A DNA stretch of 64,000 bases from Nitrospira sp. (lineage in GTDB: Bacteria; Nitrospirota; Nitrospiria; Nitrospirales; Nitrospiraceae). Under the pieces are notes generated by a model. It was given only the letters and a program-made list of their open reading frames with translations, ran no database searches and was not told the DNA's origin. Below are positions 1-64,000 of the stretch, piece after piece. Location: positions 1 to 64,000 of the forward strand of contig JAVYIN010000005.1 in assembly GCA_035968315.1 (NCBI GenBank), given 5' to 3'. Position numbers and translations under genes: made by a program. Position 1 is the first letter of the stretch. Every line of letters begins with the position of its first letter.

Positions 1-137
1 ATCGGGCCTATCTCGACATGGGGCTCCAAGAAGTGCTGAAGCCGTTGCGGGCGCAGCAGGGCGGGGTGCTGATCGATGTGAAGAGTGTCTTTGACCCGGC
101 AACGGTGCCGGCGGGCATTAGGTATTGGCGGCTCTAG
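1..137 (+). CDS. Nucleotide-sugar dehydrogenase, C-terminal end (partial)
   Basis: The window opens inside a gene. The frame beginning at base 3 reads through 44 codons to a TAG at 135-137. The tail has a DVKSVFDP segment followed by GIRYWRL, which is the usual C-terminus of the UDP-glucose/UDP-N-acetylhexosamine 6-dehydrogenase family (TviB/WbpA-like). These enzymes oxidise the C6 hydroxyl of a UDP-sugar to a uronic acid in the cytoplasm. The next gene is a UDP-glucuronate decarboxylase-type epimerase, so a nucleotide-sugar cluster probably extends to the left. Only the last part is visible, so substrate cannot be judged. Confidence 0.75.
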   Translation, partial: RAYLDMGLQEVLKPLRAQQGGVLIDVKSVFDPATVPAGIRYWRL

Positions 138-318
138 GGGAAATAGTGCATGGTAGGGGCTGTCAGCGAGTGCCGTAGGTAGTGAGGGTACTCTCTATAG
201 AGCATATTCTTTCAAGGGCAAGATCTCTTGTTGGCCGCTTATAGGAAGTTAGATATTCCCCTACTGTAGATCGAATCAACTGACGTTGGACGTGATATTT
301 TCCGAACAAAGGACTCCT

Positions 319-1326
319 ATGAGAATACTGGTTACCGGTGGAGCGGGATTTTTAGGCAGCCATTTATGCGAGTCTCTCGTTGAGCAAGGCCATACCGTGG
401 TCTGCATGGATAACCTGGTGACAGGCCGGGTGGAAAATGTGGCGCACCTGATGGGAAACGAACGGTTTTCCTTCATGAAGTACAATGTGTGCGACTATCT
501 CCATATTGAGGGAGGGTTGGATGCCATCCTGCATTTCGCCTCGCCGGCCAGTCCTCAGGATTACCTTGAGTTGCCGATCGCCACGTTAAAGGTGGGAGCG
601 TTAGGGACGCACAAAGCCCTGGGTTTGGCCAAGGCCAAAGGCGCCAGGCTGCTCCTGGCGAGTACGTCGGAAGTCTATGGCGATCCGCTGGTCAATCCGC
701 AGCCGGAGTCCTACTGGGGCAATGTCAATCCGATCAGCCCCCGCGGCGTCTACGACGAAGCGAAACGGTTTGCCGAAGCCATGACCATGGCCTATCACCG
801 GTATCATGGGGTGGATACCAGGATCGTCCGTATCTTCAATACTTTTGGCCCCCGCATGCGTCCGCATGATGGGCGAGTGGTGTCGAACTTCATTGTTCAG
901 GCGCTGCAAGGCAAGCCGCTCAGCGTGTTTGGCGATGGTGCGCAGACGCGCAGTTTCTGTTATGTGGACGATTTGGTACGGGGCATTCTGGCCTTGCTGA
1001 TGATCGATTCGGACCGGAGTGTGGAACAACGCACGGACCGCAAGTTCCTCCATGCCAAAAATAACGGCGAGGGCGGCGACAGCATCCATAATCCGGTGAA
1101 TATCGGCAACCCCCGCGAGTTGACGGTGTTGGAGATTGCCAAGCTGGTGATCGAGCTGACCTGCTCATCCAGCCAGATTACGTACCATCCGTTGCCGGCC
1201 GACGATCCCAAGGTGCGGCGGCCTGACATCACGCGCGCACGCACGCTGCTCAAGTGGGAGCCTCAGGTGCCGCTGGAGGAGGCGTTGGTCCGTACGATCA
1301 AGTATTTCAAGCAGGTCCTCGCTTAA
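319..1326 (+). CDS. NAD-dependent epimerase/dehydratase, UDP-glucuronate decarboxylase-like
   Basis: A 335-residue short-chain dehydrogenase/reductase of the extended type. The start at 319 is preferred over an upstream start at 286, because it puts the Rossmann motif TGGAGFLG a few residues from the N-terminus and has AAAGGA just upstream. Further hallmarks are a [12 protein letters not shown] segment and a [12 protein letters not shown] segment (YxxxK catalytic pair), both characteristic of UDP-xylose synthase/UDP-glucuronate decarboxylase. That enzyme converts UDP-glucuronate to UDP-xylose. An insertion around residues 235-260 (a Lys/Asn/Gly-rich loop) is longer than in many relatives. The preceding dehydrogenase could supply the UDP-uronate substrate. 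Confidence 0.85.
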
Positions 1327-1339
1327 CCAGACAGATTGA

Positions 1340-1376
1340 ACAGGCGAGATAGGCTTTCCCCGCCCGTCTCGCCTGT
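1340..1376. repeat. Inverted repeat between the epimerase and proA
   Basis: ACAGGCGAGA (1340-1349) and its exact complement TCTCGCCTGT (1367-1376) are separated by 17 bases, just after the epimerase stop. No T-tract follows, so this is not a classical intrinsic terminator. The right arm continues into a low-complexity pyrimidine-rich run of CGCCTGT/CGCCCGT-like units to about 1397. Confidence 0.55.
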
Positions 1377-1473
1377 CCCGCCGTTTTCGCCCGTCGCGCG
1401 GCACTGCTTGACCCCCTTCAAACTCGCACGGTATCCTGTCCTCCGCGTCATATTTTATGGAGAAGGGTTAAGC

Positions 1474-2808
1474 ATGTCATCTGATCTCGAACCGCAGCGC
1501 GACACGGCCGTAGTTTCTGCCGAATCAACGGATCTTCAAGACGTTCCGCTTCAGCCGATTCCAGAGTATGTCCAGGAGTTGGTGGCGCGAGCCAAACAGG
1601 CGGCTGGGCGGCTGGCGACGTTCTCCACAGCGGTCAAGAATCGGGCTCTCGAGGCGATGGCCGATGCCTTGGATGAAAAAAAAGAGCAGCTCCTCGAAGC
1701 GAATGCAAAGGATGTCGAGGCCTTTGGCTCAACGCCGGAGAAGAAGGCGATGGCTGACCGGCTCCGGCTCACGGACAAGCGGATTGCGGAGATGTCAGCC
1801 GGCATCCGGGAAGTCGCGAAGCTGCCCGATCCGTTGGGCGACATGCCGAAGATGTGGACCAGGCCGAACGGGATGCAGGTGGGGCGTGTGCGGGTGCCGA
1901 TCGGCGTCATCGGCATCATCTATGAATCCCGCCCGAACGTCACGGCCGATTCCGCCGCGCTCTGCTTGAAGTCCGGCAATGTCTGCGTCCTGCGGGGCGG
2001 CAGCGAAGCGATTCATTCGAACACCGCCATTGCGGCGGTGCTGGCCGAAGCGGCAGAGAAGGCAGGCGTGCCTCCCGGCGCCATCACCTTTGTCGAACGG
2101 CCTGATCGGGAAGTCGTGCCGGTGCTGCTGAAAAAAGACCGGTATATCGATTTGATCATCCCGCGCGGCGGGCCATCGCTCATGAAGACGATTGCCGAAC
2201 ATGCCACCATTCCGGTTGTGAAGCATGATGCCGGGATCTGCCACATCTATGTGGATGCGGATGCCGATCAGGCGCAGGCCGAATCGATTTGTGTGAATGC
2301 CAAGGCCCAGCGGCCTTCGACCTGTAATGCGATGGAAACCTTGCTGGTCCATCAATCGATTGCCAGGACCTTTCTCCCTCGCCTCATGGACAAGTTGACG
2401 GCCGCCAAGGTGGAAGTGCGCGGCTGTCCGAAGACCTGCCAGCTCTTGCCAGAGGCGAAGCCTGCTGCTGAGGATGATTACGGGAAGGAATTTTTGGACC
2501 TGATTCTGGCGGTGAAGGTGGTGAAGCATATGGACGAGGCGATGGAACACATCGCCAAGTATGGCTCCCAACACACCGAAGCGATCGTGACCACCGATTA
2601 TCAGCGGGCCATGCGGTTTTTGCGCGAGGTCGATGCGGGGGCGGTGCTGGTGAATGCCTCCACGCGGCTCAATGACGGCTATCAATTCGGTCTCGGCGCC
2701 GAAATCGGGATCAGCACCTCCCGCATCCATGCCCGGGGTCCGATGGGGTTGGAAGAATTGACCTGCTCGAAGTTTGTCGTCATGGGGAGCGGTCAGATCC
2801 GCGAGTAA
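1474..2808 (+). CDS. proA: Glutamate-5-semialdehyde dehydrogenase (gamma-glutamyl phosphate reductase)
   Basis: This cytoplasmic enzyme reduces gamma-glutamyl phosphate to glutamate-5-semialdehyde with NADPH, the second step of proline synthesis. The 444-residue protein has the ALDH-like fold. It shows GVIGIIYESRPNVT, the glycine-rich LRGGSEAIHSN segment, and the catalytic cysteine region NAKAQRPSTCNAMET. The chosen ATG at 1474 has AGAAGGG upstream. A longer in-frame extension back to 1336 would run through the repeat-like intergenic tract and is unlikely to be translated. The N-terminus is about 25 residues longer than in E. coli ProA. No proB is adjacent. Confidence 0.95.
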   Translation: MSSDLEPQRDTAVVSAESTDLQDVPLQPIPEYVQELVARAKQAAGRLATFSTAVKNRALEAMADALDEKKEQLLEANAKDVEAFGSTPEKKAMADRLRLTDKRIAEMSAGIREVAKLPDPLGDMPKMWTRPNGMQVGRVRVPIGVIGIIYESRPNVTADSAALCLKSGNVCVLRGGSEAIHSNTAIAAVLAEAAEKAGVPPGAITFVERPDREVVPVLLKKDRYIDLIIPRGGPSLMKTIAEHATIPVVKHDAGICHIYVDADADQAQAESICVNAKAQRPSTCNAMETLLVHQSIARTFLPRLMDKLTAAKVEVRGCPKTCQLLPEAKPAAEDDYGKEFLDLILAVKVVKHMDEAMEHIAKYGSQHTEAIVTTDYQRAMRFLREVDAGAVLVNASTRLNDGYQFGLGAEIGISTSRIHARGPMGLEELTCSKFVVMGSGQIRE

Positions 2809-4593
2809 ATGCCAGACGATCCCGTTCGCACCGCATTCTCGTTTCCCGGAGCGATCCAGTTTCCCGACAACCGTGATCTGGCTCAACGGTTCGACCAGGC
2901 CGGCGGGCGAGTCGTCCGTCAGACTTCCGGCCATCTGGTGTTCTATCGGCCGGACGGGCGCCGCATGCTGGCCGCTGATCCTGCCGGCCACCCGCTCCAT
3001 GAATGCGAATGGGGACAGGATGCGAAAGGGGCTGCCGTTCTTGTGCGGGCCCGCTTGCGGCTCGACTGGGGGCGGTGGGTGGGGCTGAAGCCGGGCGGCT
3101 TGGTGAATGAGACGCGGCTTAATCTGGCCACGAAGCCGGGCTGGCAGCGGCTGAAGGCGGAAGACCTGCGGCAGATGGCGGCGCAGGCGATGCGCGTGCC
3201 TATTGAAGAAGTTCGGTTCTTTTACGGGGACGACGATCTCGTCATCGATGCGCATGGCCAGGCGACGATTCGGCATCGCAAAGACGCCTTCTATGTGCTG
3301 GAGGACGGCTCCTTCGACCATGCCCGCTTCATGTCCTGCATGGGGGCGATGCATTGGGACCGGATTGATTTCCTGCCGGTCGTTGAACTCTTCAAATCCT
3401 TATTGCCTGGCACCGGCTCCGCCGCGTTTGAACTGATTCGCGGTCTCTACGACGATCAGAACGAGGGCCAGCCAAGCCCGCGGCCCTTGCGCTATCGGGG
3501 CATTCCCACCTATCCCTCGGAAGCGGCCTTTGCACTCTTCAGCAGTTTCTTCACGGCACAGGCCCCGGGCGGGGGAGAGCCGATGGCTTTGTTTATGGAT
3601 CCGTCGCGCGCCCATCAGCTCACGTGGCTGCCGTCGCGCGCCCTGCCCTTGCGCTATTTCGACGAGGCTCAGCGCCTCTGTGTGACGGTGCGGGGCGGCC
3701 AGTTGGTGAAGGCGACGTGTGCTGACGATCCAGCAGGACTGTCCTATGCCAATCCCAAGGGGCGGCGAGTGGCGGCCTGGGATCGCATGGCCACGATTGT
3801 CGATGGGCGTCTTCGGTTGAAGGATCGGGATCGTACGACGGAACTGAGCCTGCCGCAGGGCGCCGGCGGGTCTATGGCCACTGAAGGGGGAGCCACCGTC
3901 AGTTCCGTCGATTGGCGATCGGTCTTTGTGCAGGGCGTTCCGGCCGTTGAGCCGGGGGAAGTCTTTGGGGCTGTGCTCTTGTATCCGCAGGATGAAACAC
4001 CGGTCGGAGAACTGGCGGCGCAACCGTTTGTGGCGGACTATCTGCAAGATCTGGCGGAACAGGACCGTGAGATCGGCCAGATTCTCTTGCGGGCTGAGCG
4101 GATATTGATTGAGAACGGCGACGCGGTCATTTCGACCTGCCTCCCATTCGATCGTCCTCGAGACGTGTCCGTCACCGTCTGGCATCCGGCCTTTGCGTAC
4201 AAGCAAGCCCAGCAACTGTGGACCCAGTGCCACGAAATCCAACGGTGGGAGTGGCTCCAGCGGACACAGTTCACGCTCGCCAGTGCTCAGCCTCCAGTGA
4301 CATCGGTCGGCGCCTCCCATGACCTTGCCTATGTGTGGGTTCCCTATGCTGAATTTGAGCAGGCGAGTCTGCTCGTGGCCCGCCTGCGCCTGCTCGCCCA
4401 GCGGACCAAGACCGGCGGGAATGCCTTCGTCGTCGGCCCAGCGCGTCTGGGAGACGAGTTGCCGAAGGCCGGGTTTCAGCTGTGCTGGCAGGAAGCGGTG
4501 GAGAGGCTTCCGACGTTTGCCATGCACAAGACGATTTTGCCGAAAGCCAAGCTGCGCAGCGGGCTGACTCTCTTTCACGTCCGCCGCATGTAA
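2809..4593 (+). CDS. Conserved hypothetical protein, possible methyltransferase-like C-terminus
   Basis: A 594-residue soluble protein whose ATG directly abuts the proA stop codon, so it is probably translated from the proA mRNA. I do not recognise the N-terminal two thirds. No signal peptide or membrane segment is evident. The last ~110 residues (a LAYVWVPYAEFEQA stretch, then TGGNAFVVGP, then an AGF and a HKTILPKAKLR tail) resemble the end of a class I SAM-dependent methyltransferase. The glycine-rich SAM-binding loop was not identified, so a degenerate or purely structural domain is equally possible. Composition matches the neighbours. Confidence 0.6.
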   Translation: MPDDPVRTAFSFPGAIQFPDNRDLAQRFDQAGGRVVRQTSGHLVFYRPDGRRMLAADPAGHPLHECEWGQDAKGAAVLVRARLRLDWGRWVGLKPGGLVNETRLNLATKPGWQRLKAEDLRQMAAQAMRVPIEEVRFFYGDDDLVIDAHGQATIRHRKDAFYVLEDGSFDHARFMSCMGAMHWDRIDFLPVVELFKSLLPGTGSAAFELIRGLYDDQNEGQPSPRPLRYRGIPTYPSEAAFALFSSFFTAQAPGGGEPMALFMDPSRAHQLTWLPSRALPLRYFDEAQRLCVTVRGGQLVKATCADDPAGLSYANPKGRRVAAWDRMATIVDGRLRLKDRDRTTELSLPQGAGGSMATEGGATVSSVDWRSVFVQGVPAVEPGEVFGAVLLYPQDETPVGELAAQPFVADYLQDLAEQDREIGQILLRAERILIENGDAVISTCLPFDRPRDVSVTVWHPAFAYKQAQQLWTQCHEIQRWEWLQRTQFTLASAQPPVTSVGASHDLAYVWVPYAEFEQASLLVARLRLLAQRTKTGGNAFVVGPARLGDELPKAGFQLCWQEAVERLPTFAMHKTILPKAKLRSGLTLFHVRRM

Positions 4594-4634
4594 CCTCTTG
4601 CGCCGATCCGCCTCCTTCGATTACTGTCATCCTC

Positions 4635-5327
4635 ATGAGCGAGCCGACCCAAGAACAGATGCCTGCCGAAGAGGCGGGAGACAAGATCGTCATCTACTGG
4701 GAGCGGGAGTACTCCACGGCCTTTCCCCCGGAGCGGCTGAAGCTGGATTTCCATCCCCATCGGCCGATGTTGAATAATATGACGCTGGATGAGCAACGGG
4801 CGCTGGCCGCCAGCGGATACAAGGTGGTGCCGGACGACTGCGGGCCGGTGCGCACCGTCGGCAGCTATGGCTGGCTCATCCGCTGCCCCGCGGATATCAA
4901 ATTGCGCCGGACGGCCGAGGGGGTCAAGTGGCAATCGCCGCCGATTCAACCGGAAGAGCGGCTGCTGGGCTACAAAACGTTCTCCGGCATGTATGTCGAC
5001 CTGATTCTGAACAGCGGGTATCCTAAACTCTGCTGCGGGATTCGCTTCTACTATCCCAAGCACGTTGGCCTCATGATGAAGGATCTTCCCAACCCCTTCT
5101 TCCACCTTCCTGATCGGACCTTTAGTATCTGGGAGGGGATTAAAACGCAGGAGTATAAACGCACGCCGAACCAATATGACTGGCTGCCGGATTACGAAGC
5201 CTTCACCGCCAATTTTCTCCTGCAACTGCACAAGCCCACCACGATCAAGCGCGGCGACCCCATCGGGTTGGTGCTGCCCGTCCTGCTGCCCAAGCAATTC
5301 ACCCTCGAAGAAATCACGCGTCCATAA
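4635..5327 (+). CDS. Hypothetical protein (230 aa), possibly DUF6065-like
   Basis: A soluble protein with no signal sequence, starting at the ATG at 4635 shortly after the previous gene. It is rich in aromatic and proline residues and has YWEREYSTAFPP near the N-terminus. A GSYGWLIRCPADI segment, a SGYPKLCCGIRFYYPKH segment and a KRGDPIGLVLPV segment follow. The overall pattern (small P/W/G-rich domain with a late KxGDPIxxVLP motif) reminds me of the DUF6065 family, whose function is not established. That resemblance is from memory and weak. It is the last gene before the pyrimidine promoter. Confidence 0.55.
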   Translation: MSEPTQEQMPAEEAGDKIVIYWEREYSTAFPPERLKLDFHPHRPMLNNMTLDEQRALAASGYKVVPDDCGPVRTVGSYGWLIRCPADIKLRRTAEGVKWQSPPIQPEERLLGYKTFSGMYVDLILNSGYPKLCCGIRFYYPKHVGLMMKDLPNPFFHLPDRTFSIWEGIKTQEYKRTPNQYDWLPDYEAFTANFLLQLHKPTTIKRGDPIGLVLPVLLPKQFTLEEITRP

Positions 5328-5392
5328 TCGTGTCCCCTTAGAATAATCAGCTATGCCGGCGAGGCTGTCCGCTGCCCCCTCGAATCCCTGCC

Positions 5393-5421
5393 TTGACAGG
5401 CTTCTGAGCCGTCAGTAAGAT
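5393..5421 (+). promoter_or_regulatory. Sigma-70 promoter of the pyr operon
   Basis: A perfect -35 TTGACA (5393-5398) and a -10 TAAGAT (5416-5421) are separated by exactly 17 bases. Transcription should start near 5428, about nine bases before the PyrR-type hairpin. This is one of the best promoter matches in the window. Confidence 0.75.
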
Positions 5422-5436
5422 GCAGCTGCCTTTAAC

Positions 5437-5456
5437 GCTCATCCTGCGAGGTGAGC
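5437..5456 (+). promoter_or_regulatory. PyrR-binding hairpin in the pyr leader
   Basis: A 5-bp stem GCTCA (5437-5441)/TGAGC (5452-5456) encloses TCCTGCGAGG. The apical sequence TCC-T-G-C-GAGG-T matches the consensus I know for PyrR binding loops of Firmicute pyr leaders (UCCNGNGAGGY). It lies about ten bases after the predicted transcription start and upstream of a terminator and the pyrR gene itself, which is the expected arrangement. In such systems UMP-bound PyrR stabilises this hairpin and so promotes termination. Confidence 0.7.
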
Positions 5457-5467
5457 AAGGAGACGAT

Positions 5468-6174
<707 letters not shown>

Positions 6175-6216
6175 AAGGGCTGTGCGTGTGGGATCGGAAC
6201 GTGAGCGGAGGTTGCC

Positions 6217-7137
6217 ATGAGCCTCAAAGATAAACACCTCCTCAGTCTGGCTTCTCTGTCGGTGGACGAGATTGCCTTGATTCTCGAGACGGCGGACTCC
6301 TTCAAGGAAGTCAGCGGCCGTGAGATCAAGAAGGTGCCAGCGCTGCGCGGGCGCACCGTCGTCAACCTGTTCTTTGAGCCAAGTACGAGAACGCGCACCT
6401 CGTTTGAATTGGCCGCCAAGCGGCTGAGCGCGGACGTCATCAATTTTTCTCCCTCGTCGAGCAGCGTGGTCAAGGGGGAAACCCTGCTCGATACGGCGCG
6501 AAATATCGAGGCGATGCAGGCGGATATCATCGTGCTGCGCCATTCGTCGGCCGGGGCTGCCGAGACCTTGGCGCGCGGGGTGAAGTCGTCGGTGATCAAT
6601 GCGGGCGACGGCTGGCATGAGCATCCGACGCAGGCGCTGCTCGATCTCTATACGATTCGCGAGCGGGGGCTGCCGTTTCAAGGATTGCGCGTGGCCATCG
6701 TCGGCGACGTGGCGCATAGCCGGGTGGCGCGCTCCAACATCTTGGCCCTGACGAAGCTCGGCGCCGAGGTGCGGGTGGTGGGGCCGGCCACGATGATTCC
6801 CTTCGGCATTGAAAAACTTGGCGTGACGGTATTTCACCATCTCGACGAGGGGTTGCAGGATGTGCAGGTGATTATGATGTTGCGGCTCCAGCTGGAGCGG
6901 CAGGGGAAGGCGCTGTTCCCGACCATCCGTGAATATGCGCGGCTGTACGGATTGACGGCGGAGCGGGTGAAGCTGGCGGATCCAAAGGCGATCGTCATGC
7001 ATCCCGGGCCGATCAATCGCGGGGTGGAGATTGCGCCGGACGTGGCGGATAGTCTGTCGTCGGTGATTTTGGATCAGGTGGCGAACGGTGTAGCCGTTCG
7101 CATGGGCGTTCTCTATCTCATGTCAGGAGCGAACTAA
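6217..7137 (+). CDS. pyrB: Aspartate carbamoyltransferase catalytic subunit
   Basis: It condenses carbamoyl phosphate with aspartate to give N-carbamoyl aspartate, the first committed step of pyrimidine synthesis. The 306-residue protein has the carbamoyl-phosphate loop [24 protein letters not shown] and a [11 protein letters not shown] segment, all typical of PyrB. A regulatory subunit gene (pyrI) is absent nearby, consistent with regulation by PyrR at the RNA level. It sits 42 bp after pyrR and four bases before pyrC. Confidence 0.96.
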
Positions 7138-7140
7138 ATC

Positions 7141-8430
7141 GTGGCAATTTTGATTAAAGGCGGGCATGTCATCGATCCGGGGCGCGTGAACGGGGTGGCG
7201 GATGTGTTGATCGATCAGGGCAAGATCGCGGCCGTTGGGACGAACCTGCAGGCTCCGGCCGGATGCACGATGATTGAGGCCAAGGGCCAGCTCGTGTTGC
7301 CCGGCTTTGTGGATCTGCATGTCCATTTCCGCGAACCGGGATTCGAGTACAAGGAAACGATCCAAAGCGGCAGCGCCTCGGCGGTGGCGGGCGGATTCAC
7401 CACGGTCTGCGCGATGCCGAATACCAAGCCGGTCAACGATAATCAGGCTGTGACGGAATTCATGATCGATCGGGCGCGGACGGCGGGACTGGCCAATGTG
7501 CTGCCGATCGGAGCCATTACGAAAGGCTCGGAGGGGAAGGAATTGGCGGAGATCGGCGATCTGCGCCGGTCCGGCTGCGTGGCGATCTCGGATGACGGCA
7601 AGCCGGTGATGAACAGCCTGGTGATGCGGCGGGCGATGGAATATGCGCTGGCCTTTGATCTGACCGTGGTGGACCACTGCGAAGATCTGCATCTGGCCGA
7701 GGGCGGCTGCATGAACGAGGGGATGATCTCTACCGAACTGGGCTTGCCCGGCATTCCTGCCGCGGCGGAAGATGTGATGGTGGCCCGCAACTTGTCGTTG
7801 TCCGAGCTCACCGGGGCGCGGCTGCATCTCGCCCATATCAGCACGGCCGGGTCGGTGCGCATGGTGCGCGAAGCCAAGGCGCGCGGGATCAAGGTGACGG
7901 CGGAGGCCTGTCCGCACCATTTCACGCTGACGGAAGATGTGGTGCGGGGCTACAACACGCTGGCAAAAATGAATCCGCCGCTCAGGACCGGCGGGGATGT
8001 GCAGGCGATCAAAGAGGGGCTGCGCGACGGCACGATCGATGTCATTGCCACCGACCATGCGCCGCATGCGACGCAGGAGAAGCAGCAGGACTTTACCGAG
8101 GCGCCGTTCGGGATTGTGGGCTTGGAAACCGCACTCCCGCTCACGCTGGCCTTGGTGGAGGAAGGCGTGCTGACCTTGGAGCAGGCCGTGGATAAATTGA
8201 CGGCGGCGCCGGCGGTGGCCTTTGGATTGAAGAAGGGGACCTTGGCGGTCGGCGCCGACGCGGATGTGGCGATCGTTGATCCCAACGAATCCTGGAAGGT
8301 CGATCCCAGCAAGTTCAAGTCGAAAAGCCGGAATACTCCTTTTGCCGGGTGGACCGTGAAGGGGCGGGTGAAGACGACGATTGTCGGGGGGCGAGTCGTG
8401 TTCGAGGCCCCGGCGGCGGAGCGGGCGTGA
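7141..8430 (+). CDS. pyrC: Dihydroorotase
   Basis: A zinc amidohydrolase that cyclises N-carbamoyl aspartate to dihydroorotate. The start is the GTG at 7141, just after the pyrB stop. The 429-residue protein has DLHVHFREPG (two metal-binding histidines), HISTAGSV, EACPHHF and the DVIATDHAPH segment with the catalytic aspartate. This is the class I (multifunctional-like, ~430 aa) form typical of operons with pyrB. All metal-ligand motifs look intact. Confidence 0.96.
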   Translation: MAILIKGGHVIDPGRVNGVADVLIDQGKIAAVGTNLQAPAGCTMIEAKGQLVLPGFVDLHVHFREPGFEYKETIQSGSASAVAGGFTTVCAMPNTKPVNDNQAVTEFMIDRARTAGLANVLPIGAITKGSEGKELAEIGDLRRSGCVAISDDGKPVMNSLVMRRAMEYALAFDLTVVDHCEDLHLAEGGCMNEGMISTELGLPGIPAAAEDVMVARNLSLSELTGARLHLAHISTAGSVRMVREAKARGIKVTAEACPHHFTLTEDVVRGYNTLAKMNPPLRTGGDVQAIKEGLRDGTIDVIATDHAPHATQEKQQDFTEAPFGIVGLETALPLTLALVEEGVLTLEQAVDKLTAAPAVAFGLKKGTLAVGADADVAIVDPNESWKVDPSKFKSKSRNTPFAGWTVKGRVKTTIVGGRVVFEAPAAERA

Positions 8431-8433
8431 CGG

Positions 8434-8958
8434 ATGGAGGGCCGGGCCTTTCTCTGGACGTCGCGAGTAGGTCTCACGCTGGAGTGGCTGGCGTTGGGCC
8501 TGTGGGTAGGCGGATTGGTAGTGCTGGTGGCGGCGGTGATTCCCGCGGTGTTTAATACGTTTGGCGGGCAGGATTCCGGAGGATTTTTTCTCACGCGGGC
8601 CTTTGAGGGCTTCAATCGCGTGGTGCTGGGCGCGATGGCGGTGTTGGTGGCGGGCGTGGTCTGGCGGCATCGAACGCAACATCCGGTGATGGCCCCCACG
8701 CGGGCCGAGATGATGGTGCTGGGGGCGATGGTGCTGATTGCGGGGATCATCATCGGGGTCTTGCATCCGCAAGCCGCCGCGCTGCAAGCCGAGGCGTTTG
8801 CGATCAAGGATGAGGCGGCGAGGAAGGCGGCCTTTGCCGCATTTTTCAAGATTCATATGCCGGTCCGGGCGTTGTACATGGTGAATTTGTGTCTGGGCAT
8901 GGTGCTCATGGGCATTCGCGTCAATCACACATTGCGATCGGGTAAGGGGCAGGCATGA
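8434..8958 (+). CDS. DUF4149-type (TMEM205-like) integral membrane protein
   Basis: A 174-residue protein with about four hydrophobic segments (roughly residues 15-35, 65-82, 90-112 and 145-165). The conserved [19 protein letters not shown] stretch in the first segment is typical of DUF4149. No catalytic residues are known for the family. It lies inside the pyr operon and overlaps the carA start by four bases (ATGA), so it is translationally coupled. A role linking pyrimidine synthesis and the membrane would be speculation. Confidence 0.7.
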
Positions 8959-10133
8959 AGAAGGCGCTCTTGGCATTGGCGGATGGCACGGTCTTCGAAG
9001 GGCGCGCGCTCGGTTACGAAGGCGAGACAGTCGGTGAAGTGGTGTTCAATACCGCGATGACCGGCTATCAGGAAGTGCTGACGGATCCCTCCTACAAGGG
9101 GCAGATCATTACGATGACCAGTCCCCACATCGGGAACTATGGTGTGACGCCGGAGGATGTCGAGTCGCGCAAGATCTGGGCGGAAGGGTTTGTCGTGATG
9201 GAGGCCAGCCGGCTAGCCAGCAATTGGCGCAGCAAGGGGTTGCTCCAGGATTATTTGGCGAAGGCCCAGGTGGTGGCGATCGAAGGATTGGATACACGGG
9301 CGCTGACCAGGCACCTGCGCGAGCATGGCTCGCAGCAGGGCCTGATCACGCATCTGGATGGGGATCGCGCGCGCGCGGTCCAGAAAGCCAAGACCGCTCC
9401 CGGCATTGTCGGGCGCGATTTGGTGGCGGAGGTGACTTCGGCGCGGTCGTATGCCTGGACGAGTGATTCCGGCGAGTGGGCGCCCGATCTCGGAATGAGC
9501 GCCGCGCGGCCGGCCACTCGCAAGCCCTGGCGGGTTGTGGCCTATGATTTTGGCGTGAAGGAGAACATTCTTCGGCGCCTCGTCGATGTGGGCTGTGAGG
9601 TGACGGTGGTGCCGGCTTCGACGCCGGCGGCCGAGGTCATGGCCTTGAAGCCGGACGGGGTGTTTCTCTCGAACGGTCCCGGCGATCCGGAAGGCGTGCC
9701 CTACGCCATGGAAGCGGTCCGGTCGCTGATCGGCCGCTATCCGATTTTCGGCATTTGTCTCGGGCACCAAATTCTGGGATTAGCCTTTGGCCTGAAGACC
9801 TACAAGCTGAAGTTCGGCCATCATGGATCGAATCATCCGGTGATGGATCTGCGGACGAGGAAAGTGGAGATCACCTCGCAGAATCATAATTTCGCGGTGC
9901 AGATTCCGGCCTCGTTCAACGGGGTGCCGGACCGCCCGCTGACGGTGGACACGAAGATGGGGCCGGTGGCCATCACGCATGTGAGCCTGAATGACCACTC
10001 GATTGAAGGCATGGCTTGTGTCGATCAGCCGGTCTTCTCCGTGCAGTATCATCCTGAAGCCTCGCCCGGTCCGCATGACTCGGCCTATTTGTTCGAGGAA
10101 TTCGTCCAGTTGATGGAGAAACACCATGCATAG
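8955..10133 (+). CDS. carA: Carbamoyl-phosphate synthase small subunit
   Basis: The glutaminase subunit releases ammonia from glutamine for carbamoyl phosphate made by CarB. It has 392 residues. The N-terminal CPSase_sm domain includes a [12 protein letters not shown] segment. The C-terminal class I glutamine amidotransferase domain has SNGPGDPE, the catalytic-cysteine loop FGICLGHQI and the late [11 protein letters not shown] histidine/glutamate motif. It overlaps the downstream sppA gene by eight bases. CarB is not adjacent: two protease genes intervene. Confidence 0.96.
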
Positions 10134-11079
10134 CCGGTTTGCGATGATCGTGCTGATAGCGCTGCTGATTTCCGGATGCACGTTGAATTTCCCTCTGTTC
10201 CCCGGACCGGGTCCGCTCCAGGAAATGCCGGTGAGCGGCAAGGGCGACGCCAAGGTGTTGCTCGTTGAGATTTCCGGAACGATCAGTTCTCAGGATGGAG
10301 AGGGCTTGGCCCAGACGCCAAGCCTCGTGGCGAGCGTCAAAGAGCAGTTGACGAGGGCCATGCAGGACGAGAAGGTGAAGGCCGTGGTGCTCCGCATCAA
10401 CTCGCCGGGCGGGACGGTGACGGCATCGGATATTATTCATCACGAGCTCAAGACGTTCAAAACCAGCCGGAAGATTCCCCTGGTCGCGTCCATCATGGAC
10501 GTAGGGGCATCGGGGGGCTACTATATTGCCGCGGCGGCGGACTCGGTATTCGCGCATCCCTCCTCCGTCACGGGCAGCATCGGCGTGATTATGCTGACGG
10601 TCAATGCGCATGGGTTGCTGGAAAAAGTCGGACTCGAAGCGACGGCGATCACGTCGGGGCCTCGCAAGGACATGGGCTCGCCGTTCCGGATCATGACGAC
10701 GGACGAGCGCGCGATTTTCCAGGGACTCATCGATTCCTTCTATCAGCGGTTTTTGGCGGTGGTGCAGGAAGGCCGTCCGCAGCTTCAGATGGACCAGATC
10801 AAGAAGCTGGCCGACGGACGCGTGTATACCGGAGAGCAAGCGAAGACGTCCGGGTTGGTGGACGAGATCGGGTATCTGGAAGATGCGGTTGAGCTGGCAA
10901 AGAAGAAGGCGGGATTGACGGAGGCCCGGGTGGTCATGTACCGGCGTCCCGGTGAATATTCGAATAATGTCTACTCCAAGCTGATGGCGCCTGGTCCCTT
11001 AGCCGGTCTGGGCACTCTCGATCTGATGGCGGTTGTCCGTGGCGGGACGCCTCAGTTTATGTATATGTGGATGCCGTAA
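10126..11079 (+). CDS. sppA: Signal peptide peptidase SppA, S49 family, lipoprotein-like
   Basis: A 317-residue membrane-associated serine protease that degrades cleaved signal peptides. The N-terminus has a hydrophobic segment ending in a LISGC lipobox, so it may be lipid-anchored rather than transmembrane. The S49 core includes LRINSPGG, the catalytic-serine stretch [15 protein letters not shown] and a GSIGVI segment. The size fits the short 36-kDa SppA type with a single domain. It is coupled to carA by an 8-bp overlap. Confidence 0.88.
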
Positions 11080-11091
11080 GGGAAGAAGGGT

Positions 11092-11252
11092 TGGTCTGGT
11101 CTGTTCGGTCTTTCTCGTCTCTCTGGTCAGTGGGAGGGAAAAGCAGCTAAAGGCAATGGCGTAGGCCAATGAGACTGACCAAATAGACCAAACAGACTGA
11201 ATAGACCAAACAGACCACATGAACCAGACCGACCAAATGGACCAGACAGACC
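11092..11252. repeat. Degenerate ACCAAACAGACC-type repeat tract in inverted arrangement
   Basis: 11092-11130 is a run of TGGTCTG/TCGTCT-like units. 11174-11252 is a run of the complementary units (GACCAAATAGACC, AAACAGACTGA, AACAGACC, GACCAAATGGACC). The two halves are roughly inverted with a ~45-bp spacer, so a long imperfect hairpin is possible. The right half runs into the predicted N-terminus of the following protease gene, encoding its Asn/Gln/Thr/Asp-rich first codons. Confidence 0.6.
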
Positions 11253-12169
11253 TGATCGGCCGCCGTGCGGCGCTGGTGCTGGGGGCGCGCTGGGTCGCGG
11301 GGCTCTCTGCGGTCTTGGGGACCTGTTCGGCGGTGAGCGTGCTCTCGTTGGTGACGGGCTGTTATCGGGCTCCGGGGACGGCGCGCGATCAGCTCATTTT
11401 CTTCTCGGAAGAAAAGGAAATGCAGTTTGGCCTGGAAGCCTATCGGGAAGTGTTGCGGCAGGCCCGGCTCAGTGAGAATCAGGAGATCAACGAGCTGGTG
11501 CAGCGGGTCGGCCAGCGGATTGCCAAGGCGGCCAACAAGCCGGAGTATCAGTGGGAATTCGCCGTCATTCAGGATGACAAGACGGTGAATGCCTTTGCCT
11601 TGCCCGGCGGGAAGGTCGCGGTGTTTACCGGCATTCTGAAACATACGCAAGGGGAGGCCGGATTGGCCACCGTGATGGGACACGAAGTCGCGCATGCGCT
11701 CCAGCGCCATGGCGTCGAGCGGATGAGCCGCAGCATCATCGACCAGATCGCCCAACTTGGCGCGATTGGCGCGGCGGTGGGAGCGCACGGCGGCGGCGGG
11801 GCGATTGCCGGCGCCTTGGGTGCCTACGGAGTGAATGTGTCGCTGCCGTTCAACCGGAAGCAGGAGTCGGAGGCGGACTATATCGGCCTGCGCCTCATGG
11901 CGGAAGCAGGATACGATCCGCGGGAAGCCGTGCCGTTTTGGGAGCGCATGAGCGGGTGCCCGAGGCAGATGATCGGGAAGGTCTGTTTCCGCGCCCAGCA
12001 ATCGATCCCGGAGTTTCTTTCGACTCATCCGTCGGATGCCACGCGCATCAATCAGATCGAAGCCTGGCTGCCTGAGGCCTTGCAACATTATCATGGGGCC
12101 GCGACAAGTCCGGTGCCGCCGGCTGCGCCCTATCGGCCATTGATTGGACCGATGCCTGAACCCAGTTAG
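11219..12169 (+). CDS. M48-family metalloprotease, putative lipoprotein
   Basis: A 316-residue periplasmic zinc protease related to BepA/LoiP. The HEVAHALQRHG segment carries the HExxH zinc site. A later ESEADYIGLRLMAEAGYDP stretch provides the third ligand. The N-terminal region contains GRRAAL (twin-arginine-like) followed by a hydrophobic stretch ending in LVTGC, so Tat export and lipidation are plausible. No Shine-Dalgarno precedes ATG 11219 or the in-frame ATG 11237, and the first ~12 codons lie in the repeat tract, so the start is uncertain. It is embedded between carA and carB. Confidence 0.85.
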   Translation: MNQTDQMDQTDLIGRRAALVLGARWVAGLSAVLGTCSAVSVLSLVTGCYRAPGTARDQLIFFSEEKEMQFGLEAYREVLRQARLSENQEINELVQRVGQRIAKAANKPEYQWEFAVIQDDKTVNAFALPGGKVAVFTGILKHTQGEAGLATVMGHEVAHALQRHGVERMSRSIIDQIAQLGAIGAAVGAHGGGGAIAGALGAYGVNVSLPFNRKQESEADYIGLRLMAEAGYDPREAVPFWERMSGCPRQMIGKVCFRAQQSIPEFLSTHPSDATRINQIEAWLPEALQHYHGAATSPVPPAAPYRPLIGPMPEPS

Positions 12170-12187
12170 TGTGTAACGAGAGGATTC

Positions 12188-15100
12188 ATGCCCAGACGTA
12201 CTGATATCAAGTCGATCTTGTTGATTGGTTCCGGTCCGATCGTCATCGGGCAGGCCTGTGAATTCGATTATTCCGGCACGCAAGCCTGCAAGGCTCTGCG
12301 GGAGGAAGGGTTCAAGGTCATCCTCATCAACAGCAATCCCGCCACCATTATGACCGATCCGGAACTGGCCGACCGGACCTATGTCGAACCGATCACGCTG
12401 GATGTGGTGGAGAAAGTCATCGAGCGCGAGCGGCCGGATGCCTTGCTGCCGACGATGGGCGGGCAGACGGCGCTGAATGCCACGATGGGGCTGGTGAAGC
12501 GCGGCGTGCTGGACAAGTACGGCGTGAAGCTGATCGGGGCGTCAGCGGAGGCGATTCATAAAGCCGAAGACCGGGAAGCCTTTAAGCAGGCGATGGAACG
12601 AATCGGTCTGAAGGTGCCGGAGAGCGGGACGGCGCATACTCGCGACGAGGCGACCAAAATTTTAGAGAAGGTGGGATTCCCGGCCATTATCCGGCCGTCC
12701 TTTACGATGGGCGGCACCGGCGGCAACATTGCCTACAATCGGGAAGAGTTCGAAAAGCTGATCGACTGGGCGCTGGCAATGAGCCCGGTCAGCCAGGTGC
12801 TGATCGAGCGGTCGTTGATCGGCTGGAAAGAATATGAACTGGAGGTCATGCGTGATCTCAAGGACAACGTGGTCATCGTCTGTCCGATCGAGAACCTGGA
12901 TCCCATGGGGGTCCACACGGGAGACAGCATCACCGTGGCGCCGGCCATGACCCTGACCGATAAAGAGTATCAGCGCATGCGCGATGCGGCGTTGCGGATT
13001 ATTCGCGAGATCGGCGTCGATACGGGCGGCTCCAACATTCAGTTCGGCCTGAACCCTGACAACGGGGAGATGATCATCATCGAAATGAATCCGCGGGTCT
13101 CGCGGAGTTCGGCGCTGGCGTCGAAGGCCACCGGATTCCCGATTGCCAAGATTGCCGCCAAGCTGGCGGTGGGCTATACGCTGGACGAAATCACCAACGA
13201 CATTACCGGTGTGACGAAGGCTTCCTTCGAGCCGACCATCGATTACGTGGTCGTCAAGATTCCGCGTTTTGCGTTTCAGAAGTTCAAGGGAGCGGACCCG
13301 ACCCTGACCACGCAAATGAAGTCGGTGGGCGAAGTGATGGCCATCGGCCGGACCTTCAAGGAGTCGCTCCAAAAAGCGATCCGTTCGCTCGAATTGGATT
13401 TGAACGGACTGGCCTCGCGCCTGGGGATCGATCGGGGCATTCCCGCGGAGTTCAATCGAACAGAGGCGTTGGAAAAGATTCGGAGAACCTTGAAGACCCC
13501 TTTGCCGGAGCGGCTCTGGTATCTCGCTGACGGGATCAGACTTGGGATGACGAATGAAGAACTCTTTGCGATCACCAAAATCGATCCCTGGTTTCTCGAA
13601 CAGATTCGCGATCTGATCGGGTTTGAACAACGCCTTCAGACCCAGGCGGGCAATGCGTCGGCGGCCCTGGCCGGCGGGCTGCTGTGGGAAGCCAAGGAGT
13701 GGGGATTCTCCGACGACCGGATCGGCCAATTGCTCGGCGTCGAGGCGGCTGTCGTCCGCAAGGCGCGCATGGGCTCTGGGCCATCCGCTCGGTCCGTTAC
13801 CTATAAGCGGGTGGATACCTGTGCGGCGGAGTTCGAGGCGCATACTCCCTACCTCTATTCGACCTACGGCAGCGAGTGTGAGTCACGGCCTTCCGATCGG
13901 AAGAAGGTGGTGATCCTGGGCGGCGGGCCCAACCGGATCGGGCAGGGGATCGAGTTCGACTACTGTTGCGTGCATGCCGCGATGGCGTTGCGCGACGAAG
14001 GCGTCGAAACGATCATGGTGAATTGCAATCCCGAAACCGTCAGCACCGACTATGACACGTCCGACCGCCTCTATTTCGAGCCGCTGACGGAGGAAGATGT
14101 GCTGAACATCGTCCATCGGGAGCAGCCGCTGGGGGTGGTGTTGCAGTTCGGCGGGCAGACGCCGTTGAAGCTGGCCTTGCCGCTCTCCAAAGCGGGGGTG
14201 AACATTCTAGGGACGAGTCCCGAGGCGATCGATCGGGCGGAGGATCGGGAACGGTTCCGTGATTTATTGAACAAGCTGGGGCTGCGGCAGGCCGAGAGCG
14301 GCATGGCGCGTTCGGTCGAAGAAGCGGTGCAGATTGCCGGGACAATCAGCTATCCGGTCATGGTGCGGCCTTCCTACGTGTTGGGCGGCCGGTCCATGCA
14401 GATCGTCTACGATGAAGGCGGGTTGTTGGAATACATGCGCTCGGCGGTCAAGGCCTCGCCGAAGCATCCGGTTTTGATCGACAAGTATCTTGCGGATGCG
14501 ATCGAAATCGACGCCGATGCCATTTCAGACGGCAAGACAGTCGTCGTCGCCGGGATCATGGAGCACATCGAAGAGGCGGGCGTGCATTCCGGAGACTCGG
14601 CCTGTTCCTTGCCGCCCTATACCTTGGATAAGGCTCTTGTGAACGAGATCGAGCGGCAGATGAAAGCCTTGGCGATCGAATTGGGCGTGGTGGGGTTGAT
14701 GAATGCCCAATTCGCGGTGAAGGACAAGACGGTCTATGTCCTTGAAGTGAATCCGCGCGGGTCGCGCACCGTGCCGTTCGTCAGCAAAGCGATCGGTGCG
14801 CCGCTGGCGAAATTGGCGATGAAAGTGATGCTGGGCAAGTCTCTCTCCGAATTGGGTTTCACGGCAGCGCCGCAGCCGAAGCATCTCTCGGTCAAGGAAG
14901 CGGTCTTCCCGTTCAATAAGTTTCCGGGTGTCGATGTGCTGCTCGGGCCTGAGATGAAGTCCACCGGCGAAGTCATGGGTATCGACAGCGATTTCGGCTG
15001 GGCCTTTGCCAAGTCGCAGGCGGGAGCTGGTTCGAGTCTGCCGAAAAGCGGGACGGCGTTCATTAGCGTGAAAGATACCGATCGTCCTGCGGCCTGGGAT

Positions 15101-15445
15101 GTGGCCACGCGTTTGCGGAAGTTGGGCTTTCAAATTCAGGCCACGAGCGGAACGGCAGGGTTCTTGAAAGAGCAAGGCGTGGAAGTGGAAGTGGTCCATA
15201 AAGTCAAAGAAGGGCGGCCACATGTCGTCGACCATATCAAGAACGGAATGGTTGCTCTGGTGGTGAATACGGTGCGAACGGCATCCGCCCATACCGATTC
15301 GCTGTCGATCCGACGTGAAGCCCTCCAGAAGGGGGTGCCGTATTACACCACGATGCGGGGTGCATTGGCGGCTGTGATGGGGATTGAAGCCCTGACAAAG
15401 AAAGAATTGTCCATTCGGTCGCTGCAAGAGTATCATCGGGGCTAG
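12188..15445 (+). CDS. carB: Carbamoyl-phosphate synthase large subunit
   Basis: It makes carbamoyl phosphate from bicarbonate, ATP and the ammonia supplied by CarA. The 1085-residue length is normal. Two homologous halves are visible. Each begins with a Rossmann-like [17 protein letters not shown] or [17 protein letters not shown] segment, followed by an ATP-grasp domain ([32 protein letters not shown]). The C-terminal ~140 residues form the allosteric MGS-like domain. AGAGG lies just upstream of the ATG. It is separated from carA by sppA and the M48 gene. Confidence 0.97.
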
Positions 15446-15468
15446 CTTGGGAGGAGACCAGAGAGACC

Positions 15469-15948
15469 ATGCCTACACCGATTACGAAAAAAGGATTTGA
15501 GGCCCTCAAGGCGGAGCTGGATCGCCTGCGGAAAGTCGAGCGGCCCAATGTGATCGAAGCCATCGCCGAAGCGCGTGCCCATGGCGATTTGAGCGAGAAC
15601 GCCGAGTATGATGCGGCCAAGGAACGGCAAGGCTTTATCGAGTCGCGCATTATCGAGATCGAATCGAAGCTGGCCGACGCGCGGGTGGTTGAGATTGCCG
15701 CCGGCCGGATCACGGAGACGGTGGTCTTCGGGTCCACGGTGCTGGTGATCGAGCAGGAGTCGCAATCCAAGAAGCAGTATACGCTGGTAGGGCAGGACGA
15801 AGCCGATATGAAGTTCAACAAGATCTCCATTCAGTCTCCGGTGGGCCGCGCGTTGATCGGCAAGCGCGTCGGCGACTTCGTCGAAGTCACCACGCCGGTG
15901 AAAATGGTCGAGTACGAAGTGGTGGAGATCAAGTTCGAGGAACTGTGA
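15469..15948 (+). CDS. greA: Transcription elongation factor GreA
   Basis: It rescues backtracked RNA polymerase by stimulating transcript cleavage. The 159-residue protein has an N-terminal coiled coil with the ARAHGDLSENAEYDAAKERQ segment (the acidic tip residues). The C-terminal FKBP-like domain has SPVGRALIGKRVGD. GGAGGAGA precedes the ATG. It closes the carB end of the operon and is followed after one base by the next gene. Confidence 0.96.
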   Translation: MPTPITKKGFEALKAELDRLRKVERPNVIEAIAEARAHGDLSENAEYDAAKERQGFIESRIIEIESKLADARVVEIAAGRITETVVFGSTVLVIEQESQSKKQYTLVGQDEADMKFNKISIQSPVGRALIGKRVGDFVEVTTPVKMVEYEVVEIKFEEL

Positions 15949-15949
15949 C

Positions 15950-16756
15950 GTGCCGTCGGCACTCCCGCTCATCACCCTCCTGACCGACTTCGGTGAGCGC
16001 GATTGGTTCGTCGCCAGCATGAAAGGGGTGATCCTCTCGATCAACCCCGCAGCCCGCATCGTCGATCTATCCCATCACATCACCCCGCATCGCATCGATG
16101 AAGCCGCCTATTGTTTACGGTCCTGCTACAGGTATTTCCCTGAGGGGACGGTGCATGTCGCGGTAGTCGATCCGGGAGTCGGGAGCGGCCGCCGGGCGAT
16201 TCTCGTGAAAACGGCTCGGTACTATTTTGTGGCTCCGGACAACGGCCTCTTGACGCCGATTTTCACCGAGGAGCCGGACGCCGAGATCTGGCAATTGGAG
16301 AACCGGCAGTACCGGCTGGAGTCGCAGGGCGCCACGTTCCATGGCCGGGATGTGTTTGCGCCGGCTGCCGCCTGGTTGAGCACAGGACTGCACGCAGGGG
16401 TATTCGGACCGCCGGTATCCGATCCGGTCACGATCGATTGGCCTCAGCCGATGGTCGAAGGAGCCAGGGTGCGGGGGCACATTGTATACGTGGATTGCTT
16501 CGGGAACGCGATTTCCAATATTACCTCGGCGCATGTCATGGCCGTTCAAGCTGGCATCGGGAGTGCGTCTGTCACGATTCGTCTCTTGGATCACAGGATT
16601 GAGGGGCTGGTGGGCAGCTATCAGGCAGGCCGGTCCGGCGCGCCGTGCGGGTTGATCAATAGCAACGGGGTGCTTGAAGTGTTTGTCAAGGAAGGGAGTG
16701 CGGCAAGCCTGTTGGGCGTGAGCGTTGGCGCGCCGATCGTGATTTCTCGTGAGTAA
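15950..16756 (+). CDS. SAM hydrolase (SAM hydroxide adenosyltransferase, DUF62/chlorinase-fluorinase fold)
   Basis: A 268-residue protein starting with the GTG at 15950. The family cleaves S-adenosylmethionine to adenosine and methionine using water; halogenases of the same fold are rarer. It shows TLLTDFG near the N-terminus, then VAVVDPGVGSGRRAI, APDNGLL, FHGRDVFAPAAA and YVDCFGNAISNI. These are the substrate-binding motifs of DUF62 proteins. A hydrolase rather than a halogenase is assumed because halogenases carry extra insertions, which I do not see. It follows greA with a 1-bp gap. Confidence 0.85.
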   Translation: MPSALPLITLLTDFGERDWFVASMKGVILSINPAARIVDLSHHITPHRIDEAAYCLRSCYRYFPEGTVHVAVVDPGVGSGRRAILVKTARYYFVAPDNGLLTPIFTEEPDAEIWQLENRQYRLESQGATFHGRDVFAPAAAWLSTGLHAGVFGPPVSDPVTIDWPQPMVEGARVRGHIVYVDCFGNAISNITSAHVMAVQAGIGSASVTIRLLDHRIEGLVGSYQAGRSGAPCGLINSNGVLEVFVKEGSAASLLGVSVGAPIVISRE

Positions 16757-16850
16757 AAGGCGGAATTTAGTGGGCGAAGCCGCTTCAAAGGGCTACATAT
16801 AAGTACTTGGCTCTGCTAGTCAGTGATGGTTCTGGTAGAGGAGCGAGCGA

Positions 16851-17912
16851 ATGAGCATTCTTGTGACCGGCGGGGCCGGATTCATCGGCGCTAACTTTGT
16901 CTTGGATTGGCTGCGGGACGGCCGGGAAGCCGTGGTCAATCTGGATAAGCTCACCTATGCCGGCAATCTGGAGAATTTGGCGTCGACCCAGGGGGACAGC
17001 CGGCATCAGTTCGTGAGGGGCGACATTGGCGATGCGGCCTTGCTGGCGAAGCTGCTGGCCGAGCATCGGCCGCGCGCCGTTGTCAATTTCGCGGCGGAAA
17101 GCCATGTCGATCGCTCCATCCACGGACCCGAAGATTTCATCCAGACGAATATTGTGGGCACGTTCCGGTTGCTGGAAACAGTGCGCGGTTATTGGAGCGG
17201 ACTGCCGGAGGAGGGAAAGTCCTCGTTTCGCTTTCTGCATGTGTCCACGGACGAGGTGTATGGCTCACTAGATACAGCCGCCCCTGCCTTTACCGAGGAG
17301 CACCGGTATGAGCCGAACAGCCCCTATTCCGCCAGCAAAGCCGCATCGGACCATCTCGTGCGGGCTTATCATCACACCTATGGGCTGCCGGTTGTCACGA
17401 CCAATTGCTCGAATAACTATGGGCCCTTCCAATTTCCCGAAAAGCTGATTCCCCTGGTGATTCTCAATGCGCTGGCGGGCCAGCCGTTGCCGGTGTATGG
17501 GGATGGCCAGCAGGTCCGCGATTGGCTCTATGTCGGAGATCATTGCGCCGCGGTCCGGCGAGTGCTGGATGCCGGCCGGGTTGGCGACACTTATAATATC
17601 GGCGGGGGAAATGAGCGGGTGAATCTGGACGTCGTGCGAACTGTCTGTGCCATCCTGGACGAATGGCATCCGAAACAGGGCGGTGGCAGTTACCAGAGCC
17701 AGATTACGTTCGTGAAGGATCGCCCCGGGCACGATCGCCGGTATGCCATCAACTCGGAGAAAATCCGGCGTGAACTGGGATGGACGCCTGCGGAAACGTT
17801 TGAGACCGGCATGCGGAAAACGGTGCGGTGGTATCTCGACCATCAGGCCTGGGTGGGGCATGTCACCAGCGGAGCCTATCGCCAGTGGGTGGAGCAACAG
17901 TACAGCCGATGA
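16851..17912 (+). CDS. rfbB: dTDP-glucose 4,6-dehydratase
   Basis: It converts dTDP-glucose to dTDP-4-keto-6-deoxyglucose, the second step of dTDP-rhamnose synthesis. The 353-residue protein has the NAD motif [26 protein letters not shown] and the YSASKA catalytic pair. It also has [18 protein letters not shown], all diagnostic of RmlB. GAGGAG lies upstream of the ATG. The stop overlaps the rfbD start (ATGA). Confidence 0.96.
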
Positions 17913-18811
17913 AGATCGTATTGCTCGGCAAAGACGGCCAAGTCGGATGGGAGTTGCAACGGTCGCTGTCGATCTTGGGCGACCTGGTGGCAACCGAACA
18001 GGTGGATCTTGATGTTGAACGGCCTGACAGCGTGCGGGACTGGATCCGTCGGCAGCGTCCCGCGGTGATCGTGAACGCGGCCGCCTACACGGCGGTGGAT
18101 CAGGCCGAATCGGAGCCGGACAAGGCGCGGCGCATCAATGCCGACGCGGTGGGGGTGCTGGCGGAGGAAGCGGCGCGTCTCAATGCCTGGCTGGTCCATT
18201 ACTCCACCGACTATGTGTTCGATGGACGGAAACCCGCGCCGTATGTGGAAGACGATGCGGCGCACCCGCTCTCGGTGTATGGCCGGACGAAGTGGGAGGG
18301 GGAGGAGGCGATTCGCGCCCTTCACGCGAAGCACCTTATTTTCAGAACCAGTTGGGTGTTCGCCGCCAGAGGAAAGAATTTTGTGAGAACGATCGCGCGG
18401 CTGGCCAAAGAAAAAGAGACGCTGCGAGTGATTGCCGATCAATGGGGGGCGCCAACGAGTGCGGAGTTGCTCGCCGATGTCACGGCCCTGGCCATCTCCC
18501 GGATCACGGGCAACGGTCAGGACGACCGCTACAGGGGCACCTATCACGTAGCGGCGGCCGGTGAAACGAATTGGCATGAGTATGCGCGGTATATCGTCGC
18601 CTTGGCGAAGGAACGAGGCGCGGCGGTCAAGACGGCGCCGGATGCCGTGGTGCCCATTCCGACCGAGGCCTACCCGCTGCCGGCCCAACGGCCGCGAAAT
18701 TCCCGGTTGAATACGATGAAAGTCGCAAGCACATTCGGCCTGTTTCTGCCAGATTGGCAGGTGCATGTCCGGCGGTGTCTGGATGAACTGGCGGCACAGG
18801 GGGCGTTATGA
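17909..18811 (+). CDS. rfbD: dTDP-4-dehydrorhamnose reductase
   Basis: The last step of dTDP-L-rhamnose synthesis. The ATG at 17909 overlaps the rfbB stop and gives a 300-residue protein with [10 protein letters not shown] near its N-terminus, STDYVFDG and YGRTKWEGE (YxxxK). It also has FRTSWVF and a C-terminal RPRNSRLNT segment. An upstream extension inside rfbB is rejected because it would displace the nucleotide-binding motif. It overlaps rfbA by four bases. Confidence 0.94.
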
Positions 18812-19689
18812 CACGCAAGGGCATTATTCTGGCGGGCGGCACGGGGTCTCGTTTGCATCCGGCCACATTGGCGGTTTCCAAACAGCTGCTGCCCATCTTC
18901 GATAAGCCGATGATCTACTACCCGCTCAGTACGCTCATGCTAGCCGGGGTGCGGGACATGCTGGTCATTTCCACTCCGCAAGATACGCCGCGGTTTCAGC
19001 AGTTGCTCGGGACTGGGGAGCAATGGGGGCTTCGCGTGTCCTATGCCGTGCAGCCCTCGCCGGATGGCCTGGCGCAAGCCTTCATCATCGGAGAGTCGTT
19101 TCTGGGGACTGATCCTTCGGTGCTGGTGTTGGGAGACAATATCTTTTACGGTCATGATTTTCCCCAGCTGTTGAATCAGGCCATGGCACGCCGAAACGGT
19201 GCCACCGTATTCGCCTATCACGTGCAGGATCCCGAGCGGTATGGCGTGGTGGAGTTTGACGCCAGCGGCCGGGCTATCAATCTTGAAGAGAAGCCGGCGG
19301 CGCCGAAATCCAACTATGCCGTCACGGGGCTCTATTTCTACGATGCCGAGGTCGTGGCGTTCGCGAAGCAGCTGAAGCCCTCGGCGCGCGGAGAGCTGGA
19401 GATTACCGATCTCAACCGGCTGTATCTTGAACGGGGGCGGCTGCATGTCGAAGTCATGGGGCGCGGCTATGCCTGGCTGGATACCGGGACCCATGAGTCG
19501 GTCTTGGACGCCAGTCAATTCATCGCGACGCTCGAACACCGGCAGGGGCTCAAGGTCGCGTGCCCTGAAGAGATTGCCTATCGCAACAAATGGATCAACG
19601 CAGGGCAATTGGAGAAGCTGGCGCAGCCCCTGTTGAAAAACGGGTATGGGCGCTATCTGCTGCGCGTGTTGAAAGAGCCGGTGTTTTAA
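18808..19689 (+). CDS. rfbA: Glucose-1-phosphate thymidylyltransferase
   Basis: It makes dTDP-glucose from dTTP and glucose-1-phosphate, the first step of dTDP-rhamnose synthesis. The 293-residue protein has [31 protein letters not shown] and [20 protein letters not shown]. These are classical RmlA features. It completes an rfbB-rfbD-rfbA run. The 3,5-epimerase gene rfbC is not in this window. Its stop codon overlaps that of the convergent lhgO gene. Confidence 0.96.
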
Positions 19690-20894
19690 ATGGGAGGGTG
19701 TGTGTGGCGCTCGATCTCATCGCACACATGGGCGGCGAAGGGGAGCGAGCAGGTAAAGGCCGGTGAGACGGCGTTGAGCACATGCATTGATCGGCGGTCT
19801 CCCTCCAGCACGAAGTCCATCTCCAGTTTCTTCGTGGTGATGTCGAGCAGCTGGGCTCTGATGCCCGGCCGGCCCCACGTCACATAGTTGTTCTCCTTCA
19901 CGCCTTCGGCCAGTACCGAGGCAAGTTCGACCATCTTGCTGCGGGAATACTTGGCGATCTCCTCGACCGCCAGACGCCGGTAGTCGAATTGCGCGCCGGT
20001 CAGCAGGCCTAATCCTCGGCCGGCCACTTCCATCAACTCGCTCAGCTTGAAATTGCTCAGCCCTTCGTAATTCTCACGCCAAAAGGCCGGAATGGCTGTG
20101 GGGCCGATCTTGGCTTTTCCATCCGCCGTAATTGTGAAGTGGACACCAAGGAAAGGATTGCGCAAATCGGGAACCGGATAGATGTTGGTGCGGAATGAGC
20201 CGGGCGGTTCATTTGAGTAGAGATAGAGTCCCTTGAAGGGCAGGATCCGGTACTTTTCGGAAAAGCCGTAATTCAGCGCGATCTTGTCTGCATAGAGTCC
20301 GGCGGCGTTCACGATGTAGCCGGCCGCGATCAATCCTCTGTTGGTCCGGATGCCCTGCTCGGTCCGGCTCACGTAGGCGGTGCCAAGGTGCAGCTCGATG
20401 CCTTCCTGCATGGCATCTCGCTGCATGGCTTCGACGACGTGAATCGGATTCACCGTCGAGGTGCGCGGCGAAAACAAGGCTCGCTGAAATGTTTTGACGC
20501 GCGGCTCAATCTTCTTGGCCTCCGCCTCGCTCAATTCCTGAAGGTCGATCCCATTCGTCCGCCCGCGCCGCAGGAGCTCATCGAGGGACGGCAGGTCGCA
20601 CTCATCCTTGGCCACGACGAGTTTTCCGCATCGATTGATGGGAATGCCCTTGTGCTCGCAATAGGCGGTCATGCGCTCATTGCCGAGTTTCGTGAGTTTG
20701 GCCTTGAGGCTGTCCGGCGAATAGTAGAAGCCTGCGTGGAGCACGCCGCTGTTGCGCCCGCTGGCGTGGGCGCCGAATTCAGACTCTTTCTCGATGAGGC
20801 CGATGCGCGCATCGGCCTGGCGCGCTTTCAGCTCTCTGGCGATGCTGAGCCCGATGACGCCGCCGCCGATGACGAGGACATCATACTGTGTCAT
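19686..20894 (-). CDS. lhgO: L-2-hydroxyglutarate oxidase / FAD-dependent oxidoreductase
   Basis: A 402-residue DAO-family flavoprotein that oxidises L-2-hydroxyglutarate to 2-oxoglutarate. The FAD motif [14 protein letters not shown] is at the N-terminus. An [15 protein letters not shown] segment, [10 protein letters not shown] and [10 protein letters not shown] are typical of LhgO. The start overlaps the end of bioA by about 14 bp, so the two genes form a minus-strand pair. Its stop codon overlaps the rfbA stop, leaving no room for a terminator between the convergent genes. Confidence 0.88.
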
Positions 20895-22251
20895 GGGTGC
20901 TCACAATGGATTGCCGGATGATCGAGACCATGCGTTGGAGCTCCTTCAGCGTGACAGCCAGCGGAGGCATGAGGACGAGCACATTGCCGATGGGGCGCAG
21001 GATGAGCCCCCGGCGGCGCGCCTCCATCGTGACCCGGTGACCGATCCTGGCGGCGAGCGGGTAGGCTGTCCGGGTGGCGCGATTCTGGACCATCTCGATT
21101 CCCACCATGAAGCCGCGTTGACGAATGTCGCCGACCTGCTCCAGCTGTGCGAGGGGGCGCAGAAAGCGGGTGAGCGCGGCAATCTTGGGGCGCAGTGCCG
21201 CCAGGGTGTGTTCTTTCCGGAAGACCTCCAGATTCGCCAGCGCCACGGCGCAGCCCAGTGGATTGCCGGTGTAACTGTGGCCGTGAAAGAAGGTCTTGAA
21301 GTCTTCGTATTTTCCCAAGAAGGCGGTGTAGATGTCTTCGGTCGTCAGCGTGGCGGCAAGGGGCATGTAGCCGCCGGTCAATCCCTTGCTGATGCACATG
21401 AGATCCGGCGTGACGTCTTCATGCTGGCAGGCGAACATCTTGCCGGTCCGTCCGAATCCGGTGGCCACTTCGTCGGCAATCATGAGGACCTGGTACTGCG
21501 TGCAGAGCTCGCGGACTTTTTTGAGATAGCCGGGAGGCGATGTGATGATGCCGGCGGCGGCTTGGACAAGCGGCTCGATGATCAGCCCGGCAAGATCGCG
21601 ATGGCGTGTCTTCAAAACCTGCTCAAGAGGGTCGAGGCATGCCGTGCCGCAGCCGGGATAGGTCAACTTGAGCGGGCAGCGGTAGCAATAGGGCGGATCG
21701 GCTTCGACGGTCGGGAACAACAGCGGCTTGAATCGGCCGTGGAAAAGCTCGATGTTGCCGACGCTGACGGCGCCGAGGGTGTCGCCATGGTAGGCCTGCT
21801 TCAAGTGGAGAAAGGATGTTTTGGGTCCGGCGTCGGGGTGGTGCTGTTGCCAGTATTGCACCGCCATCTTTAGGGCGACTTCAACGGCGGTGGAGCCATT
21901 ATCGGAATAGAACACGCGGGTCAGTCCCTTGGGCGCGAGGCGGATCAGTTCGCGCGCCAGCTGAATGGCCGGTGGATTCGAGAGGCCGAGAAAGGTGGAG
22001 TGGGCAATCTTGCCCAGCTGGGTCTTGATGGCACGGTCAAGGACCGGATGCCGATGCCCGTGAAGGTTCACCCAGATGGAGGATGTGCCGTCGAGATACT
22101 TTTTCCCCTTCGCATCGATCAGGTAGGAACCTTTTCCGCGCTCGATAATGAGCGGCTCCTCCTGTGCCCATTCCTGCATCTGGGTGAAGGGGTGCCAGAG
22201 GTATTGGCGGTCCCACTCAGCGAATTTGTCAGGGCTGGTTCTTCTGGCCAT
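20881..22251 (-). CDS. bioA: Adenosylmethionine--8-amino-7-oxononanoate aminotransferase
   Basis: A PLP enzyme of biotin synthesis that uses SAM as amino donor to make 7,8-diaminononanoate. From the ATG at 22251 the protein has 456 residues. It begins with a [14 protein letters not shown] segment, characteristic of BioA. It has [28 protein letters not shown] and the PLP-lysine segment [15 protein letters not shown] longer reading frame to 22341 would add 30 unusual residues. The Shine-Dalgarno at 22251 is weak. No other bio genes are nearby. Confidence 0.92.
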
Positions 22252-22348
22252 GCGAGTCTCGACATCGGCGAAGATGATCGGAAACGGTGTGCGTCGAAAG
22301 GCGCGAGAAATCGGCGCGTGGCGCGGATTATACGGGCGCACCGCCGCT

Positions 22349-22377
22349 TTGACAACCTGGGGGGCAGTTACTATAAT
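22349..22377 (+). promoter_or_regulatory. Consensus sigma-70 promoter overlapping the lepA start
   Basis: Perfect -35 TTGACA (22349-22354), 17-bp spacer, perfect -10 TATAAT (22372-22377). The -10 box overlaps the annotated lepA ATG (22376-22378), so transcription would start about six bases inside the reading frame as drawn. Confidence 0.75.
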
Positions 22378-24208
22378 GAACCGATTTTATTCAGAAAAGA
22401 GCCAGGATTTGCAAAGTCTTATTCGCAACTTTTCGATTATCGCTCATATCGATCACGGCAAATCGACCCTCGCTGACCGGATCCTCGACGCAACTGGCGC
22501 GGTGACTGCCCGAGAGGCCAAGGAGCAGATCCTTGATGCCATGGACCTGGAACGGGAACGTGGCATTACGATCAAGGCTCACGCGGTGGCGATCAAGTAT
22601 CGGGCCAACGATGGGAAGATCTACTCGTTGCATCTGATCGATACGCCGGGGCACGTGGACTTTACCTATGAAGTCTCCCGCAGCCTTGCCGCGTGCGAAG
22701 GAGCGCTCTTGCTGGTGGATGCCACTCAAGGGGTGCAGGCCCAAACCATCGCCAATGTGAACTTGGCCATGGCGAACAACCTTACGATCATTCCGGTCAT
22801 CAACAAGATCGATTTGGCCAGCGCCGATGTCGAAGGCACCAAGCAATCGATTTCCGACGTGCTCCAGCTCGATGCCAGCGATGCTATGCTCATCAGCGCC
22901 AAGGAGGGCAAGGGCGTGCCGGAAGTGCTGGAGGCCGTGATCGAACGGATTCCGCCGCCCTCCGGAAATCCCAACGCCCCGCTGAAGGCGCTCATTTTCG
23001 ATTCCTGGTTCGACAATTATCAGGGCGTGATCGTCCTGACCCGCATCGTCGATGGGTCCGTTCGCCCCGGCATGAAGATCAAGGTGATGTCGAACGACCG
23101 GGTGTTTGAAGTGATGGAAGTCGGGCAGTTCACGCCGAAGCGCACGAAGAAAACCGAGTTGTTGACCGGCGAAGCCGGGTATGTGTGCGCGAATATGCGG
23201 GAAGTGGCGGACGTGAAGATCGGCGATACGCTGACCGATGCGGCGCAGCCGACGAGCACGCCGTTCCCCGGCTACAAGGAAGTGAAGCCGCTGGTCTTCT
23301 GCGGCCTCTATTCGACCGATACCGCCAAGTACGAAGATTTGCGGGATGCGCTCGTCAAGCTGCGGTTGAACGACTCCTCCTTCATCTATGAGCCGGAGAC
23401 CTCGCTGGCGCTCGGCTTTGGATTCCGGTGCGGCTTCCTGGGGTTGCTGCACATGGAGATCATTCAGGAGCGCTTGGAGCGGGAATACGGGCTGACGCTG
23501 ATCACCACGGCGCCGACGGTCGTCTATCGCGTGATGACCACCAAGGGCGATGTGCTGGAAATCGACAATCCCGCCGACCTGCCGGAGCCGAGCAGCATCG
23601 AATCGTTCGAGGAGCCCTTCATTCTCGCCACCGTCATTACGCCCGAGCGGTACATGGGGTCGATCCTCAAGCTCTGCCAGGAACGCCGCGGCATTCAGCG
23701 GGACATTCACTTCCTCGATCCGACGCGCGTGGTCATCAGCTATGAGATGCCGCTCAACGAAGTGATCTTGGACTTTTACGACAAGCTGAAGTCGCGCACC
23801 CAGGGCTATGCCTCGCTGGACTACGAACTCCTGGGCTATCGGGAGTCCAAGCTGGTCAAGATCGACATTCTGCTGAACGGCGAGGCGGTCGATGCCCTGT
23901 CATTCATTACCCATGAAGAGCGCGCCTACTACCGTGGCCGGCAGATGGCGGAGAAGATGAAGGAACTGATCCCGCGGCAGATGTTCGAAATCGCCATTCA
24001 AGCGGCCATCGGGAATAAGATCATCGCCCGCGAAACGATCGGCGCGATGAAGAAGAACGTCATCGCCAAGTGCTACGGCGGCGACATTTCCCGCAAACGG
24101 AAGCTGCTCGAGAAACAGAAGGAAGGGAAGAAGCGCATGAAGTCGGTGGGCAGCGTCGAAGTGCCGCAAGAAGCGTTTCTCGCCCTCTTGAAAGTCGGTG
24201 ACGAATGA
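22376..24208 (+). CDS. lepA: Elongation factor 4 (LepA)
   Basis: A ribosomal back-translocase GTPase, 610 residues from ATG 22376. GTPase motifs are [14 protein letters not shown] (G1), RGITIKAHA (G2), DTPGHVDF (G3) and NKIDLASAD (G4). The C-terminal LepA-specific domain ends with a [19 protein letters not shown] stretch. The start is doubtful. A consensus promoter overlaps the ATG, and a TTG at 22409 would begin the protein four residues before [13 protein letters not shown], where most LepA proteins start. It is coupled to lepB by ATGA. Confidence 0.95.
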
Positions 24209-24960
24209 GCGCCGAGCCGACCCCGCCCAATCTGGATGAGGTGACGGGGCCTTCGGCCGCGGTTCCCTCCGGATCGCCGGATGCCGGCACGGATCGGCCC
24301 GGCGCCAAATCGATCGTCCGAGAATATGCCGAAGCCATCGTCGTGGCGATGCTGCTCGCGTTTGCCATTCGCGTATTCGTGGTGCAGGCCTTCAAGATTC
24401 CGTCCGGCTCGATGATTCCCACGCTGTTGATCGGCGATCACATCCTGGTCAGCAAGCTGTCCTACGGCCTCCAGTGGCCGGCCGATTGCAAGCTGCAACC
24501 GGCTTTCCCCCCGGTGAATTGCTACACCTCCAGCACGATTGTGGCGTTCGGCAAGCCGCAACGGGGCGATGTCATCGTGTTCCGGTTTCCGGAAGACGAA
24601 GAGAAAGACTTTATCAAGCGCATCGTGGGCGGGCCTGGCGATACGGTGCAAGTCCGCAATAAAGTGGTCATCGTGAACGGAGAACCGTTGGACGACAAAG
24701 GGTTTACGCAGCGCATCGATCCCGGCATCATCGACGGCACGGTCAACCCGCGCGACAACTTCGGCCCGGTGACCGTTCCGGACGGCTCGTACTTTGTCAT
24801 GGGCGACAACCGGGATCAGAGCCTCGACAGCCGGTTCTGGGGCTATGTGCGCGAAGAGAAAATTCGCGGCAAGGCCTTTCGGATTTATTGGTCCTGGAGT
24901 GGGCAAGGCAATTGGACCGAGTGGGTCCGGTGGGAGCGGTTCGGCAAGGCGATTCAGTAG
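24205..24960 (+). CDS. lepB: Signal peptidase I
   Basis: A membrane serine protease that removes signal peptides from exported proteins. The 251-residue protein has a single N-terminal transmembrane segment (roughly residues 43-65) after a Pro/Ser-rich cytoplasmic head. The catalytic serine is in PSGSMIPTL and the catalytic lysine in [26 protein letters not shown] is the conserved box E. The lepA-lepB order with a 4-bp overlap is a common bacterial arrangement. Confidence 0.95.
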
Positions 24961-24979
24961 GGAGGACGCAGCGCAGGCC

Positions 24980-26005
24980 ATGGCACCTCAGGCATCCAAC
25001 AGCTCCAAGCAGCAGGCGTCTCCCAAGGCGCTCCGCCAGTATGTGCAGCGGTTTCCCCAGGCCTGTGTGCTGGTCATCGGGGATTTGATTCTCGACCATT
25101 ATGTCATGGGGCGGGTCAGCCGGATCTCTCCCGAAGCGCCGGTGCCGGTCGTGCATGTGGAGTCCGAGTCTCTGCGCTTGGGCGGCGCGGCCAATGTGTT
25201 CAACAACATTCTGGCGCTGGGCGGCAAGGCCGATCTCTGCGGCGTGATCGGCGCCGATGAAAGCGGACGGTTGCTGCTGAAAGAGCTGGGAAGCCAGCGG
25301 ACGACTCAGTCGTCCCGCGGCGGGGTCATCATCGATCACGACCGTCCGACGACGCGGAAAAGCCGGGTCATCGCCCATAATCAGCAGATCGTGCGCTATG
25401 ACGTCGAGGGCCGGCAGGAGCTGAAGGCCGCGCTGCAGAAACGCATGTTGCGGTATGTCGAATCCCGCATGCGGGAATTGTCCTGCCTGGTCGTCTCAGA
25501 TTACGCGAAGGGGGTGGTCACGGCGCAGCTCATGACGGACCTGACGCGGCTGGCCGCCTTGCGCCGGATTCCCATCATCGTGGATCCCAAGGTCGAACAT
25601 TTCAGCTACTACAAAGGCGTCACCGTGATGACGCCGAATCATCTGGAAGCCACGCAGGCGTCCGGCCTCCATGGGGATGACGATCAGACGGTCGATCAGG
25701 CGGGGGCGCTGATCCGGCAACGGCTGGGGTGCCAGTCCGTGCTGATTACGCGCGGTGAAAAGGGGATGAGCCTCTACGAGGGGGACGGCGCCTCCTGGCA
25801 TTTGCCGACGCAAGCGCGCCAGGTTTACGATGTGACGGGGGCCGGCGATACCGTGATCGGCACGCTCGCACTCGCCCTGTCGACCGGCGCCAGCATGCGC
25901 GAAGGGGCGACGCTGGCCAATTATGCGGCCGGGATCGTCGTCGGCATGGTCGGGACCGCCACCGTATCGCCCAAGCAGCTCCTGGAGGCTGTGGGGAATG
26001 GGTAG
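24980..26005 (+). CDS. hldA: D-glycero-beta-D-manno-heptose-7-phosphate kinase
   Basis: A PfkB-family sugar kinase acting in ADP-heptose synthesis for LPS core. The 341-residue protein corresponds to the kinase half of HldE and lacks the nucleotidyltransferase half. It has VIGDLILDHYVMG at the N-terminus, RLGGAANVFNNI, and the anion-hole/catalytic-base segment DVTGAGDTVIGTLALAL. GGAGGA lies 14 bases upstream of ATG 24980. An in-frame upstream extension overlapping lepB is not credible. It overlaps kdsB by eight bases. Confidence 0.9.
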   Translation: MAPQASNSSKQQASPKALRQYVQRFPQACVLVIGDLILDHYVMGRVSRISPEAPVPVVHVESESLRLGGAANVFNNILALGGKADLCGVIGADESGRLLLKELGSQRTTQSSRGGVIIDHDRPTTRKSRVIAHNQQIVRYDVEGRQELKAALQKRMLRYVESRMRELSCLVVSDYAKGVVTAQLMTDLTRLAALRRIPIIVDPKVEHFSYYKGVTVMTPNHLEATQASGLHGDDDQTVDQAGALIRQRLGCQSVLITRGEKGMSLYEGDGASWHLPTQARQVYDVTGAGDTVIGTLALALSTGASMREGATLANYAAGIVVGMVGTATVSPKQLLEAVGNG

Positions 26006-26798
26006 GGCCACGCAACAGGTCATCGTCGTCATTCCCGCGCGCTACGGGTCGTCGCGGTTCCCAGGGAAACCGCTGGTGCGGCTGGGCGAAAAGCCCATGA
26101 TTCAGCATGTGTATGAACAGGCGGCGGCCTGCCGGTCGGTCAACGAAGTGCTGGTCGCCACGGACGATGACCGGATCAAGCGCGCAGTGGAACAGTTCGG
26201 CGGGCGCGTCGTGATGGTGGCCGGCGACTATCGCACGGGCACCGATCGCGTGGCGGCCGTCGCGCGCATGTTTGCCGGCGAGTGGTTTGTCAATTTGCAG
26301 GGCGATGAGATCCCCCTGAATCCGGAACTGCTGTCCGACCTGATCGAACCGTTTATTCAAAGCGGCGCGGAAATGGGGACGCTGAAGCGGAAGATGGATG
26401 CGACGGACGATCTCCAGAATCCGGGCATCGTAAAAGTCGTGACGGACCTGCGCGGCTATGCCTCGTATTTTTCGCGGGCGCCGATTCCCTGGGTGCGCGA
26501 CGATGCGAGTCGGCGGGTGGTGAGCGGGCTCCACTACATCCATCTGGGCCTCTATATGTATACGAAGGAAACGCTGCTGCGGTTTGCCGGGCTGGGCACC
26601 AGCCAGCTGGAGGATGCCGAGAAGCTGGAGCAGTTGCGCGCGCTGGAACACGGGATTCGCATCCGGGTGTGGGAGACCCAGCATGCCTCGTTGCGCGTGG
26701 ATGCGCCGGAGGATGTGCCGGACGTGGCGGACCGGCTGCAGCAGTACGATGCCATCAAGCGGGAACTGAGCCGGAATCGAGTGGTGCCGAGCCGATGA
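25998..26798 (+). CDS. kdsB: 3-deoxy-manno-octulosonate cytidylyltransferase
   Basis: It activates KDO with CTP to CMP-KDO for lipid A-core assembly. The 266-residue protein has IPARYGSSRFPGKPL at the N-terminus. It also has VATDDDRI, YRTGTDRVA, NLQGDEI and KRKMDATDDLQNPGIVKV. All these are KdsB signatures, including the CTP-binding loop. ATG 25998 overlaps the hldA stop. The downstream CTP synthase gene would supply its co-substrate. Confidence 0.94.
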   Translation: MGRATQQVIVVIPARYGSSRFPGKPLVRLGEKPMIQHVYEQAAACRSVNEVLVATDDDRIKRAVEQFGGRVVMVAGDYRTGTDRVAAVARMFAGEWFVNLQGDEIPLNPELLSDLIEPFIQSGAEMGTLKRKMDATDDLQNPGIVKVVTDLRGYASYFSRAPIPWVRDDASRRVVSGLHYIHLGLYMYTKETLLRFAGLGTSQLEDAEKLEQLRALEHGIRIRVWETQHASLRVDAPEDVPDVADRLQQYDAIKRELSRNRVVPSR

Positions 26799-28448
<1,650 letters not shown>

Positions 28449-28451
28449 CGT

Positions 28452-28574
28452 GAGGTGCTGAAACCAGCTTTCAGCTTTGTTCTCGGTTCGTCGAAATCCT
28501 CAACGTGCCTCTGAGGGTACGCCTCCGGTTTCGACTCACCTGCGGCCTCGCTGAAAAACTGGTTTGAGCACCTC
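28452..28574. repeat. 123-bp palindromic intergenic repeat, copy 1
   Basis: The outer arms GAGGTGCTGAAACCAG (28452-28467) and CTGGTTTGAGCACCTC (28559-28574) are inverted with one mismatch. The interior contains CTCAACGTGCCTCTGAGGG followed by TACGCCTCCGG, which recurs almost unchanged in a second copy at 30581. It fills nearly the whole pyrG-kdsA gap. Structure and size resemble ERIC-type palindromic elements, but the sequence is different. Confidence 0.75.
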
Positions 28575-28597
28575 ATGGGAAGAAATAAGGGAAAGCT

Positions 28598-29425
28598 ATG
28601 GCGAAGGAAGTCGAGATAGGAAACTTCAAGGTTGGCGCGGGAAACAGGCCGTTTCTGATCGCGGGGCCTTGTGTCATCGAGAGCGAACAGCTGGTGATGG
28701 ATACGGCGGGCCGGATTGCCGAGATCACCAAGTCCCTCGGGATTCCCTACGTCTTCAAGGCCTCGTTCGATAAAGCCAACCGCACCTCGATCAAGTCCTA
28801 TCGTGGTCCCGGCCTTGAGCAGGGGCTGGCGGTGCTGAAGAAGGTCAAAGACCAATTGGGGCTGCCGGTGCTGACGGATGTCCATACGGACGAGCAGGCA
28901 ACTGAGGCGGGGAAGGTGGTCGATGTGCTGCAGATCCCCGCGTTTCTCTGCCGGCAGACCGATTTGCTCATCGCCGCGGCGAAGACCGGCAAGGTCGTCA
29001 ATGTGAAGAAGGGGCAATTCCTCTCACCGCCCGAAATGGCCAACGCCGTCAAAAAGGTGGAGGAGTGCGGAAGCCAGCGCATTGTGCTGACCGAGCGCGG
29101 CTCGTCGTTCGGCTACAACAATCTCGTGGTCGATATGCGCTCCTTTCCCATCATGCGGAGCTTCGGCTATCCCGTCGTGTTCGACGCGACCCATAGTGTG
29201 CAGTTGCCGGGCGGCGGGGGCACCAAATCCAGCGGCCAGCGCGAGTTTGTCGAGCCCCTGGCCTGCGCGGCGGCCGGCGCCGGGGTGGACGGATTTTTTA
29301 TGGAAGTGCACCCGAACCCGGACGAGGCGTTGTCAGATGGACCGAACATGGTGCCGCTGCATCAACTGACATCTTTGCTTGAACGGGTGCTTCGGATCTG
29401 TGAGGCCGCAAAACCACGGAACTGA
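28598..29425 (+). CDS. kdsA: 3-deoxy-8-phosphooctulonate synthase (KDO-8-P synthase)
   Basis: It condenses phosphoenolpyruvate with arabinose-5-phosphate to KDO-8-phosphate. The 275-residue protein has [35 protein letters not shown], and [11 protein letters not shown]. It also has [18 protein letters not shown] and [20 protein letters not shown] lies upstream of the ATG. The residue before the KGQF lysine is a lysine, where metal-independent enzymes carry asparagine, so metal class is not decided here. Its 3' end is tandemly duplicated downstream. Confidence 0.96.
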
Positions 29426-29574
29426 TTCCGGGGTCCACAGGTGTTTCATGGAAGTCCATTCCAATCAGGATAGGCCTTCTCCGATGGGCCCAACAGGGTT
29501 CGATTGTATCAACTGAAATCTTTGCTCGAACGGGTGATGCGGATATGCGACGCAGCAAAACCACGCAATTAAAG
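29280..29574 (+). repeat. Tandem ~148-bp duplication of the kdsA 3' end
   Basis: The last ~146 bases of kdsA (29280-29425, from CCGGGGT through the stop) are repeated with an offset of 148 bases (29428-29572). Shared landmarks are CCGGGGT, ATGGAAGT, ATCAACTG, ATCTTTGCT, GAACGGGTG, GCAAAACCACG and a terminal stop codon. Over the last 65 bases I count 11 mismatches. A one-base net deletion puts the copy out of frame, and it no longer encodes the KdsA tail. The ATG of kdsD lies inside the copy. Confidence 0.8.
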
Positions 29575-30579
29575 CCCAAGCCAAAGCGGGCCTCCACTCC
29601 CAAGGGGATCAAGAGCCTGGGGAGCCTGGGCGACGGCAAGCGGGTGCTTGAAATCGAGGCGCGTGCCGTCCATGCGATGGTTGAGCGCCTGGACGAGTCG
29701 TTCGCCAAGGCGGTGGATGTGCTCTTCCGGTGCAAGGGGAAGGTCGTCGTGTCCGGCATGGGCAAGTCCGGCCTGATCGGACAGAAGATCGCGGCGACGC
29801 TCGCCAGCACCGGCACCTCCTCATTCTTTCTCCATCCTGCCGAAGGCGTGCACGGTGATCTGGGTATGCTGGCTCGCCGCGATGCCTTGATTGCGATTTC
29901 CAATAGCGGGGAGACGGCGGAACTGTTGCAGATCCTGCCCTACGTCGAGCGCATGGGCATTCCGGTCATCGGGCTCACGGGCCGGATGAATTCCACGCTG
30001 GCGAAAAACAGCCATGTGGCCCTGGATGTGTCGGTGGCGGAAGAGGCCTGTCCGATGGGGCTGGCGCCGACGGCCAGCACGACCGTGACGCTCGCCATGG
30101 GCGATGCGTTGGCCGTTGCGCTCTTGCAGAAGCGCGGGTTTCAGGAAGAAGACTTTGCCCAGTTCCATCCGGGCGGGTCCCTGGGCCGCCGGTTGCTAGT
30201 GCGGGTGAAGGATCTCATGCACGGCGGCGCCAATCTTCCACAAGTCGAGGAATCCGTCGCCGGGACGACGGCCATGCTGGAAATGACGGCCAAGAAGCTC
30301 GGGATGACGACCGTCGTCGATCAGGCCGGCAAGCTTGCGGGCATTATCACGGACGGGGATTTGCGGCGCTTCATTCAGCGCGGCGGAGATTTTGCCAAGG
30401 CCACGGCGCGCGAGCTGGCGTCCCGGAATCCCAAGACGATCGGCCCCGATGTGCTGGCGGCCAAGGCCGTGGAAATGATGGAGCGGTTTTCCATCACCAC
30501 GCTCGTCGTCACCGAAGGCGATCGCAACATCCGCGGCGTCATTCATTTGCATGATCTCTTGAAAAGCGGCATCGTTTAG
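29545..30579 (+). CDS. kdsD: Arabinose-5-phosphate isomerase
   Basis: It isomerises ribulose-5-phosphate to arabinose-5-phosphate, the KdsA substrate. The 344-residue protein has a SIS domain (KGKVVVSGMGKSGLIGQKIA, ISNSGETAELL, HGDLGML) at about residues 60-200. Two CBS domains follow at about 220-340. The first ~30 residues are basic and not conserved in the family. The first nine codons lie in the duplicated kdsA tail, read in another frame. No clear Shine-Dalgarno is present. kdsC (KDO-8-P phosphatase), often the next gene, is absent. Confidence 0.93.
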   Translation: MRRSKTTQLKPKPKRASTPKGIKSLGSLGDGKRVLEIEARAVHAMVERLDESFAKAVDVLFRCKGKVVVSGMGKSGLIGQKIAATLASTGTSSFFLHPAEGVHGDLGMLARRDALIAISNSGETAELLQILPYVERMGIPVIGLTGRMNSTLAKNSHVALDVSVAEEACPMGLAPTASTTVTLAMGDALAVALLQKRGFQEEDFAQFHPGGSLGRRLLVRVKDLMHGGANLPQVEESVAGTTAMLEMTAKKLGMTTVVDQAGKLAGIITDGDLRRFIQRGGDFAKATARELASRNPKTIGPDVLAAKAVEMMERFSITTLVVTEGDRNIRGVIHLHDLLKSGIV

Positions 30580-30580
30580 T

Positions 30581-30704
30581 AGGATGCTGAAAAAGTCCGC
30601 CAGCGTCGTTCTCGCCTCGAACGCATCCTCAACGTACCCCTGAGGGTACGCCTCCGGTGCATTCATCGGCTGCGGCCTTGCTGAACGGCCTTTTTGAGCA
30701 TCCT
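30581..30704. repeat. 124-bp palindromic intergenic repeat, copy 2
   Basis: It starts one base after the kdsD stop. The arms AGGATGCTGAAAAAGTCCG (30581-30599) and CGGCCTTTTTGAGCATCCT (30686-30704) are inverted with two mismatches. The core contains CTCAACGTACCCCTGAGGG followed by TACGCCTCCGG, including GTACCC/GGGTAC. The core is shared with copy 1 at 28452-28574. The TTTTT in the right arm could also support transcription termination. Confidence 0.75.
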
Positions 30705-30799
30705 GCGTGCTTCTCTTGTTGCTCTCTGTGGGTAGTGCTATCACCATTTTGGTAAACCCATTAGTTTGTCTCTAGTCTGCTAGGGGATGTGATCTGGCT

Positions 30800-31396
30800 A
30801 TGAACCGCGTCTTGGAAGTCTGGCGGGAAATCGGACAGGAGTCGCTCAACCTCCCCAATCTTCTCACGCTCGTCCGCATCCTGCTGATTCCCGTCTTCGT
30901 GGCCCTCTTTATTACGCCGACGCCGGACCGGTCGCTGAGCGCGGCCATCGTGTTTGTGGTGGCGGCGGTGACGGATTTGCTGGATGGCTATATCGCCCGC
31001 CGAACGGGACAAGTCACGAAGCTTGGGAAGTTGCTCGATCCGATTGCGGATAAGCTGCTGGTGCTGTCGGCCTTGATTCTCCTGGTCAATATCGACCGGG
31101 TCAGCGCGCTCGTGGCGATTCTCGTCATCGCGCGTGAAGTGGCGGTCACCGGCATCCGGGCCATTGCCGCCGGTGAGGGCTTGATCATTGCCGCGGAGGC
31201 CACCGGCAAATACAAGATGGCGCTGCAGGTGGTGGCGATCGTGTTGCTGATTCTTGAAGGGACGGGGCTCGCCGAACTGGGCAATCTCCACCTCGCCGGC
31301 AGTGCCACGCTCTACCTGTCGCTGGTGTTGGGCTACATCTCGGGCGGGCAGTATGTCTGGAGTTTTTGGAAGCAGGTTGTCGCCAAGGGCCTGTAG
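30800..31396 (+). CDS. pgsA: CDP-diacylglycerol--glycerol-3-phosphate 3-phosphatidyltransferase
   Basis: An inner-membrane enzyme that makes phosphatidylglycerol phosphate. The 198-residue protein has the CDP-alcohol phosphatidyltransferase motif DLLDGYIARRTGQVTKLGKL followed by LDPIADK. Its aspartates bind metal and CDP. Several membrane segments surround it. It begins with an IGQESLNLPNLLTLVRI-like PgsA N-terminus. It follows the second palindromic repeat and is probably transcribed separately from kdsD. Confidence 0.93.
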   Translation: MNRVLEVWREIGQESLNLPNLLTLVRILLIPVFVALFITPTPDRSLSAAIVFVVAAVTDLLDGYIARRTGQVTKLGKLLDPIADKLLVLSALILLVNIDRVSALVAILVIAREVAVTGIRAIAAGEGLIIAAEATGKYKMALQVVAIVLLILEGTGLAELGNLHLAGSATLYLSLVLGYISGGQYVWSFWKQVVAKGL

Positions 31397-31517
31397 CCGT
31401 GAGCCGTAAAACGTCAGGCGTAAAAGGTGGCGCGACGGGTGAGTCAAGATTGTCTGGGCGGTGTGTGGCAGCGGTAGTTGTATCGGTGCGGCTCTCCTCT
31501 AAGTATCGGAAATATCC

Positions 31518-32123
31518 ATGGACATGAATTGGCTGCTTGGTGCTCTGATTGTGGTCGGATATCTGCTCGGCGCGGTGCCCTTCGGCGTCGTGGTGTCGAA
31601 GGCGATGGGGCTGCCAGATCCGCGCACGGTCGGGAGCAAGAATGTCGGCTTTACCAACGTGCTGCGAGTCTCGGGGAAGAAGGCCGGCCTGCTCACCTTG
31701 GCCGGCGATATGGGCAAGGGGTGGGTCATGGGGTATGCGGCCACACAGCTGCTGCAAGACGAATGGACCATCCTGCTCGTGGCGCTCGCGCCGTTTCTCG
31801 GCCACCTCTTTTCGCCGTTCCTGGGCTTTACCGGCGGCAAGGGGGTCGCCACCGCCTTGGGTTCGGTGCTCGGCGTGGCCCCCGTCATTGGTGTGACGCT
31901 GCTGCTGGCCTGGCTGGGCGCGGTCGCGCTCTGGCGCTATTCCTCAGGCGGCGCACTGACGGCCTTCGGCCTCTTTCCGCTCATTGCTGCTCTCGCCCGT
32001 CCCACGGTGGGCTTTGTCCTCTTCTCTGTCATCGTCAGCGGCCTCATCGTGTTCAAGCACAAGGGGAACATTGAGCGCTTGTGGAACGGGACGGAGAGTA
32101 AGATCGGACAGAAGAAACCGTAG
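31518..32123 (+). CDS. plsY: Glycerol-3-phosphate acyltransferase PlsY
   Basis: An integral membrane enzyme that acylates glycerol-3-phosphate from acyl-phosphate. The 201-residue protein has about five hydrophobic segments. It carries the PlsY motifs: GAVPFGVVVSKAMG, the VGSKNVGFTNVLRVSG stretch (the GSGNxGATNxxR equivalent), and FTGGKGVATALG. In the first motif asparagine-to-lysine style variation is visible (GSKNVG instead of GSGNIG). The upstream gap (31397-31517) holds short CGTAAAACGTCAGGCG-like units. Confidence 0.9.
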   Translation: MDMNWLLGALIVVGYLLGAVPFGVVVSKAMGLPDPRTVGSKNVGFTNVLRVSGKKAGLLTLAGDMGKGWVMGYAATQLLQDEWTILLVALAPFLGHLFSPFLGFTGGKGVATALGSVLGVAPVIGVTLLLAWLGAVALWRYSSGGALTAFGLFPLIAALARPTVGFVLFSVIVSGLIVFKHKGNIERLWNGTESKIGQKKP

Positions 32124-32176
32124 CAGACTGTCAGGATAATAGGCCGGTCGGATTGGCTGTGCACGCCAGATCCGAG

Positions 32177-32671
32177 TCAGAATAGATTCCCGTCCCACGC
32201 TTGTTCAGCACCGTTCTTCGTTCCGCCGATCGCCTTCCCGGCGCGGCGCGCCTGTTCCAGACCGGCGCGAGCCAGCGCATCGACACGTTCGTTGTCCGGA
32301 TGCCCCGCGTGGCCCTTCACCCAGCGCCATTCGATCGTATGGCCGGATGCCAGCGCATCCAGGCGGCGCCAGAGATCCTCGTTCTTGACCGGGGCCTTGC
32401 TGGCCGTCTTCCAGCCCCGCCGCTTCCAGTTGTGAATCCATTCGCTGATGCCCTTCTGGACATACTGCGAATCGGTGTAGACCAGCGCGGTGACCGGCTC
32501 TTTGAGCGATTGCAAGGCCTCAATGACGGCGAGCAACTCCATGCGATTGTTCGTGGTCGCGGGCTCGCCGCCGCAGAGTTCCGTTTCGGTTTCGCTGATG
32601 CGCAGCAGCGCGCCCCATCCGCCAGGACCGGGATTCCCGCTGCAGGCACCGTCTGTATAAATTTCGATCAT
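32177..32671 (-). CDS. rnhA: Ribonuclease HI
   Basis: It cleaves RNA in RNA-DNA hybrids. The 164-residue protein has [18 protein letters not shown] (first catalytic Asp), [13 protein letters not shown] (Glu), YTDSQYV (Asp) and a [14 protein letters not shown] tail (His and Asp). All four acidic catalytic residues are present. It is convergent with plsY and divergent from the TPR-PilZ gene. No Shine-Dalgarno is obvious. Confidence 0.95.
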
Positions 32672-32889
32672 GTGGTCACACTCACAAGCGTTCTGATCCG
32701 TTTTAATTCTAGTTCAGTAGAGGGCGGCGTACCATATTGGCCGCCCTGTCGGGTGGCCCATCCATCCTCGAACAGTTACGATTAGATAAGTAATGGAAAG
32801 TAGGCCTTCAGTGCAAGGCGTTAGTCTTGCAGATCCCCTTATCCGGCCTCGTATCACGGGATGTGGGACGAACAATCGGAGGAGCAGGC

Positions 32890-33840
32890 ATGGCCCAACA
32901 GATGTCAGCACTTGATCATTATGAGCGCGGGTTGGTCCTCAAGCAGGTGCAGATGCTCCCTCAGGCGATCGAGGATTTTAAAAAAGCCTCCCTCAGTCCA
33001 GACTGTGCCGGAAAAGCCCATGTCCAAATTGCCTTATGCCTCAAGGCCTCCGGGCGCCATGAAGAAGCCGTGATGGCATTCCGGCAAGCTGCCGTGTCGC
33101 CTACGGTGTCGCCCGAAGAACAGCGACACATTCTCTATCATATGGGGCAGACGCTGGAATTGCTGGGCCGGCATGCGGAAAGCCTCGAAGTATATGGGTG
33201 GATTAGAAAAGAGGCCCCTGGATTTCTCGATGTGGCACAACGGATCAAGTATCTGAGTTCCGGCGGTCGAGCACCAGTTCCTCAGTCCAAGGGTTCCTGG
33301 CATGTCTGCATGGAAGAGGTGAAGAAGCGTGGCCGGCAATTAAAGCCTCATGTGAATGCCTTGTTGGAGCAGACCGGGCAATGGCTTAGTCGGCAGGCGA
33401 AAAGTCTAAAGGGGCATCGCTTGTTTGAGAGAGCGAGTGCCGGTTCCTCAGGCCAGCCTATACGGCTGGTCCAGCAGGCCCGCATCTCGAGGCAGCCAGG
33501 CCAACCGGCGTCATGCGCTCGCGCGGCAGATAAGCGGCGGCATGCCCGCGCGCCGGTCTGTTTGCAGAGTCATTTTTCTGCAAAAAGTCGAAGGATGACT
33601 GGTGAGGGCGTGTTGCGTGACCTGTCACCATGGGGCTGTCGTGTCACAAGTTTTGCGGCGGTTCCGGTAGGGGAGCGCGTGGAGTGTTGCATCTTCCTGC
33701 AGGGCATGGCCAACCCGGTCGTCATTGAAGGCGCTGTGGTGCGCTGGATCAACTCGCGCGAATTCGGCCTCTCGTTCACCAGCGTCCGCCCTGTAGTCCA
33801 GCGGCAGATCGAGAAGCTCTGTCGAGCGCAAGCTGCGTGA
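32890..33840 (+). CDS. TPR-PilZ domain protein, probable c-di-GMP effector
   Basis: A 316-residue cytoplasmic protein. Start ATG 32890 has GGAGGA seven bases upstream. Residues ~5-140 form tetratricopeptide-like helical repeats (ALDHYERGLVLKQ, AHVQIALCLKASGRHEEAV, ILYHMGQTLELLGRHAESL). A basic, Ser/Gln-rich linker follows. The last ~105 residues form a PilZ domain with KRRHARAPV (the RxxxR c-di-GMP motif) and LRDLSPWGCRV (the D/NxSxxG motif). A NSREFGLSF segment follows. Both ligand motifs look intact. No partner gene is adjacent, so the output is unknown. Confidence 0.82.
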   Translation: MAQQMSALDHYERGLVLKQVQMLPQAIEDFKKASLSPDCAGKAHVQIALCLKASGRHEEAVMAFRQAAVSPTVSPEEQRHILYHMGQTLELLGRHAESLEVYGWIRKEAPGFLDVAQRIKYLSSGGRAPVPQSKGSWHVCMEEVKKRGRQLKPHVNALLEQTGQWLSRQAKSLKGHRLFERASAGSSGQPIRLVQQARISRQPGQPASCARAADKRRHARAPVCLQSHFSAKSRRMTGEGVLRDLSPWGCRVTSFAAVPVGERVECCIFLQGMANPVVIEGAVVRWINSREFGLSFTSVRPVVQRQIEKLCRAQAA

Positions 33841-33870
33841 CGGGGGCATCTCGCACCGTGACGGAAGGCG

Positions 33871-33901
33871 CTCCGAGCCGCCGAGGATAGGCCGCTCGGA
33901 G
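33871..33901. terminator. Hairpin between the convergent PilZ gene and toxin gene
   Basis: CTCCGAGC (33871-33878) pairs perfectly with GCTCGGAG (33894-33901) across a 15-base loop. It sits in the gap between two convergent genes and could end transcription from either side. There is no long T-tract, so efficiency is uncertain. Confidence 0.5.
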
Positions 33902-33937
33902 TGAAACGGAGAATATCCCCGATTCCTATCCCCGCCG

Positions 33938-34228
33938 TTATTCGACTTTTTCCCGCAGCTGAGCCGTGAGGTCTTCGTAGATCGATTGGCGAGGGCCAAC
34001 GGCCATGAGGCGAATGGTGTGGCGGGCTCGGTCGGTGGCATAGACGATCCGAAAGCGGCGCACGCGAAACTTCCAGAGTCCGCGCAGTTCGCGGCGCAGC
34101 GGCTCCCCGCATTCCGGATCGATGGCAATCGCGCGAATCGCGGCTTTGATCGATCGTTTCAGATCGGGATGGAGCGCGCGGATGACCTCCGCCACATGCG
34201 GAGGGATGATGGGCTGAAAGGGCTTCAC
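33938..34228 (-). CDS. RelE/ParE-family toxin
   Basis: A 96-residue basic protein, size typical of RelE-fold toxins. Members either cleave ribosome-bound mRNA (RelE) or poison gyrase (ParE). The visible pattern is a helical N-terminus (HPDLKRSIKAAIRAIAID), then GEPLRRELRGLWKFRVRRFRIVY and a late RLMAVGPRQSIYEDL. The WKFRVRRFRIVY strand with successive arginines is typical of RelE. The start overlaps the antitoxin stop by four bases (ATGA), the usual coupling in these modules. Confidence 0.85.
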   Translation of the reverse strand: MKPFQPIIPPHVAEVIRALHPDLKRSIKAAIRAIAIDPECGEPLRRELRGLWKFRVRRFRIVYATDRARHTIRLMAVGPRQSIYEDLTAQLREKVE

Positions 34229-34521
34229 GCAGTGCGGCGCTTCTTGGCGGGCGCAATTGGTTCCCCGAACACGTCCTCGAACGAGAGACCTTTCTTGCCG
34301 GTTCGGTAGAAGGCCTGGCTCTCGGCGATCTGGTGCATCATGGCCGGATCGCTCAGCACGTCGAGCGTCTCTTTCAGGCGGGCATACTCCTGCACGTTGA
34401 CGAGCATCGCCGCAGGCCTGCCGTTCTTGGTGACGATCACCTCTTCCTCACGTTCATCGACGCCGGTGATCAGCTCCGGAAGCCGCGTCTTCACTTCTGA
34501 CAAGGGCAGCGTTTTTGCCAT
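34225..34521 (-). CDS. Phd/YefM-family antitoxin
   Basis: A 98-residue protein starting at ATG 34521 with GAGG upstream. An in-frame TTG four codons earlier is less likely. The N-terminal half (KTLPLSEVKTRLPELITGV, EEVIVTKNGRPAAMLVNVQEY) is the DNA-binding Phd/YefM fold. The C-terminal half would wrap the toxin and is followed by a basic KKRRTA tail. A perfect 16-bp palindrome 22 bases upstream of the start is a good operator candidate for autorepression. Confidence 0.87.
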   Translation of the reverse strand: MAKTLPLSEVKTRLPELITGVDEREEEVIVTKNGRPAAMLVNVQEYARLKETLDVLSDPAMMHQIAESQAFYRTGKKGLSFEDVFGEPIAPAKKRRTA

Positions 34522-34543
34522 GGGATACCTCAACTGAAAAGAT

Positions 34544-34559
34544 GACCAGAATTCTGGTC
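34544..34559. promoter_or_regulatory. Perfect palindrome, candidate toxin-antitoxin operator
   Basis: GACCAGAATTCTGGTC is a perfect 16-bp palindrome located 22 bp upstream of the antitoxin start. Phd/YefM antitoxins bind short palindromes at their promoters, so an operator is the simplest reading. The next 225 bases (34560-34785) contain no gene that I can support. Confidence 0.6.
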
Positions 34560-34785
34560 GTGATGATACAGCCGCAAGCGGGGTGCCGTCAAATCAATGG
34601 GGTCGTGGCCGGATGGCATCATGCCGAGTAATCAGGAAAGATCCCCCCGTCCGTATTCCAATCCCACTTCGCAATAAGTCAATACTCGTGCCTGACCCTA
34701 TGTAATGACCCTTGTGTGATCGCAAGACCTGCCCCGCAATATATTATGGAGAAGTTTCCTGTTCCTTTGTTTTGATCGAATCTGT

Positions 34786-35799
34786 CTATGACCGACCAAA
34801 GAAGCTGTCTGCTGCTCCACTTTTGAAAAACTCCGTGAAGCCGCCATCGAAATTAATATATCGGGGTGTAAGAATTTGCGCCCGACCAAGGTTTGTTGAC
34901 GCCTCCTCCGATTTTGATTTATCGCCGTTAACCACCATGACAAGATCAGCTTTCTTTATCTTTTCCCTCAATAGATTTAGGAATGGTTCCTCTGTGCCTC
35001 GCCATCCAATGACGAGAATTTTAGTTACCTGAGGCAGCAAGGATTTCAGTGCTTCAACATGGTATGCAGGGCATTCGAACTGTAGCTTGGATTCAACGGG
35101 GATGGCGAGGGCAGGAAAAACTGCCCGGTCCTGCCTGGGTGCCGGTGGGGATTCACCGACGATTACATATTGGTTCGTTATGAATTCGGGCGAGTATGAA
35201 TTAATTACGGAATTAGCAATGTCTACCCGCTTCCCGCGAATATCTATAGGCGCAGTGCTCAGCCGACCCCAGCTAACGGAGCCGTGAATCTTGATAAGTG
35301 GCAGATGGTTTTCAATATATGACGGAAAATCGTTGAATGTACATCCAAACTGCTCCAATGCTCCATCCAATAAAGTGTCATAATTAAAAGTTACGAAGCC
35401 GGCGCGTTCGCCTGATTTCCGAATGTGGTCGACGAGTGCAAGATAGTTGCTGATGGATTGTGTTTCTTTTAGCCACGTTCTTGGTAATTCGAAAAGTATT
35501 TCTTGTAAATAGTAGCGGATTGCCGCGAGTTGCTGAAGACGGGTGGGGTAATTCGCTGCTTCAGTTTGGAGTTTTTGTAACTGCTTTTCGACGGTCCCTT
35601 CTGGCATGTCTCGCAATTGTTGAATAATAGGAAGGCATTGTGGGTATTTGTTCATCACGTTGCCAAAGTATTGGCGATCACCAAATAAGTCGTTTGCTAT
35701 TGGGGGGCGTTCGGACATCGAGTTGTACCGAGAGTCACTGGCTGGCCGTGATGGGGCAGAGTCATAAGATGCACCAGCACCTAAGATTACAAGCAACAC
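34786..35799 (-). CDS. SIR2-like domain protein, possible anti-phage NADase
   Basis: A 337-residue protein beginning with GTG at 35799, with GGAGAAGGA upstream. The N-terminus LLVILGAGASYDS is the nucleotide-binding GAGAS motif of SIR2-like proteins. VTFNYDTLLDGALEQFG and LIKIHGSVSWG (catalytic-histidine region) follow, and IGWRGTEEPFL lies near the end. This pattern is known from bacterial defence proteins that deplete NAD+, but also from proteins of unknown role. The gene is visibly more AT-rich than its neighbours and lies next to a toxin-antitoxin pair, consistent with horizontal acquisition. No second defence gene is adjacent. Confidence 0.75.
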   Translation of the reverse strand: MLLVILGAGASYDSAPSRPASDSRYNSMSERPPIANDLFGDRQYFGNVMNKYPQCLPIIQQLRDMPEGTVEKQLQKLQTEAANYPTRLQQLAAIRYYLQEILFELPRTWLKETQSISNYLALVDHIRKSGERAGFVTFNYDTLLDGALEQFGCTFNDFPSYIENHLPLIKIHGSVSWGRLSTAPIDIRGKRVDIANSVINSYSPEFITNQYVIVGESPPAPRQDRAVFPALAIPVESKLQFECPAYHVEALKSLLPQVTKILVIGWRGTEEPFLNLLREKIKKADLVMVVNGDKSKSEEASTNLGRAQILTPRYINFDGGFTEFFKSGAADSFFGRS

Positions 35800-35907
35800 G
35801 GTAGGTGTCCTTCTCCAAATTCAATCATAGGTTAGGCCCTAGATGAGTGGTCTTGAAGCTAAATGAGCGTCTGCTCTTGCAATCGCCCCCGTCGAGAGAG
35901 CAAGACT

Positions 35908-38178
35908 TTACACCTTCCCAAACATCTTCTCAAAGAACTCCCTTGCCAGCTTCATGTGTCCTTCGATATCCGTCTGCAAATGCCTTGCGCCTGCTTGCCA
36001 GTCGTCTGTTGTGTAGCCGACGCGGCGGGCGAGGAAGATGAACTCGTCTGAGTCGGGGGGCGGGAGGACGAGGTCTTTGGTATTGCCGCGCACCATGCGG
36101 AGGCCGTCGATGAGCATGCGGATGAACAGGTAGGCTTTGCGGAGGCTCTCTCCCGTTGCGCGGGGGATCAGGCCCACCTCGACCAGCGCGGCGAGGGCTT
36201 GAAGCGTGTTCGGCGTGCGCAGGCTCTGGTGCCGGTGGCCGTGCATGACTTGCAGGTATTGCACGGCGTATTCGATGGTGACGATGCCGCCGTGGCTGTG
36301 TTTGAGGTTGAGCTTGCCCGGCTCGACGAGCTGCGCGATCTGCTGGCGCCGCAGGTCGAGCGCGAGGGCCAGGTCCCAGGGCGCTCCGCTGTAGACGAAC
36401 GCATCCCGATGGGCCTCGACCTGCTTGCCCAGTGACTTGTCGCCCGCGATATGGCGCAGCTTGATGAGCGCCTGCCGTTCGAAGGGTGCGGCTTGTCCCT
36501 CGGCGCTGTAGTATGTGCAGACTTCTTCGAACGCGTTGGCCAGTGAGCCTTTCCCTCCGTGGGGCCGCAGGCGCACGTCGATGTGGAAAATGCCTTCCTG
36601 TTTGGCCTCGATCCGTTGCAGCAGTTCCTGCGCGAGGCGCTCGAAGTATTCGCTGTTCTCGATGCCCTGTTTGCCGCTGGTTCGTCCGCTCCCGCCATAG
36701 ACGAAGAGCACTTCGATATCGGAGGCGTAGCCCATCTCCCGCCCGCCGAATTTGCCTGCGCCGAGGATGGCGAAGGGGCAGGGCTTCTTGTTGGCGAGGC
36801 GGGGCGCTCCATAGAGCTTGTTCAGCTTGGCTTGGCAATCGGCCAGGCTCCGCTCCACGATAACTTCCGCCAATTGCGAAATGGCCAGGGAGAAGTCCGG
36901 GAGGCTGGTGGTCGGTTCCACGATGTGCTTCATGTCGATCCGGAACAATTCCCGATCCTTGAAGCGATTGAGGGCCTCTTTGCGCGCCTCGTCGGTCTTG
37001 GCCTTGGCGATGGCCCGGTCTAATTCTTTGCGCAGGGCAGCCTGCGGCTTGATGAGCGGGGCGTCGCGGTATTCCGTGAGCATGGGCAGGAGGTTGTCAT
37101 GCTGGCGGCGGAGGAAGTCTTCCCACAGGAAGTCGCTCGCGCCGAGCAGCCGCGCCAGGATCGGGAAGGTGCGTTTGTCGCGCAGAAAGTCGAGCGCCTG
37201 GCTCTTGGCCTTCTTGCCGGTGTCCTGCACGATGAGGTCGAGGAACTGGTCGAAGGATTCGAGGGCTTTGGCCGGATCGGGCGCCCAGGTGAGGGCGTGG
37301 GTGAATTGCTTGATCAGCACTGCGGTCAGGCGCAGATGCTCCTGCTCGGCGCTATCGAGCAGCTTCTGTCCGTAGCGATTGCGGACGTGGAAGCGGTCGT
37401 GCAGTTTCGTGCCGTCGTTCTCAAACTGGGCCTTGGCGATGTAGATGTTGCGCATCGCGAGGGCGTTGGCGAAGGCGTAGAGGAAAGCCGGGGTGTCGTC
37501 CGAGCGGATGTCCATGATGGTGTCCGTCGGCGACTGGCTGTTGTCGAAGGTAATGTGCACGGTGTGGAGGAGTCCGGTAAAGGCGCTCCGCTGTTTGCCC
37601 AATCGTTCAACCAGGCGGCGGTTCACCTGTTGCCGGGCCTCTTCGAACTGGCCGTTGTCCAGCAGGCGGATCATGTCAGTCAATGCCTGGGTGAGGGCTC
37701 CTTGCTCGGCGGCGGAGAAGCGCTCGCCGCTGACGGGCTGCACGAGGAACACATCGACAATCTTCTTGCGGCTGAGGCCGGGGCGGCCTTGGGGCCGCCT
37801 TGACGGCCAGGGAGTTTTTGCTTTGGCGGGCGAGGCCGCCGCATCGGCAAAGGTGTAAATGCGGCCTTCTTCGATGTTCAGGCCGAAGGCGGAGAGCAGG
37901 CCGCAGATGGTGGCGAACTCGGAAAAGTAATCGTAGGCGACGATGCTGAGCTCGATGTGCTGGTCCCGCGCCGGCCGCACCGACAGTTCGCAGGGATGGT
38001 CCGGCGTCAGCTTGCTGGTGAGTTGGATATGGTGCGCAATGGTGTCCGGTGGAAAGCGCTCGAAGTATTCGGCATCCATCCGCGTGACGAAGTCGCGCAG
38101 CACGTCGTCTTCGACGGCAGGGCAGAGCGGATGCAGCGTGGTGAGGAATGATTCGCGTGACCGGTCGAGATCCGCCAT
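35908..38178 (-). CDS. GlnE-like adenylyltransferase half with two N-terminal ACT domains
   Basis: A 756-residue protein. Residues ~70-150 (HIELSIVAYDYFSEFATICG, GLNIEEGRIYTF, DVFLVQ) and ~205-290 (TIMDIRSDDTPAFLYAFANA) look like the paired ACT domains of GlnD, which sense glutamine there. After a helical linker, residues ~440-600 form a GlnE nucleotidyltransferase domain: LGAGKFGGREMGYASDIEVLF, then FHIDVRLRPHG. The EMGY sequence is closest to the adenylylating half of GlnE. The second metal residue is Glu (DIE) instead of Asp. The last ~150 residues are the helical GlnD_UR_UTase-like domain. It is transcribed divergently from the other GlnE half. Confidence 0.78.
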   Translation of the reverse strand: MADLDRSRESFLTTLHPLCPAVEDDVLRDFVTRMDAEYFERFPPDTIAHHIQLTSKLTPDHPCELSVRPARDQHIELSIVAYDYFSEFATICGLLSAFGLNIEEGRIYTFADAAASPAKAKTPWPSRRPQGRPGLSRKKIVDVFLVQPVSGERFSAAEQGALTQALTDMIRLLDNGQFEEARQQVNRRLVERLGKQRSAFTGLLHTVHITFDNSQSPTDTIMDIRSDDTPAFLYAFANALAMRNIYIAKAQFENDGTKLHDRFHVRNRYGQKLLDSAEQEHLRLTAVLIKQFTHALTWAPDPAKALESFDQFLDLIVQDTGKKAKSQALDFLRDKRTFPILARLLGASDFLWEDFLRRQHDNLLPMLTEYRDAPLIKPQAALRKELDRAIAKAKTDEARKEALNRFKDRELFRIDMKHIVEPTTSLPDFSLAISQLAEVIVERSLADCQAKLNKLYGAPRLANKKPCPFAILGAGKFGGREMGYASDIEVLFVYGGSGRTSGKQGIENSEYFERLAQELLQRIEAKQEGIFHIDVRLRPHGGKGSLANAFEEVCTYYSAEGQAAPFERQALIKLRHIAGDKSLGKQVEAHRDAFVYSGAPWDLALALDLRRQQIAQLVEPGKLNLKHSHGGIVTIEYAVQYLQVMHGHRHQSLRTPNTLQALAALVEVGLIPRATGESLRKAYLFIRMLIDGLRMVRGNTKDLVLPPPDSDEFIFLARRVGYTTDDWQAGARHLQTDIEGHMKLAREFFEKMFGKV

Positions 38179-38244
38179 GGGGCGCAGTATACCCGAAGTA
38201 GGCTGCGTTGTGGGAACCGGAGCCGGTCAGTATAATGCCCGGTT
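38179..38244. promoter_or_regulatory. Divergent promoters of the two glnE-like genes
   Basis: Plus strand: TTGTGG (38208-38213), 17-bp spacer, TATAAT (38231-38236), then only eight bases to the ATG at 38245. Minus strand: TATACT lies seven bases before the ATG of the ACT-containing gene. Neither gene has a Shine-Dalgarno. Transcription would start at or next to each ATG, suggesting leaderless mRNAs. Confidence 0.6.
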
Positions 38245-39975
38245 ATGACACGCGCGCGAAAGGTCTCGCCTGTACCATCCCGTGCCGGTTCTGCTCTGGC
38301 GCCGCCCAGCGGACTCGATCCGACGCCGCTGCTTCTCGCATCCAGTCTGGAGCCGGGGCAGTTGGAGGCGATTCTCCACTCGTACCATATTCAACGCGTC
38401 AAAGAAGCGGACGCCAATCTGCAGGCCATGGCGGGAGAGCCGCATCACCGGCGGCAGTTGGCCGGGATTCTGGTTCCGCTGCTGGATTCCGTCAGCCGCA
38501 CCGCCGATCCCGATCAGGCGGTGAACCATTGGGAGCGGCTGCTCTCGAACGTCTCCCGCTCGTCCTTTCTCGAATATCTCCGCAGCTCTCCCCGTATGCT
38601 GGACCTGGTCTGCACCATTTTCGGCAACAGCGACTCGCTGGCCGTGACCCTCATTCGCGATCCGCTGCTCATCTATTGGCTGGCCGAGCAGGAGGTGCTG
38701 TCGAAGCCGCCGACCAGGGCTGGGCTGGAGCGGGCGATTCAGAAGCAGTTGAGCCAGCTGACCGTCTCCGAGCTCAAGCTGGATGCGCTGCGGCGTATTC
38801 GGCGGCGCGAGATGCTGCGCATCGGCGTGCGCGATGTGCTGAAGCTGGCCGATGTGCCGGAAACGACCGGCGCCTTGTCCGATCTCGCCTCGGTGCTGAT
38901 CGATGCGGCCTATCGGGTGGTGGATGCCGATTTGCAGGCCGAGCATGGCAAACCCATGCATAAGAACCGGCAGGGGAAATGGGTGGAGACGGGGTTCACC
39001 GTCATCGGCATGGGCAAGCTTGGGGGCCACGAGCTGAATTACAGTTCCGATGTCGATGTGCTCTATATCTGCGAGTCCCATGACGGGGAGACCAGGGCTG
39101 TCACGCGAAAGGGCGCGCGCGGGGGAGCGAAACCGCTCGAGCCCATCTCCAACGAAGAGTACTTCGAGCATGTGGCCAGGCGCTTGACGAAGGCCATTTC
39201 CGAGCAGACGCACGAAGGCTTCATCTTCCGGGTGGATCTGCGGTTGCGGGCGGAGGGGTCGGTCGGGCAATTGACCCGCTCGCTGGAGGACTACGACAAA
39301 TATTACCGGACCAGAGGCGTCGTGTGGGAGCGGCTGGCGCTGCTGAAGGCCTGGCCGATTGCCGGGTCCATGCATGTCGGGAAAGCCTTTCTCCGGTCGG
39401 TGAAACCCTTCATCTTCGGCCCGGCTGCGGCCAAGCCTGATTTGGCAGGGGCGCTGGCGATCGTGCGCGATGTCCGCGCCGTGAAGGACATGATCGACGC
39501 GAAGATGGCCGACCGCGGCCATGAGCGGCGGAATGTGAAGCTGGGCGTCGGCGGCATCCGCGAGATCGAGTTTCTCGTGCAGACGATTCAGGTGCTGGCC
39601 GGCAAGCGGGTCCCGGCGCTGCTGGATCGCAGCACGCTCGGCGCGTTGAATCGATTCGTTCGTCTCAAGCTGATTACCGCCAAAGAACGGGATGACCTGA
39701 CCGCCGCCTACGTCTTTCTCCGTGACGCCGAACACAAACTACAGATGGTTCACGATCTCCAGACCCACTCACTTCCCGATCAGCAAGACGAACTGGAACG
39801 CTGCGCCATCCGCATGGGCTACCAGGGTGCCAGCCGATCCGCTGCCCTCACACACTTCCAATCCGACCACGCCGCCCACACCACCGTCGTCCACGATCTC
39901 TTCCGCTCCCTGTTCGAAACCCCCGAGACCTCCAAGCTGCTCAAGGCGACGCTGCGGATGATGCGCCAGCCGTAG
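38245..39975 (+). CDS. GlnE-like half protein (adenylyl-removing type)
   Basis: A 576-residue protein resembling the N-terminal half of glutamine synthetase adenylyltransferase/removase. A helical N-terminal region is followed by the nucleotidyltransferase signature GMGKLGGHELNYSSDVDVLY, with both metal-binding aspartates present. FRVDLRLRAEG and the helical GlnD_UR_UTase segment (GVGGIREIEFLVQTIQVL) follow. The ELN-SSD form is typical of the deadenylylating domain of E. coli GlnE. Full GlnE is about 950 residues with both halves in one chain. Here the halves are separate, divergent genes with an ATG-to-ATG gap of 66 bp. Confidence 0.8.
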   Translation: MTRARKVSPVPSRAGSALAPPSGLDPTPLLLASSLEPGQLEAILHSYHIQRVKEADANLQAMAGEPHHRRQLAGILVPLLDSVSRTADPDQAVNHWERLLSNVSRSSFLEYLRSSPRMLDLVCTIFGNSDSLAVTLIRDPLLIYWLAEQEVLSKPPTRAGLERAIQKQLSQLTVSELKLDALRRIRRREMLRIGVRDVLKLADVPETTGALSDLASVLIDAAYRVVDADLQAEHGKPMHKNRQGKWVETGFTVIGMGKLGGHELNYSSDVDVLYICESHDGETRAVTRKGARGGAKPLEPISNEEYFEHVARRLTKAISEQTHEGFIFRVDLRLRAEGSVGQLTRSLEDYDKYYRTRGVVWERLALLKAWPIAGSMHVGKAFLRSVKPFIFGPAAAKPDLAGALAIVRDVRAVKDMIDAKMADRGHERRNVKLGVGGIREIEFLVQTIQVLAGKRVPALLDRSTLGALNRFVRLKLITAKERDDLTAAYVFLRDAEHKLQMVHDLQTHSLPDQQDELERCAIRMGYQGASRSAALTHFQSDHAAHTTVVHDLFRSLFETPETSKLLKATLRMMRQP

Positions 39976-40214
39976 CAGGCCGCTAGCGGCTGTTCCCCTG
40001 TCTCTATCGATCTCCTTCTGGTTTTCGTTGAAAGTCCTGAGCGATGGGTTCCCCGCATCATGGGGGGGAATCTGTGGGGATTTTCTCGACGGCCCATCCT
40101 CCGCGGCCTTCATGGAGTCCAGTCATTGCTCGCTAACGTATTGATGAACCGGAAGAGTTATGCGGTTGCTTCAGCCGTGGCTTCGCTGGCAGAGGGCTTG
40201 CTGATGGGCAGGGC

Positions 40215-40565
40215 ATGACCACATCAACAATCCAAAGCCGGGAGCTCATGAACGAGAAAAAACAACGGTTCCATATCGGGGTTGTCGTCCGAACGCATCC
40301 CCGATTCGCCTCTTTGACTCCTCGGGAGTACGAAGTCCTGCAGTGGGTTGTGCAAGGCAAATCGAACGGGGATATCGCCGTGATTCTGGGCCTGGCTCTC
40401 CGCACGGTCAAGAAACACCTGGAACGAGTGTTTGCCAAGTTGGGCATTCACAGCCGGTTTGAGGCAATGGCGCTCTGTTATGAACTGGCTTATCGGCAGG
40501 AAGATGCCGGGCAGCAGGATGGCACATACGACCGAAGCCGTATTGTCAGGGATAGGCCGTCCTGA
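40215..40565 (+). CDS. Small LuxR-type HTH transcriptional regulator
   Basis: A 116-residue protein consisting mainly of one LuxR/GerE DNA-binding domain. LTPREYEVLQWVVQGKSNGD, IAVILGLALRTVKKHLERVF and KLGIHSRFEAMAL follow in order, covering the HTH helices. There is no receiver or sensor domain. ATG 40248, with GGGAG close upstream, is an alternative start. The ~240 bp upstream (39976-40214) hold only a short GCCGCTAGCGGC palindrome at 39979-39990. It sits at the left edge of the lipoprotein island and may regulate it. Confidence 0.8.
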   Translation: MTTSTIQSRELMNEKKQRFHIGVVVRTHPRFASLTPREYEVLQWVVQGKSNGDIAVILGLALRTVKKHLERVFAKLGIHSRFEAMALCYELAYRQEDAGQQDGTYDRSRIVRDRPS

Positions 40566-40761
40566 GATGGTGCGCGCGCAGTATCAGAATGATGCGACGA
40601 AGCACATATCGCGGGAAGTTTCTTCTTGGAAGATGGTCATGAAGCTCTTGTGGTGTGGACCAAGGGAGATGGTCTGTATGTCCATGTGGGGCATGTGCCA
40701 GTGATCCGTCAGTTGCGGGCTCGGTTACGGCAAGGATGCGATTGGCTACAGGGAGGTGGTT

Positions 40762-42861
40762 ATGAAGGGTGTATGGCGGGGGATTGGTTTATCGGGGTTC
40801 ATTGCAGTTGTGGCGTGCATCGCACTGGTTGCTTGCAGCGGAGGTGGGAGCAGCAGTGGCGGCAGCACACCTTCGGTGCAGACGGGATCTGTATCTGGGG
40901 TAGTTGTTTCAGCGGAGACAGGGAACGCGCCGGTGGCAGGTGCGTTCGTGAGCACAACGGCAGGGTCGACTGCGTCAGGCGCCGATGGCAGCTTCACGGT
41001 ACCAGCTCCGGTGAATGATCGTGCTGTCATCCACGTTGAGGCCAGCGGGTTTGCGGAGGCGTTTCCAGTTGCACGGGTAGTATCGGGGCAGACTACGACG
41101 GTTGGCGTCAAGTTGCTCCCGGTCGGGTCTACGCAGCCCGTGACGGTGGCGAGCGGTGGAACTGTGACGGTACCCAACTCGACGGCGCAGGTCGATCTGC
41201 CCGCCAATGGGCTGGTTCCCCAAAATGGCGGCACGGTAGCCGGAACGGTCAATGTGTCCGTTACTCCGATTAACCCCGCAGTCGATCCGAAGTTAATGCC
41301 TGGTGACTTTACCGGCTTATCGGCTGGAGGAACGACGCCGATTGAAAGCTTTGGCGCGATCGTTGTGGATATCCGCGACAATGCCGGTAATCGCTATAAC
41401 TTAGCGGCAGGCAAGACCGCGACGATCCGGATTCCGTTAGGGACCAAAAGCTCGAATCCTCCCACCACCATTCCCCTCTGGTATTTCGATGAGACAAGCG
41501 GGTTATGGAAGGAGGAAGGTACGGCGACGCTCCAAGGAACGGCTCCAAATCAGTATTACGAAGGGACTGTCTCACATTTCAGTACGTGGAATGCGGATGA
41601 TCCGATGCTGCGAACGTGGGTGAATGGCTGCGTGCAGGATGCAAATGGGCAGCGGGTGGCCTATGCATGGGTGGAGAGTGACGGCATTGACTACTCAGGA
41701 GGCGATTCTGATTGGACGATGGCCGACGGGACATTCAAAGTAGGAGTCCGGAAAGGCGGATCATCGGCAGTCAGGGTAGTTAAGTATAATTCTAATCCAT
41801 TTAGTTTCGAGGTGATCAGTAATTCTGTGACGGTGACCTCGTCGCCCAATGACCCCACGGATTTTGTACGAACCTTGCAGAATTGCCTGGTTGTGAACCC
41901 CGGGGTCTTGACGGTTGCCACCTCCGTGTTGGCGGGGGGCAATGTGAATGCCGTCTACAATCAGACATTAGCCGCAACCGGCGGCGTGCCAGGCTATGCC
42001 TGGAGTCTGAATGCCGGGTCGAATCCCTTGCCGGCCGGATTGTCGTTGAATGCATCCGGCGTGATTTTGGGTACGCCGACGGCGGCGGGCACGACGACGA
42101 TCACGGTGAAGGTCACGGACTCGGTCGGCGGGATCGCGACCAAACAGCTGAGCATCACGATCAGTCCGGCTGGGGTGATGCCCATCAGCATCACGACCGC
42201 CTCGCCGCTACCGGCAGGAGTCGTTGGGTCTACCTACAATCTTTCGCTGGCAGCCACGGGGGGAACCGGCACCAGAACGTGGAGCGTGACTGCCGGGTCG
42301 TTGCCGACAGGACTGACACTCAATCCGTCCACTGGGGCGATCAGTGGCATACCTACGACACAGGGGACGGCTACGTTTACCGTTCAAGTGGCGGATAGTG
42401 GGAATCCACAACAGTCTGATCAGCGGCAACTGAGTCTGACCATCAACTCAGTCGGTGGTGGCGGAGGAGGCACGCTTACGGTGACTGGTGCACCAGCGAG
42501 CGTGGGAGGGAGTTTTGTCGTGAATCCGAGCGATATTGTTATAGAAGACTTCTTTGGGTTTAGAGGTGTTGTATGGGGTGAGGTAGTTTCAGGGGGCCAT
42601 ATAGAGGGAGTAGGGGTAGTCTATGAGCTCTCAACAGGGAACCTAGTAAGTTCATCCTTCTTTATCTCAGATGGAGGGGTGTACAAACAGTGGTCTTGTT
42701 TCACGCCGTTAGGTTCTCCGCTTCCTGGGTGGACTCCATGTAGTGGGGTTACGTTGGACGTCAGTACAGGGACGGTCACTTTTGCGAACGCGACGTTGGG
42801 TGACATTGAAAATCTAGTACCTACCATTACCCTGAATGGCTCGTTGAGCGTTACGCCGTGA
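40762..42861 (+). CDS. Large Ig-like repeat lipoprotein (paralogue 1)
   Basis: A 699-residue exported lipoprotein. ATG 40762 has GGGAGG upstream. The signal peptide ends in a LVAC lipobox followed by a Gly/Ser-rich spacer. Residues ~40-120 form a carboxypeptidase-regulatory-like beta domain (GVVVSAETGNAPVAGAFV). Residues ~130-290 hold a conserved module with DLPANGLVP and LWYFDETSGLWKEEG. Residues ~375-560 hold two putative-Ig (He_PIG-type) repeats (LPAGLSLNASGVILGTP; LPTGLTLNPSTGAISGIP). After a poly-Gly linker, a ~125-residue tip carries two cysteines and is lower in GC. A paralogue lies at 53976. Outer-membrane or surface location is inferred. Confidence 0.8.
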   Translation: MKGVWRGIGLSGFIAVVACIALVACSGGGSSSGGSTPSVQTGSVSGVVVSAETGNAPVAGAFVSTTAGSTASGADGSFTVPAPVNDRAVIHVEASGFAEAFPVARVVSGQTTTVGVKLLPVGSTQPVTVASGGTVTVPNSTAQVDLPANGLVPQNGGTVAGTVNVSVTPINPAVDPKLMPGDFTGLSAGGTTPIESFGAIVVDIRDNAGNRYNLAAGKTATIRIPLGTKSSNPPTTIPLWYFDETSGLWKEEGTATLQGTAPNQYYEGTVSHFSTWNADDPMLRTWVNGCVQDANGQRVAYAWVESDGIDYSGGDSDWTMADGTFKVGVRKGGSSAVRVVKYNSNPFSFEVISNSVTVTSSPNDPTDFVRTLQNCLVVNPGVLTVATSVLAGGNVNAVYNQTLAATGGVPGYAWSLNAGSNPLPAGLSLNASGVILGTPTAAGTTTITVKVTDSVGGIATKQLSITISPAGVMPISITTASPLPAGVVGSTYNLSLAATGGTGTRTWSVTAGSLPTGLTLNPSTGAISGIPTTQGTATFTVQVADSGNPQQSDQRQLSLTINSVGGGGGGTLTVTGAPASVGGSFVVNPSDIVIEDFFGFRGVVWGEVVSGGHIEGVGVVYELSTGNLVSSSFFISDGGVYKQWSCFTPLGSPLPGWTPCSGVTLDVSTGTVTFANATLGDIENLVPTITLNGSLSVTP

Positions 42862-42885
42862 TGAGTGAGGGGAGATTGGATTTGG

Positions 42886-42913
42886 CGAGGCGGCGGGATT
42901 CCCCGCCGCCTCG
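42886..42913. terminator. Strong GC-rich hairpin after lipoprotein paralogue 1
   Basis: CGAGGCGGCGGG (42886-42897) and CCCGCCGCCTCG (42902-42913) form a perfect 12-bp stem with a 4-base loop, 24 bp after the stop codon. No T-run follows. An analogous hairpin follows the second paralogue. Confidence 0.65.
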
Positions 42914-43509
42914 GAGCATGGGGAGAAAAGTTGGAGTGTTAGAAGGTGCCGATAAGGCCTATTTTCGTATTGAGCCAGAAGTGGGTTGATGAGGTTCTCG
43001 GCTCATCGTCAGACCATCGTGCTAAGGTTTCATTTCCCGTCACCCTACTTATGGGTAGGGCCGAATGGCCTAGTTGCGACTAATGAGTGCCTTCATTAGA
43101 ATGGGGCCGTTTTTCATCCTGCTAATTAAAGGGTTTCATTGCAGTGAAGTAAGGAGAAGCGGAGGGTCGTTCTGAGTGCGTAACGCATGGTTCTCCTTAC
43201 GGACGATTCCAGCCCCCTGTCCTCCCTTCAAGGTCTTCCATATAGCCGCATTCTCAATGAGCGGTCTGCCGTCAAAGGACGGCAGGCCAGCGATTCTCTC
43301 CAGTTTAAAACGTCTGCGAGATAGTGTGTGCCTGGATATATTCTCCGTGGCTGCGCGAGGCTGTGGAGTTCGGACGTCGTTTCCCTTCCCCCTCTTGCAT
43401 CCGCCACCGCGATCCATTTCATAAATATTTGTCGAGTGAACAGCGAGCTGACAGGGCTGTGTGAGGGTGTGAGTTGAAGATAGGCAGGGAGCACAAAGGA
43501 GGAATGCGC
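42914..43509. other. Long non-coding gap with palindrome and conserved flank
   Basis: No supportable gene is seen in these ~600 bases. Two things stand out. CCCTAC (43043-43048) and GTAGGG (43055-43060) form an inverted pair with a 6-base spacer, a possible regulator site. The stretch 43063-43114 (GAATGGCCTAGTTGCGA, then CATTAGAATG and CCGTTTTT) is related to 56191-56243 behind the other paralogue. A promoter for the downstream lipoprotein genes should lie here, but I could not fix one. Confidence 0.5.
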
Positions 43510-44340
43510 ATGTGTGATGGGGGGAGCCGTCGGCGAAGAATGAAAGAGAATGCATTGCTGCAGGTCAGGCGAGGTGTTGGGTCGGTTGGTTTGGTCATGC
43601 TGGGTCTTTTACTGGGAGGGTGTTCGAAAGCTTTCGTCATTGTCGATGTGCCGGTGAAGCCGGAATTTATACCGCCAGGGAGTATTAGAGAAGTCGACGT
43701 GCATGCGTTTCAAGGGCCTCAGGAATGTGCACCAGAGCTAGAGAAGGGGGTCAAGGCGCGAGCAGTGGAAGACTTCACAGTGACGATACCTGGGCTTCCC
43801 GATTTGGAGGGGCCTCTGGAAGTCGATGGGACTGTCGAGAAATGCTCCATGCGAATGGGGTATGGCGTATTGAATGCGACGATGCGTCTGTCGCATGCAG
43901 GGAAGCCGTTGTACCAAAAAACAGTGCGGGAGGAATCAAATAGACCCGGGGCTTCGACCGAAGAGATGCAGGCTGCGCTGGTGAAGCGGGTGATTGATAA
44001 GTTCGCGGCGATGTTTGTGTCAGGGAAAAGGGGCGAACTTCGAGAGGGCCGCCCGTTGGGATCTGCAGACCCTGGGTGGATTGCGGCAAAAGAGAAAAAC
44101 TGGAAACTGGCGATCGAGTTCTGGAGCAAGCACCTTGCTCAAAATCAGAATGATGCGCGTGCATGGTACAACCGCGGCATTGCCCATGAGGGGTTGTGGG
44201 AGTTCAAGGAAGCGGTGGCTGATTATAAGAAGGCGTCAGAGCTGGAACGGGATGATGTCTATACGCAGGCGCTTGTGCGAGCGGAGAAGTTTCTTCGAGA
44301 CTCCATTGTCATCAATGCCGCTAAAAAGTCGAGGGAGTAA
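43510..44340 (+). CDS. TPR lipoprotein
   Basis: A 276-residue lipoprotein. ATG 43510 is seven bases after GGAGG; two earlier in-frame starts are too close to it or lack one. The signal peptide ends in LLLGGC. Residues ~45-180 form a beta-rich domain beginning PEFIPPGSIREVDVHAFQG. It loosely resembles CsgG/DUF6340-type periplasmic lipoprotein domains, but I cannot assign it. The C-terminal ~90 residues carry TPR helices (WKLAIEFWSKHLAQNQND, ARAWYNRGIAHEGLWEFKEA). It is followed after five bases by the next secreted protein, so the two are one operon. Confidence 0.7.
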   Translation: MCDGGSRRRRMKENALLQVRRGVGSVGLVMLGLLLGGCSKAFVIVDVPVKPEFIPPGSIREVDVHAFQGPQECAPELEKGVKARAVEDFTVTIPGLPDLEGPLEVDGTVEKCSMRMGYGVLNATMRLSHAGKPLYQKTVREESNRPGASTEEMQAALVKRVIDKFAAMFVSGKRGELREGRPLGSADPGWIAAKEKNWKLAIEFWSKHLAQNQNDARAWYNRGIAHEGLWEFKEAVADYKKASELERDDVYTQALVRAEKFLRDSIVINAAKKSRE

Positions 44341-44345
44341 GCGCG

Positions 44346-45335
44346 ATGAATAGCGTAGGGGAGGGCAAACCAGGGCAGTTGAAGAGGGGTGTTACAGGAG
44401 TTGTCCAAAACGCTGGATTGATGGGGGGCGCCATCATGCTGGTGGTGCTGTGGGGATCGGTCTTTAGCCTGCCTGTGCATGCCGAGCCGGTGGTGAAAGT
44501 GCTGTTTGGCACTGACAAGTGCACTTTTTTGCCGGAACGTCTTGCGCCAAGTTGGGTTAATAAGCGTCCCCTCACCACAGATTTTGTGGGAGTCGGCAGT
44601 GCTCCGCACATGGCAAATCCCACCGAGCAGATCCAGACCGCGGAGGGGAATGCACGGGCGGCTTTGGCCGCTGAAGTTTCAGTGTCGGTCAAAGATGAGA
44701 TTGTGCAGGATATGAAAGAAGACCAGGGCGTCACAATGATGAAAATCGAATCCCTGACCAAGCAGGTTGTCGATCAGACTTTGTCTGGGTCGAGAATCGA
44801 AGAACGGTATTTGGATCGGCAAAATTGCATGGTATATGCGCTCGCAATGATTTCCAAAGCGGATGTTGAAGCGGAGAGGCGGAAGACCTGGGAGAAGTGG
44901 CGCAAAATGTTCAAGAACAAGCAGCTCATGCTCCTCGACCGATCTGAGGCGCAGGGCGAGATGGTCACTGCTACTCGCGGTCATCTCGATGCGCTGTTCA
45001 AACAAATAGGGAATAAGCTGGTGGCTTCAGATAGCGGGCACAGTGTATGTGCCGATGATCCGTTGCAGCCTGCCTGTCAGCAGCCAGCCGACATCATCTA
45101 TGCCGGTTATAAAGTCGTGCTGGACAAGGAAGCCGAGGCGTCAGGGATGAAGCGCCGGATCTATAAGCTGATCGGGACGGTTCGATTCAAAGATCGTGTC
45201 ATTGCCTCCTTTGATGCGGCGTGCCAGGGCACCGCGAAGGTCGGTCAGGAGTATGTGATCGATCAACAGGCGGCCAAATCCTGTTTCGAGAAAACCAGGC
45301 CGGTGATTGAAAAGGGCATGGAGGGGTCTGAGTAA
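44346..45335 (+). CDS. Exported LPP20-like protein
   Basis: A 329-residue protein with a long N-region and a signal peptide ending in LPVHAEP, so it is probably periplasmic rather than lipidated. Residues ~80-160 match the LPP20 style: FVGVGSAPHMANPTEQIQTA, then EGNARAALAAEVSVSV and a DQTLSGSRIEERYLD strand. The C-terminal half has four cysteines (CADDPLQPAC and two more) and a conserved-looking beta segment. LPP20 domains occur in outer-membrane lipoproteins of flagellar and envelope systems. Function here is unknown. Confidence 0.65.
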   Translation: MNSVGEGKPGQLKRGVTGVVQNAGLMGGAIMLVVLWGSVFSLPVHAEPVVKVLFGTDKCTFLPERLAPSWVNKRPLTTDFVGVGSAPHMANPTEQIQTAEGNARAALAAEVSVSVKDEIVQDMKEDQGVTMMKIESLTKQVVDQTLSGSRIEERYLDRQNCMVYALAMISKADVEAERRKTWEKWRKMFKNKQLMLLDRSEAQGEMVTATRGHLDALFKQIGNKLVASDSGHSVCADDPLQPACQQPADIIYAGYKVVLDKEAEASGMKRRIYKLIGTVRFKDRVIASFDAACQGTAKVGQEYVIDQQAAKSCFEKTRPVIEKGMEGSE

Positions 45336-45628
45336 GGTGCTCGGGACGCAAGGGCTACCGTCTCATGCGTTGCGCGGGGAGCCGGCCCTGCGTCATGCGG
45401 GGAAAAGCCGGGGTGCGGCCGCTGACTCGTGCCGTATCCGCTGAGGGAAACACCATATTCCCAGGCAGTTTGAGTACGTGGGCTGAAGGAACAGGGCTTG
45501 CTGAAACGAAGGGTAGCGGGCCGTCAGGCAGAATGACGCCGGAACTACCACCCGACGAGCCGTGAAGAAGTAGAACGACCCGCAGGGGCATGACGGGACT
45601 CGTCAAACCGGAAAAGGAGAAGGGACGT
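45336..45628 (+). other. Non-coding leader of the coiled-coil lipoprotein gene
   Basis: No gene was found in these ~290 bases. The left part contains two related GC-rich segments (TCATGCGTTGCGCGGGG at 45363 and TCATGCGGGGAAAAGCCGG at 45393). A sigma-54-like site occurs at 45487-45502, which leaves a ~115-base untranslated leader before the ATG at 45629. Confidence 0.45.
45487..45502 (+). promoter_or_regulatory. Sigma-54-like -24/-12 element
   Basis: AGGAACAGGGCTTGCT has GG and GC separated by exactly ten bases and an intact TTGCT. Against the consensus TGGCACG-N4-TTGCW it mismatches at three specified positions: the first T, the C after GG, and the G at position 7. It lies 126 bases before the coiled-coil lipoprotein start. 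Confidence 0.5.
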
Positions 45629-47038
45629 ATGAAACGGCCAGTGAGTGATCAGCTAGGCAAGGCATCCCGAATCATCGCCGCGGGGGTGCTGTGCTTCGGG
45701 CTTGCGGGGTGCGGGACTCTCTCGGGAGGGAACGGCCAGTCCAGCCTCTCCGGCTCATCGGGCTCCATGTTCGGAGGGTTTGGCTTGCCGATCACGGTGT
45801 CACCGAAGTGCCTGTCCTGGGATGTGGTCAAGGAAACTTGGGGCCTGCTCCAAGAGCCTCCGACGATTGAGTCGGCCTTGGACCGGGTCAATACGGCAGC
45901 CAGGATTATCGAGGTCGGCGATCTGATCTTGCATACCTTGCCGATTTCCGGAGGGTCTGAGTGGCCTCAGAAGGCTAATGGCAGCGTACCAATGAGCGAG
46001 GAGAACGCGCTGCGGCAGTTGATTCAGCAGGATCCGGCCTATTATGCCGGAGCTGCCGGGCAAACGTCGGCGCTGAAGCTGAAGGCGATGTATCTTCAGA
46101 CCCTGCTGTTTAACAAGTATCCCGACCTCTATGCCCTCCGCAAGGCCGGAGCCGCCGCTCCCGCCGAGTCTGAAGTCAATGCATTGGCGACGAAAGTGCT
46201 GGGGCCTGGGTATAGTCCGGCCTTTACGAAAGTCTTCTACCGGTTGCTCCACTATAACCCGGCGTTCGAGCCGAAGGCGGATTTGTTTGCCGGGCGTGCG
46301 GCGGGTACGGCGATGGAGGTCTATCCAAGCCTGTTCGATGCGGTCATGTCCTTAGCTGAAAACAAGCCGGAGATTCTGCGCGCGCAGGAATCCGTCCTGC
46401 AAGCGGAAGAAAAGAAAGGGAAGGAACGGCGGGATATTTTAGAAATTGTGCAGCGGATCCAGAAGCTGGAGGCCGAAGAATTCGGCAACCCTTCAACCCC
46501 TGAAGAGGCGGTGAAGGCCAGCGAGCGGGACACGAATGCGAAAGAGGTCGAAGAACTCAAGGCGCAGCTTGCGGTGCAGGAAGAGGAATTCAAGGTCACG
46601 GTCACAGCGTATAAAGAGGAGCTGGCGAAGCTGGGGATTGAAATGGGGCAGATCAAGACCCAGGTGGGGGCTTTCACTCCGGAGCAGCGCGCGCTGGCGG
46701 CGAATATTCAGACGGCTGTGGATGCGGTGCAAGGCACGATGTGCCAATCGGAAATCCTCCTGGGCATCGCCGGATACCACCTGAAAAAGGCGGGGCCAAA
46801 TTGGAAAAAAGAGGTGCAAAAGATCGCCAATGAGAGTGGCCAGACGGTCAATGAGCGGATCAAGCGGGTCACGCTCAATCTGGCGGCCCTCCCGGCTAAT
46901 TTGTCCGTCTTGATGATTGAGCTTGGGGTATTGGATGAAGAAGCCAAGGTTCAGGACGATCTGTTTACGAATCGGATGAGTGTGGATTCCGGCGGCGGTG
47001 GGATTGGGGCTAGCTGGATGCCCAGGGTGGGCTGGTAA
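45629..47038 (+). CDS. Coiled-coil lipoprotein
   Basis: A 469-residue lipoprotein starting at ATG 45629 with AGAAGGGA upstream. The signal peptide ends in a GLAGC lipobox and is followed by a Ser/Gly-rich linker. Residues ~70-240 are mixed. Residues ~250-350 are strongly charged and predicted coiled coil (Glu/Lys/Gln-rich, for example EVEELKAQLAVQEEEFKVTV). The C-terminal ~110 residues are helical and end in GASWMPRVGW. I do not recognise a family. It is preceded by a sigma-54-like element and a long leader. Confidence 0.65.
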   Translation: MKRPVSDQLGKASRIIAAGVLCFGLAGCGTLSGGNGQSSLSGSSGSMFGGFGLPITVSPKCLSWDVVKETWGLLQEPPTIESALDRVNTAARIIEVGDLILHTLPISGGSEWPQKANGSVPMSEENALRQLIQQDPAYYAGAAGQTSALKLKAMYLQTLLFNKYPDLYALRKAGAAAPAESEVNALATKVLGPGYSPAFTKVFYRLLHYNPAFEPKADLFAGRAAGTAMEVYPSLFDAVMSLAENKPEILRAQESVLQAEEKKGKERRDILEIVQRIQKLEAEEFGNPSTPEEAVKASERDTNAKEVEELKAQLAVQEEEFKVTVTAYKEELAKLGIEMGQIKTQVGAFTPEQRALAANIQTAVDAVQGTMCQSEILLGIAGYHLKKAGPNWKKEVQKIANESGQTVNERIKRVTLNLAALPANLSVLMIELGVLDEEAKVQDDLFTNRMSVDSGGGGIGASWMPRVGW

Positions 47039-47273
47039 CAAGTCGCCTCAAGTCCGCGCGGGGAACGTTCCCTGGGAGATGCGGGGAAGAGCATGAAACA
47101 CAAGGGGTGTTTCCCGGGAATAACGAAGTTAGATCACTGTATTTCAACGGTTTAGAGTGGCAGGCACGCTGGAATGAGGTTTGCTGAAGCAGAGAGTCAA
47201 ACGGGGAGTCAGGTAACGGACTCCAAATGAGAGAGTTCAAACATTCACTCATTACTCACAACAGGGGGGCAAG
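47039..47273 (+). other. Non-coding leader region with sigma-54-like site
   Basis: No gene was seen. The left part has a GGGAACGTTCCC palindrome (47060-47071). The sigma-54-like element at 47170-47185 is the main feature. GGGGGGCAAG just upstream of the ATG at 47274 is the ribosome site of the next gene. Confidence 0.45.
47170..47185 (+). promoter_or_regulatory. Sigma-54-like -24/-12 promoter
   Basis: TGGAATGAGGTTTGCT matches the consensus TGGCACG-r-NNN-TTGCW at all but two specified positions, with correct GG-N10-GC spacing. Transcription would start near 47196, about 78 bases before the LPP20 lipoprotein gene. It is the best of the three such sites in the island. Confidence 0.6.
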
Positions 47274-47921
47274 ATGAAGCGTGACAACGGAATGAAAGCG
47301 GGGATGCTGGTGGCGATGGGGGCTGTGGCGATCATGTCGCTGGTGACTGGCTGCGCAGAGCAGAAACCGATGGGGCAGGAAGCGGACGGAATGGCCAGGG
47401 TCGATACGCCGATTCAGGATGTGAAGGGCCTGCCGAAGTGGGTGAATCAGAAGGGCGCGGCCTTCAGTGGGGAACGGCGCGTGCTGCACGGTGTGGGGAG
47501 CGCCTCAGGAATTAGAAATCCGACCTTGCGCCGGCGGGCGGCGGAAGGCCAGGCGCGGAACGACATGGCGGCGACGCTGCAGGTCTACGTGGCCGGCTTG
47601 CAGAAACAGTATATGGCCGAGACCACAGCCGGCGATATGTCGAAGGTCGAGGTGGAGCAGCATATCCAGGACACGATGAAGCAGGTGACCGAAGCGACGC
47701 TCGTCGGCGTGCAGATTGTGGAGTACTGGGAGCATCCTATGCGGAACGAGGCCTATGCGCTGGCTCGGCTGGACATGGAGCAGTTCATGGAAATCATGAA
47801 GTCGTACAAGTCCGCGAGTGCCGGATTTGCGCAGCTGGATGCCGGTCTTCGGGAATGGGTCCGCAATAACGCCGAAAAAGCTCATGACCAGCTGAATGAC
47901 GAGCTGCAGAAGAAAAAGTAG
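47274..47921 (+). CDS. LPP20-family lipoprotein
   Basis: A 215-residue lipoprotein with signal peptide ending in SLVTGC. The LPP20 domain is visible from residue ~65: RRVLHGVGSASGIRNPTLRR, AAEGQARNDMAATLQVYV, TLVGVQIVEYWEHP and EAYALARLDMEQFMEIM. This is the pattern of the family (GxG, helix, then VxxYW and LARLD). It starts a run of closely spaced genes that ends with the CHASE2 activator. The next gene begins ten bases after its stop. Confidence 0.75.
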   Translation: MKRDNGMKAGMLVAMGAVAIMSLVTGCAEQKPMGQEADGMARVDTPIQDVKGLPKWVNQKGAAFSGERRVLHGVGSASGIRNPTLRRRAAEGQARNDMAATLQVYVAGLQKQYMAETTAGDMSKVEVEQHIQDTMKQVTEATLVGVQIVEYWEHPMRNEAYALARLDMEQFMEIMKSYKSASAGFAQLDAGLREWVRNNAEKAHDQLNDELQKKK

Positions 47922-47931
47922 GAAGCAGGGG

Positions 47932-48354
47932 ATGCCTGTCCGGCGATGGAGTGTCGTGCTGCTCGGGAGTGGGTGGCTGCTCGGCTGCATTGGCTGCGCC
48001 GAGCAGCCTCCGGCCTGGATATCCGCGCTGCCCGCATCGAAGAGGGACATCTGCGCGATCGGCGTCAGCGGGCCCACCTACTATGCCGAAGATGCCCGGA
48101 CGAATAGCAAGGCGGCGGCGATGACGGAGCTGGCGAGGGCAGTGGCGGTGACCGTGACGTCTCAGATGACGCTGCAGACCCGCGGTGACGCCACCAGCTC
48201 GGACACGGCCATACGGGAGCGCGCCGGTTTCAGCAGCGAGGTGGTGCTGACACAGGCGCAGGTGCGTGAGCAATGGGTGCATTCCGGAGACAATGTGAAA
48301 TACGGAGAGAAGGGAACCGTCTACACACTGGTCTGTACGCCTATCGGACAATAA
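47932..48354 (+). CDS. Small LPP20-like lipoprotein
   Basis: A 140-residue lipoprotein from ATG 47932, with GGAAGCAGGGG upstream. The signal peptide has two possible lipoboxes (LLGC and CIGC), the second followed by AEQPPAW. The domain shows DICAIGVSGPTYYAEDA, then a helix TNSKAAAMTELARAVAVTV and a late TVYTLVCTPIGQ. It is a short version of the LPP20 fold seen in the two neighbouring proteins. It is co-transcribed with them. Confidence 0.68.
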   Translation: MPVRRWSVVLLGSGWLLGCIGCAEQPPAWISALPASKRDICAIGVSGPTYYAEDARTNSKAAAMTELARAVAVTVTSQMTLQTRGDATSSDTAIRERAGFSSEVVLTQAQVREQWVHSGDNVKYGEKGTVYTLVCTPIGQ

Positions 48355-48375
48355 GTCTGATGGAAGGAGGCAAGG

Positions 48376-48879
48376 ATGACACACAGAATGGCCATCATCT
48401 CTATGGCAGTGATCGGGACAGTAGTCAGCGCCTGGTTCGTGCTGGCGCCGGGGCCGGCGCAAGCCGTCAAAGACAATGACGTCTGGTTGATTACGCCGCA
48501 GGAGGCCGCGATGGCTCCGGCGCGGGAGGGGGTGTTGGGCGGTGAAATCCCCATTGCCGCCGAGTCGGATCTGGGGCCGAAGATCGAGGTGGTCAAGCCG
48601 AATAACGGCGGCAGCGCGCCGCCGCCGGTCGAAGTCGATATTAAGTTTACGCCCAAAATGAGCCCGGTCGATCCGGCAAGCCTGAAAGTGAGCGTGGTGA
48701 AGTTCATTAATATCGATATCACGGACCGGGTGCGGGCGTATGCAACAGCGAGCGGGATTCATGTTCCTGGCGCGCAATTGCCGTCGGGGAAGCATACGGT
48801 TCGCGTCAGCATTGCCGATCAAGATGGCCTGCGCAGCGTGAAGGATGTGACCTTCGAAGTGCTGGAAGGCAAGTCCTAA
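48376..48879 (+). CDS. Secreted beta-sandwich protein
   Basis: A 167-residue exported protein with signal peptide ending in GPAQAV and an AAGGAGG ribosome site. After a linker, residues ~75-165 look like an Ig-like beta domain. It has KIEVVKPNNGGSAPPPVEVD, SPVDPASLKVSV and LPSGKHTVRVSIADQDGLRS. Such domains serve as binding modules in periplasmic and surface proteins. I cannot name a family. It lies between the LPP20 genes and the protease gene. Confidence 0.6.
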   Translation: MTHRMAIISMAVIGTVVSAWFVLAPGPAQAVKDNDVWLITPQEAAMAPAREGVLGGEIPIAAESDLGPKIEVVKPNNGGSAPPPVEVDIKFTPKMSPVDPASLKVSVVKFINIDITDRVRAYATASGIHVPGAQLPSGKHTVRVSIADQDGLRSVKDVTFEVLEGKS

Positions 48880-48912
48880 CGAGGGACACGCCGCGGAATA
48901 TTGGAGGGGGCG

Positions 48913-49983
48913 ATGAAGAGCAAAGCCAGAGTGGCAGGAACCGGTTTCCTGCGAGGAGCGATCCGCGTGGGCGTCGCGCTCGCGCTCGCCGTCGAAGGCC
49001 GGTTGGCAGAGGCGGTTGCCGCAGAGCTGTCTCCGGCGCAGATCTATGCGTCAGCGGCACCGGCCGTGGTGTTCATTGCCGCGGTGGGATCTGAAGGCAT
49101 GGGGCAGGGCACCGGATCGATTATTGATGCCGGCGGGTTGGTGCTCACCAACGCGCACGTGATTCTTGATAAACCGACGGATGCCCCCGCAAAGAAAGTC
49201 TTTGTGTTTCTCAAGCCGGAGCGCGTCATCGGCAACGAGAGTAATCAGGAGAATCTGACCCGGCGGCATGCGGCGACGGTGGTTGCGTATGACAAGGCGC
49301 TGGATCTCGCGCTGCTGAAGATCACGAATCCGGCCACGCCGTTACCGGTGCTGGCGCTGGCTGATCCCGGGGGAACGACCATCGGCGCGCGGGTGCTGGC
49401 CATCGGCCATCCGGAGTCGGGAGGGCTCTGGACGCTGACGACCGGCGTGATCAGCGCCGAATGGCAGAATTTTACCGATGTGCCAGGGAAGGATATCTTC
49501 CAAACCGAAACCAGCCTCAATCGCGGAAACTCCGGCGGGCCGCTGATTGATATGGAGGGGCATCAAGTTGGCGTCAATAGCATGATCGCCCGCAAGGCCA
49601 AAGACGGGCTGGCGATCACCAGCATCAACTTTGCCATCAAATCCAATGTGGCGAAGGATTGGCTGGGCAAGCAGGGCGTTCAGGTCGCCTATGCGGCGCC
49701 ACCCGCGGCACAGACGGAACGTCCTGCGGAACCTGTCAAACCCACAGTGGCGCCCGCTCCGATCCCCGATGGGGGGAAACAGGCTGCTGCGCCTCCGGCC
49801 AAACCGCAGCCGGTGAAAGTGCTCGAAAACCAGCCGGAAGCCAAGCCGGAAACAGGCCCCGGTCTCCCGCCTGTGCGGCCGTTTAGCCTGGACCGGTTAA
49901 TGAAGGGGCTGGATCTGGTGCAGAAAGATTTAGAGTCCCAAATGGATGATATGCAAAACGAGATTCGGAAACGCCGTCGATAG
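48913..49983 (+). CDS. Periplasmic trypsin-like serine protease (S1C/HtrA-like, no PDZ)
   Basis: A 356-residue protein from ATG 48913, with GGAGGGGG upstream. A signal peptide is followed by a trypsin-2 domain at about residues 45-250. The catalytic histidine is in LTNAHVI, the aspartate in ALDLALLK, and the serine in RGNSGGPLID. There is no PDZ domain. The tail is Pro/Ala/Lys-rich (~100 residues) and ends in a short charged helix (LDLVQKDLESQMDDMQNEI). HtrA-like proteases act in envelope stress. The location two genes before a transmembrane transcription activator suggests linked roles. Confidence 0.85.
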   Translation: MKSKARVAGTGFLRGAIRVGVALALAVEGRLAEAVAAELSPAQIYASAAPAVVFIAAVGSEGMGQGTGSIIDAGGLVLTNAHVILDKPTDAPAKKVFVFLKPERVIGNESNQENLTRRHAATVVAYDKALDLALLKITNPATPLPVLALADPGGTTIGARVLAIGHPESGGLWTLTTGVISAEWQNFTDVPGKDIFQTETSLNRGNSGGPLIDMEGHQVGVNSMIARKAKDGLAITSINFAIKSNVAKDWLGKQGVQVAYAAPPAAQTERPAEPVKPTVAPAPIPDGGKQAAAPPAKPQPVKVLENQPEAKPETGPGLPPVRPFSLDRLMKGLDLVQKDLESQMDDMQNEIRKRRR

Positions 49984-49991
49984 GAGCAGCC

Positions 49992-50636
49992 ATGAAGATG
50001 CATTGGACACAACGCACGCATACCCGGGCTCAAGCAATCGGCCGAATCGTGATGGCCGCAATACTCGGAATAGCTGTGATGCAAGGGGCGGTTCAACTAG
50101 CGCATGCTGAAGCCCCTGACGTGAAACTCGACTGTTCCATTTATGAAACCAAAGAGACGAATCTCGGCGCGGCATTCAAAGTAGCGCAGTTCATCTTCAA
50201 GGTCGGGCCGGAGTTCAGTTTCAGCCGGCGTTCCGGCGTGGCCTGGGACAAGGCCGTGCATGGCACCATTGCCCGGTATGTGGAGTTGTGCAATCGGTAC
50301 AACGCGGGCGCGGTCACGAAGGCGGAGTATGAGGCGCGCATGAGGGAGATTGAGGGGCTCTATAAAGAAACCAAAGAAATGGAAGCGAAGCTGTACGCCG
50401 CGACACGCCAGCGGGCACGTGATGCCGGCGATGAGCTCGAAGAGGCCCTCGGGCGTTCACGCCGCGCGCCGGCCGCTCCGACCAAGGCGAGCCTTGAAGC
50501 ATCCGTCGAAGCCCTGGCCGATCGTGTCGAGCATCTCGAGCCGATCGGTCAGCCGTTGAAACCGGCATCGCCGTGCAAGCCTCCGGACATGCTGGGCTCG
50601 CCGGGGGTGTCACCCGATCCTGGGCGATCCTGCTAA
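49992..50636 (+). CDS. Exported helical protein of unknown function
   Basis: A 214-residue protein with a signal peptide ending in LAHAEAP. The mature part has a short Cys-containing segment (KLDCSIYETKETN). A helical charged region follows (EYEARMREIEGLYKETKEME). A Pro-rich tail with two cysteines ends the protein. No family is recognised. The gene follows the protease after eight bases and precedes the activator gene by ten, so all three are probably translated from one mRNA. Confidence 0.6.
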   Translation: MKMHWTQRTHTRAQAIGRIVMAAILGIAVMQGAVQLAHAEAPDVKLDCSIYETKETNLGAAFKVAQFIFKVGPEFSFSRRSGVAWDKAVHGTIARYVELCNRYNAGAVTKAEYEARMREIEGLYKETKEMEAKLYAATRQRARDAGDELEEALGRSRRAPAAPTKASLEASVEALADRVEHLEPIGQPLKPASPCKPPDMLGSPGVSPDPGRSC

Positions 50637-50646
50637 TAGAAACGCG

Positions 50647-53472
50647 ATGTCGTTCAAACCAAATCATCGCTTTGTCGCAGGCCTGGATATTGGAGTGGCG
50701 TCATGTCTTATCTTGGCCGCGCTGCTGATGCTTGTGCCGGGGTTGGCGTCATCCTGGGAGGCCAGCACCTACGATCTTCGCATGCGGTGGCGAGGTGCCG
50801 GGCCTGCCACCGATAAATTGGTGATGATCGGCCGCGATGCGGAAAGCGATGCCCGATTCGGCGTCGGGATTTGGGATCGCGCTATGTTTGCGAAGGTGAT
50901 CGGCGCACTGCATCGTGCCGGCGCCACGGCGGTCGCGCTGGATTTTCATTTTGGAGACGAGAGTCCGGCTGAGCGGGGCGGAGGTGCCAGCGACCGGGCG
51001 TTGGCCGATGCGGTATCTTCCGCGGGAAATGTGCTGGTTCCTCTTCCGGTCAGTTTCGAACATGACGCCGGATCGGCGCCGACCGTCCATCTTCCGCTCA
51101 AGGACAGTCTTGCGCATATCGTCCCCACATTCGACTCAGTTATCGTGCAGGCGCTGCTCCATGCGAGCCGTGTCGCTGGTCCGATGCCTGGCCTTCTGAG
51201 CTCCGCGCGGGGCGGCGGCCACATCGGCGCGATATCCGATCCGGATGGCGTGTACCGGCGTGTGCCGACGTTTGTGAATGCCGGCGGAGTGGCGCTTCCT
51301 TCGATGGGGGTCGCGCTGGCAGCGGCGTATCTTCATGTGAAGCCGGACGCGATGCAGTTGATTCCTGGCGATTCCCTGGTGTTTCCGCATGCGACGTTAC
51401 CCGATGGCTCGCAGCGAACCCTTTCGATTCCGGTCGATCGGCAGGGGAATGTCTTGATCGACTATGCCGGCCGCTGGACGGATGGTCCGTTCCCCTATCT
51501 CTCCTTTGCCGATGTGTGGGATGCCATCAACGAAGGACGCGAGGCGGAACTGCGTGAGCAGGTGGCGGGCAAGGCGGTGCTGATCGTGCATGCGGCGTTG
51601 GGGTCGGATAAGCGGCAGACCCCGCTCGAGCTCACGGCGCCCGGCGGGTTTATCCTGGCGAATATCTTCAGCACGGTGCTCACGGGAAGCGCTCTGCGGC
51701 CGCTGCCGGATTGGGGAATCTGGATGCTCGTCGCGGTACTAGGAACGGCTGGATCCTGGTCGATGCTAGCCTGCACGCTGTGGAACGGTATCGCCGTGGC
51801 GGCTGGCCTCGGACTCGCCTATCTCGCCCTGGCCCACGTCAGTTTCTTGCTATGTGGACTTGTGCTGCCGATCGTGCTGCCGATCGCCGGGCTGGTGCTC
51901 GCGACTGGCGGCGGGCTTGTGTGGTCCCATCGGCTGAACACCGGGCGGATTCATGAATTGGAATCGGGCCTGTTGGCGTTGCATCGAGAGTTGGCGGGAC
52001 GGCAGCAATTGCTAGTCCAGCACGAGACGCGTGTCGAACAGCTGGAAGACGATCTTGAGAGCGCCAGGACAGAGGCGACGGAAGGGCAGGCGCAGACGGC
52101 GCAGTTGCGCGACATGATGGAATCCCTGCAGCGGAATTTACGCCAGGCCCAGGAGGAAGCGGCGGAAGCCCGCCAGGCGGTGACCAGCTTGCAGGCACGA
52201 TTGGATGAGGCGCGGGCGGCTGAGGTGAGTCCTGGAAAGCTTTCCAGCCTCGATGAGCGCGAATTACAGATGGAATGTGCGCGCCAGGGGATTCTCACGC
52301 GTGATCCGGGGTTATTGCGCTGTTGGAAAGATCTCCGGAAAGCCGCGCGCAGTCTGACGCCGATTCTGATTCTTGGAGAACCAGGGACAGGCAAAGAACT
52401 TTTCGCGCAGGCAGCCCACCGGTTGAGCGACCGGTCAACCGGACCATTTGTGCCGGTGAATATGGCCGCTGTTCCAGCAGATCTGTTTGAGAGCCAGCTG
52501 TTCGGGCATAAGCGAGGCTCCTTCACCGGATCGGTGAGCGACCACGATGGCTATTTTCTCCAGGCCAACAAGGGCACGATCTTTCTCGACGAAATCGGGG
52601 ATCTCCCAATGGTCCAACAAGCCAAGTTGTTGCGTGTGTTGCAGGAGGGCGTGGTCACACGCGTGGGCGACCGGAACCCCATGAAGATCGACGTGCGCGT
52701 CGTCTCCGCGACCAATAAGAATTTATTGCAAGGCATTGCCGAGGGGTGGTTTCGCGAAGATCTCTATTATCGTGTGCACGGCATTGAACTGCGGTTGCCG
52801 CCGTTGCGGGAACGGCAGGCCGATCTGCCTGAACTGGCGAAGAGTTTTATCGATCGGACGGCCGCGCAGGAAGGCCGTTCAAAGATTATGCTTTCCCAGG
52901 GGGCGCTCGATCGCCTGAAAGCGTGGCCCTGGAAGGGGAACGTACGGGAGCTGAAACGGTGTTTGGAAAACGCGGTGATCCTCGCGGACGGCGCTACGAT
53001 TATGGAAGAGGATCTTCGCCTGACTGGTCCGGCAGCAGGGGAGGCCGGCGGGCTGGCTCCAGCCGGGCCAGCCGTTGCCTTGTCCGAAGGGGACAACGAT
53101 CCGAAGAAAAGCGATACGGTTCTGTTGCGGCTTCTTCGAGAGCATAGCTTCGATCTTCAAGCCACGGCGGCCACGCTGGGCTGGGACCGCAGCACGGTCA
53201 TGCAGCGATTAAAGGGCATGTGCTTCCAGGCATTGGTGCAGCAGAAGGGCGATGAACGGGCAGCGGCCTCACGCCTCGCCGGCGATCCGGGGTTGACCAG
53301 GCTGATGGAAGTGAAGCTCAAGGAATATGTCGAACACCTGCACAAGGTCGTAGCGACCTTCCCCTCTCAAGAGGCTGCCCTCGCCGGCTGCCGCAAGCGG
53401 TTCAAGAATCTGCCGGAGCGCTATCACGAGGCGCTGGCTGAGCTGGTGCGGGTTAAGTACAGGACTGCCTAG
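50647..53472 (+). CDS. CHASE2-domain membrane sensor fused to a sigma-54-type AAA+ activator
   Basis: A 941-residue protein. An N-terminal membrane segment (~12-32) leads to a periplasmic CHASE2 domain (~35-340; DLRMRWRG, a GATAVALDFHF segment, ISDPDGVYRRVP). About three membrane segments follow (~355-425), then a long coiled coil (~435-530). The AAA+ domain has Walker A GEPGTGKE, KRGSFTGSVSDHDGYF in the GAFTGA position, Walker B GTIFLDEIGD, an arginine-finger region and GNVRELKR. The C-terminus holds an HTH-like FDLQATAATLGWDRSTVMQR segment. The GAFTGA loop is altered to GSFTGS. It probably senses an envelope signal and activates sigma-54 promoters directly from the membrane. Confidence 0.85.
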   Translation: MSFKPNHRFVAGLDIGVASCLILAALLMLVPGLASSWEASTYDLRMRWRGAGPATDKLVMIGRDAESDARFGVGIWDRAMFAKVIGALHRAGATAVALDFHFGDESPAERGGGASDRALADAVSSAGNVLVPLPVSFEHDAGSAPTVHLPLKDSLAHIVPTFDSVIVQALLHASRVAGPMPGLLSSARGGGHIGAISDPDGVYRRVPTFVNAGGVALPSMGVALAAAYLHVKPDAMQLIPGDSLVFPHATLPDGSQRTLSIPVDRQGNVLIDYAGRWTDGPFPYLSFADVWDAINEGREAELREQVAGKAVLIVHAALGSDKRQTPLELTAPGGFILANIFSTVLTGSALRPLPDWGIWMLVAVLGTAGSWSMLACTLWNGIAVAAGLGLAYLALAHVSFLLCGLVLPIVLPIAGLVLATGGGLVWSHRLNTGRIHELESGLLALHRELAGRQQLLVQHETRVEQLEDDLESARTEATEGQAQTAQLRDMMESLQRNLRQAQEEAAEARQAVTSLQARLDEARAAEVSPGKLSSLDERELQMECARQGILTRDPGLLRCWKDLRKAARSLTPILILGEPGTGKELFAQAAHRLSDRSTGPFVPVNMAAVPADLFESQLFGHKRGSFTGSVSDHDGYFLQANKGTIFLDEIGDLPMVQQAKLLRVLQEGVVTRVGDRNPMKIDVRVVSATNKNLLQGIAEGWFREDLYYRVHGIELRLPPLRERQADLPELAKSFIDRTAAQEGRSKIMLSQGALDRLKAWPWKGNVRELKRCLENAVILADGATIMEEDLRLTGPAAGEAGGLAPAGPAVALSEGDNDPKKSDTVLLRLLREHSFDLQATAATLGWDRSTVMQRLKGMCFQALVQQKGDERAAASRLAGDPGLTRLMEVKLKEYVEHLHKVVATFPSQEAALAGCRKRFKNLPERYHEALAELVRVKYRTA

Positions 53473-53975
53473 CGAGTGTGCATTCCCGTTGTTGTTCTTC
53501 CATCGATCCGCGATCAAGGTCAGATAGGGACAGGTATTCACGGCCACTAACCCAAGCACGATCCAGGATTTCTCGTGGCGTTATTAGTAAACACCGGAGT
53601 GAGTCTCCGGGGAACTGTGGGCGTTGTATAGCGGCCTCCTTCCTTCTGCAGCTACGATACTGACACTTTCCATTTCCAATCCATTAACCCATCGCCTCCC
53701 TTTCGTTTGTCCCATCAGGCTGCTGGAAGGCTTCCCGCAGCCTGCGGGGATCTCTTGATCTCCACGGCTGCGAGCCAGTTCTAATCGTGAGTATGCGCAC
53801 TTCGTTAATTGAACGAGTTATCAGTAAATTCAAATGTTTATGTGTCCATGCTCGTCGAGTTTGTCCTTCCTTCGCTAGTCGGCATGGCTGTTGCGCTAGA
53901 CCCGTTTGCAGAGAGCGCATTCCGAGGTGGAATGAAGGGGCTTCGGACAACGGGATCAACGAGACCAAGGAGGGG
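53473..53975 (+). other. Non-coding gap with hairpin and sigma-54-like site
   Basis: No supportable gene. CCGGAG/CTCCGG (53594-53610) is a small perfect hairpin that could end the activator transcript. CGGCATGGCTGTTGCG (53880-53895) has GG-N10-GC spacing and TTGC, with three mismatches to the sigma-54 consensus. It is 81 bases upstream of the lipoprotein start. An ORF extension back to 53787 is not believed because a clean ribosome site precedes 53976. Confidence 0.5.
53880..53895 (+). promoter_or_regulatory. Sigma-54-like -24/-12 element
   Basis: CGGCATGGCTGTTGCG preserves GG, CA, G, the purine and TTGC of the consensus with correct spacing. It mismatches at the first base, the C of CACG and the last base. 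It precedes the second large lipoprotein gene. Confidence 0.45.
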
Positions 53976-56111
53976 ATGATGAGGTGGATCAGGTCAAATT
54001 GGAGGCAACGGTTGGTGGTGGGGGTGCTGATTCAGTCTCTTTTGTGGTTGGGGGGCTGTGGGGCTGGTGGCGGAGGGGGGACGGTATCATTGCCAGCGGC
54101 TCAGACCGGGATGGTGACGGGGCAGGTGGTATCGGCATCGAACAATGGGGCTGTGGCTGGCGCGACGGTGAGCACCACAGCCGGTTCGACGACCTCGGCA
54201 TCGGATGGAAGTTTTACGGTGGCTGCGCCGGTTGGAGACCGGAGTGTGGTGCATGTGGAGGCGAATGGGTATGCAGAGGCCTTCCCGGTGGCCCGTGTGG
54301 TGGTCGGTGAGACGACGACGCTCGGAGTCAAGCTTCTTACGACGGGTGTCAGTACAGCCGTCAGTGTGGGGACCGGGGGCACCGTGACGGTGCCCAACTC
54401 GACGGCGCAGGTGGATCTGCCCGCCAATGGGCTGGTTCCCAAAATTGGCGGCGCGGCGGCCGGAACGGTCACTGTCTCAGTGACTCCGATCAACCCGGCA
54501 GTCGATCCCAATTTAATGCCGGGGGATTATACGGGTGTCACGGCTGGCGGGACCACGGCCATCGAGAGCTTTGGCGCGATCGTGGTCGATATTCGTGACA
54601 ATGCGGGAACGCGGTACAACCTTGCGGCGGGCAAGACCGCGACGATCCGGATTTCGCTGGGGACGCAGAATCCCAATCCTCCATCGACCATTCCGCTGTG
54701 GTATTTCGATGAGACGACCGGGCTGTGGAAGGAAGAAGGCTCGGCGACACTACAAGGATCAGCCCCTAACCAGTATTACGAAGGGAGCGTCTCGCATTTT
54801 AGCGCCTGGAATGCCGACGATCGGTTGCTGAGAACTTGGGTCGAGGGCTGCGTGAGAGATGCCAATGGTCAGCCGGTGGTGATGGCTGAGGTGAGAAGCA
54901 CAGGCATTGACTACACCGGAGTAGCTTATGCTTGGACAAATTCTGATGGCGCCTTCCGGGTCGGAGTACGGAAGGGAAGTTCGGCGACTATCAGTGTGTT
55001 ACGGTGGGACTGGAATTCATATAGCTATGAAACGATTAGTAATGCCGTCACGGTGACCTCGTCGCCGAATGACCCCACGGATTTTGTGCGAACCTTGCCC
55101 AATTGCATTGTGGTCAATCCGGGGGTCTTGACCATTACCACCTCCATGTTGGCGGGGGGCAATGTGAATGCAGGCTACAATCAGACATTAGCCGCAACCG
55201 GCGGCGTGCCGGGCTATGCCTGGAGTTTGAATGTCGGGTCGAATCCCTTGCCGGCTGGGTTGACGCTGACTGCATCCGGTGTCATTACAGGGACCCCAAC
55301 AACGGCGGGCACGACGACGATCACGGTGAAGGTCATGGATTCGGTCGGCGGGGTCGCGACCAAGCAACTGAGCCTGACGATCAGTCCGGCTGGTGTGGTG
55401 CCGATCAGCATCACGACCACTTCGCCGCTGCCGGCTGGGGTCGTTGGGTCTACATACAATTTTTCGCTGGCTGCCGCGGGGGGGACCGGTACCAGAACGT
55501 GGAGCGTGAGTGCCGGGTCGTTGCCCACAGGGTTGACGCTCAATCCGTCCACTGGGGCGATTAGCGGCACGCCTACGGTACAGGAAAACGCAACATTCAC
55601 GGTCCAAGTGGCGGATAGCGGGAATCCGCAACAGTCTGATCAAAAGCAGTTCAGCCTTACCATCAACTCGGTTTCAGGGGGCGGTGGAGGAGGGCAGTTG
55701 AGCGTGAGCAATGCCCCCGCCAGTGTCGGTGGAACATTCGTTGCCGATCCAACATATACGTCGGCAATTACGTATACGGTCGCAATAAATCCTCCTGTTG
55801 GTGTCACTGCGGTCGCCTGGGAAGAAGGCTACAATTTGAACACTGCACATTGGGAGGCTGTCGTAGTCGGATTTGACTCGGCGACTGGCAATCTGAATGC
55901 CACTACCGTGGCCTATTGGGTGTATGAAGATTTGGTCGGTGCCACAGGAACCTATTGGTACTGCGCCAATTCAACGACCTCCTGCAATATCACCGTCGAT
56001 ATGGCGGCACGCACAGTCACGTTCAATAACTCTGTGCTCAGCAGTCTGACGGGAGCCGCTGCCGTTACTTTAAATGGCACGTTGTCTTATCCGGTGCCGA
56101 CGGTACAGTGA
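53976..56111 (+). CDS. Large Ig-like repeat lipoprotein (paralogue 2)
   Basis: A 711-residue lipoprotein, ATG 53976 (or 53979) with AAGGAGG upstream. The signal peptide ends in a LGGC lipobox and a poly-Gly spacer. Domain order is the same as in the 40762 gene: regulatory-like beta domain, conserved module with DLPANGLVP and WYFDETTGLWKEEG, two putative-Ig repeats, Gly-rich linker and a C-terminal tip. The stalks are nearly identical over long stretches. The tip (~residues 575-711) is divergent but keeps two cysteines and a VTFNNSVL/VTLNGTLS ending. Ligand and exact location are unknown. Confidence 0.8.
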   Translation: MMRWIRSNWRQRLVVGVLIQSLLWLGGCGAGGGGGTVSLPAAQTGMVTGQVVSASNNGAVAGATVSTTAGSTTSASDGSFTVAAPVGDRSVVHVEANGYAEAFPVARVVVGETTTLGVKLLTTGVSTAVSVGTGGTVTVPNSTAQVDLPANGLVPKIGGAAAGTVTVSVTPINPAVDPNLMPGDYTGVTAGGTTAIESFGAIVVDIRDNAGTRYNLAAGKTATIRISLGTQNPNPPSTIPLWYFDETTGLWKEEGSATLQGSAPNQYYEGSVSHFSAWNADDRLLRTWVEGCVRDANGQPVVMAEVRSTGIDYTGVAYAWTNSDGAFRVGVRKGSSATISVLRWDWNSYSYETISNAVTVTSSPNDPTDFVRTLPNCIVVNPGVLTITTSMLAGGNVNAGYNQTLAATGGVPGYAWSLNVGSNPLPAGLTLTASGVITGTPTTAGTTTITVKVMDSVGGVATKQLSLTISPAGVVPISITTTSPLPAGVVGSTYNFSLAAAGGTGTRTWSVSAGSLPTGLTLNPSTGAISGTPTVQENATFTVQVADSGNPQQSDQKQFSLTINSVSGGGGGGQLSVSNAPASVGGTFVADPTYTSAITYTVAINPPVGVTAVAWEEGYNLNTAHWEAVVVGFDSATGNLNATTVAYWVYEDLVGATGTYWYCANSTTSCNITVDMAARTVTFNNSVLSSLTGAAAVTLNGTLSYPVPTVQ

Positions 56112-56527
56112 CCTGTTCATTGTTCTAACAGTGGGAGGTATCTGGCGAGGCATGCGGGGTTCCCGCCGCCTCGCCAGCAGGGATAGATCTGAATGGCCTG
56201 GTTGCGATTGTTGTTATGCCTGCATTAGAATGCGTCCGTTTTGCCCCTGTGGTGTTCTGCAGGTCGAGCGAATGATTCCTGTGGGGAGGGTGCTGATGGT
56301 GGTCGTTGAGCCGTGGACCTTTCTCCCTCTCTGTCATCCGCAGTCTGGCTCATTCTTTCTTCCGTGGGAATTCTCGTTCCCGCTTCCCGTTCGGTTAGGC
56401 GCGATTGAGCATTGTGCGTGGAACCACGCGCTGATGCCGCTATCGGTCTGCGCGAAGCAATTACGAGTGAATTTCGCATCAGCGCTATGGCGAGAGCAGG
56501 GCGATAATTCTGAACAGGGAGGTTCTT
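56112..56527. other. Non-coding gap after paralogue 2
   Basis: No gene is supported in these ~415 bases. They contain the terminator-like hairpin at 56142-56177 and the segment 56191-56243 related to the flank of paralogue 1. The rest shows no clear feature apart from AGGGAGG before the next ATG. Confidence 0.45.
56142..56177. terminator. Hairpin after lipoprotein paralogue 2
   Basis: CTGGCGAGG (56142-56150) pairs with CCTCGCCAG (56169-56177), and the inner GCGGG pairs with CCCGC. It is the counterpart of the hairpin that follows paralogue 1. No T-run is present. Confidence 0.6.
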
Positions 56528-56965
56528 ATGAAGGAAGCGAGGCGGAGCCTGAGTTGCGTAATGGTCATCGCGGGTGTCTGTGCCGTCAGCCTGGCGGGTG
56601 TACTGATCGGGTGTTCAGGGGAGCCCAGTGAGGCGGATCTTGAGAAGGCTGTGAAAGTGATTGCCAAGGCTGAGTTAGAAAAAACGCAGGCCTTAATGAA
56701 GCAACTTGAGAGCGATCCTCTGATGAAGTCTTTGACGAAGGGGAGCACTGCCAACCGTAATCTTGATCTCGATGATGAACTTGGCAAGATCAGCGTGAAG
56801 AAGCTCGCCTGCGCTAAGGCTGAAGGCAACCCCGGATACAACTGTGACGTGGAAATGTCCAGGCTCGGTGAAGGCGGCGCAGGCCCTCAGAAATCCCCCA
56901 TGAAGGGGCGTTTTGTGAAAAGCGATGATGGCTGGGTCATGATGATGGGGCCGCTGGGGCGGTAA
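56528..56965 (+). CDS. Small lipoprotein of unknown function
   Basis: A 145-residue lipoprotein with AGGGAGG upstream. The signal peptide ends in VLIGC followed by SGEPSEADLEKAV. A charged helix (residues ~38-65) and a LDDELGKISVKKLACAKAEG stretch follow. It then has a Cys-containing EGNPGYNCDVEM and a beta-rich KGRFVKSDDGWVMM end. No family is recognised. It follows the second large lipoprotein on the same strand. Confidence 0.6.
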   Translation: MKEARRSLSCVMVIAGVCAVSLAGVLIGCSGEPSEADLEKAVKVIAKAELEKTQALMKQLESDPLMKSLTKGSTANRNLDLDDELGKISVKKLACAKAEGNPGYNCDVEMSRLGEGGAGPQKSPMKGRFVKSDDGWVMMMGPLGR

Positions 56966-57091
56966 TGGTTTGTGAGGGCAAAGTAAGGATGTAGCGCCCT
57001 CATGTTTTATCAGGTTGTTGATGTGATGCCAGGTTTTCGGAGATCCGTTGGTGTGTGATTTGAAAGCAGTTCATTCTTGAACGGAGGGATC

Positions 57092-58510
57092 ATGAGGATT
57101 CATCGCGTGTGGTCATCCTGCGCCATTGTGCTGGCGGCTATGTCCGTGGTGTCTTGTGCGGAGGGGCAGTTCGGGCAGGTGATGCAGAATTTGGGAAAAG
57201 GAATGGCGCAGAGCATGTGCGGGGAAGGGAAGGGGCCGGTGAGTGGTGCGCCGGAATATTGCTTGTATGTGACGGATCTGCAGGTGCTTCGTGACGGAGG
57301 GGCTACAGCCGGAATTAGCCTAGTAAGCCGGACGCGTGGCCGTTATGCAATGTGGCTGACGAAAGCGTCGCTTACAGATAATTCTGGTGGAAGCTGGAGG
57401 ATAAGCAGTTCGAGCGGATTACCTCTCGGAACTCAATATTATCCATTACTGCTTGACCCAACTTCTGAAGGACAAGTGTCAATTAAATTTGCCAGTAATG
57501 ATGCTGGGGTAAGGCCAGGATCTGTATTTACTCTCGAAGGAGAGATCTATCTCCGCCAAGCTGACGCCCAAGGGAATCCTGTTGGCACGGCGGGGAGTCG
57601 AGGCTTTCGTGTTATTGGTATTCCACTGGCTCAATCGAAGCTCTCATCTCAACAAGGAAATATACTTTTGCCTTCACAAGTGAGCGGCACTCCAACACCT
57701 GATGAGGGGAAGAGTGATTCGAGGGTATCGTTGGGCAACCCTACGATTAAATCCAAGGACGTTATAGGTATAACAATTGGAATGGGTGTTACCGAGGTGA
57801 AAGATTTATTAAGTGCCAAGTTTCCGTCAAGCAGTAATTTCCCAATAAATTTTGATTCGTATGGAAAACAGTGGATTGGTCAATATGCTTCTCTGCCAGT
57901 TGCGATGATGAAGAAAAACAATACATTTGATAAAAAGGCGGATGAGGTTGTGATTGTTGACTTCTCTAATCCTCCGGTTAAGCAAGAAGTCTTGGCAGTT
58001 GCGAAGTACCAGTCTTATCCAAATGATAAGACACCAGGTCTGTTAGCGACAGAGACAGGTTTGATTGAAAAGTATGGGCAATGGGATAAAAGGGAAGAAA
58101 AGGGTGGCGCAAATTATTATTATTGGGGGATAAATTCCCAAACAAACAGTTCATGTATACCTCTTCAGCTAATAGACCCGAGCTATAGGCTCAAAGATTT
58201 AGTCAGAGGTGAGTCTGCGCAAGCAGTTATTTGTCAAGCGTATGGAACATGGGGTCAGTGCATTAAGCCAGTTAGGAACTATATTAGCCTTGATCTCTCA
58301 CTGAAGGGATGTGGGGTGCAAGCTGCTGCCTACGTTCGCTTTACTAGTAAGCAAAGCAAAGAGGTTAGTCCTGTTACAGAAATTGCAACGTTTGTTGTGG
58401 ATTTGAATAGGTTATACGATAGCGAGATTGCATTCACGGATCTCGCAGAGAAATACGAAAAAGATAAGAACCAAAAAGCGATAAGCTCAGGAGGGGCTCC
58501 AAAGCTATAA
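57092..58510 (+). CDS. Lipoprotein with atypical AT-rich body
   Basis: A 472-residue lipoprotein, ATG 57092 with GGAGGG upstream. The signal peptide ends in MSVVSC. The first ~70 codons match the GC-rich neighbourhood. From about 57300 onward the sequence is clearly AT-rich with different codon choice (AAT, TTA, ATA common). Residues ~55-180 look beta-rich (YCLYVTDLQVLRDGG, GLPLGTQYYPLLLDP, SVFTLEGEIYLRQA). Residues ~220-440 contain a GITIGMGVTEVKDLLSAKFP segment reminiscent of small periplasmic repeat domains. I cannot assign a family. It may be a recombinant of a local secretion signal with imported sequence. Confidence 0.62.
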   Translation: MRIHRVWSSCAIVLAAMSVVSCAEGQFGQVMQNLGKGMAQSMCGEGKGPVSGAPEYCLYVTDLQVLRDGGATAGISLVSRTRGRYAMWLTKASLTDNSGGSWRISSSSGLPLGTQYYPLLLDPTSEGQVSIKFASNDAGVRPGSVFTLEGEIYLRQADAQGNPVGTAGSRGFRVIGIPLAQSKLSSQQGNILLPSQVSGTPTPDEGKSDSRVSLGNPTIKSKDVIGITIGMGVTEVKDLLSAKFPSSSNFPINFDSYGKQWIGQYASLPVAMMKKNNTFDKKADEVVIVDFSNPPVKQEVLAVAKYQSYPNDKTPGLLATETGLIEKYGQWDKREEKGGANYYYWGINSQTNSSCIPLQLIDPSYRLKDLVRGESAQAVICQAYGTWGQCIKPVRNYISLDLSLKGCGVQAAAYVRFTSKQSKEVSPVTEIATFVVDLNRLYDSEIAFTDLAEKYEKDKNQKAISSGGAPKL

Positions 58511-58627
58511 GGAATACATCTAGGGTGAGGAATATTAACAACGGATTAGTTCGCCTGCCTTCAAGTCGCGCTTCTCTGTGAGCTGTTGTTGGTACGCTCT
58601 GATGGTCGGGCAGAGGGGGTTATGAAA

Positions 58628-58666
58628 CACGAAGGCCCCGGGGGTGATCCCGCCGGGGCCTTCGTG
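58628..58666 (-). terminator. Strong intrinsic terminator of groESL
   Basis: CACGAAGGCCCCGG (58628-58641) and CCGGGGCCTTCGTG (58653-58666) form a perfect 14-bp stem with an 11-base loop. On the minus strand it is followed by TTTC. It lies about 30 bases behind the groEL stop. Confidence 0.75.
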
Positions 58667-58697
58667 GCTGAAAGCCGATGGCTTCCTAGCGCTTCTC

Positions 58698-60347
<1,650 letters not shown>

Positions 60348-60376
60348 TTAGTTCAGTCGTCGTCTTGTGAGTCAAA

Positions 60377-60676
60377 TTAGTTGGTGAAGATGCCGAGGAT
60401 GTCTTCTTCCTTGAGGATCAAGCAGTCGGTGTCCTCGATCCGGAGCTTGCTGCCGGAATACTTGTCGAACAGGACCTGGTCGCCGACCTTGACGTTCTCG
60501 ACCTTGCTTCCGATGGCCTGCACCACGCCTCTCTGCGGCTTTTCCTTCGCGGAATCCGGCACATAGATGCCGCCGGCGGTCCGTTCCAGTTCTTCGGTGT
60601 AGGTAACGAACAGCCGATCTCCCAGGGGCTGGAAGCCCTTGGCGACGTTCTTCTTGTCCTGCGCTGCTGTGCTCAT
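60377..60676 (-). CDS. groES: Co-chaperonin GroES (10 kDa)
   Basis: The lid of the GroEL chamber. From ATG 60676, with GAGGAGGG upstream, the protein has 99 residues. FQPLGDRLFVTYTEELERTAGGIYVPDSAKEKP is split here as PLGDRLFV, ERTAGGIYVPDSA (mobile loop) and GDQVLFDKYSG. The end EEDILGIF is typical. An extension to 60715 is in frame but lacks support. No CIRCE operator was found upstream. Confidence 0.96.
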   Translation of the reverse strand: MSTAAQDKKNVAKGFQPLGDRLFVTYTEELERTAGGIYVPDSAKEKPQRGVVQAIGSKVENVKVGDQVLFDKYSGSKLRIEDTDCLILKEEDILGIFTN

Positions 60677-60805
60677 AACAAACCCTCCTCGTGCGATGAA
60701 TAAACTTTGGTACACGTTGAAACGATGGAAAAGCGATTCACACTTGTCGGCTAGACTGTCGCTTTCTGCGCTCGCAGAGGAATACTCCCCCGCAACACAA
60801 GTGGA

Positions 60806-60833
60806 GAGATAGCCCGAGGCCGGTCCAAGTCAA
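60806..60833 (-). promoter_or_regulatory. Possible promoter of groES-groEL
   Basis: On the minus strand TTGACT (60828-60833), 16-bp spacer, TATCTC (60806-60811), about 130 bases before groES. A CTTGAAA at 60899-60905 matches a sigma-32 -35 box, but no matching CCCCAT -10 box follows. The 271-bp gap between rpoH and groES holds no other gene. Confidence 0.35.
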
Positions 60834-60947
60834 GGGGGAGGAAAAGAAATTCTTTCTCAGGCCCGTCATGCTGGACAAGAGAATCATAACCTATTGAGTT
60901 TCAAGAATTCCACTCACCATTTGGGGGGGATTAGGGAGAGGAGAGGT

Positions 60948-61952
60948 TTAGGTTCTTAACCGGTCAAAATCCTTCACTTCTTTCTTGATGTATTCCCGCA
61001 ACCGCTTGATGATACGGGCCTCCAGCTGGCGGGTCCGTTCTTTGGTAATGCCGTATTTTTCACCCAAATCGTCAAGCGTGAGCGGCGTTTCCGAGAGGAG
61101 CCGGTTGCGGAGAATGTCTTCTTCCCGCTCATCGAGGGTTTTGGCAAATTCGGCCAGTTTTTTCCTGAAGAGAACCCGGAGCTCATTGTCAGCGATGAGG
61201 TCGTCCACCCCCGACTGCTGGGAGGGCAGGATGTCCAGGAGGGTGCCATCCTGTTCCTCACCGATCGGTTGATCCAGCGACAGCTCCCAATTTCCCAGCC
61301 GTTGGTCCATCTCGATCACGTCGCGCTCGCGGACATTGAGCCGGTCGGCCAGGAGCTTCGTGTCGGGGGCGAACCCTTCCCGGGCCAGCTTCGCCTTTTC
61401 CTTCTTGAGGTTATAGAACAGCTTCCGCTGGTCCTGGGTGGTGCCGATTTTCACGAGGCGGAAGTTATTCAAGAGGTATCGGAGGATGTAGGCGCGCGAC
61501 CACCAGGCGGCATAGGCGTAGAAACGGACGTTTTTCTTGGGGTCGAATTTCTTAATGGCCTGCATCAGGCCGACGTTGCCCTCCTGAATCAGGTCCATGT
61601 GATCGGCGCCGGTATGGAGATATTCGGAGGCGATGGCCACGGACACGCGCAGGTTGGCCATGATGAGTTTGACGGCGGCTTCACGGCTGCCCTGCACCTG
61701 ATACTCGTGAAAGAGCCGGAGCTCTTCTTCTTTCGAGAGATAGGGGTAGCGGCGGACTTCGGCCAGATATTGCTGCAGGGTGGTGACCGGGACGACGGCA
61801 TGTTCGTCGGCCGGCTGGCGTCCGTCTGACGCAGGAATATCCACAACGACCGGTGCCGCCTCTGCCTCGATGACCTCGTCGTCTGACGGATCGAGGATTT
61901 CCGGCTCCAAGGCGTCGTCGGGCTCGTGTTCTGCTGGGGCTCTGCCACTCAT
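60948..61952 (-). CDS. rpoH: RNA polymerase sigma-32-like factor
   Basis: A 334-residue sigma-70-family factor, ATG 61952. After an acidic, Ala/Glu-rich N-terminal ~55 residues, region 2 shows a LIMANLRVSVAIASEY stretch, DLIQEGNVGLMQAIKKFDP, and VRFYAYAAWWSRAYILRYL. An RpoH-box-like QRKLFYNLKKEKAKL follows. Region 4 has LTLDDLGEKYGITKERTRQL followed by EARIIKRLREYI. The Q-R-K-L-F-x-N-L segment is characteristic of sigma-32, although the long acidic N-terminus is unusual. It is directly upstream of groESL on the same strand. The promoter makes a leaderless transcript likely. Confidence 0.87.
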   Translation of the reverse strand: MSGRAPAEHEPDDALEPEILDPSDDEVIEAEAAPVVVDIPASDGRQPADEHAVVPVTTLQQYLAEVRRYPYLSKEEELRLFHEYQVQGSREAAVKLIMANLRVSVAIASEYLHTGADHMDLIQEGNVGLMQAIKKFDPKKNVRFYAYAAWWSRAYILRYLLNNFRLVKIGTTQDQRKLFYNLKKEKAKLAREGFAPDTKLLADRLNVRERDVIEMDQRLGNWELSLDQPIGEEQDGTLLDILPSQQSGVDDLIADNELRVLFRKKLAEFAKTLDEREEDILRNRLLSETPLTLDDLGEKYGITKERTRQLEARIIKRLREYIKKEVKDFDRLRT

Positions 61953-61961
61953 AGAAGGCTG

Positions 61962-61989
61962 ACTATAACAGAAGCTCTTTAATGGACAA
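61962..61989 (-). promoter_or_regulatory. Promoter of the sigma-32-like gene
   Basis: On the minus strand TTGTCC (61984-61989), 16-bp spacer, TATAGT (61962-61967), then nine bases to the ATG at 61952. No Shine-Dalgarno lies between. Transcription would start about three bases before the start codon. Confidence 0.55.
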
Positions 61990-62082
61990 AGGTCGGCGGG
62001 GGAGATTGTTTTCGGGGCTGGTTCCCTTGCGCCCATGAAAGCGGCTCACCTATAGTGAGAAGTTCATGTCGGAGGCTGGTTT

Positions 62083-63279
62083 GTGTCTGATATCTGGCAG
62101 ATTCTGAAAAATGGCCACTGGCCCACGCTGGTGGGAGCCTGGTTGCATTTGACCGTGAGTTTCATGGTGTGGCTCTTGATCGGCGCCTTGAGCCTGCCGT
62201 TGGCGGCAGCGTTGCACCTGACCGAGACCGATCTGGCTCTGCTGGTCGCGCTGCCATTGCTGGGCGGGGCCATCTTGCGTGTGTGGGGCGGGTGGAGTTG
62301 CGATTGGTTTGGCGCTAAGAAGACGGCGGTGATGATCCTGCTGGGAGAGGGGGCCGTCTTATTGTGGGGCTGGCTTGCCGACCCGTCCCTGGCCGGTCTT
62401 TGGTGTCTGGCTCTCTTGTTGGGGCTGGGCGGCGCGAGTTTTGCGGTGGCGTTGCCGCTGGCCGGGCAAGCCTATCCGCCGTCCTCGCAGGGCCTGGTAC
62501 TGGGGCTGGCGGCTTCCGGCAACATCGGCACCGTGCTGGTATTCTTTCTCGCGCCGCGATGGGCCGAGCAGCTGGGATGGCAGCAGGTGTTTGGCGTCAT
62601 GGCGGGCGTGGTGGCGGCCACGCTTGGCTTGTTCATGATCCTGGTGCGAGATGGAAGGCCGGGAGACCGGCATCGCCGGGATGTCGAATGGTGGCATCAT
62701 GCTGCCGGGTTGATTCGGGAACGGTCGGCCTATTGGCTCTGTTTTCTCTATGCGATCACGTTTGGCGGCTTTGTCGGGTTGTGCAGCCTCTTGCCGTCGC
62801 TGCTCCATGAGACCTATCAATTTGACGCCGTGACCGCAGGATCGACCGCCGCGCTCTGCGGCTTGGTTGGCAGCGTCATCCGCCCATTGGGAGGTTACGT
62901 TGCCGACCGGCAGGGCGGAGTGCGGACGCTCTATATCGTGTTTCCGCTCATCGTCGGGACGGTGGTGGCGGTGACCAGTCCCTCTCAAATCATGGCGATA
63001 ACGATGATGATCGTCACCATCGGAGCCATGGGATTCGGCAATGGCGTCGTGTTTCAGATGGTGGCTGAGTGGTTCCCGAAGCAAATCGGGCTGGCTTCCG
63101 GGATCATCGGGGCGGTCGGAGGGCTTGGCGGCTTTCTCTTCCCCTTGGGCGTGGGAGGGCTGAAAAGCCTGACGGGAAGCTACGACTTGGGGCTGTGGTT
63201 CTTTGCCGGGCTGGGGGTCTGCGCCTGGGGCACCGTCTTCATCAGCCTGCGAGCCGGGGGATTCACCCGCTCGGCGTGA
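62083..63279 (+). CDS. NarK/NasA-type nitrate/nitrite transporter (MFS)
   Basis: A 398-residue membrane protein with 12 predicted segments, starting with GTG at 62083 after GGAGG. It has the NNP-family signature in the second half (IGAVGGLGGFLFPLGVG), and conserved arginines in GAILRVWGGWSCDWFGAKKT and SVIRPLGGYVADRQGG. Family members exchange nitrate and nitrite or symport with protons. In a nitrite oxidiser it could import nitrite or export nitrate; direction cannot be read from sequence. It is divergent from rpoH, and no nitrogen-assimilation genes are adjacent. Confidence 0.87.
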   Translation: MSDIWQILKNGHWPTLVGAWLHLTVSFMVWLLIGALSLPLAAALHLTETDLALLVALPLLGGAILRVWGGWSCDWFGAKKTAVMILLGEGAVLLWGWLADPSLAGLWCLALLLGLGGASFAVALPLAGQAYPPSSQGLVLGLAASGNIGTVLVFFLAPRWAEQLGWQQVFGVMAGVVAATLGLFMILVRDGRPGDRHRRDVEWWHHAAGLIRERSAYWLCFLYAITFGGFVGLCSLLPSLLHETYQFDAVTAGSTAALCGLVGSVIRPLGGYVADRQGGVRTLYIVFPLIVGTVVAVTSPSQIMAITMMIVTIGAMGFGNGVVFQMVAEWFPKQIGLASGIIGAVGGLGGFLFPLGVGGLKSLTGSYDLGLWFFAGLGVCAWGTVFISLRAGGFTRSA

Positions 63280-63393
63280 GGCCGGTTCCCCGGTTCAAAA
63301 ATAGGGGTAAAAAAACAATGTTAAATGGTCGATGTTCAATGATAAATTGACCGTTCAAGACACGGGCATCCCTGAACCTTCAGATTGGAATTT

Positions 63394-64000
63394 ATGGCGA
63401 GTCCATTCAACAGCATTCAAGACGCGCTCAAAGACATCCGGAAGGGCAAGTGCATCATTCTCGTCGATGATGAAGATCGCGAGAATGAAGGCGATCTGGT
63501 CATTGCCGCCGAAAAAGTCACCCCGCAAATGGTCAATTTCATGGCCAAGCATGCGCGGGGGCTAATCTGCCTGGCCTTAACCCCCGAGCGGGTTGAAGAG
63601 CTGCAACTTCCGCCGCAGGCCATTGAGAATACGGCGACCTTCGGCACGGCCTTCACCGTATCGGTCGATGCGCGAAAAGGGATTACGACGGGCATCTCGG
63701 CCGCCGATCGTGCGATCACCATTCAAGTGGCGGTCGATCCAAAGTCAAAGCCGAGCGACTTGGCAAGGCCGGGACATATTTTCCCGCTCAAGGCGCAACA
63801 AGGCGGGGTGCTCAGGCGTGCGGGGCAGACGGAAGGGTCCGTCGATTTGGCCCGGCTGGCGGGGCTGCAACCGGCCGGTGTCATCTGCGAGATCATGAAC
63901 GAAGACGGGACGATGGCGCGCGTGCCGGAGCTGGCCAAGTTCGCCAAGCTGCATAAGCTGAAGATGGTGACGATCAAGGCGCTCATCGAATATCGCATGC
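63394..64000 (+). CDS. ribB: 3,4-dihydroxy-2-butanone 4-phosphate synthase (partial, RibB or RibBA)
   Basis: The open frame runs off the end of the window after 202 codons. It converts ribulose-5-phosphate to the four-carbon riboflavin precursor. [11 protein letters not shown] (metal/substrate loop), [20 protein letters not shown] and [16 protein letters not shown] are intact. The usually invariant GHTE motif reads GQTE here, so the His ligand seen in E. coli RibB is Gln. A C-terminal GTP cyclohydrolase II domain (RibBA) may follow outside the window. The upstream ~110 bp are AT-rich and hold no gene. Confidence 0.93.

Follow-up and report, generated by a model that had tools for sequence, protein, structure and literature searches.

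In the BiofilmReg operon of Burkholderia, a CHASE2 transmembrane sensor is encoded together with exported proteins, namely a FecR/LysM protein and a DUF4136 lipoprotein, the CHASE2 domain being carried by a histidine kinase that works with a separate response regulator (PMC5192318). The signal of CHASE2 was stated to be unknown in 2016 (PMC5192318). In the CHASE2-metacaspase, one transmembrane helix precedes the CHASE2 domain and three follow it (PMC3501461). Sigma-54, in turn, has been regarded as a governor of the bacterial exterior (PMC3162934). Our literature search found no paper joining CHASE2 with sigma-54 or with an enhancer-binding protein (EBP).

The Nitrospira island described here likewise combines a CHASE2 transmembrane protein with exported ones. 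Unlike BiofilmReg, it encodes the sensor and the activator as one protein, predicted to be sigma-54 dependent, and the adjacent genes code for LPP20, Ig-like and protease partners.

The island and its proteins

The window, that is, the whole analysed stretch of 64 kb, contains nine same-strand genes at 43510-53472 (g1-g9, Table 1). The first-pass annotation had described eight exported proteins followed by a membrane activator, and we find the ORFs at that place and strand, with export signals, read by eye and from hydropathy, in the first eight. The nine-gene boundary drawn there is too narrow, since two neighbouring regions also belong to the regulatory unit: upstream, a LuxR-type gene with a He_PIG lipoprotein gene (40248-42861), and downstream, the gene of another He_PIG lipoprotein, reaching to 56111. 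Pfam profiles, used for all domain calls, detected neither a histidine kinase nor a receiver domain in the products of g1-g9. No Rfam family was found in the window, and scans for sigma-70 promoters and terminators there stayed at the chance level.

Table 1. Features of the island and its flanks, in order of position.
Feature	Position	Strand	Evidence
19-bp dyad TCCCCGCATCATGGGGGGG, LuxR/lipoprotein promoter	40050..40068	.	best motif match in 64 kb
sigma-54 -24/-12 promoter TGGCAGAGGGCTTGCT, GG-N10-GC	40187..40202	+	top sigma-54 matrix score in window; 119 bp past dyad
Small LuxR-type HTH protein (GerE), first gene past promoter	40248..40565	+	Pfam GerE 70.5 bits
He_PIG / CarboxypepD_reg surface lipoprotein 1	40756..42861	+	Pfam; lipobox VVACS read in sequence
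g1, TPR lipoprotein (lipobox LGGC)	43510..44340	+	Pfam TPR; ORF spans 43474-44340, likely start 43510
g2, LPP20-domain exported protein	44346..45335	+	Pfam LPP20 43.6 bits
19-bp dyad GCCCTGCGTCATGCGGGGA	45385..45403	.	third-best motif match in window
sigma-54 promoter AGGAACAGGGCTTGCT for g3	45487..45502	+	84 bp past dyad
g3, coiled-coil lipoprotein (lipobox LAGC), start probably 45629	45590..47038	+	orthologs in L069, L205, L206, L212
19-bp dyad TCCCTGGGAGATGCGGGGA	47069..47087	.	fourth-best motif match in window
sigma-54 promoter TGGAATGAGGTTTGCT for g4-g9 operon (includes activator)	47170..47185	+	83 bp past dyad
g4, LPP20 lipoprotein	47274..47921	+	Pfam LPP20 43.0 bits
g5, LPP20-like lipoprotein, start probably 47932	47896..48354	+	Pfam 25.5 bits, just below cut-off; orthologs
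g6, exported Ig-like protein	48376..48879	+	weak CopC-type Ig match (E 0.0084); orthologs
g7, exported HtrA-type serine protease without PDZ, start probably 48914	48901..49983	+	Trypsin_2 100 bits
g8, exported protein	49992..50636	+	predicted small beta unit and long helical hairpin
g9, CHASE2 - 4 TM - coiled coil - sigma-54 AAA+ - Fis-type HTH - conserved C-terminal extension	50647..53472	+	
19-bp dyad TTCCCGCAGCCTGCGGGGA	53732..53750	.	second-best motif match in window
sigma-54 promoter CGGCATGGCTGTTGCG for lipoprotein 2	53880..53895	+	130 bp past dyad
He_PIG surface lipoprotein 2	53976..56111	+	paralog of 40756-42861; RBS and lipobox read in sequence; ORF opens 53787, likely start 53976, past promoter

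Of the three LPP20-like proteins proposed earlier, g2 and g4 exceed the Pfam cut-off of 25.9 bits; g5 falls short of it, yet is clearly orthologous across genomes. The g4 protein is 68-76% identical to its counterparts in four relatives and 44% identical to that in L074. The reading of g7 as an HtrA-like protease without PDZ proved right: it matches the Trypsin_2/Trypsin profiles, the catalytic residues His86, Asp135 and Ser211 are invariant in six orthologs, and the place of PDZ, for which there is no Pfam match, is taken by a Pro-rich linker and a conserved C-terminal helix. Neither g3 nor g8 matched a Pfam family. The g8 family is present in 23 of the 235 genomes of the order; its AF2 model is of moderate confidence (mean pLDDT 73.3) and gave no significant fold match in a structure search.

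In g9, CHASE2 (145 bits, cut-off 26.3) and the sigma-54 AAA+ domain (Sigma54_activat, 205.5 bits, plus the lid) lie in one ORF, so that the direct fusion noticed at first pass is real. The Fis-type HTH is weak (HTH_8 only 15 bits, below the cut-off), and this segment is well conserved in the family alignment. Hydropathy gives transmembrane-like segments at residues 15-33, 358-376, 373-391 and 400-418, one before CHASE2 and three after it. The ATPase motifs are intact in the alignment (Walker A GEPGTGKE, Walker B FLDEIG, FREDLYYR), which also contains the arginine fingers. The sigma-54 loop reads GSFTGS versus the canonical GAFTGA, with F and T invariant in the family alignment, and GAFTDA in the activator of L034; among Desulfovibrio EBPs whose target operons have been assigned, the listed loop variants include GSFTGA, GAFTGG and GAFTHA (PMC4641369). 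For the CHASE2 region, the structure model has a low mean pLDDT of 65.6, which drops below 50 over residues 133-218; it had no usable match in PDB, where a sequence search with the CHASE2 profile returned only coiled-coil and similarly weak matches.

Dyads and sigma-54 promoters

As a candidate upstream activator site we considered a 19-bp dyad with the consensus TCCCCGC-N5-GCGGGGA. The motif was trained only on related islands (L067, L068, L069), the window sites being left out; the window promoters at 45487 and 47170 had been noticed before motif building, though they were kept out of training. The four best matches in the window (scores 19.6, 17.8, 17.1 and 13.8) are the dyads starting at 40050, 53732, 45385 and 47069, in this order, and all four fall in the island promoter gaps, which make up about 2.9% of the window. 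The maximum scores in 20 Markov-simulated windows were 10.1-17.1. Each of the four dyads is followed 83-130 bp downstream by a GG-N10-GC (GGN9TGC) promoter, the chance of which is approximately 12-16% apiece. The host genome has one rpoN gene.

By pattern search we observed 13 dyad matches at no more than one mismatch in the host genome, 10 of them inside ORFs; only three lie between genes and are followed by a promoter at 83-130 bp, and all three are in the island. Apart from the 47069/47170 pair, no composite match anywhere in the genome is free of mismatches. The scan of the host genome gave no dyad upstream of g1-g2. Among 175 genomes of the family, the composite of dyad and promoter has nine matches in six genomes, every one at an island, including G087 and G093, which played no part in making the pattern; the reversed-pattern control gave none in the same 175 genomes. 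Further pairs were found in L034 (at an RCC1 lipoprotein), L184/L185, L205, L206 and L212, the g4 promoter of L034 having TG at -24 where GG is expected. The spacings between dyad and promoter fall into the classes 83-86, 107-108, 117-120 and 130-131 bp, and their periodicity of about 11.5 bp (p 0.0002), obtained for seven chosen promoters with the period scanned, is suggestive only.

Gene order, the proposed circuit and its alternatives

Other Nitrospira, as well as further families of the Nitrospirales, keep the gene order, the lack of which in related genomes would have told against the first-pass interpretation. Together with the single group formed by the island-type activators in the tree (support 95/95) and the control sites, which tie the genes of the lipoproteins and of the operon to a sigma-54 activator, this upholds the earlier notion of a self-contained system.

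We hold it quite probable that the island encodes a CHASE2-sigma-54 circuit that has a single component, regulates itself and controls a regulon of exported proteins, and its predicted wiring is well supported by the sequence. The latter itself shows the domain architecture, the intact ATPase motifs, the conserved gene order and the pairs of dyad and promoter, which recur at related islands; from it we infer that g9 is the protein binding the dyads, as well as its membrane topology and the activation. In some Nitrospira and relatives, a membrane sensor-activator would most likely act directly on a small envelope programme and switch it on with no two-component relay in between, because the exported genes adjoin it and matching control sites precede the island's own genes. 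In such a circuit, g9 would sit in the inner membrane as a one-component sigma-54 activator, with CHASE2 in the periplasm and the AAA+ and HTH domains in the cytoplasm. Upon a trigger at the periplasmic sensor, the AAA+ ring, with the HTH on the 19-bp dyads, would remodel the sigma-54 RNA polymerase 83-130 bp downstream, switching on its own operon g4-g9, g3, the LuxR-type regulator with the large surface lipoprotein, and the second such lipoprotein. The outcome would be an envelope regulon with positive feedback, and the exported cassette g4-g8 might also feed back on the CHASE2 sensor.

The role of the exported proteins may be seen in two ways. First, g4-g8 could be periplasmic parts of the sensor, CHASE2 being released or engaged when the protease cuts or unmasks an LPP20, Ig-like or helical partner; to this we assign slightly less than an even chance. 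In its favour, g4, g6, g7 and g8 stay together with a CHASE2 protein across families, the triad and the C-terminal helix of g7 are conserved, and both g7 and g8 belong to the activator's own operon. Indirect support comes from L071/L207, where a CHASE2-GGDEF-EAL protein takes the place of the activator and has the protease, the helical protein and an LPP20 protein on its flanks; the output is exchanged there and the exported cassette retained. However, g8 also occurs with no visible CHASE2 gene adjoining (L208, L211, L213), and a shared operon would equally fit outputs only.

Second, the exported proteins could be the regulon alone, CHASE2 sensing a ligand, envelope stress or surface contact, and co-location reflecting co-regulation; we find this, too, nearly but not quite an even proposition. 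The dyads and sigma-54 promoters mark these genes as targets, exterior components are commonly under sigma-54 (PMC3162934), and the regulon content differs by genome (PIG, RCC1 and WD40-caspase proteins), whereas a pure sigma-54 regulon would not predict the retention of cassette and CHASE2 with the GGDEF-EAL output. On the evidence, the exported genes would be at least outputs. A broader reading, which we put forward tentatively and hold somewhat less likely than either of these two, is that the cassette of LPP20, Ig-like and helical proteins and the PDZ-less HtrA-type protease may be a dedicated periplasmic input module of CHASE2. Such a module could be coupled to more than one output: sigma-54 activation in this island, GGDEF-EAL in a relative and perhaps cyclases; in Nitrospira, the sigma-54 dyads of the cassette would close the loop as feedback.

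A caspase- or protease-linked envelope conflict or cell-death system with g9 as its trigger seems unlikely. WD40-caspase genes lie between g8 and g9 in L067, and under a dyad promoter in that island, and caspase genes adjoin the cassette in L208 and L209; but Pfam finds no caspase gene in the window's island, and in L034, L205, L206 and L212 none is located in the stretch from g4 to the activator.

The dyads could also be bound by a different sigma-54 activator. The host genome has about 21-23 sigma-54 AAA+ matches and at least 20 EBPs besides g9, and its own CHASE2-AAA+ paralog on contig C2 has an HTH recognition helix nearly identical to that of g9. The paralog, however, occurs in many Nitrospira genomes, whereas the composite site is seen at islands only, and no strict sigma-54 site lies upstream of the TPR-Sel1 operons of the paralog type; we consider this explanation more doubtful still. 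Finally, a chance cluster of unrelated exported genes with chance motif matches, although sigma-54-like sites alone are common and not enriched in the window (26 found vs 32 expected), is already contradicted by the order conserved in many genomes, by the top four motif matches all being in island promoters and by the absence of composite sites from the other 169 family genomes, and may be practically dismissed.

Comparison with known systems

With NtrC, NifA, AtoC and other bacterial EBPs, g9 shares the AAA+ domain, the ATPase motifs, a putative HTH and the predicted action from a dyad upstream of -24/-12 promoters; it differs in its predicted membrane anchor, the periplasmic-type CHASE2 sensor, the absence of a receiver domain and the conserved extension past the putative HTH. 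Receptors that join CHASE2 to a cyclase, GGDEF, kinase or caspase output have the same domain with one transmembrane helix before and three after it, but in g9 the predicted output is a sigma-54 activator. The g7 protease resembles HtrA, DegP and DegS in being exported and having a trypsin-like domain with an intact triad, and departs from them in the region that replaces PDZ.

A further system close to the island is the pair of a TPR-Sel1 protein and a CHASE2-AAA+ protein, common in Nitrospira and found also in Rokubacteria, where the activator has the same architecture and C-terminal module. There the exported partner is TPR-Sel1, and none of the nine composite sites is located at such a pair (0/9). 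As no strict sigma-54 site was found upstream of these operons, we did not extend autoregulation to the TPR-Sel1 type.

In comparison with these systems, the island offers a putative single-protein route from the periplasm to the promoter with named control sites, and therefore CHASE2 activity could be read directly by a reporter, and candidate signals and partners could be tested singly. It would also extend the idea of sigma-54 as the governor of the exterior to an activator anchored in the membrane of nitrite-oxidising bacteria.

Island genes and the architecture of the activator

The nine same-strand genes (g1-g9) proposed in the first-pass annotation were recovered by ORF calling on one strand at 43510-53472, with start codons, signal peptides and lipoboxes assigned by hand reading. 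Pfam agreed with the annotation on the TPR protein (g1), on the PDZ-less HtrA-like protease (g7; a trypsin-like domain, no PDZ match), and on the fusion of CHASE2 and a sigma-54 AAA+ domain in a single protein (g9); among the three proteins called LPP20-like (g2, g4, g5), two exceeded the Pfam cut-off and the third was slightly below it. The catalytic triad of the protease is unchanged in six of six orthologs.

In the activator g9, CHASE2 is preceded by a single hydrophobic segment and followed by three, a layout described for a CHASE2 protein (PMC3501461), and hence both chain ends would be cytoplasmic and CHASE2 periplasmic. The protein retains intact ATPase motifs, and its loop for sigma-54 contact is GSFTGS rather than GAFTGA; other variants of this loop occur in Desulfovibrio activators with assigned targets (PMC4641369). 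The genome (3.1 Mb; closest named relatives, Nitrospira) has a single rpoN.

Paralogous He_PIG lipoprotein genes flank the island in direct orientation (see table). Over two 300-nt stretches they are 82% and 77% identical at a distance of 13.2 kb, and recombination between them could delete the island. Further upstream, two divergent genes look, by their domains, as if they were separately encoded halves of glutamine synthetase adenylyltransferase, and their neighbor is a possible defence gene.

Candidate activator sites and promoters

The GG-N10-GC sites before g3 and g4, noticed by eye, have a common upstream box. Of the 12 copies of its 10-mer ATGCGGGGAA in the genome, three are in the window, and each of these three precedes such a site. 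The full element, recognised in upstream regions of relatives, is a 19-bp dyad (TCCCCGC-N5-GCGGGGA). A matrix trained solely on five sites from three related loci (L067, L068, L069), and on no window site, gave as its four best matches in the window the dyads listed in the table. Across 20 simulated windows the top score was between 10.1 and 17.1. All four fall within promoter gaps, which constitute 2.9% of the window, and each is followed at 83-130 bp by a sigma-54 site oriented toward the next gene. The dyad at 53732 was revealed only by this matrix; the other three overlap the 10-mer seen earlier.

Features of the window and of related loci
Feature	Location	Strand	Observation
Dyad	40050		score 19.6, best match in window
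Dyad	53732		score 17.8, second-best
Dyad	45385		score 17.1, third-best
Dyad	47069		score 13.8, fourth-best
He_PIG genes	40756-42861; 53976-56111
Divergent gene	35908-38178	-	GlnE + GlnD_UR_UTase pair
Divergent gene	38245-39975	+	GlnE + GlnD_UR_UTase pair
Possible defence gene	34786-35799	-	SIR2_2-like match slightly under Pfam cut-off; low GC (51%)
477-aa ORF	57077-58510	+	no Pfam match; low GC (52%)
MGNFIFGA...GGWDPGNE protein	L184 3299-3751; L185 7319-7783		small, conserved; downstream of islands
Shared dyad	L067 13964 (same site, L066 6853)		between divergent WD40-caspase gene and small gene; sigma-54 sites either side, 107 and 108 bp
Dyad-like sequence (Rokubacteria, TPR-Sel1 type)	L077 12633; L139 12635		at or just past activator 3' end; TGG-type sigma-54-like site downstream
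TGGTATNNNCCTTGCT, sigma-54-like	L039 4844; L040 3781; L041 7324		near start of DUF4384-CHASE2-CHASE2/AAA+ operons, another family

The dyad matches 13 places in the genome at no more than one mismatch. Three are in the island, intergenic and with a promoter at 83-130 bp; ten are within ORFs, two of them with a chance-level promoter match at 142 bp. The composite pattern (dyad, 80-110 bp, GG-N8-TTGC) occurs nine times among 175 family genomes, always at an island, a specificity that is partly by construction, as some islands supplied the pattern, although genomes G087 and G093 did not. It has no match in 169 of these genomes, and the reversed control pattern has none in all 175.

Dyad-promoter pairs also precede genes for an RCC1 lipoprotein (L034) and for small exported or membrane proteins (L184, L185). 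In the latter two loci the MGNFIFGA...GGWDPGNE gene has a dyad with the sigma-54 site at 131 bp; this protein was not found in the window. The spacings fall into classes near 85, 108, 119 and 131 bp. In L039, TGGTATNNNCCTTGCT is located upstream of the DUF4384 gene, which suggests that DUF4384-type operons may be under independent sigma-54 control.

Gene order in relatives

Related loci were gathered by genome-contig search and by a g8 profile search over 235 genomes of the order; ORF calls in them are mechanical, and for many relatives the assembly is a metagenomic draft whose contigs end close to the island. In a comparison of these loci, of the kind that had been proposed across Nitrospirota, the gene order is kept in relatives, including other families of the order (L074/L216 and L210). 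L212, of the same genus, is the nearest match: g1-g2-g3-g4-g6-g7-g8-activator, then a He_PIG lipoprotein. Four loci have (g5)-g1-g2-(g3)-g4-(g6)-g7-g8-activator: in L067 there is no match to g3 and a WD40-caspase gene precedes the activator, in L069 g6 was not called, in L206 g4, g5 and g6 were not called, the ORF caller having chosen overlapping frames, and the fourth is L205. In L034/L068, LPP20, CsgG-TPR and FlgT_N proteins stand between g4-g6-g7-g8 and the downstream activator. In a tree of 33 activators the island type forms one group (95/95), separate from the DUF4384 and TPR-Sel1 types.

In L071/L207 the protease and g8 precede, and an LPP20 gene follows, a CHASE2-GGDEF-EAL protein; thus, the exported cassette accompanies CHASE2 even where the output differs from sigma-54. 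The L037 contig has a broken g8, with a CHASE2-cyclase about 3.4 kb away. This retention with CHASE2 despite a swapped output is the best available support, albeit indirect, for partners that would act on the sensor.

Proposed circuit and described systems

The simplest account of the sequence evidence is that g9 would be a one-component membrane activator that switches on the operon encoding it, together with a regulon of exported proteins. The products of g4-g8 may be inputs to the sensor or outputs only, and processing by the protease, suggested in the first-pass annotation, is hypothetical. From their co-occurrence, we infer that the dyads belong to g9. The paralog on contig C2 has an HTH very similar to that of g9; among the 175 family genomes, the composite site is absent from those having only the CHASE2-AAA+ paralog.

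In Clostridiales activators, most sensory domains are reported to lack transmembrane regions (PMC6615313), which underlines the rarity of a membrane-anchored activator. A literature search, mostly of non-subscription sources, for CHASE2 with sigma54 and transmembrane or with enhancer-binding protein found no paper. Of the described arrangements found, the Burkholderia BiofilmReg operon comes closest; it comprises a CHASE2 histidine kinase, a response regulator, a FecR/LysM protein and a lipoprotein (PMC5192318).
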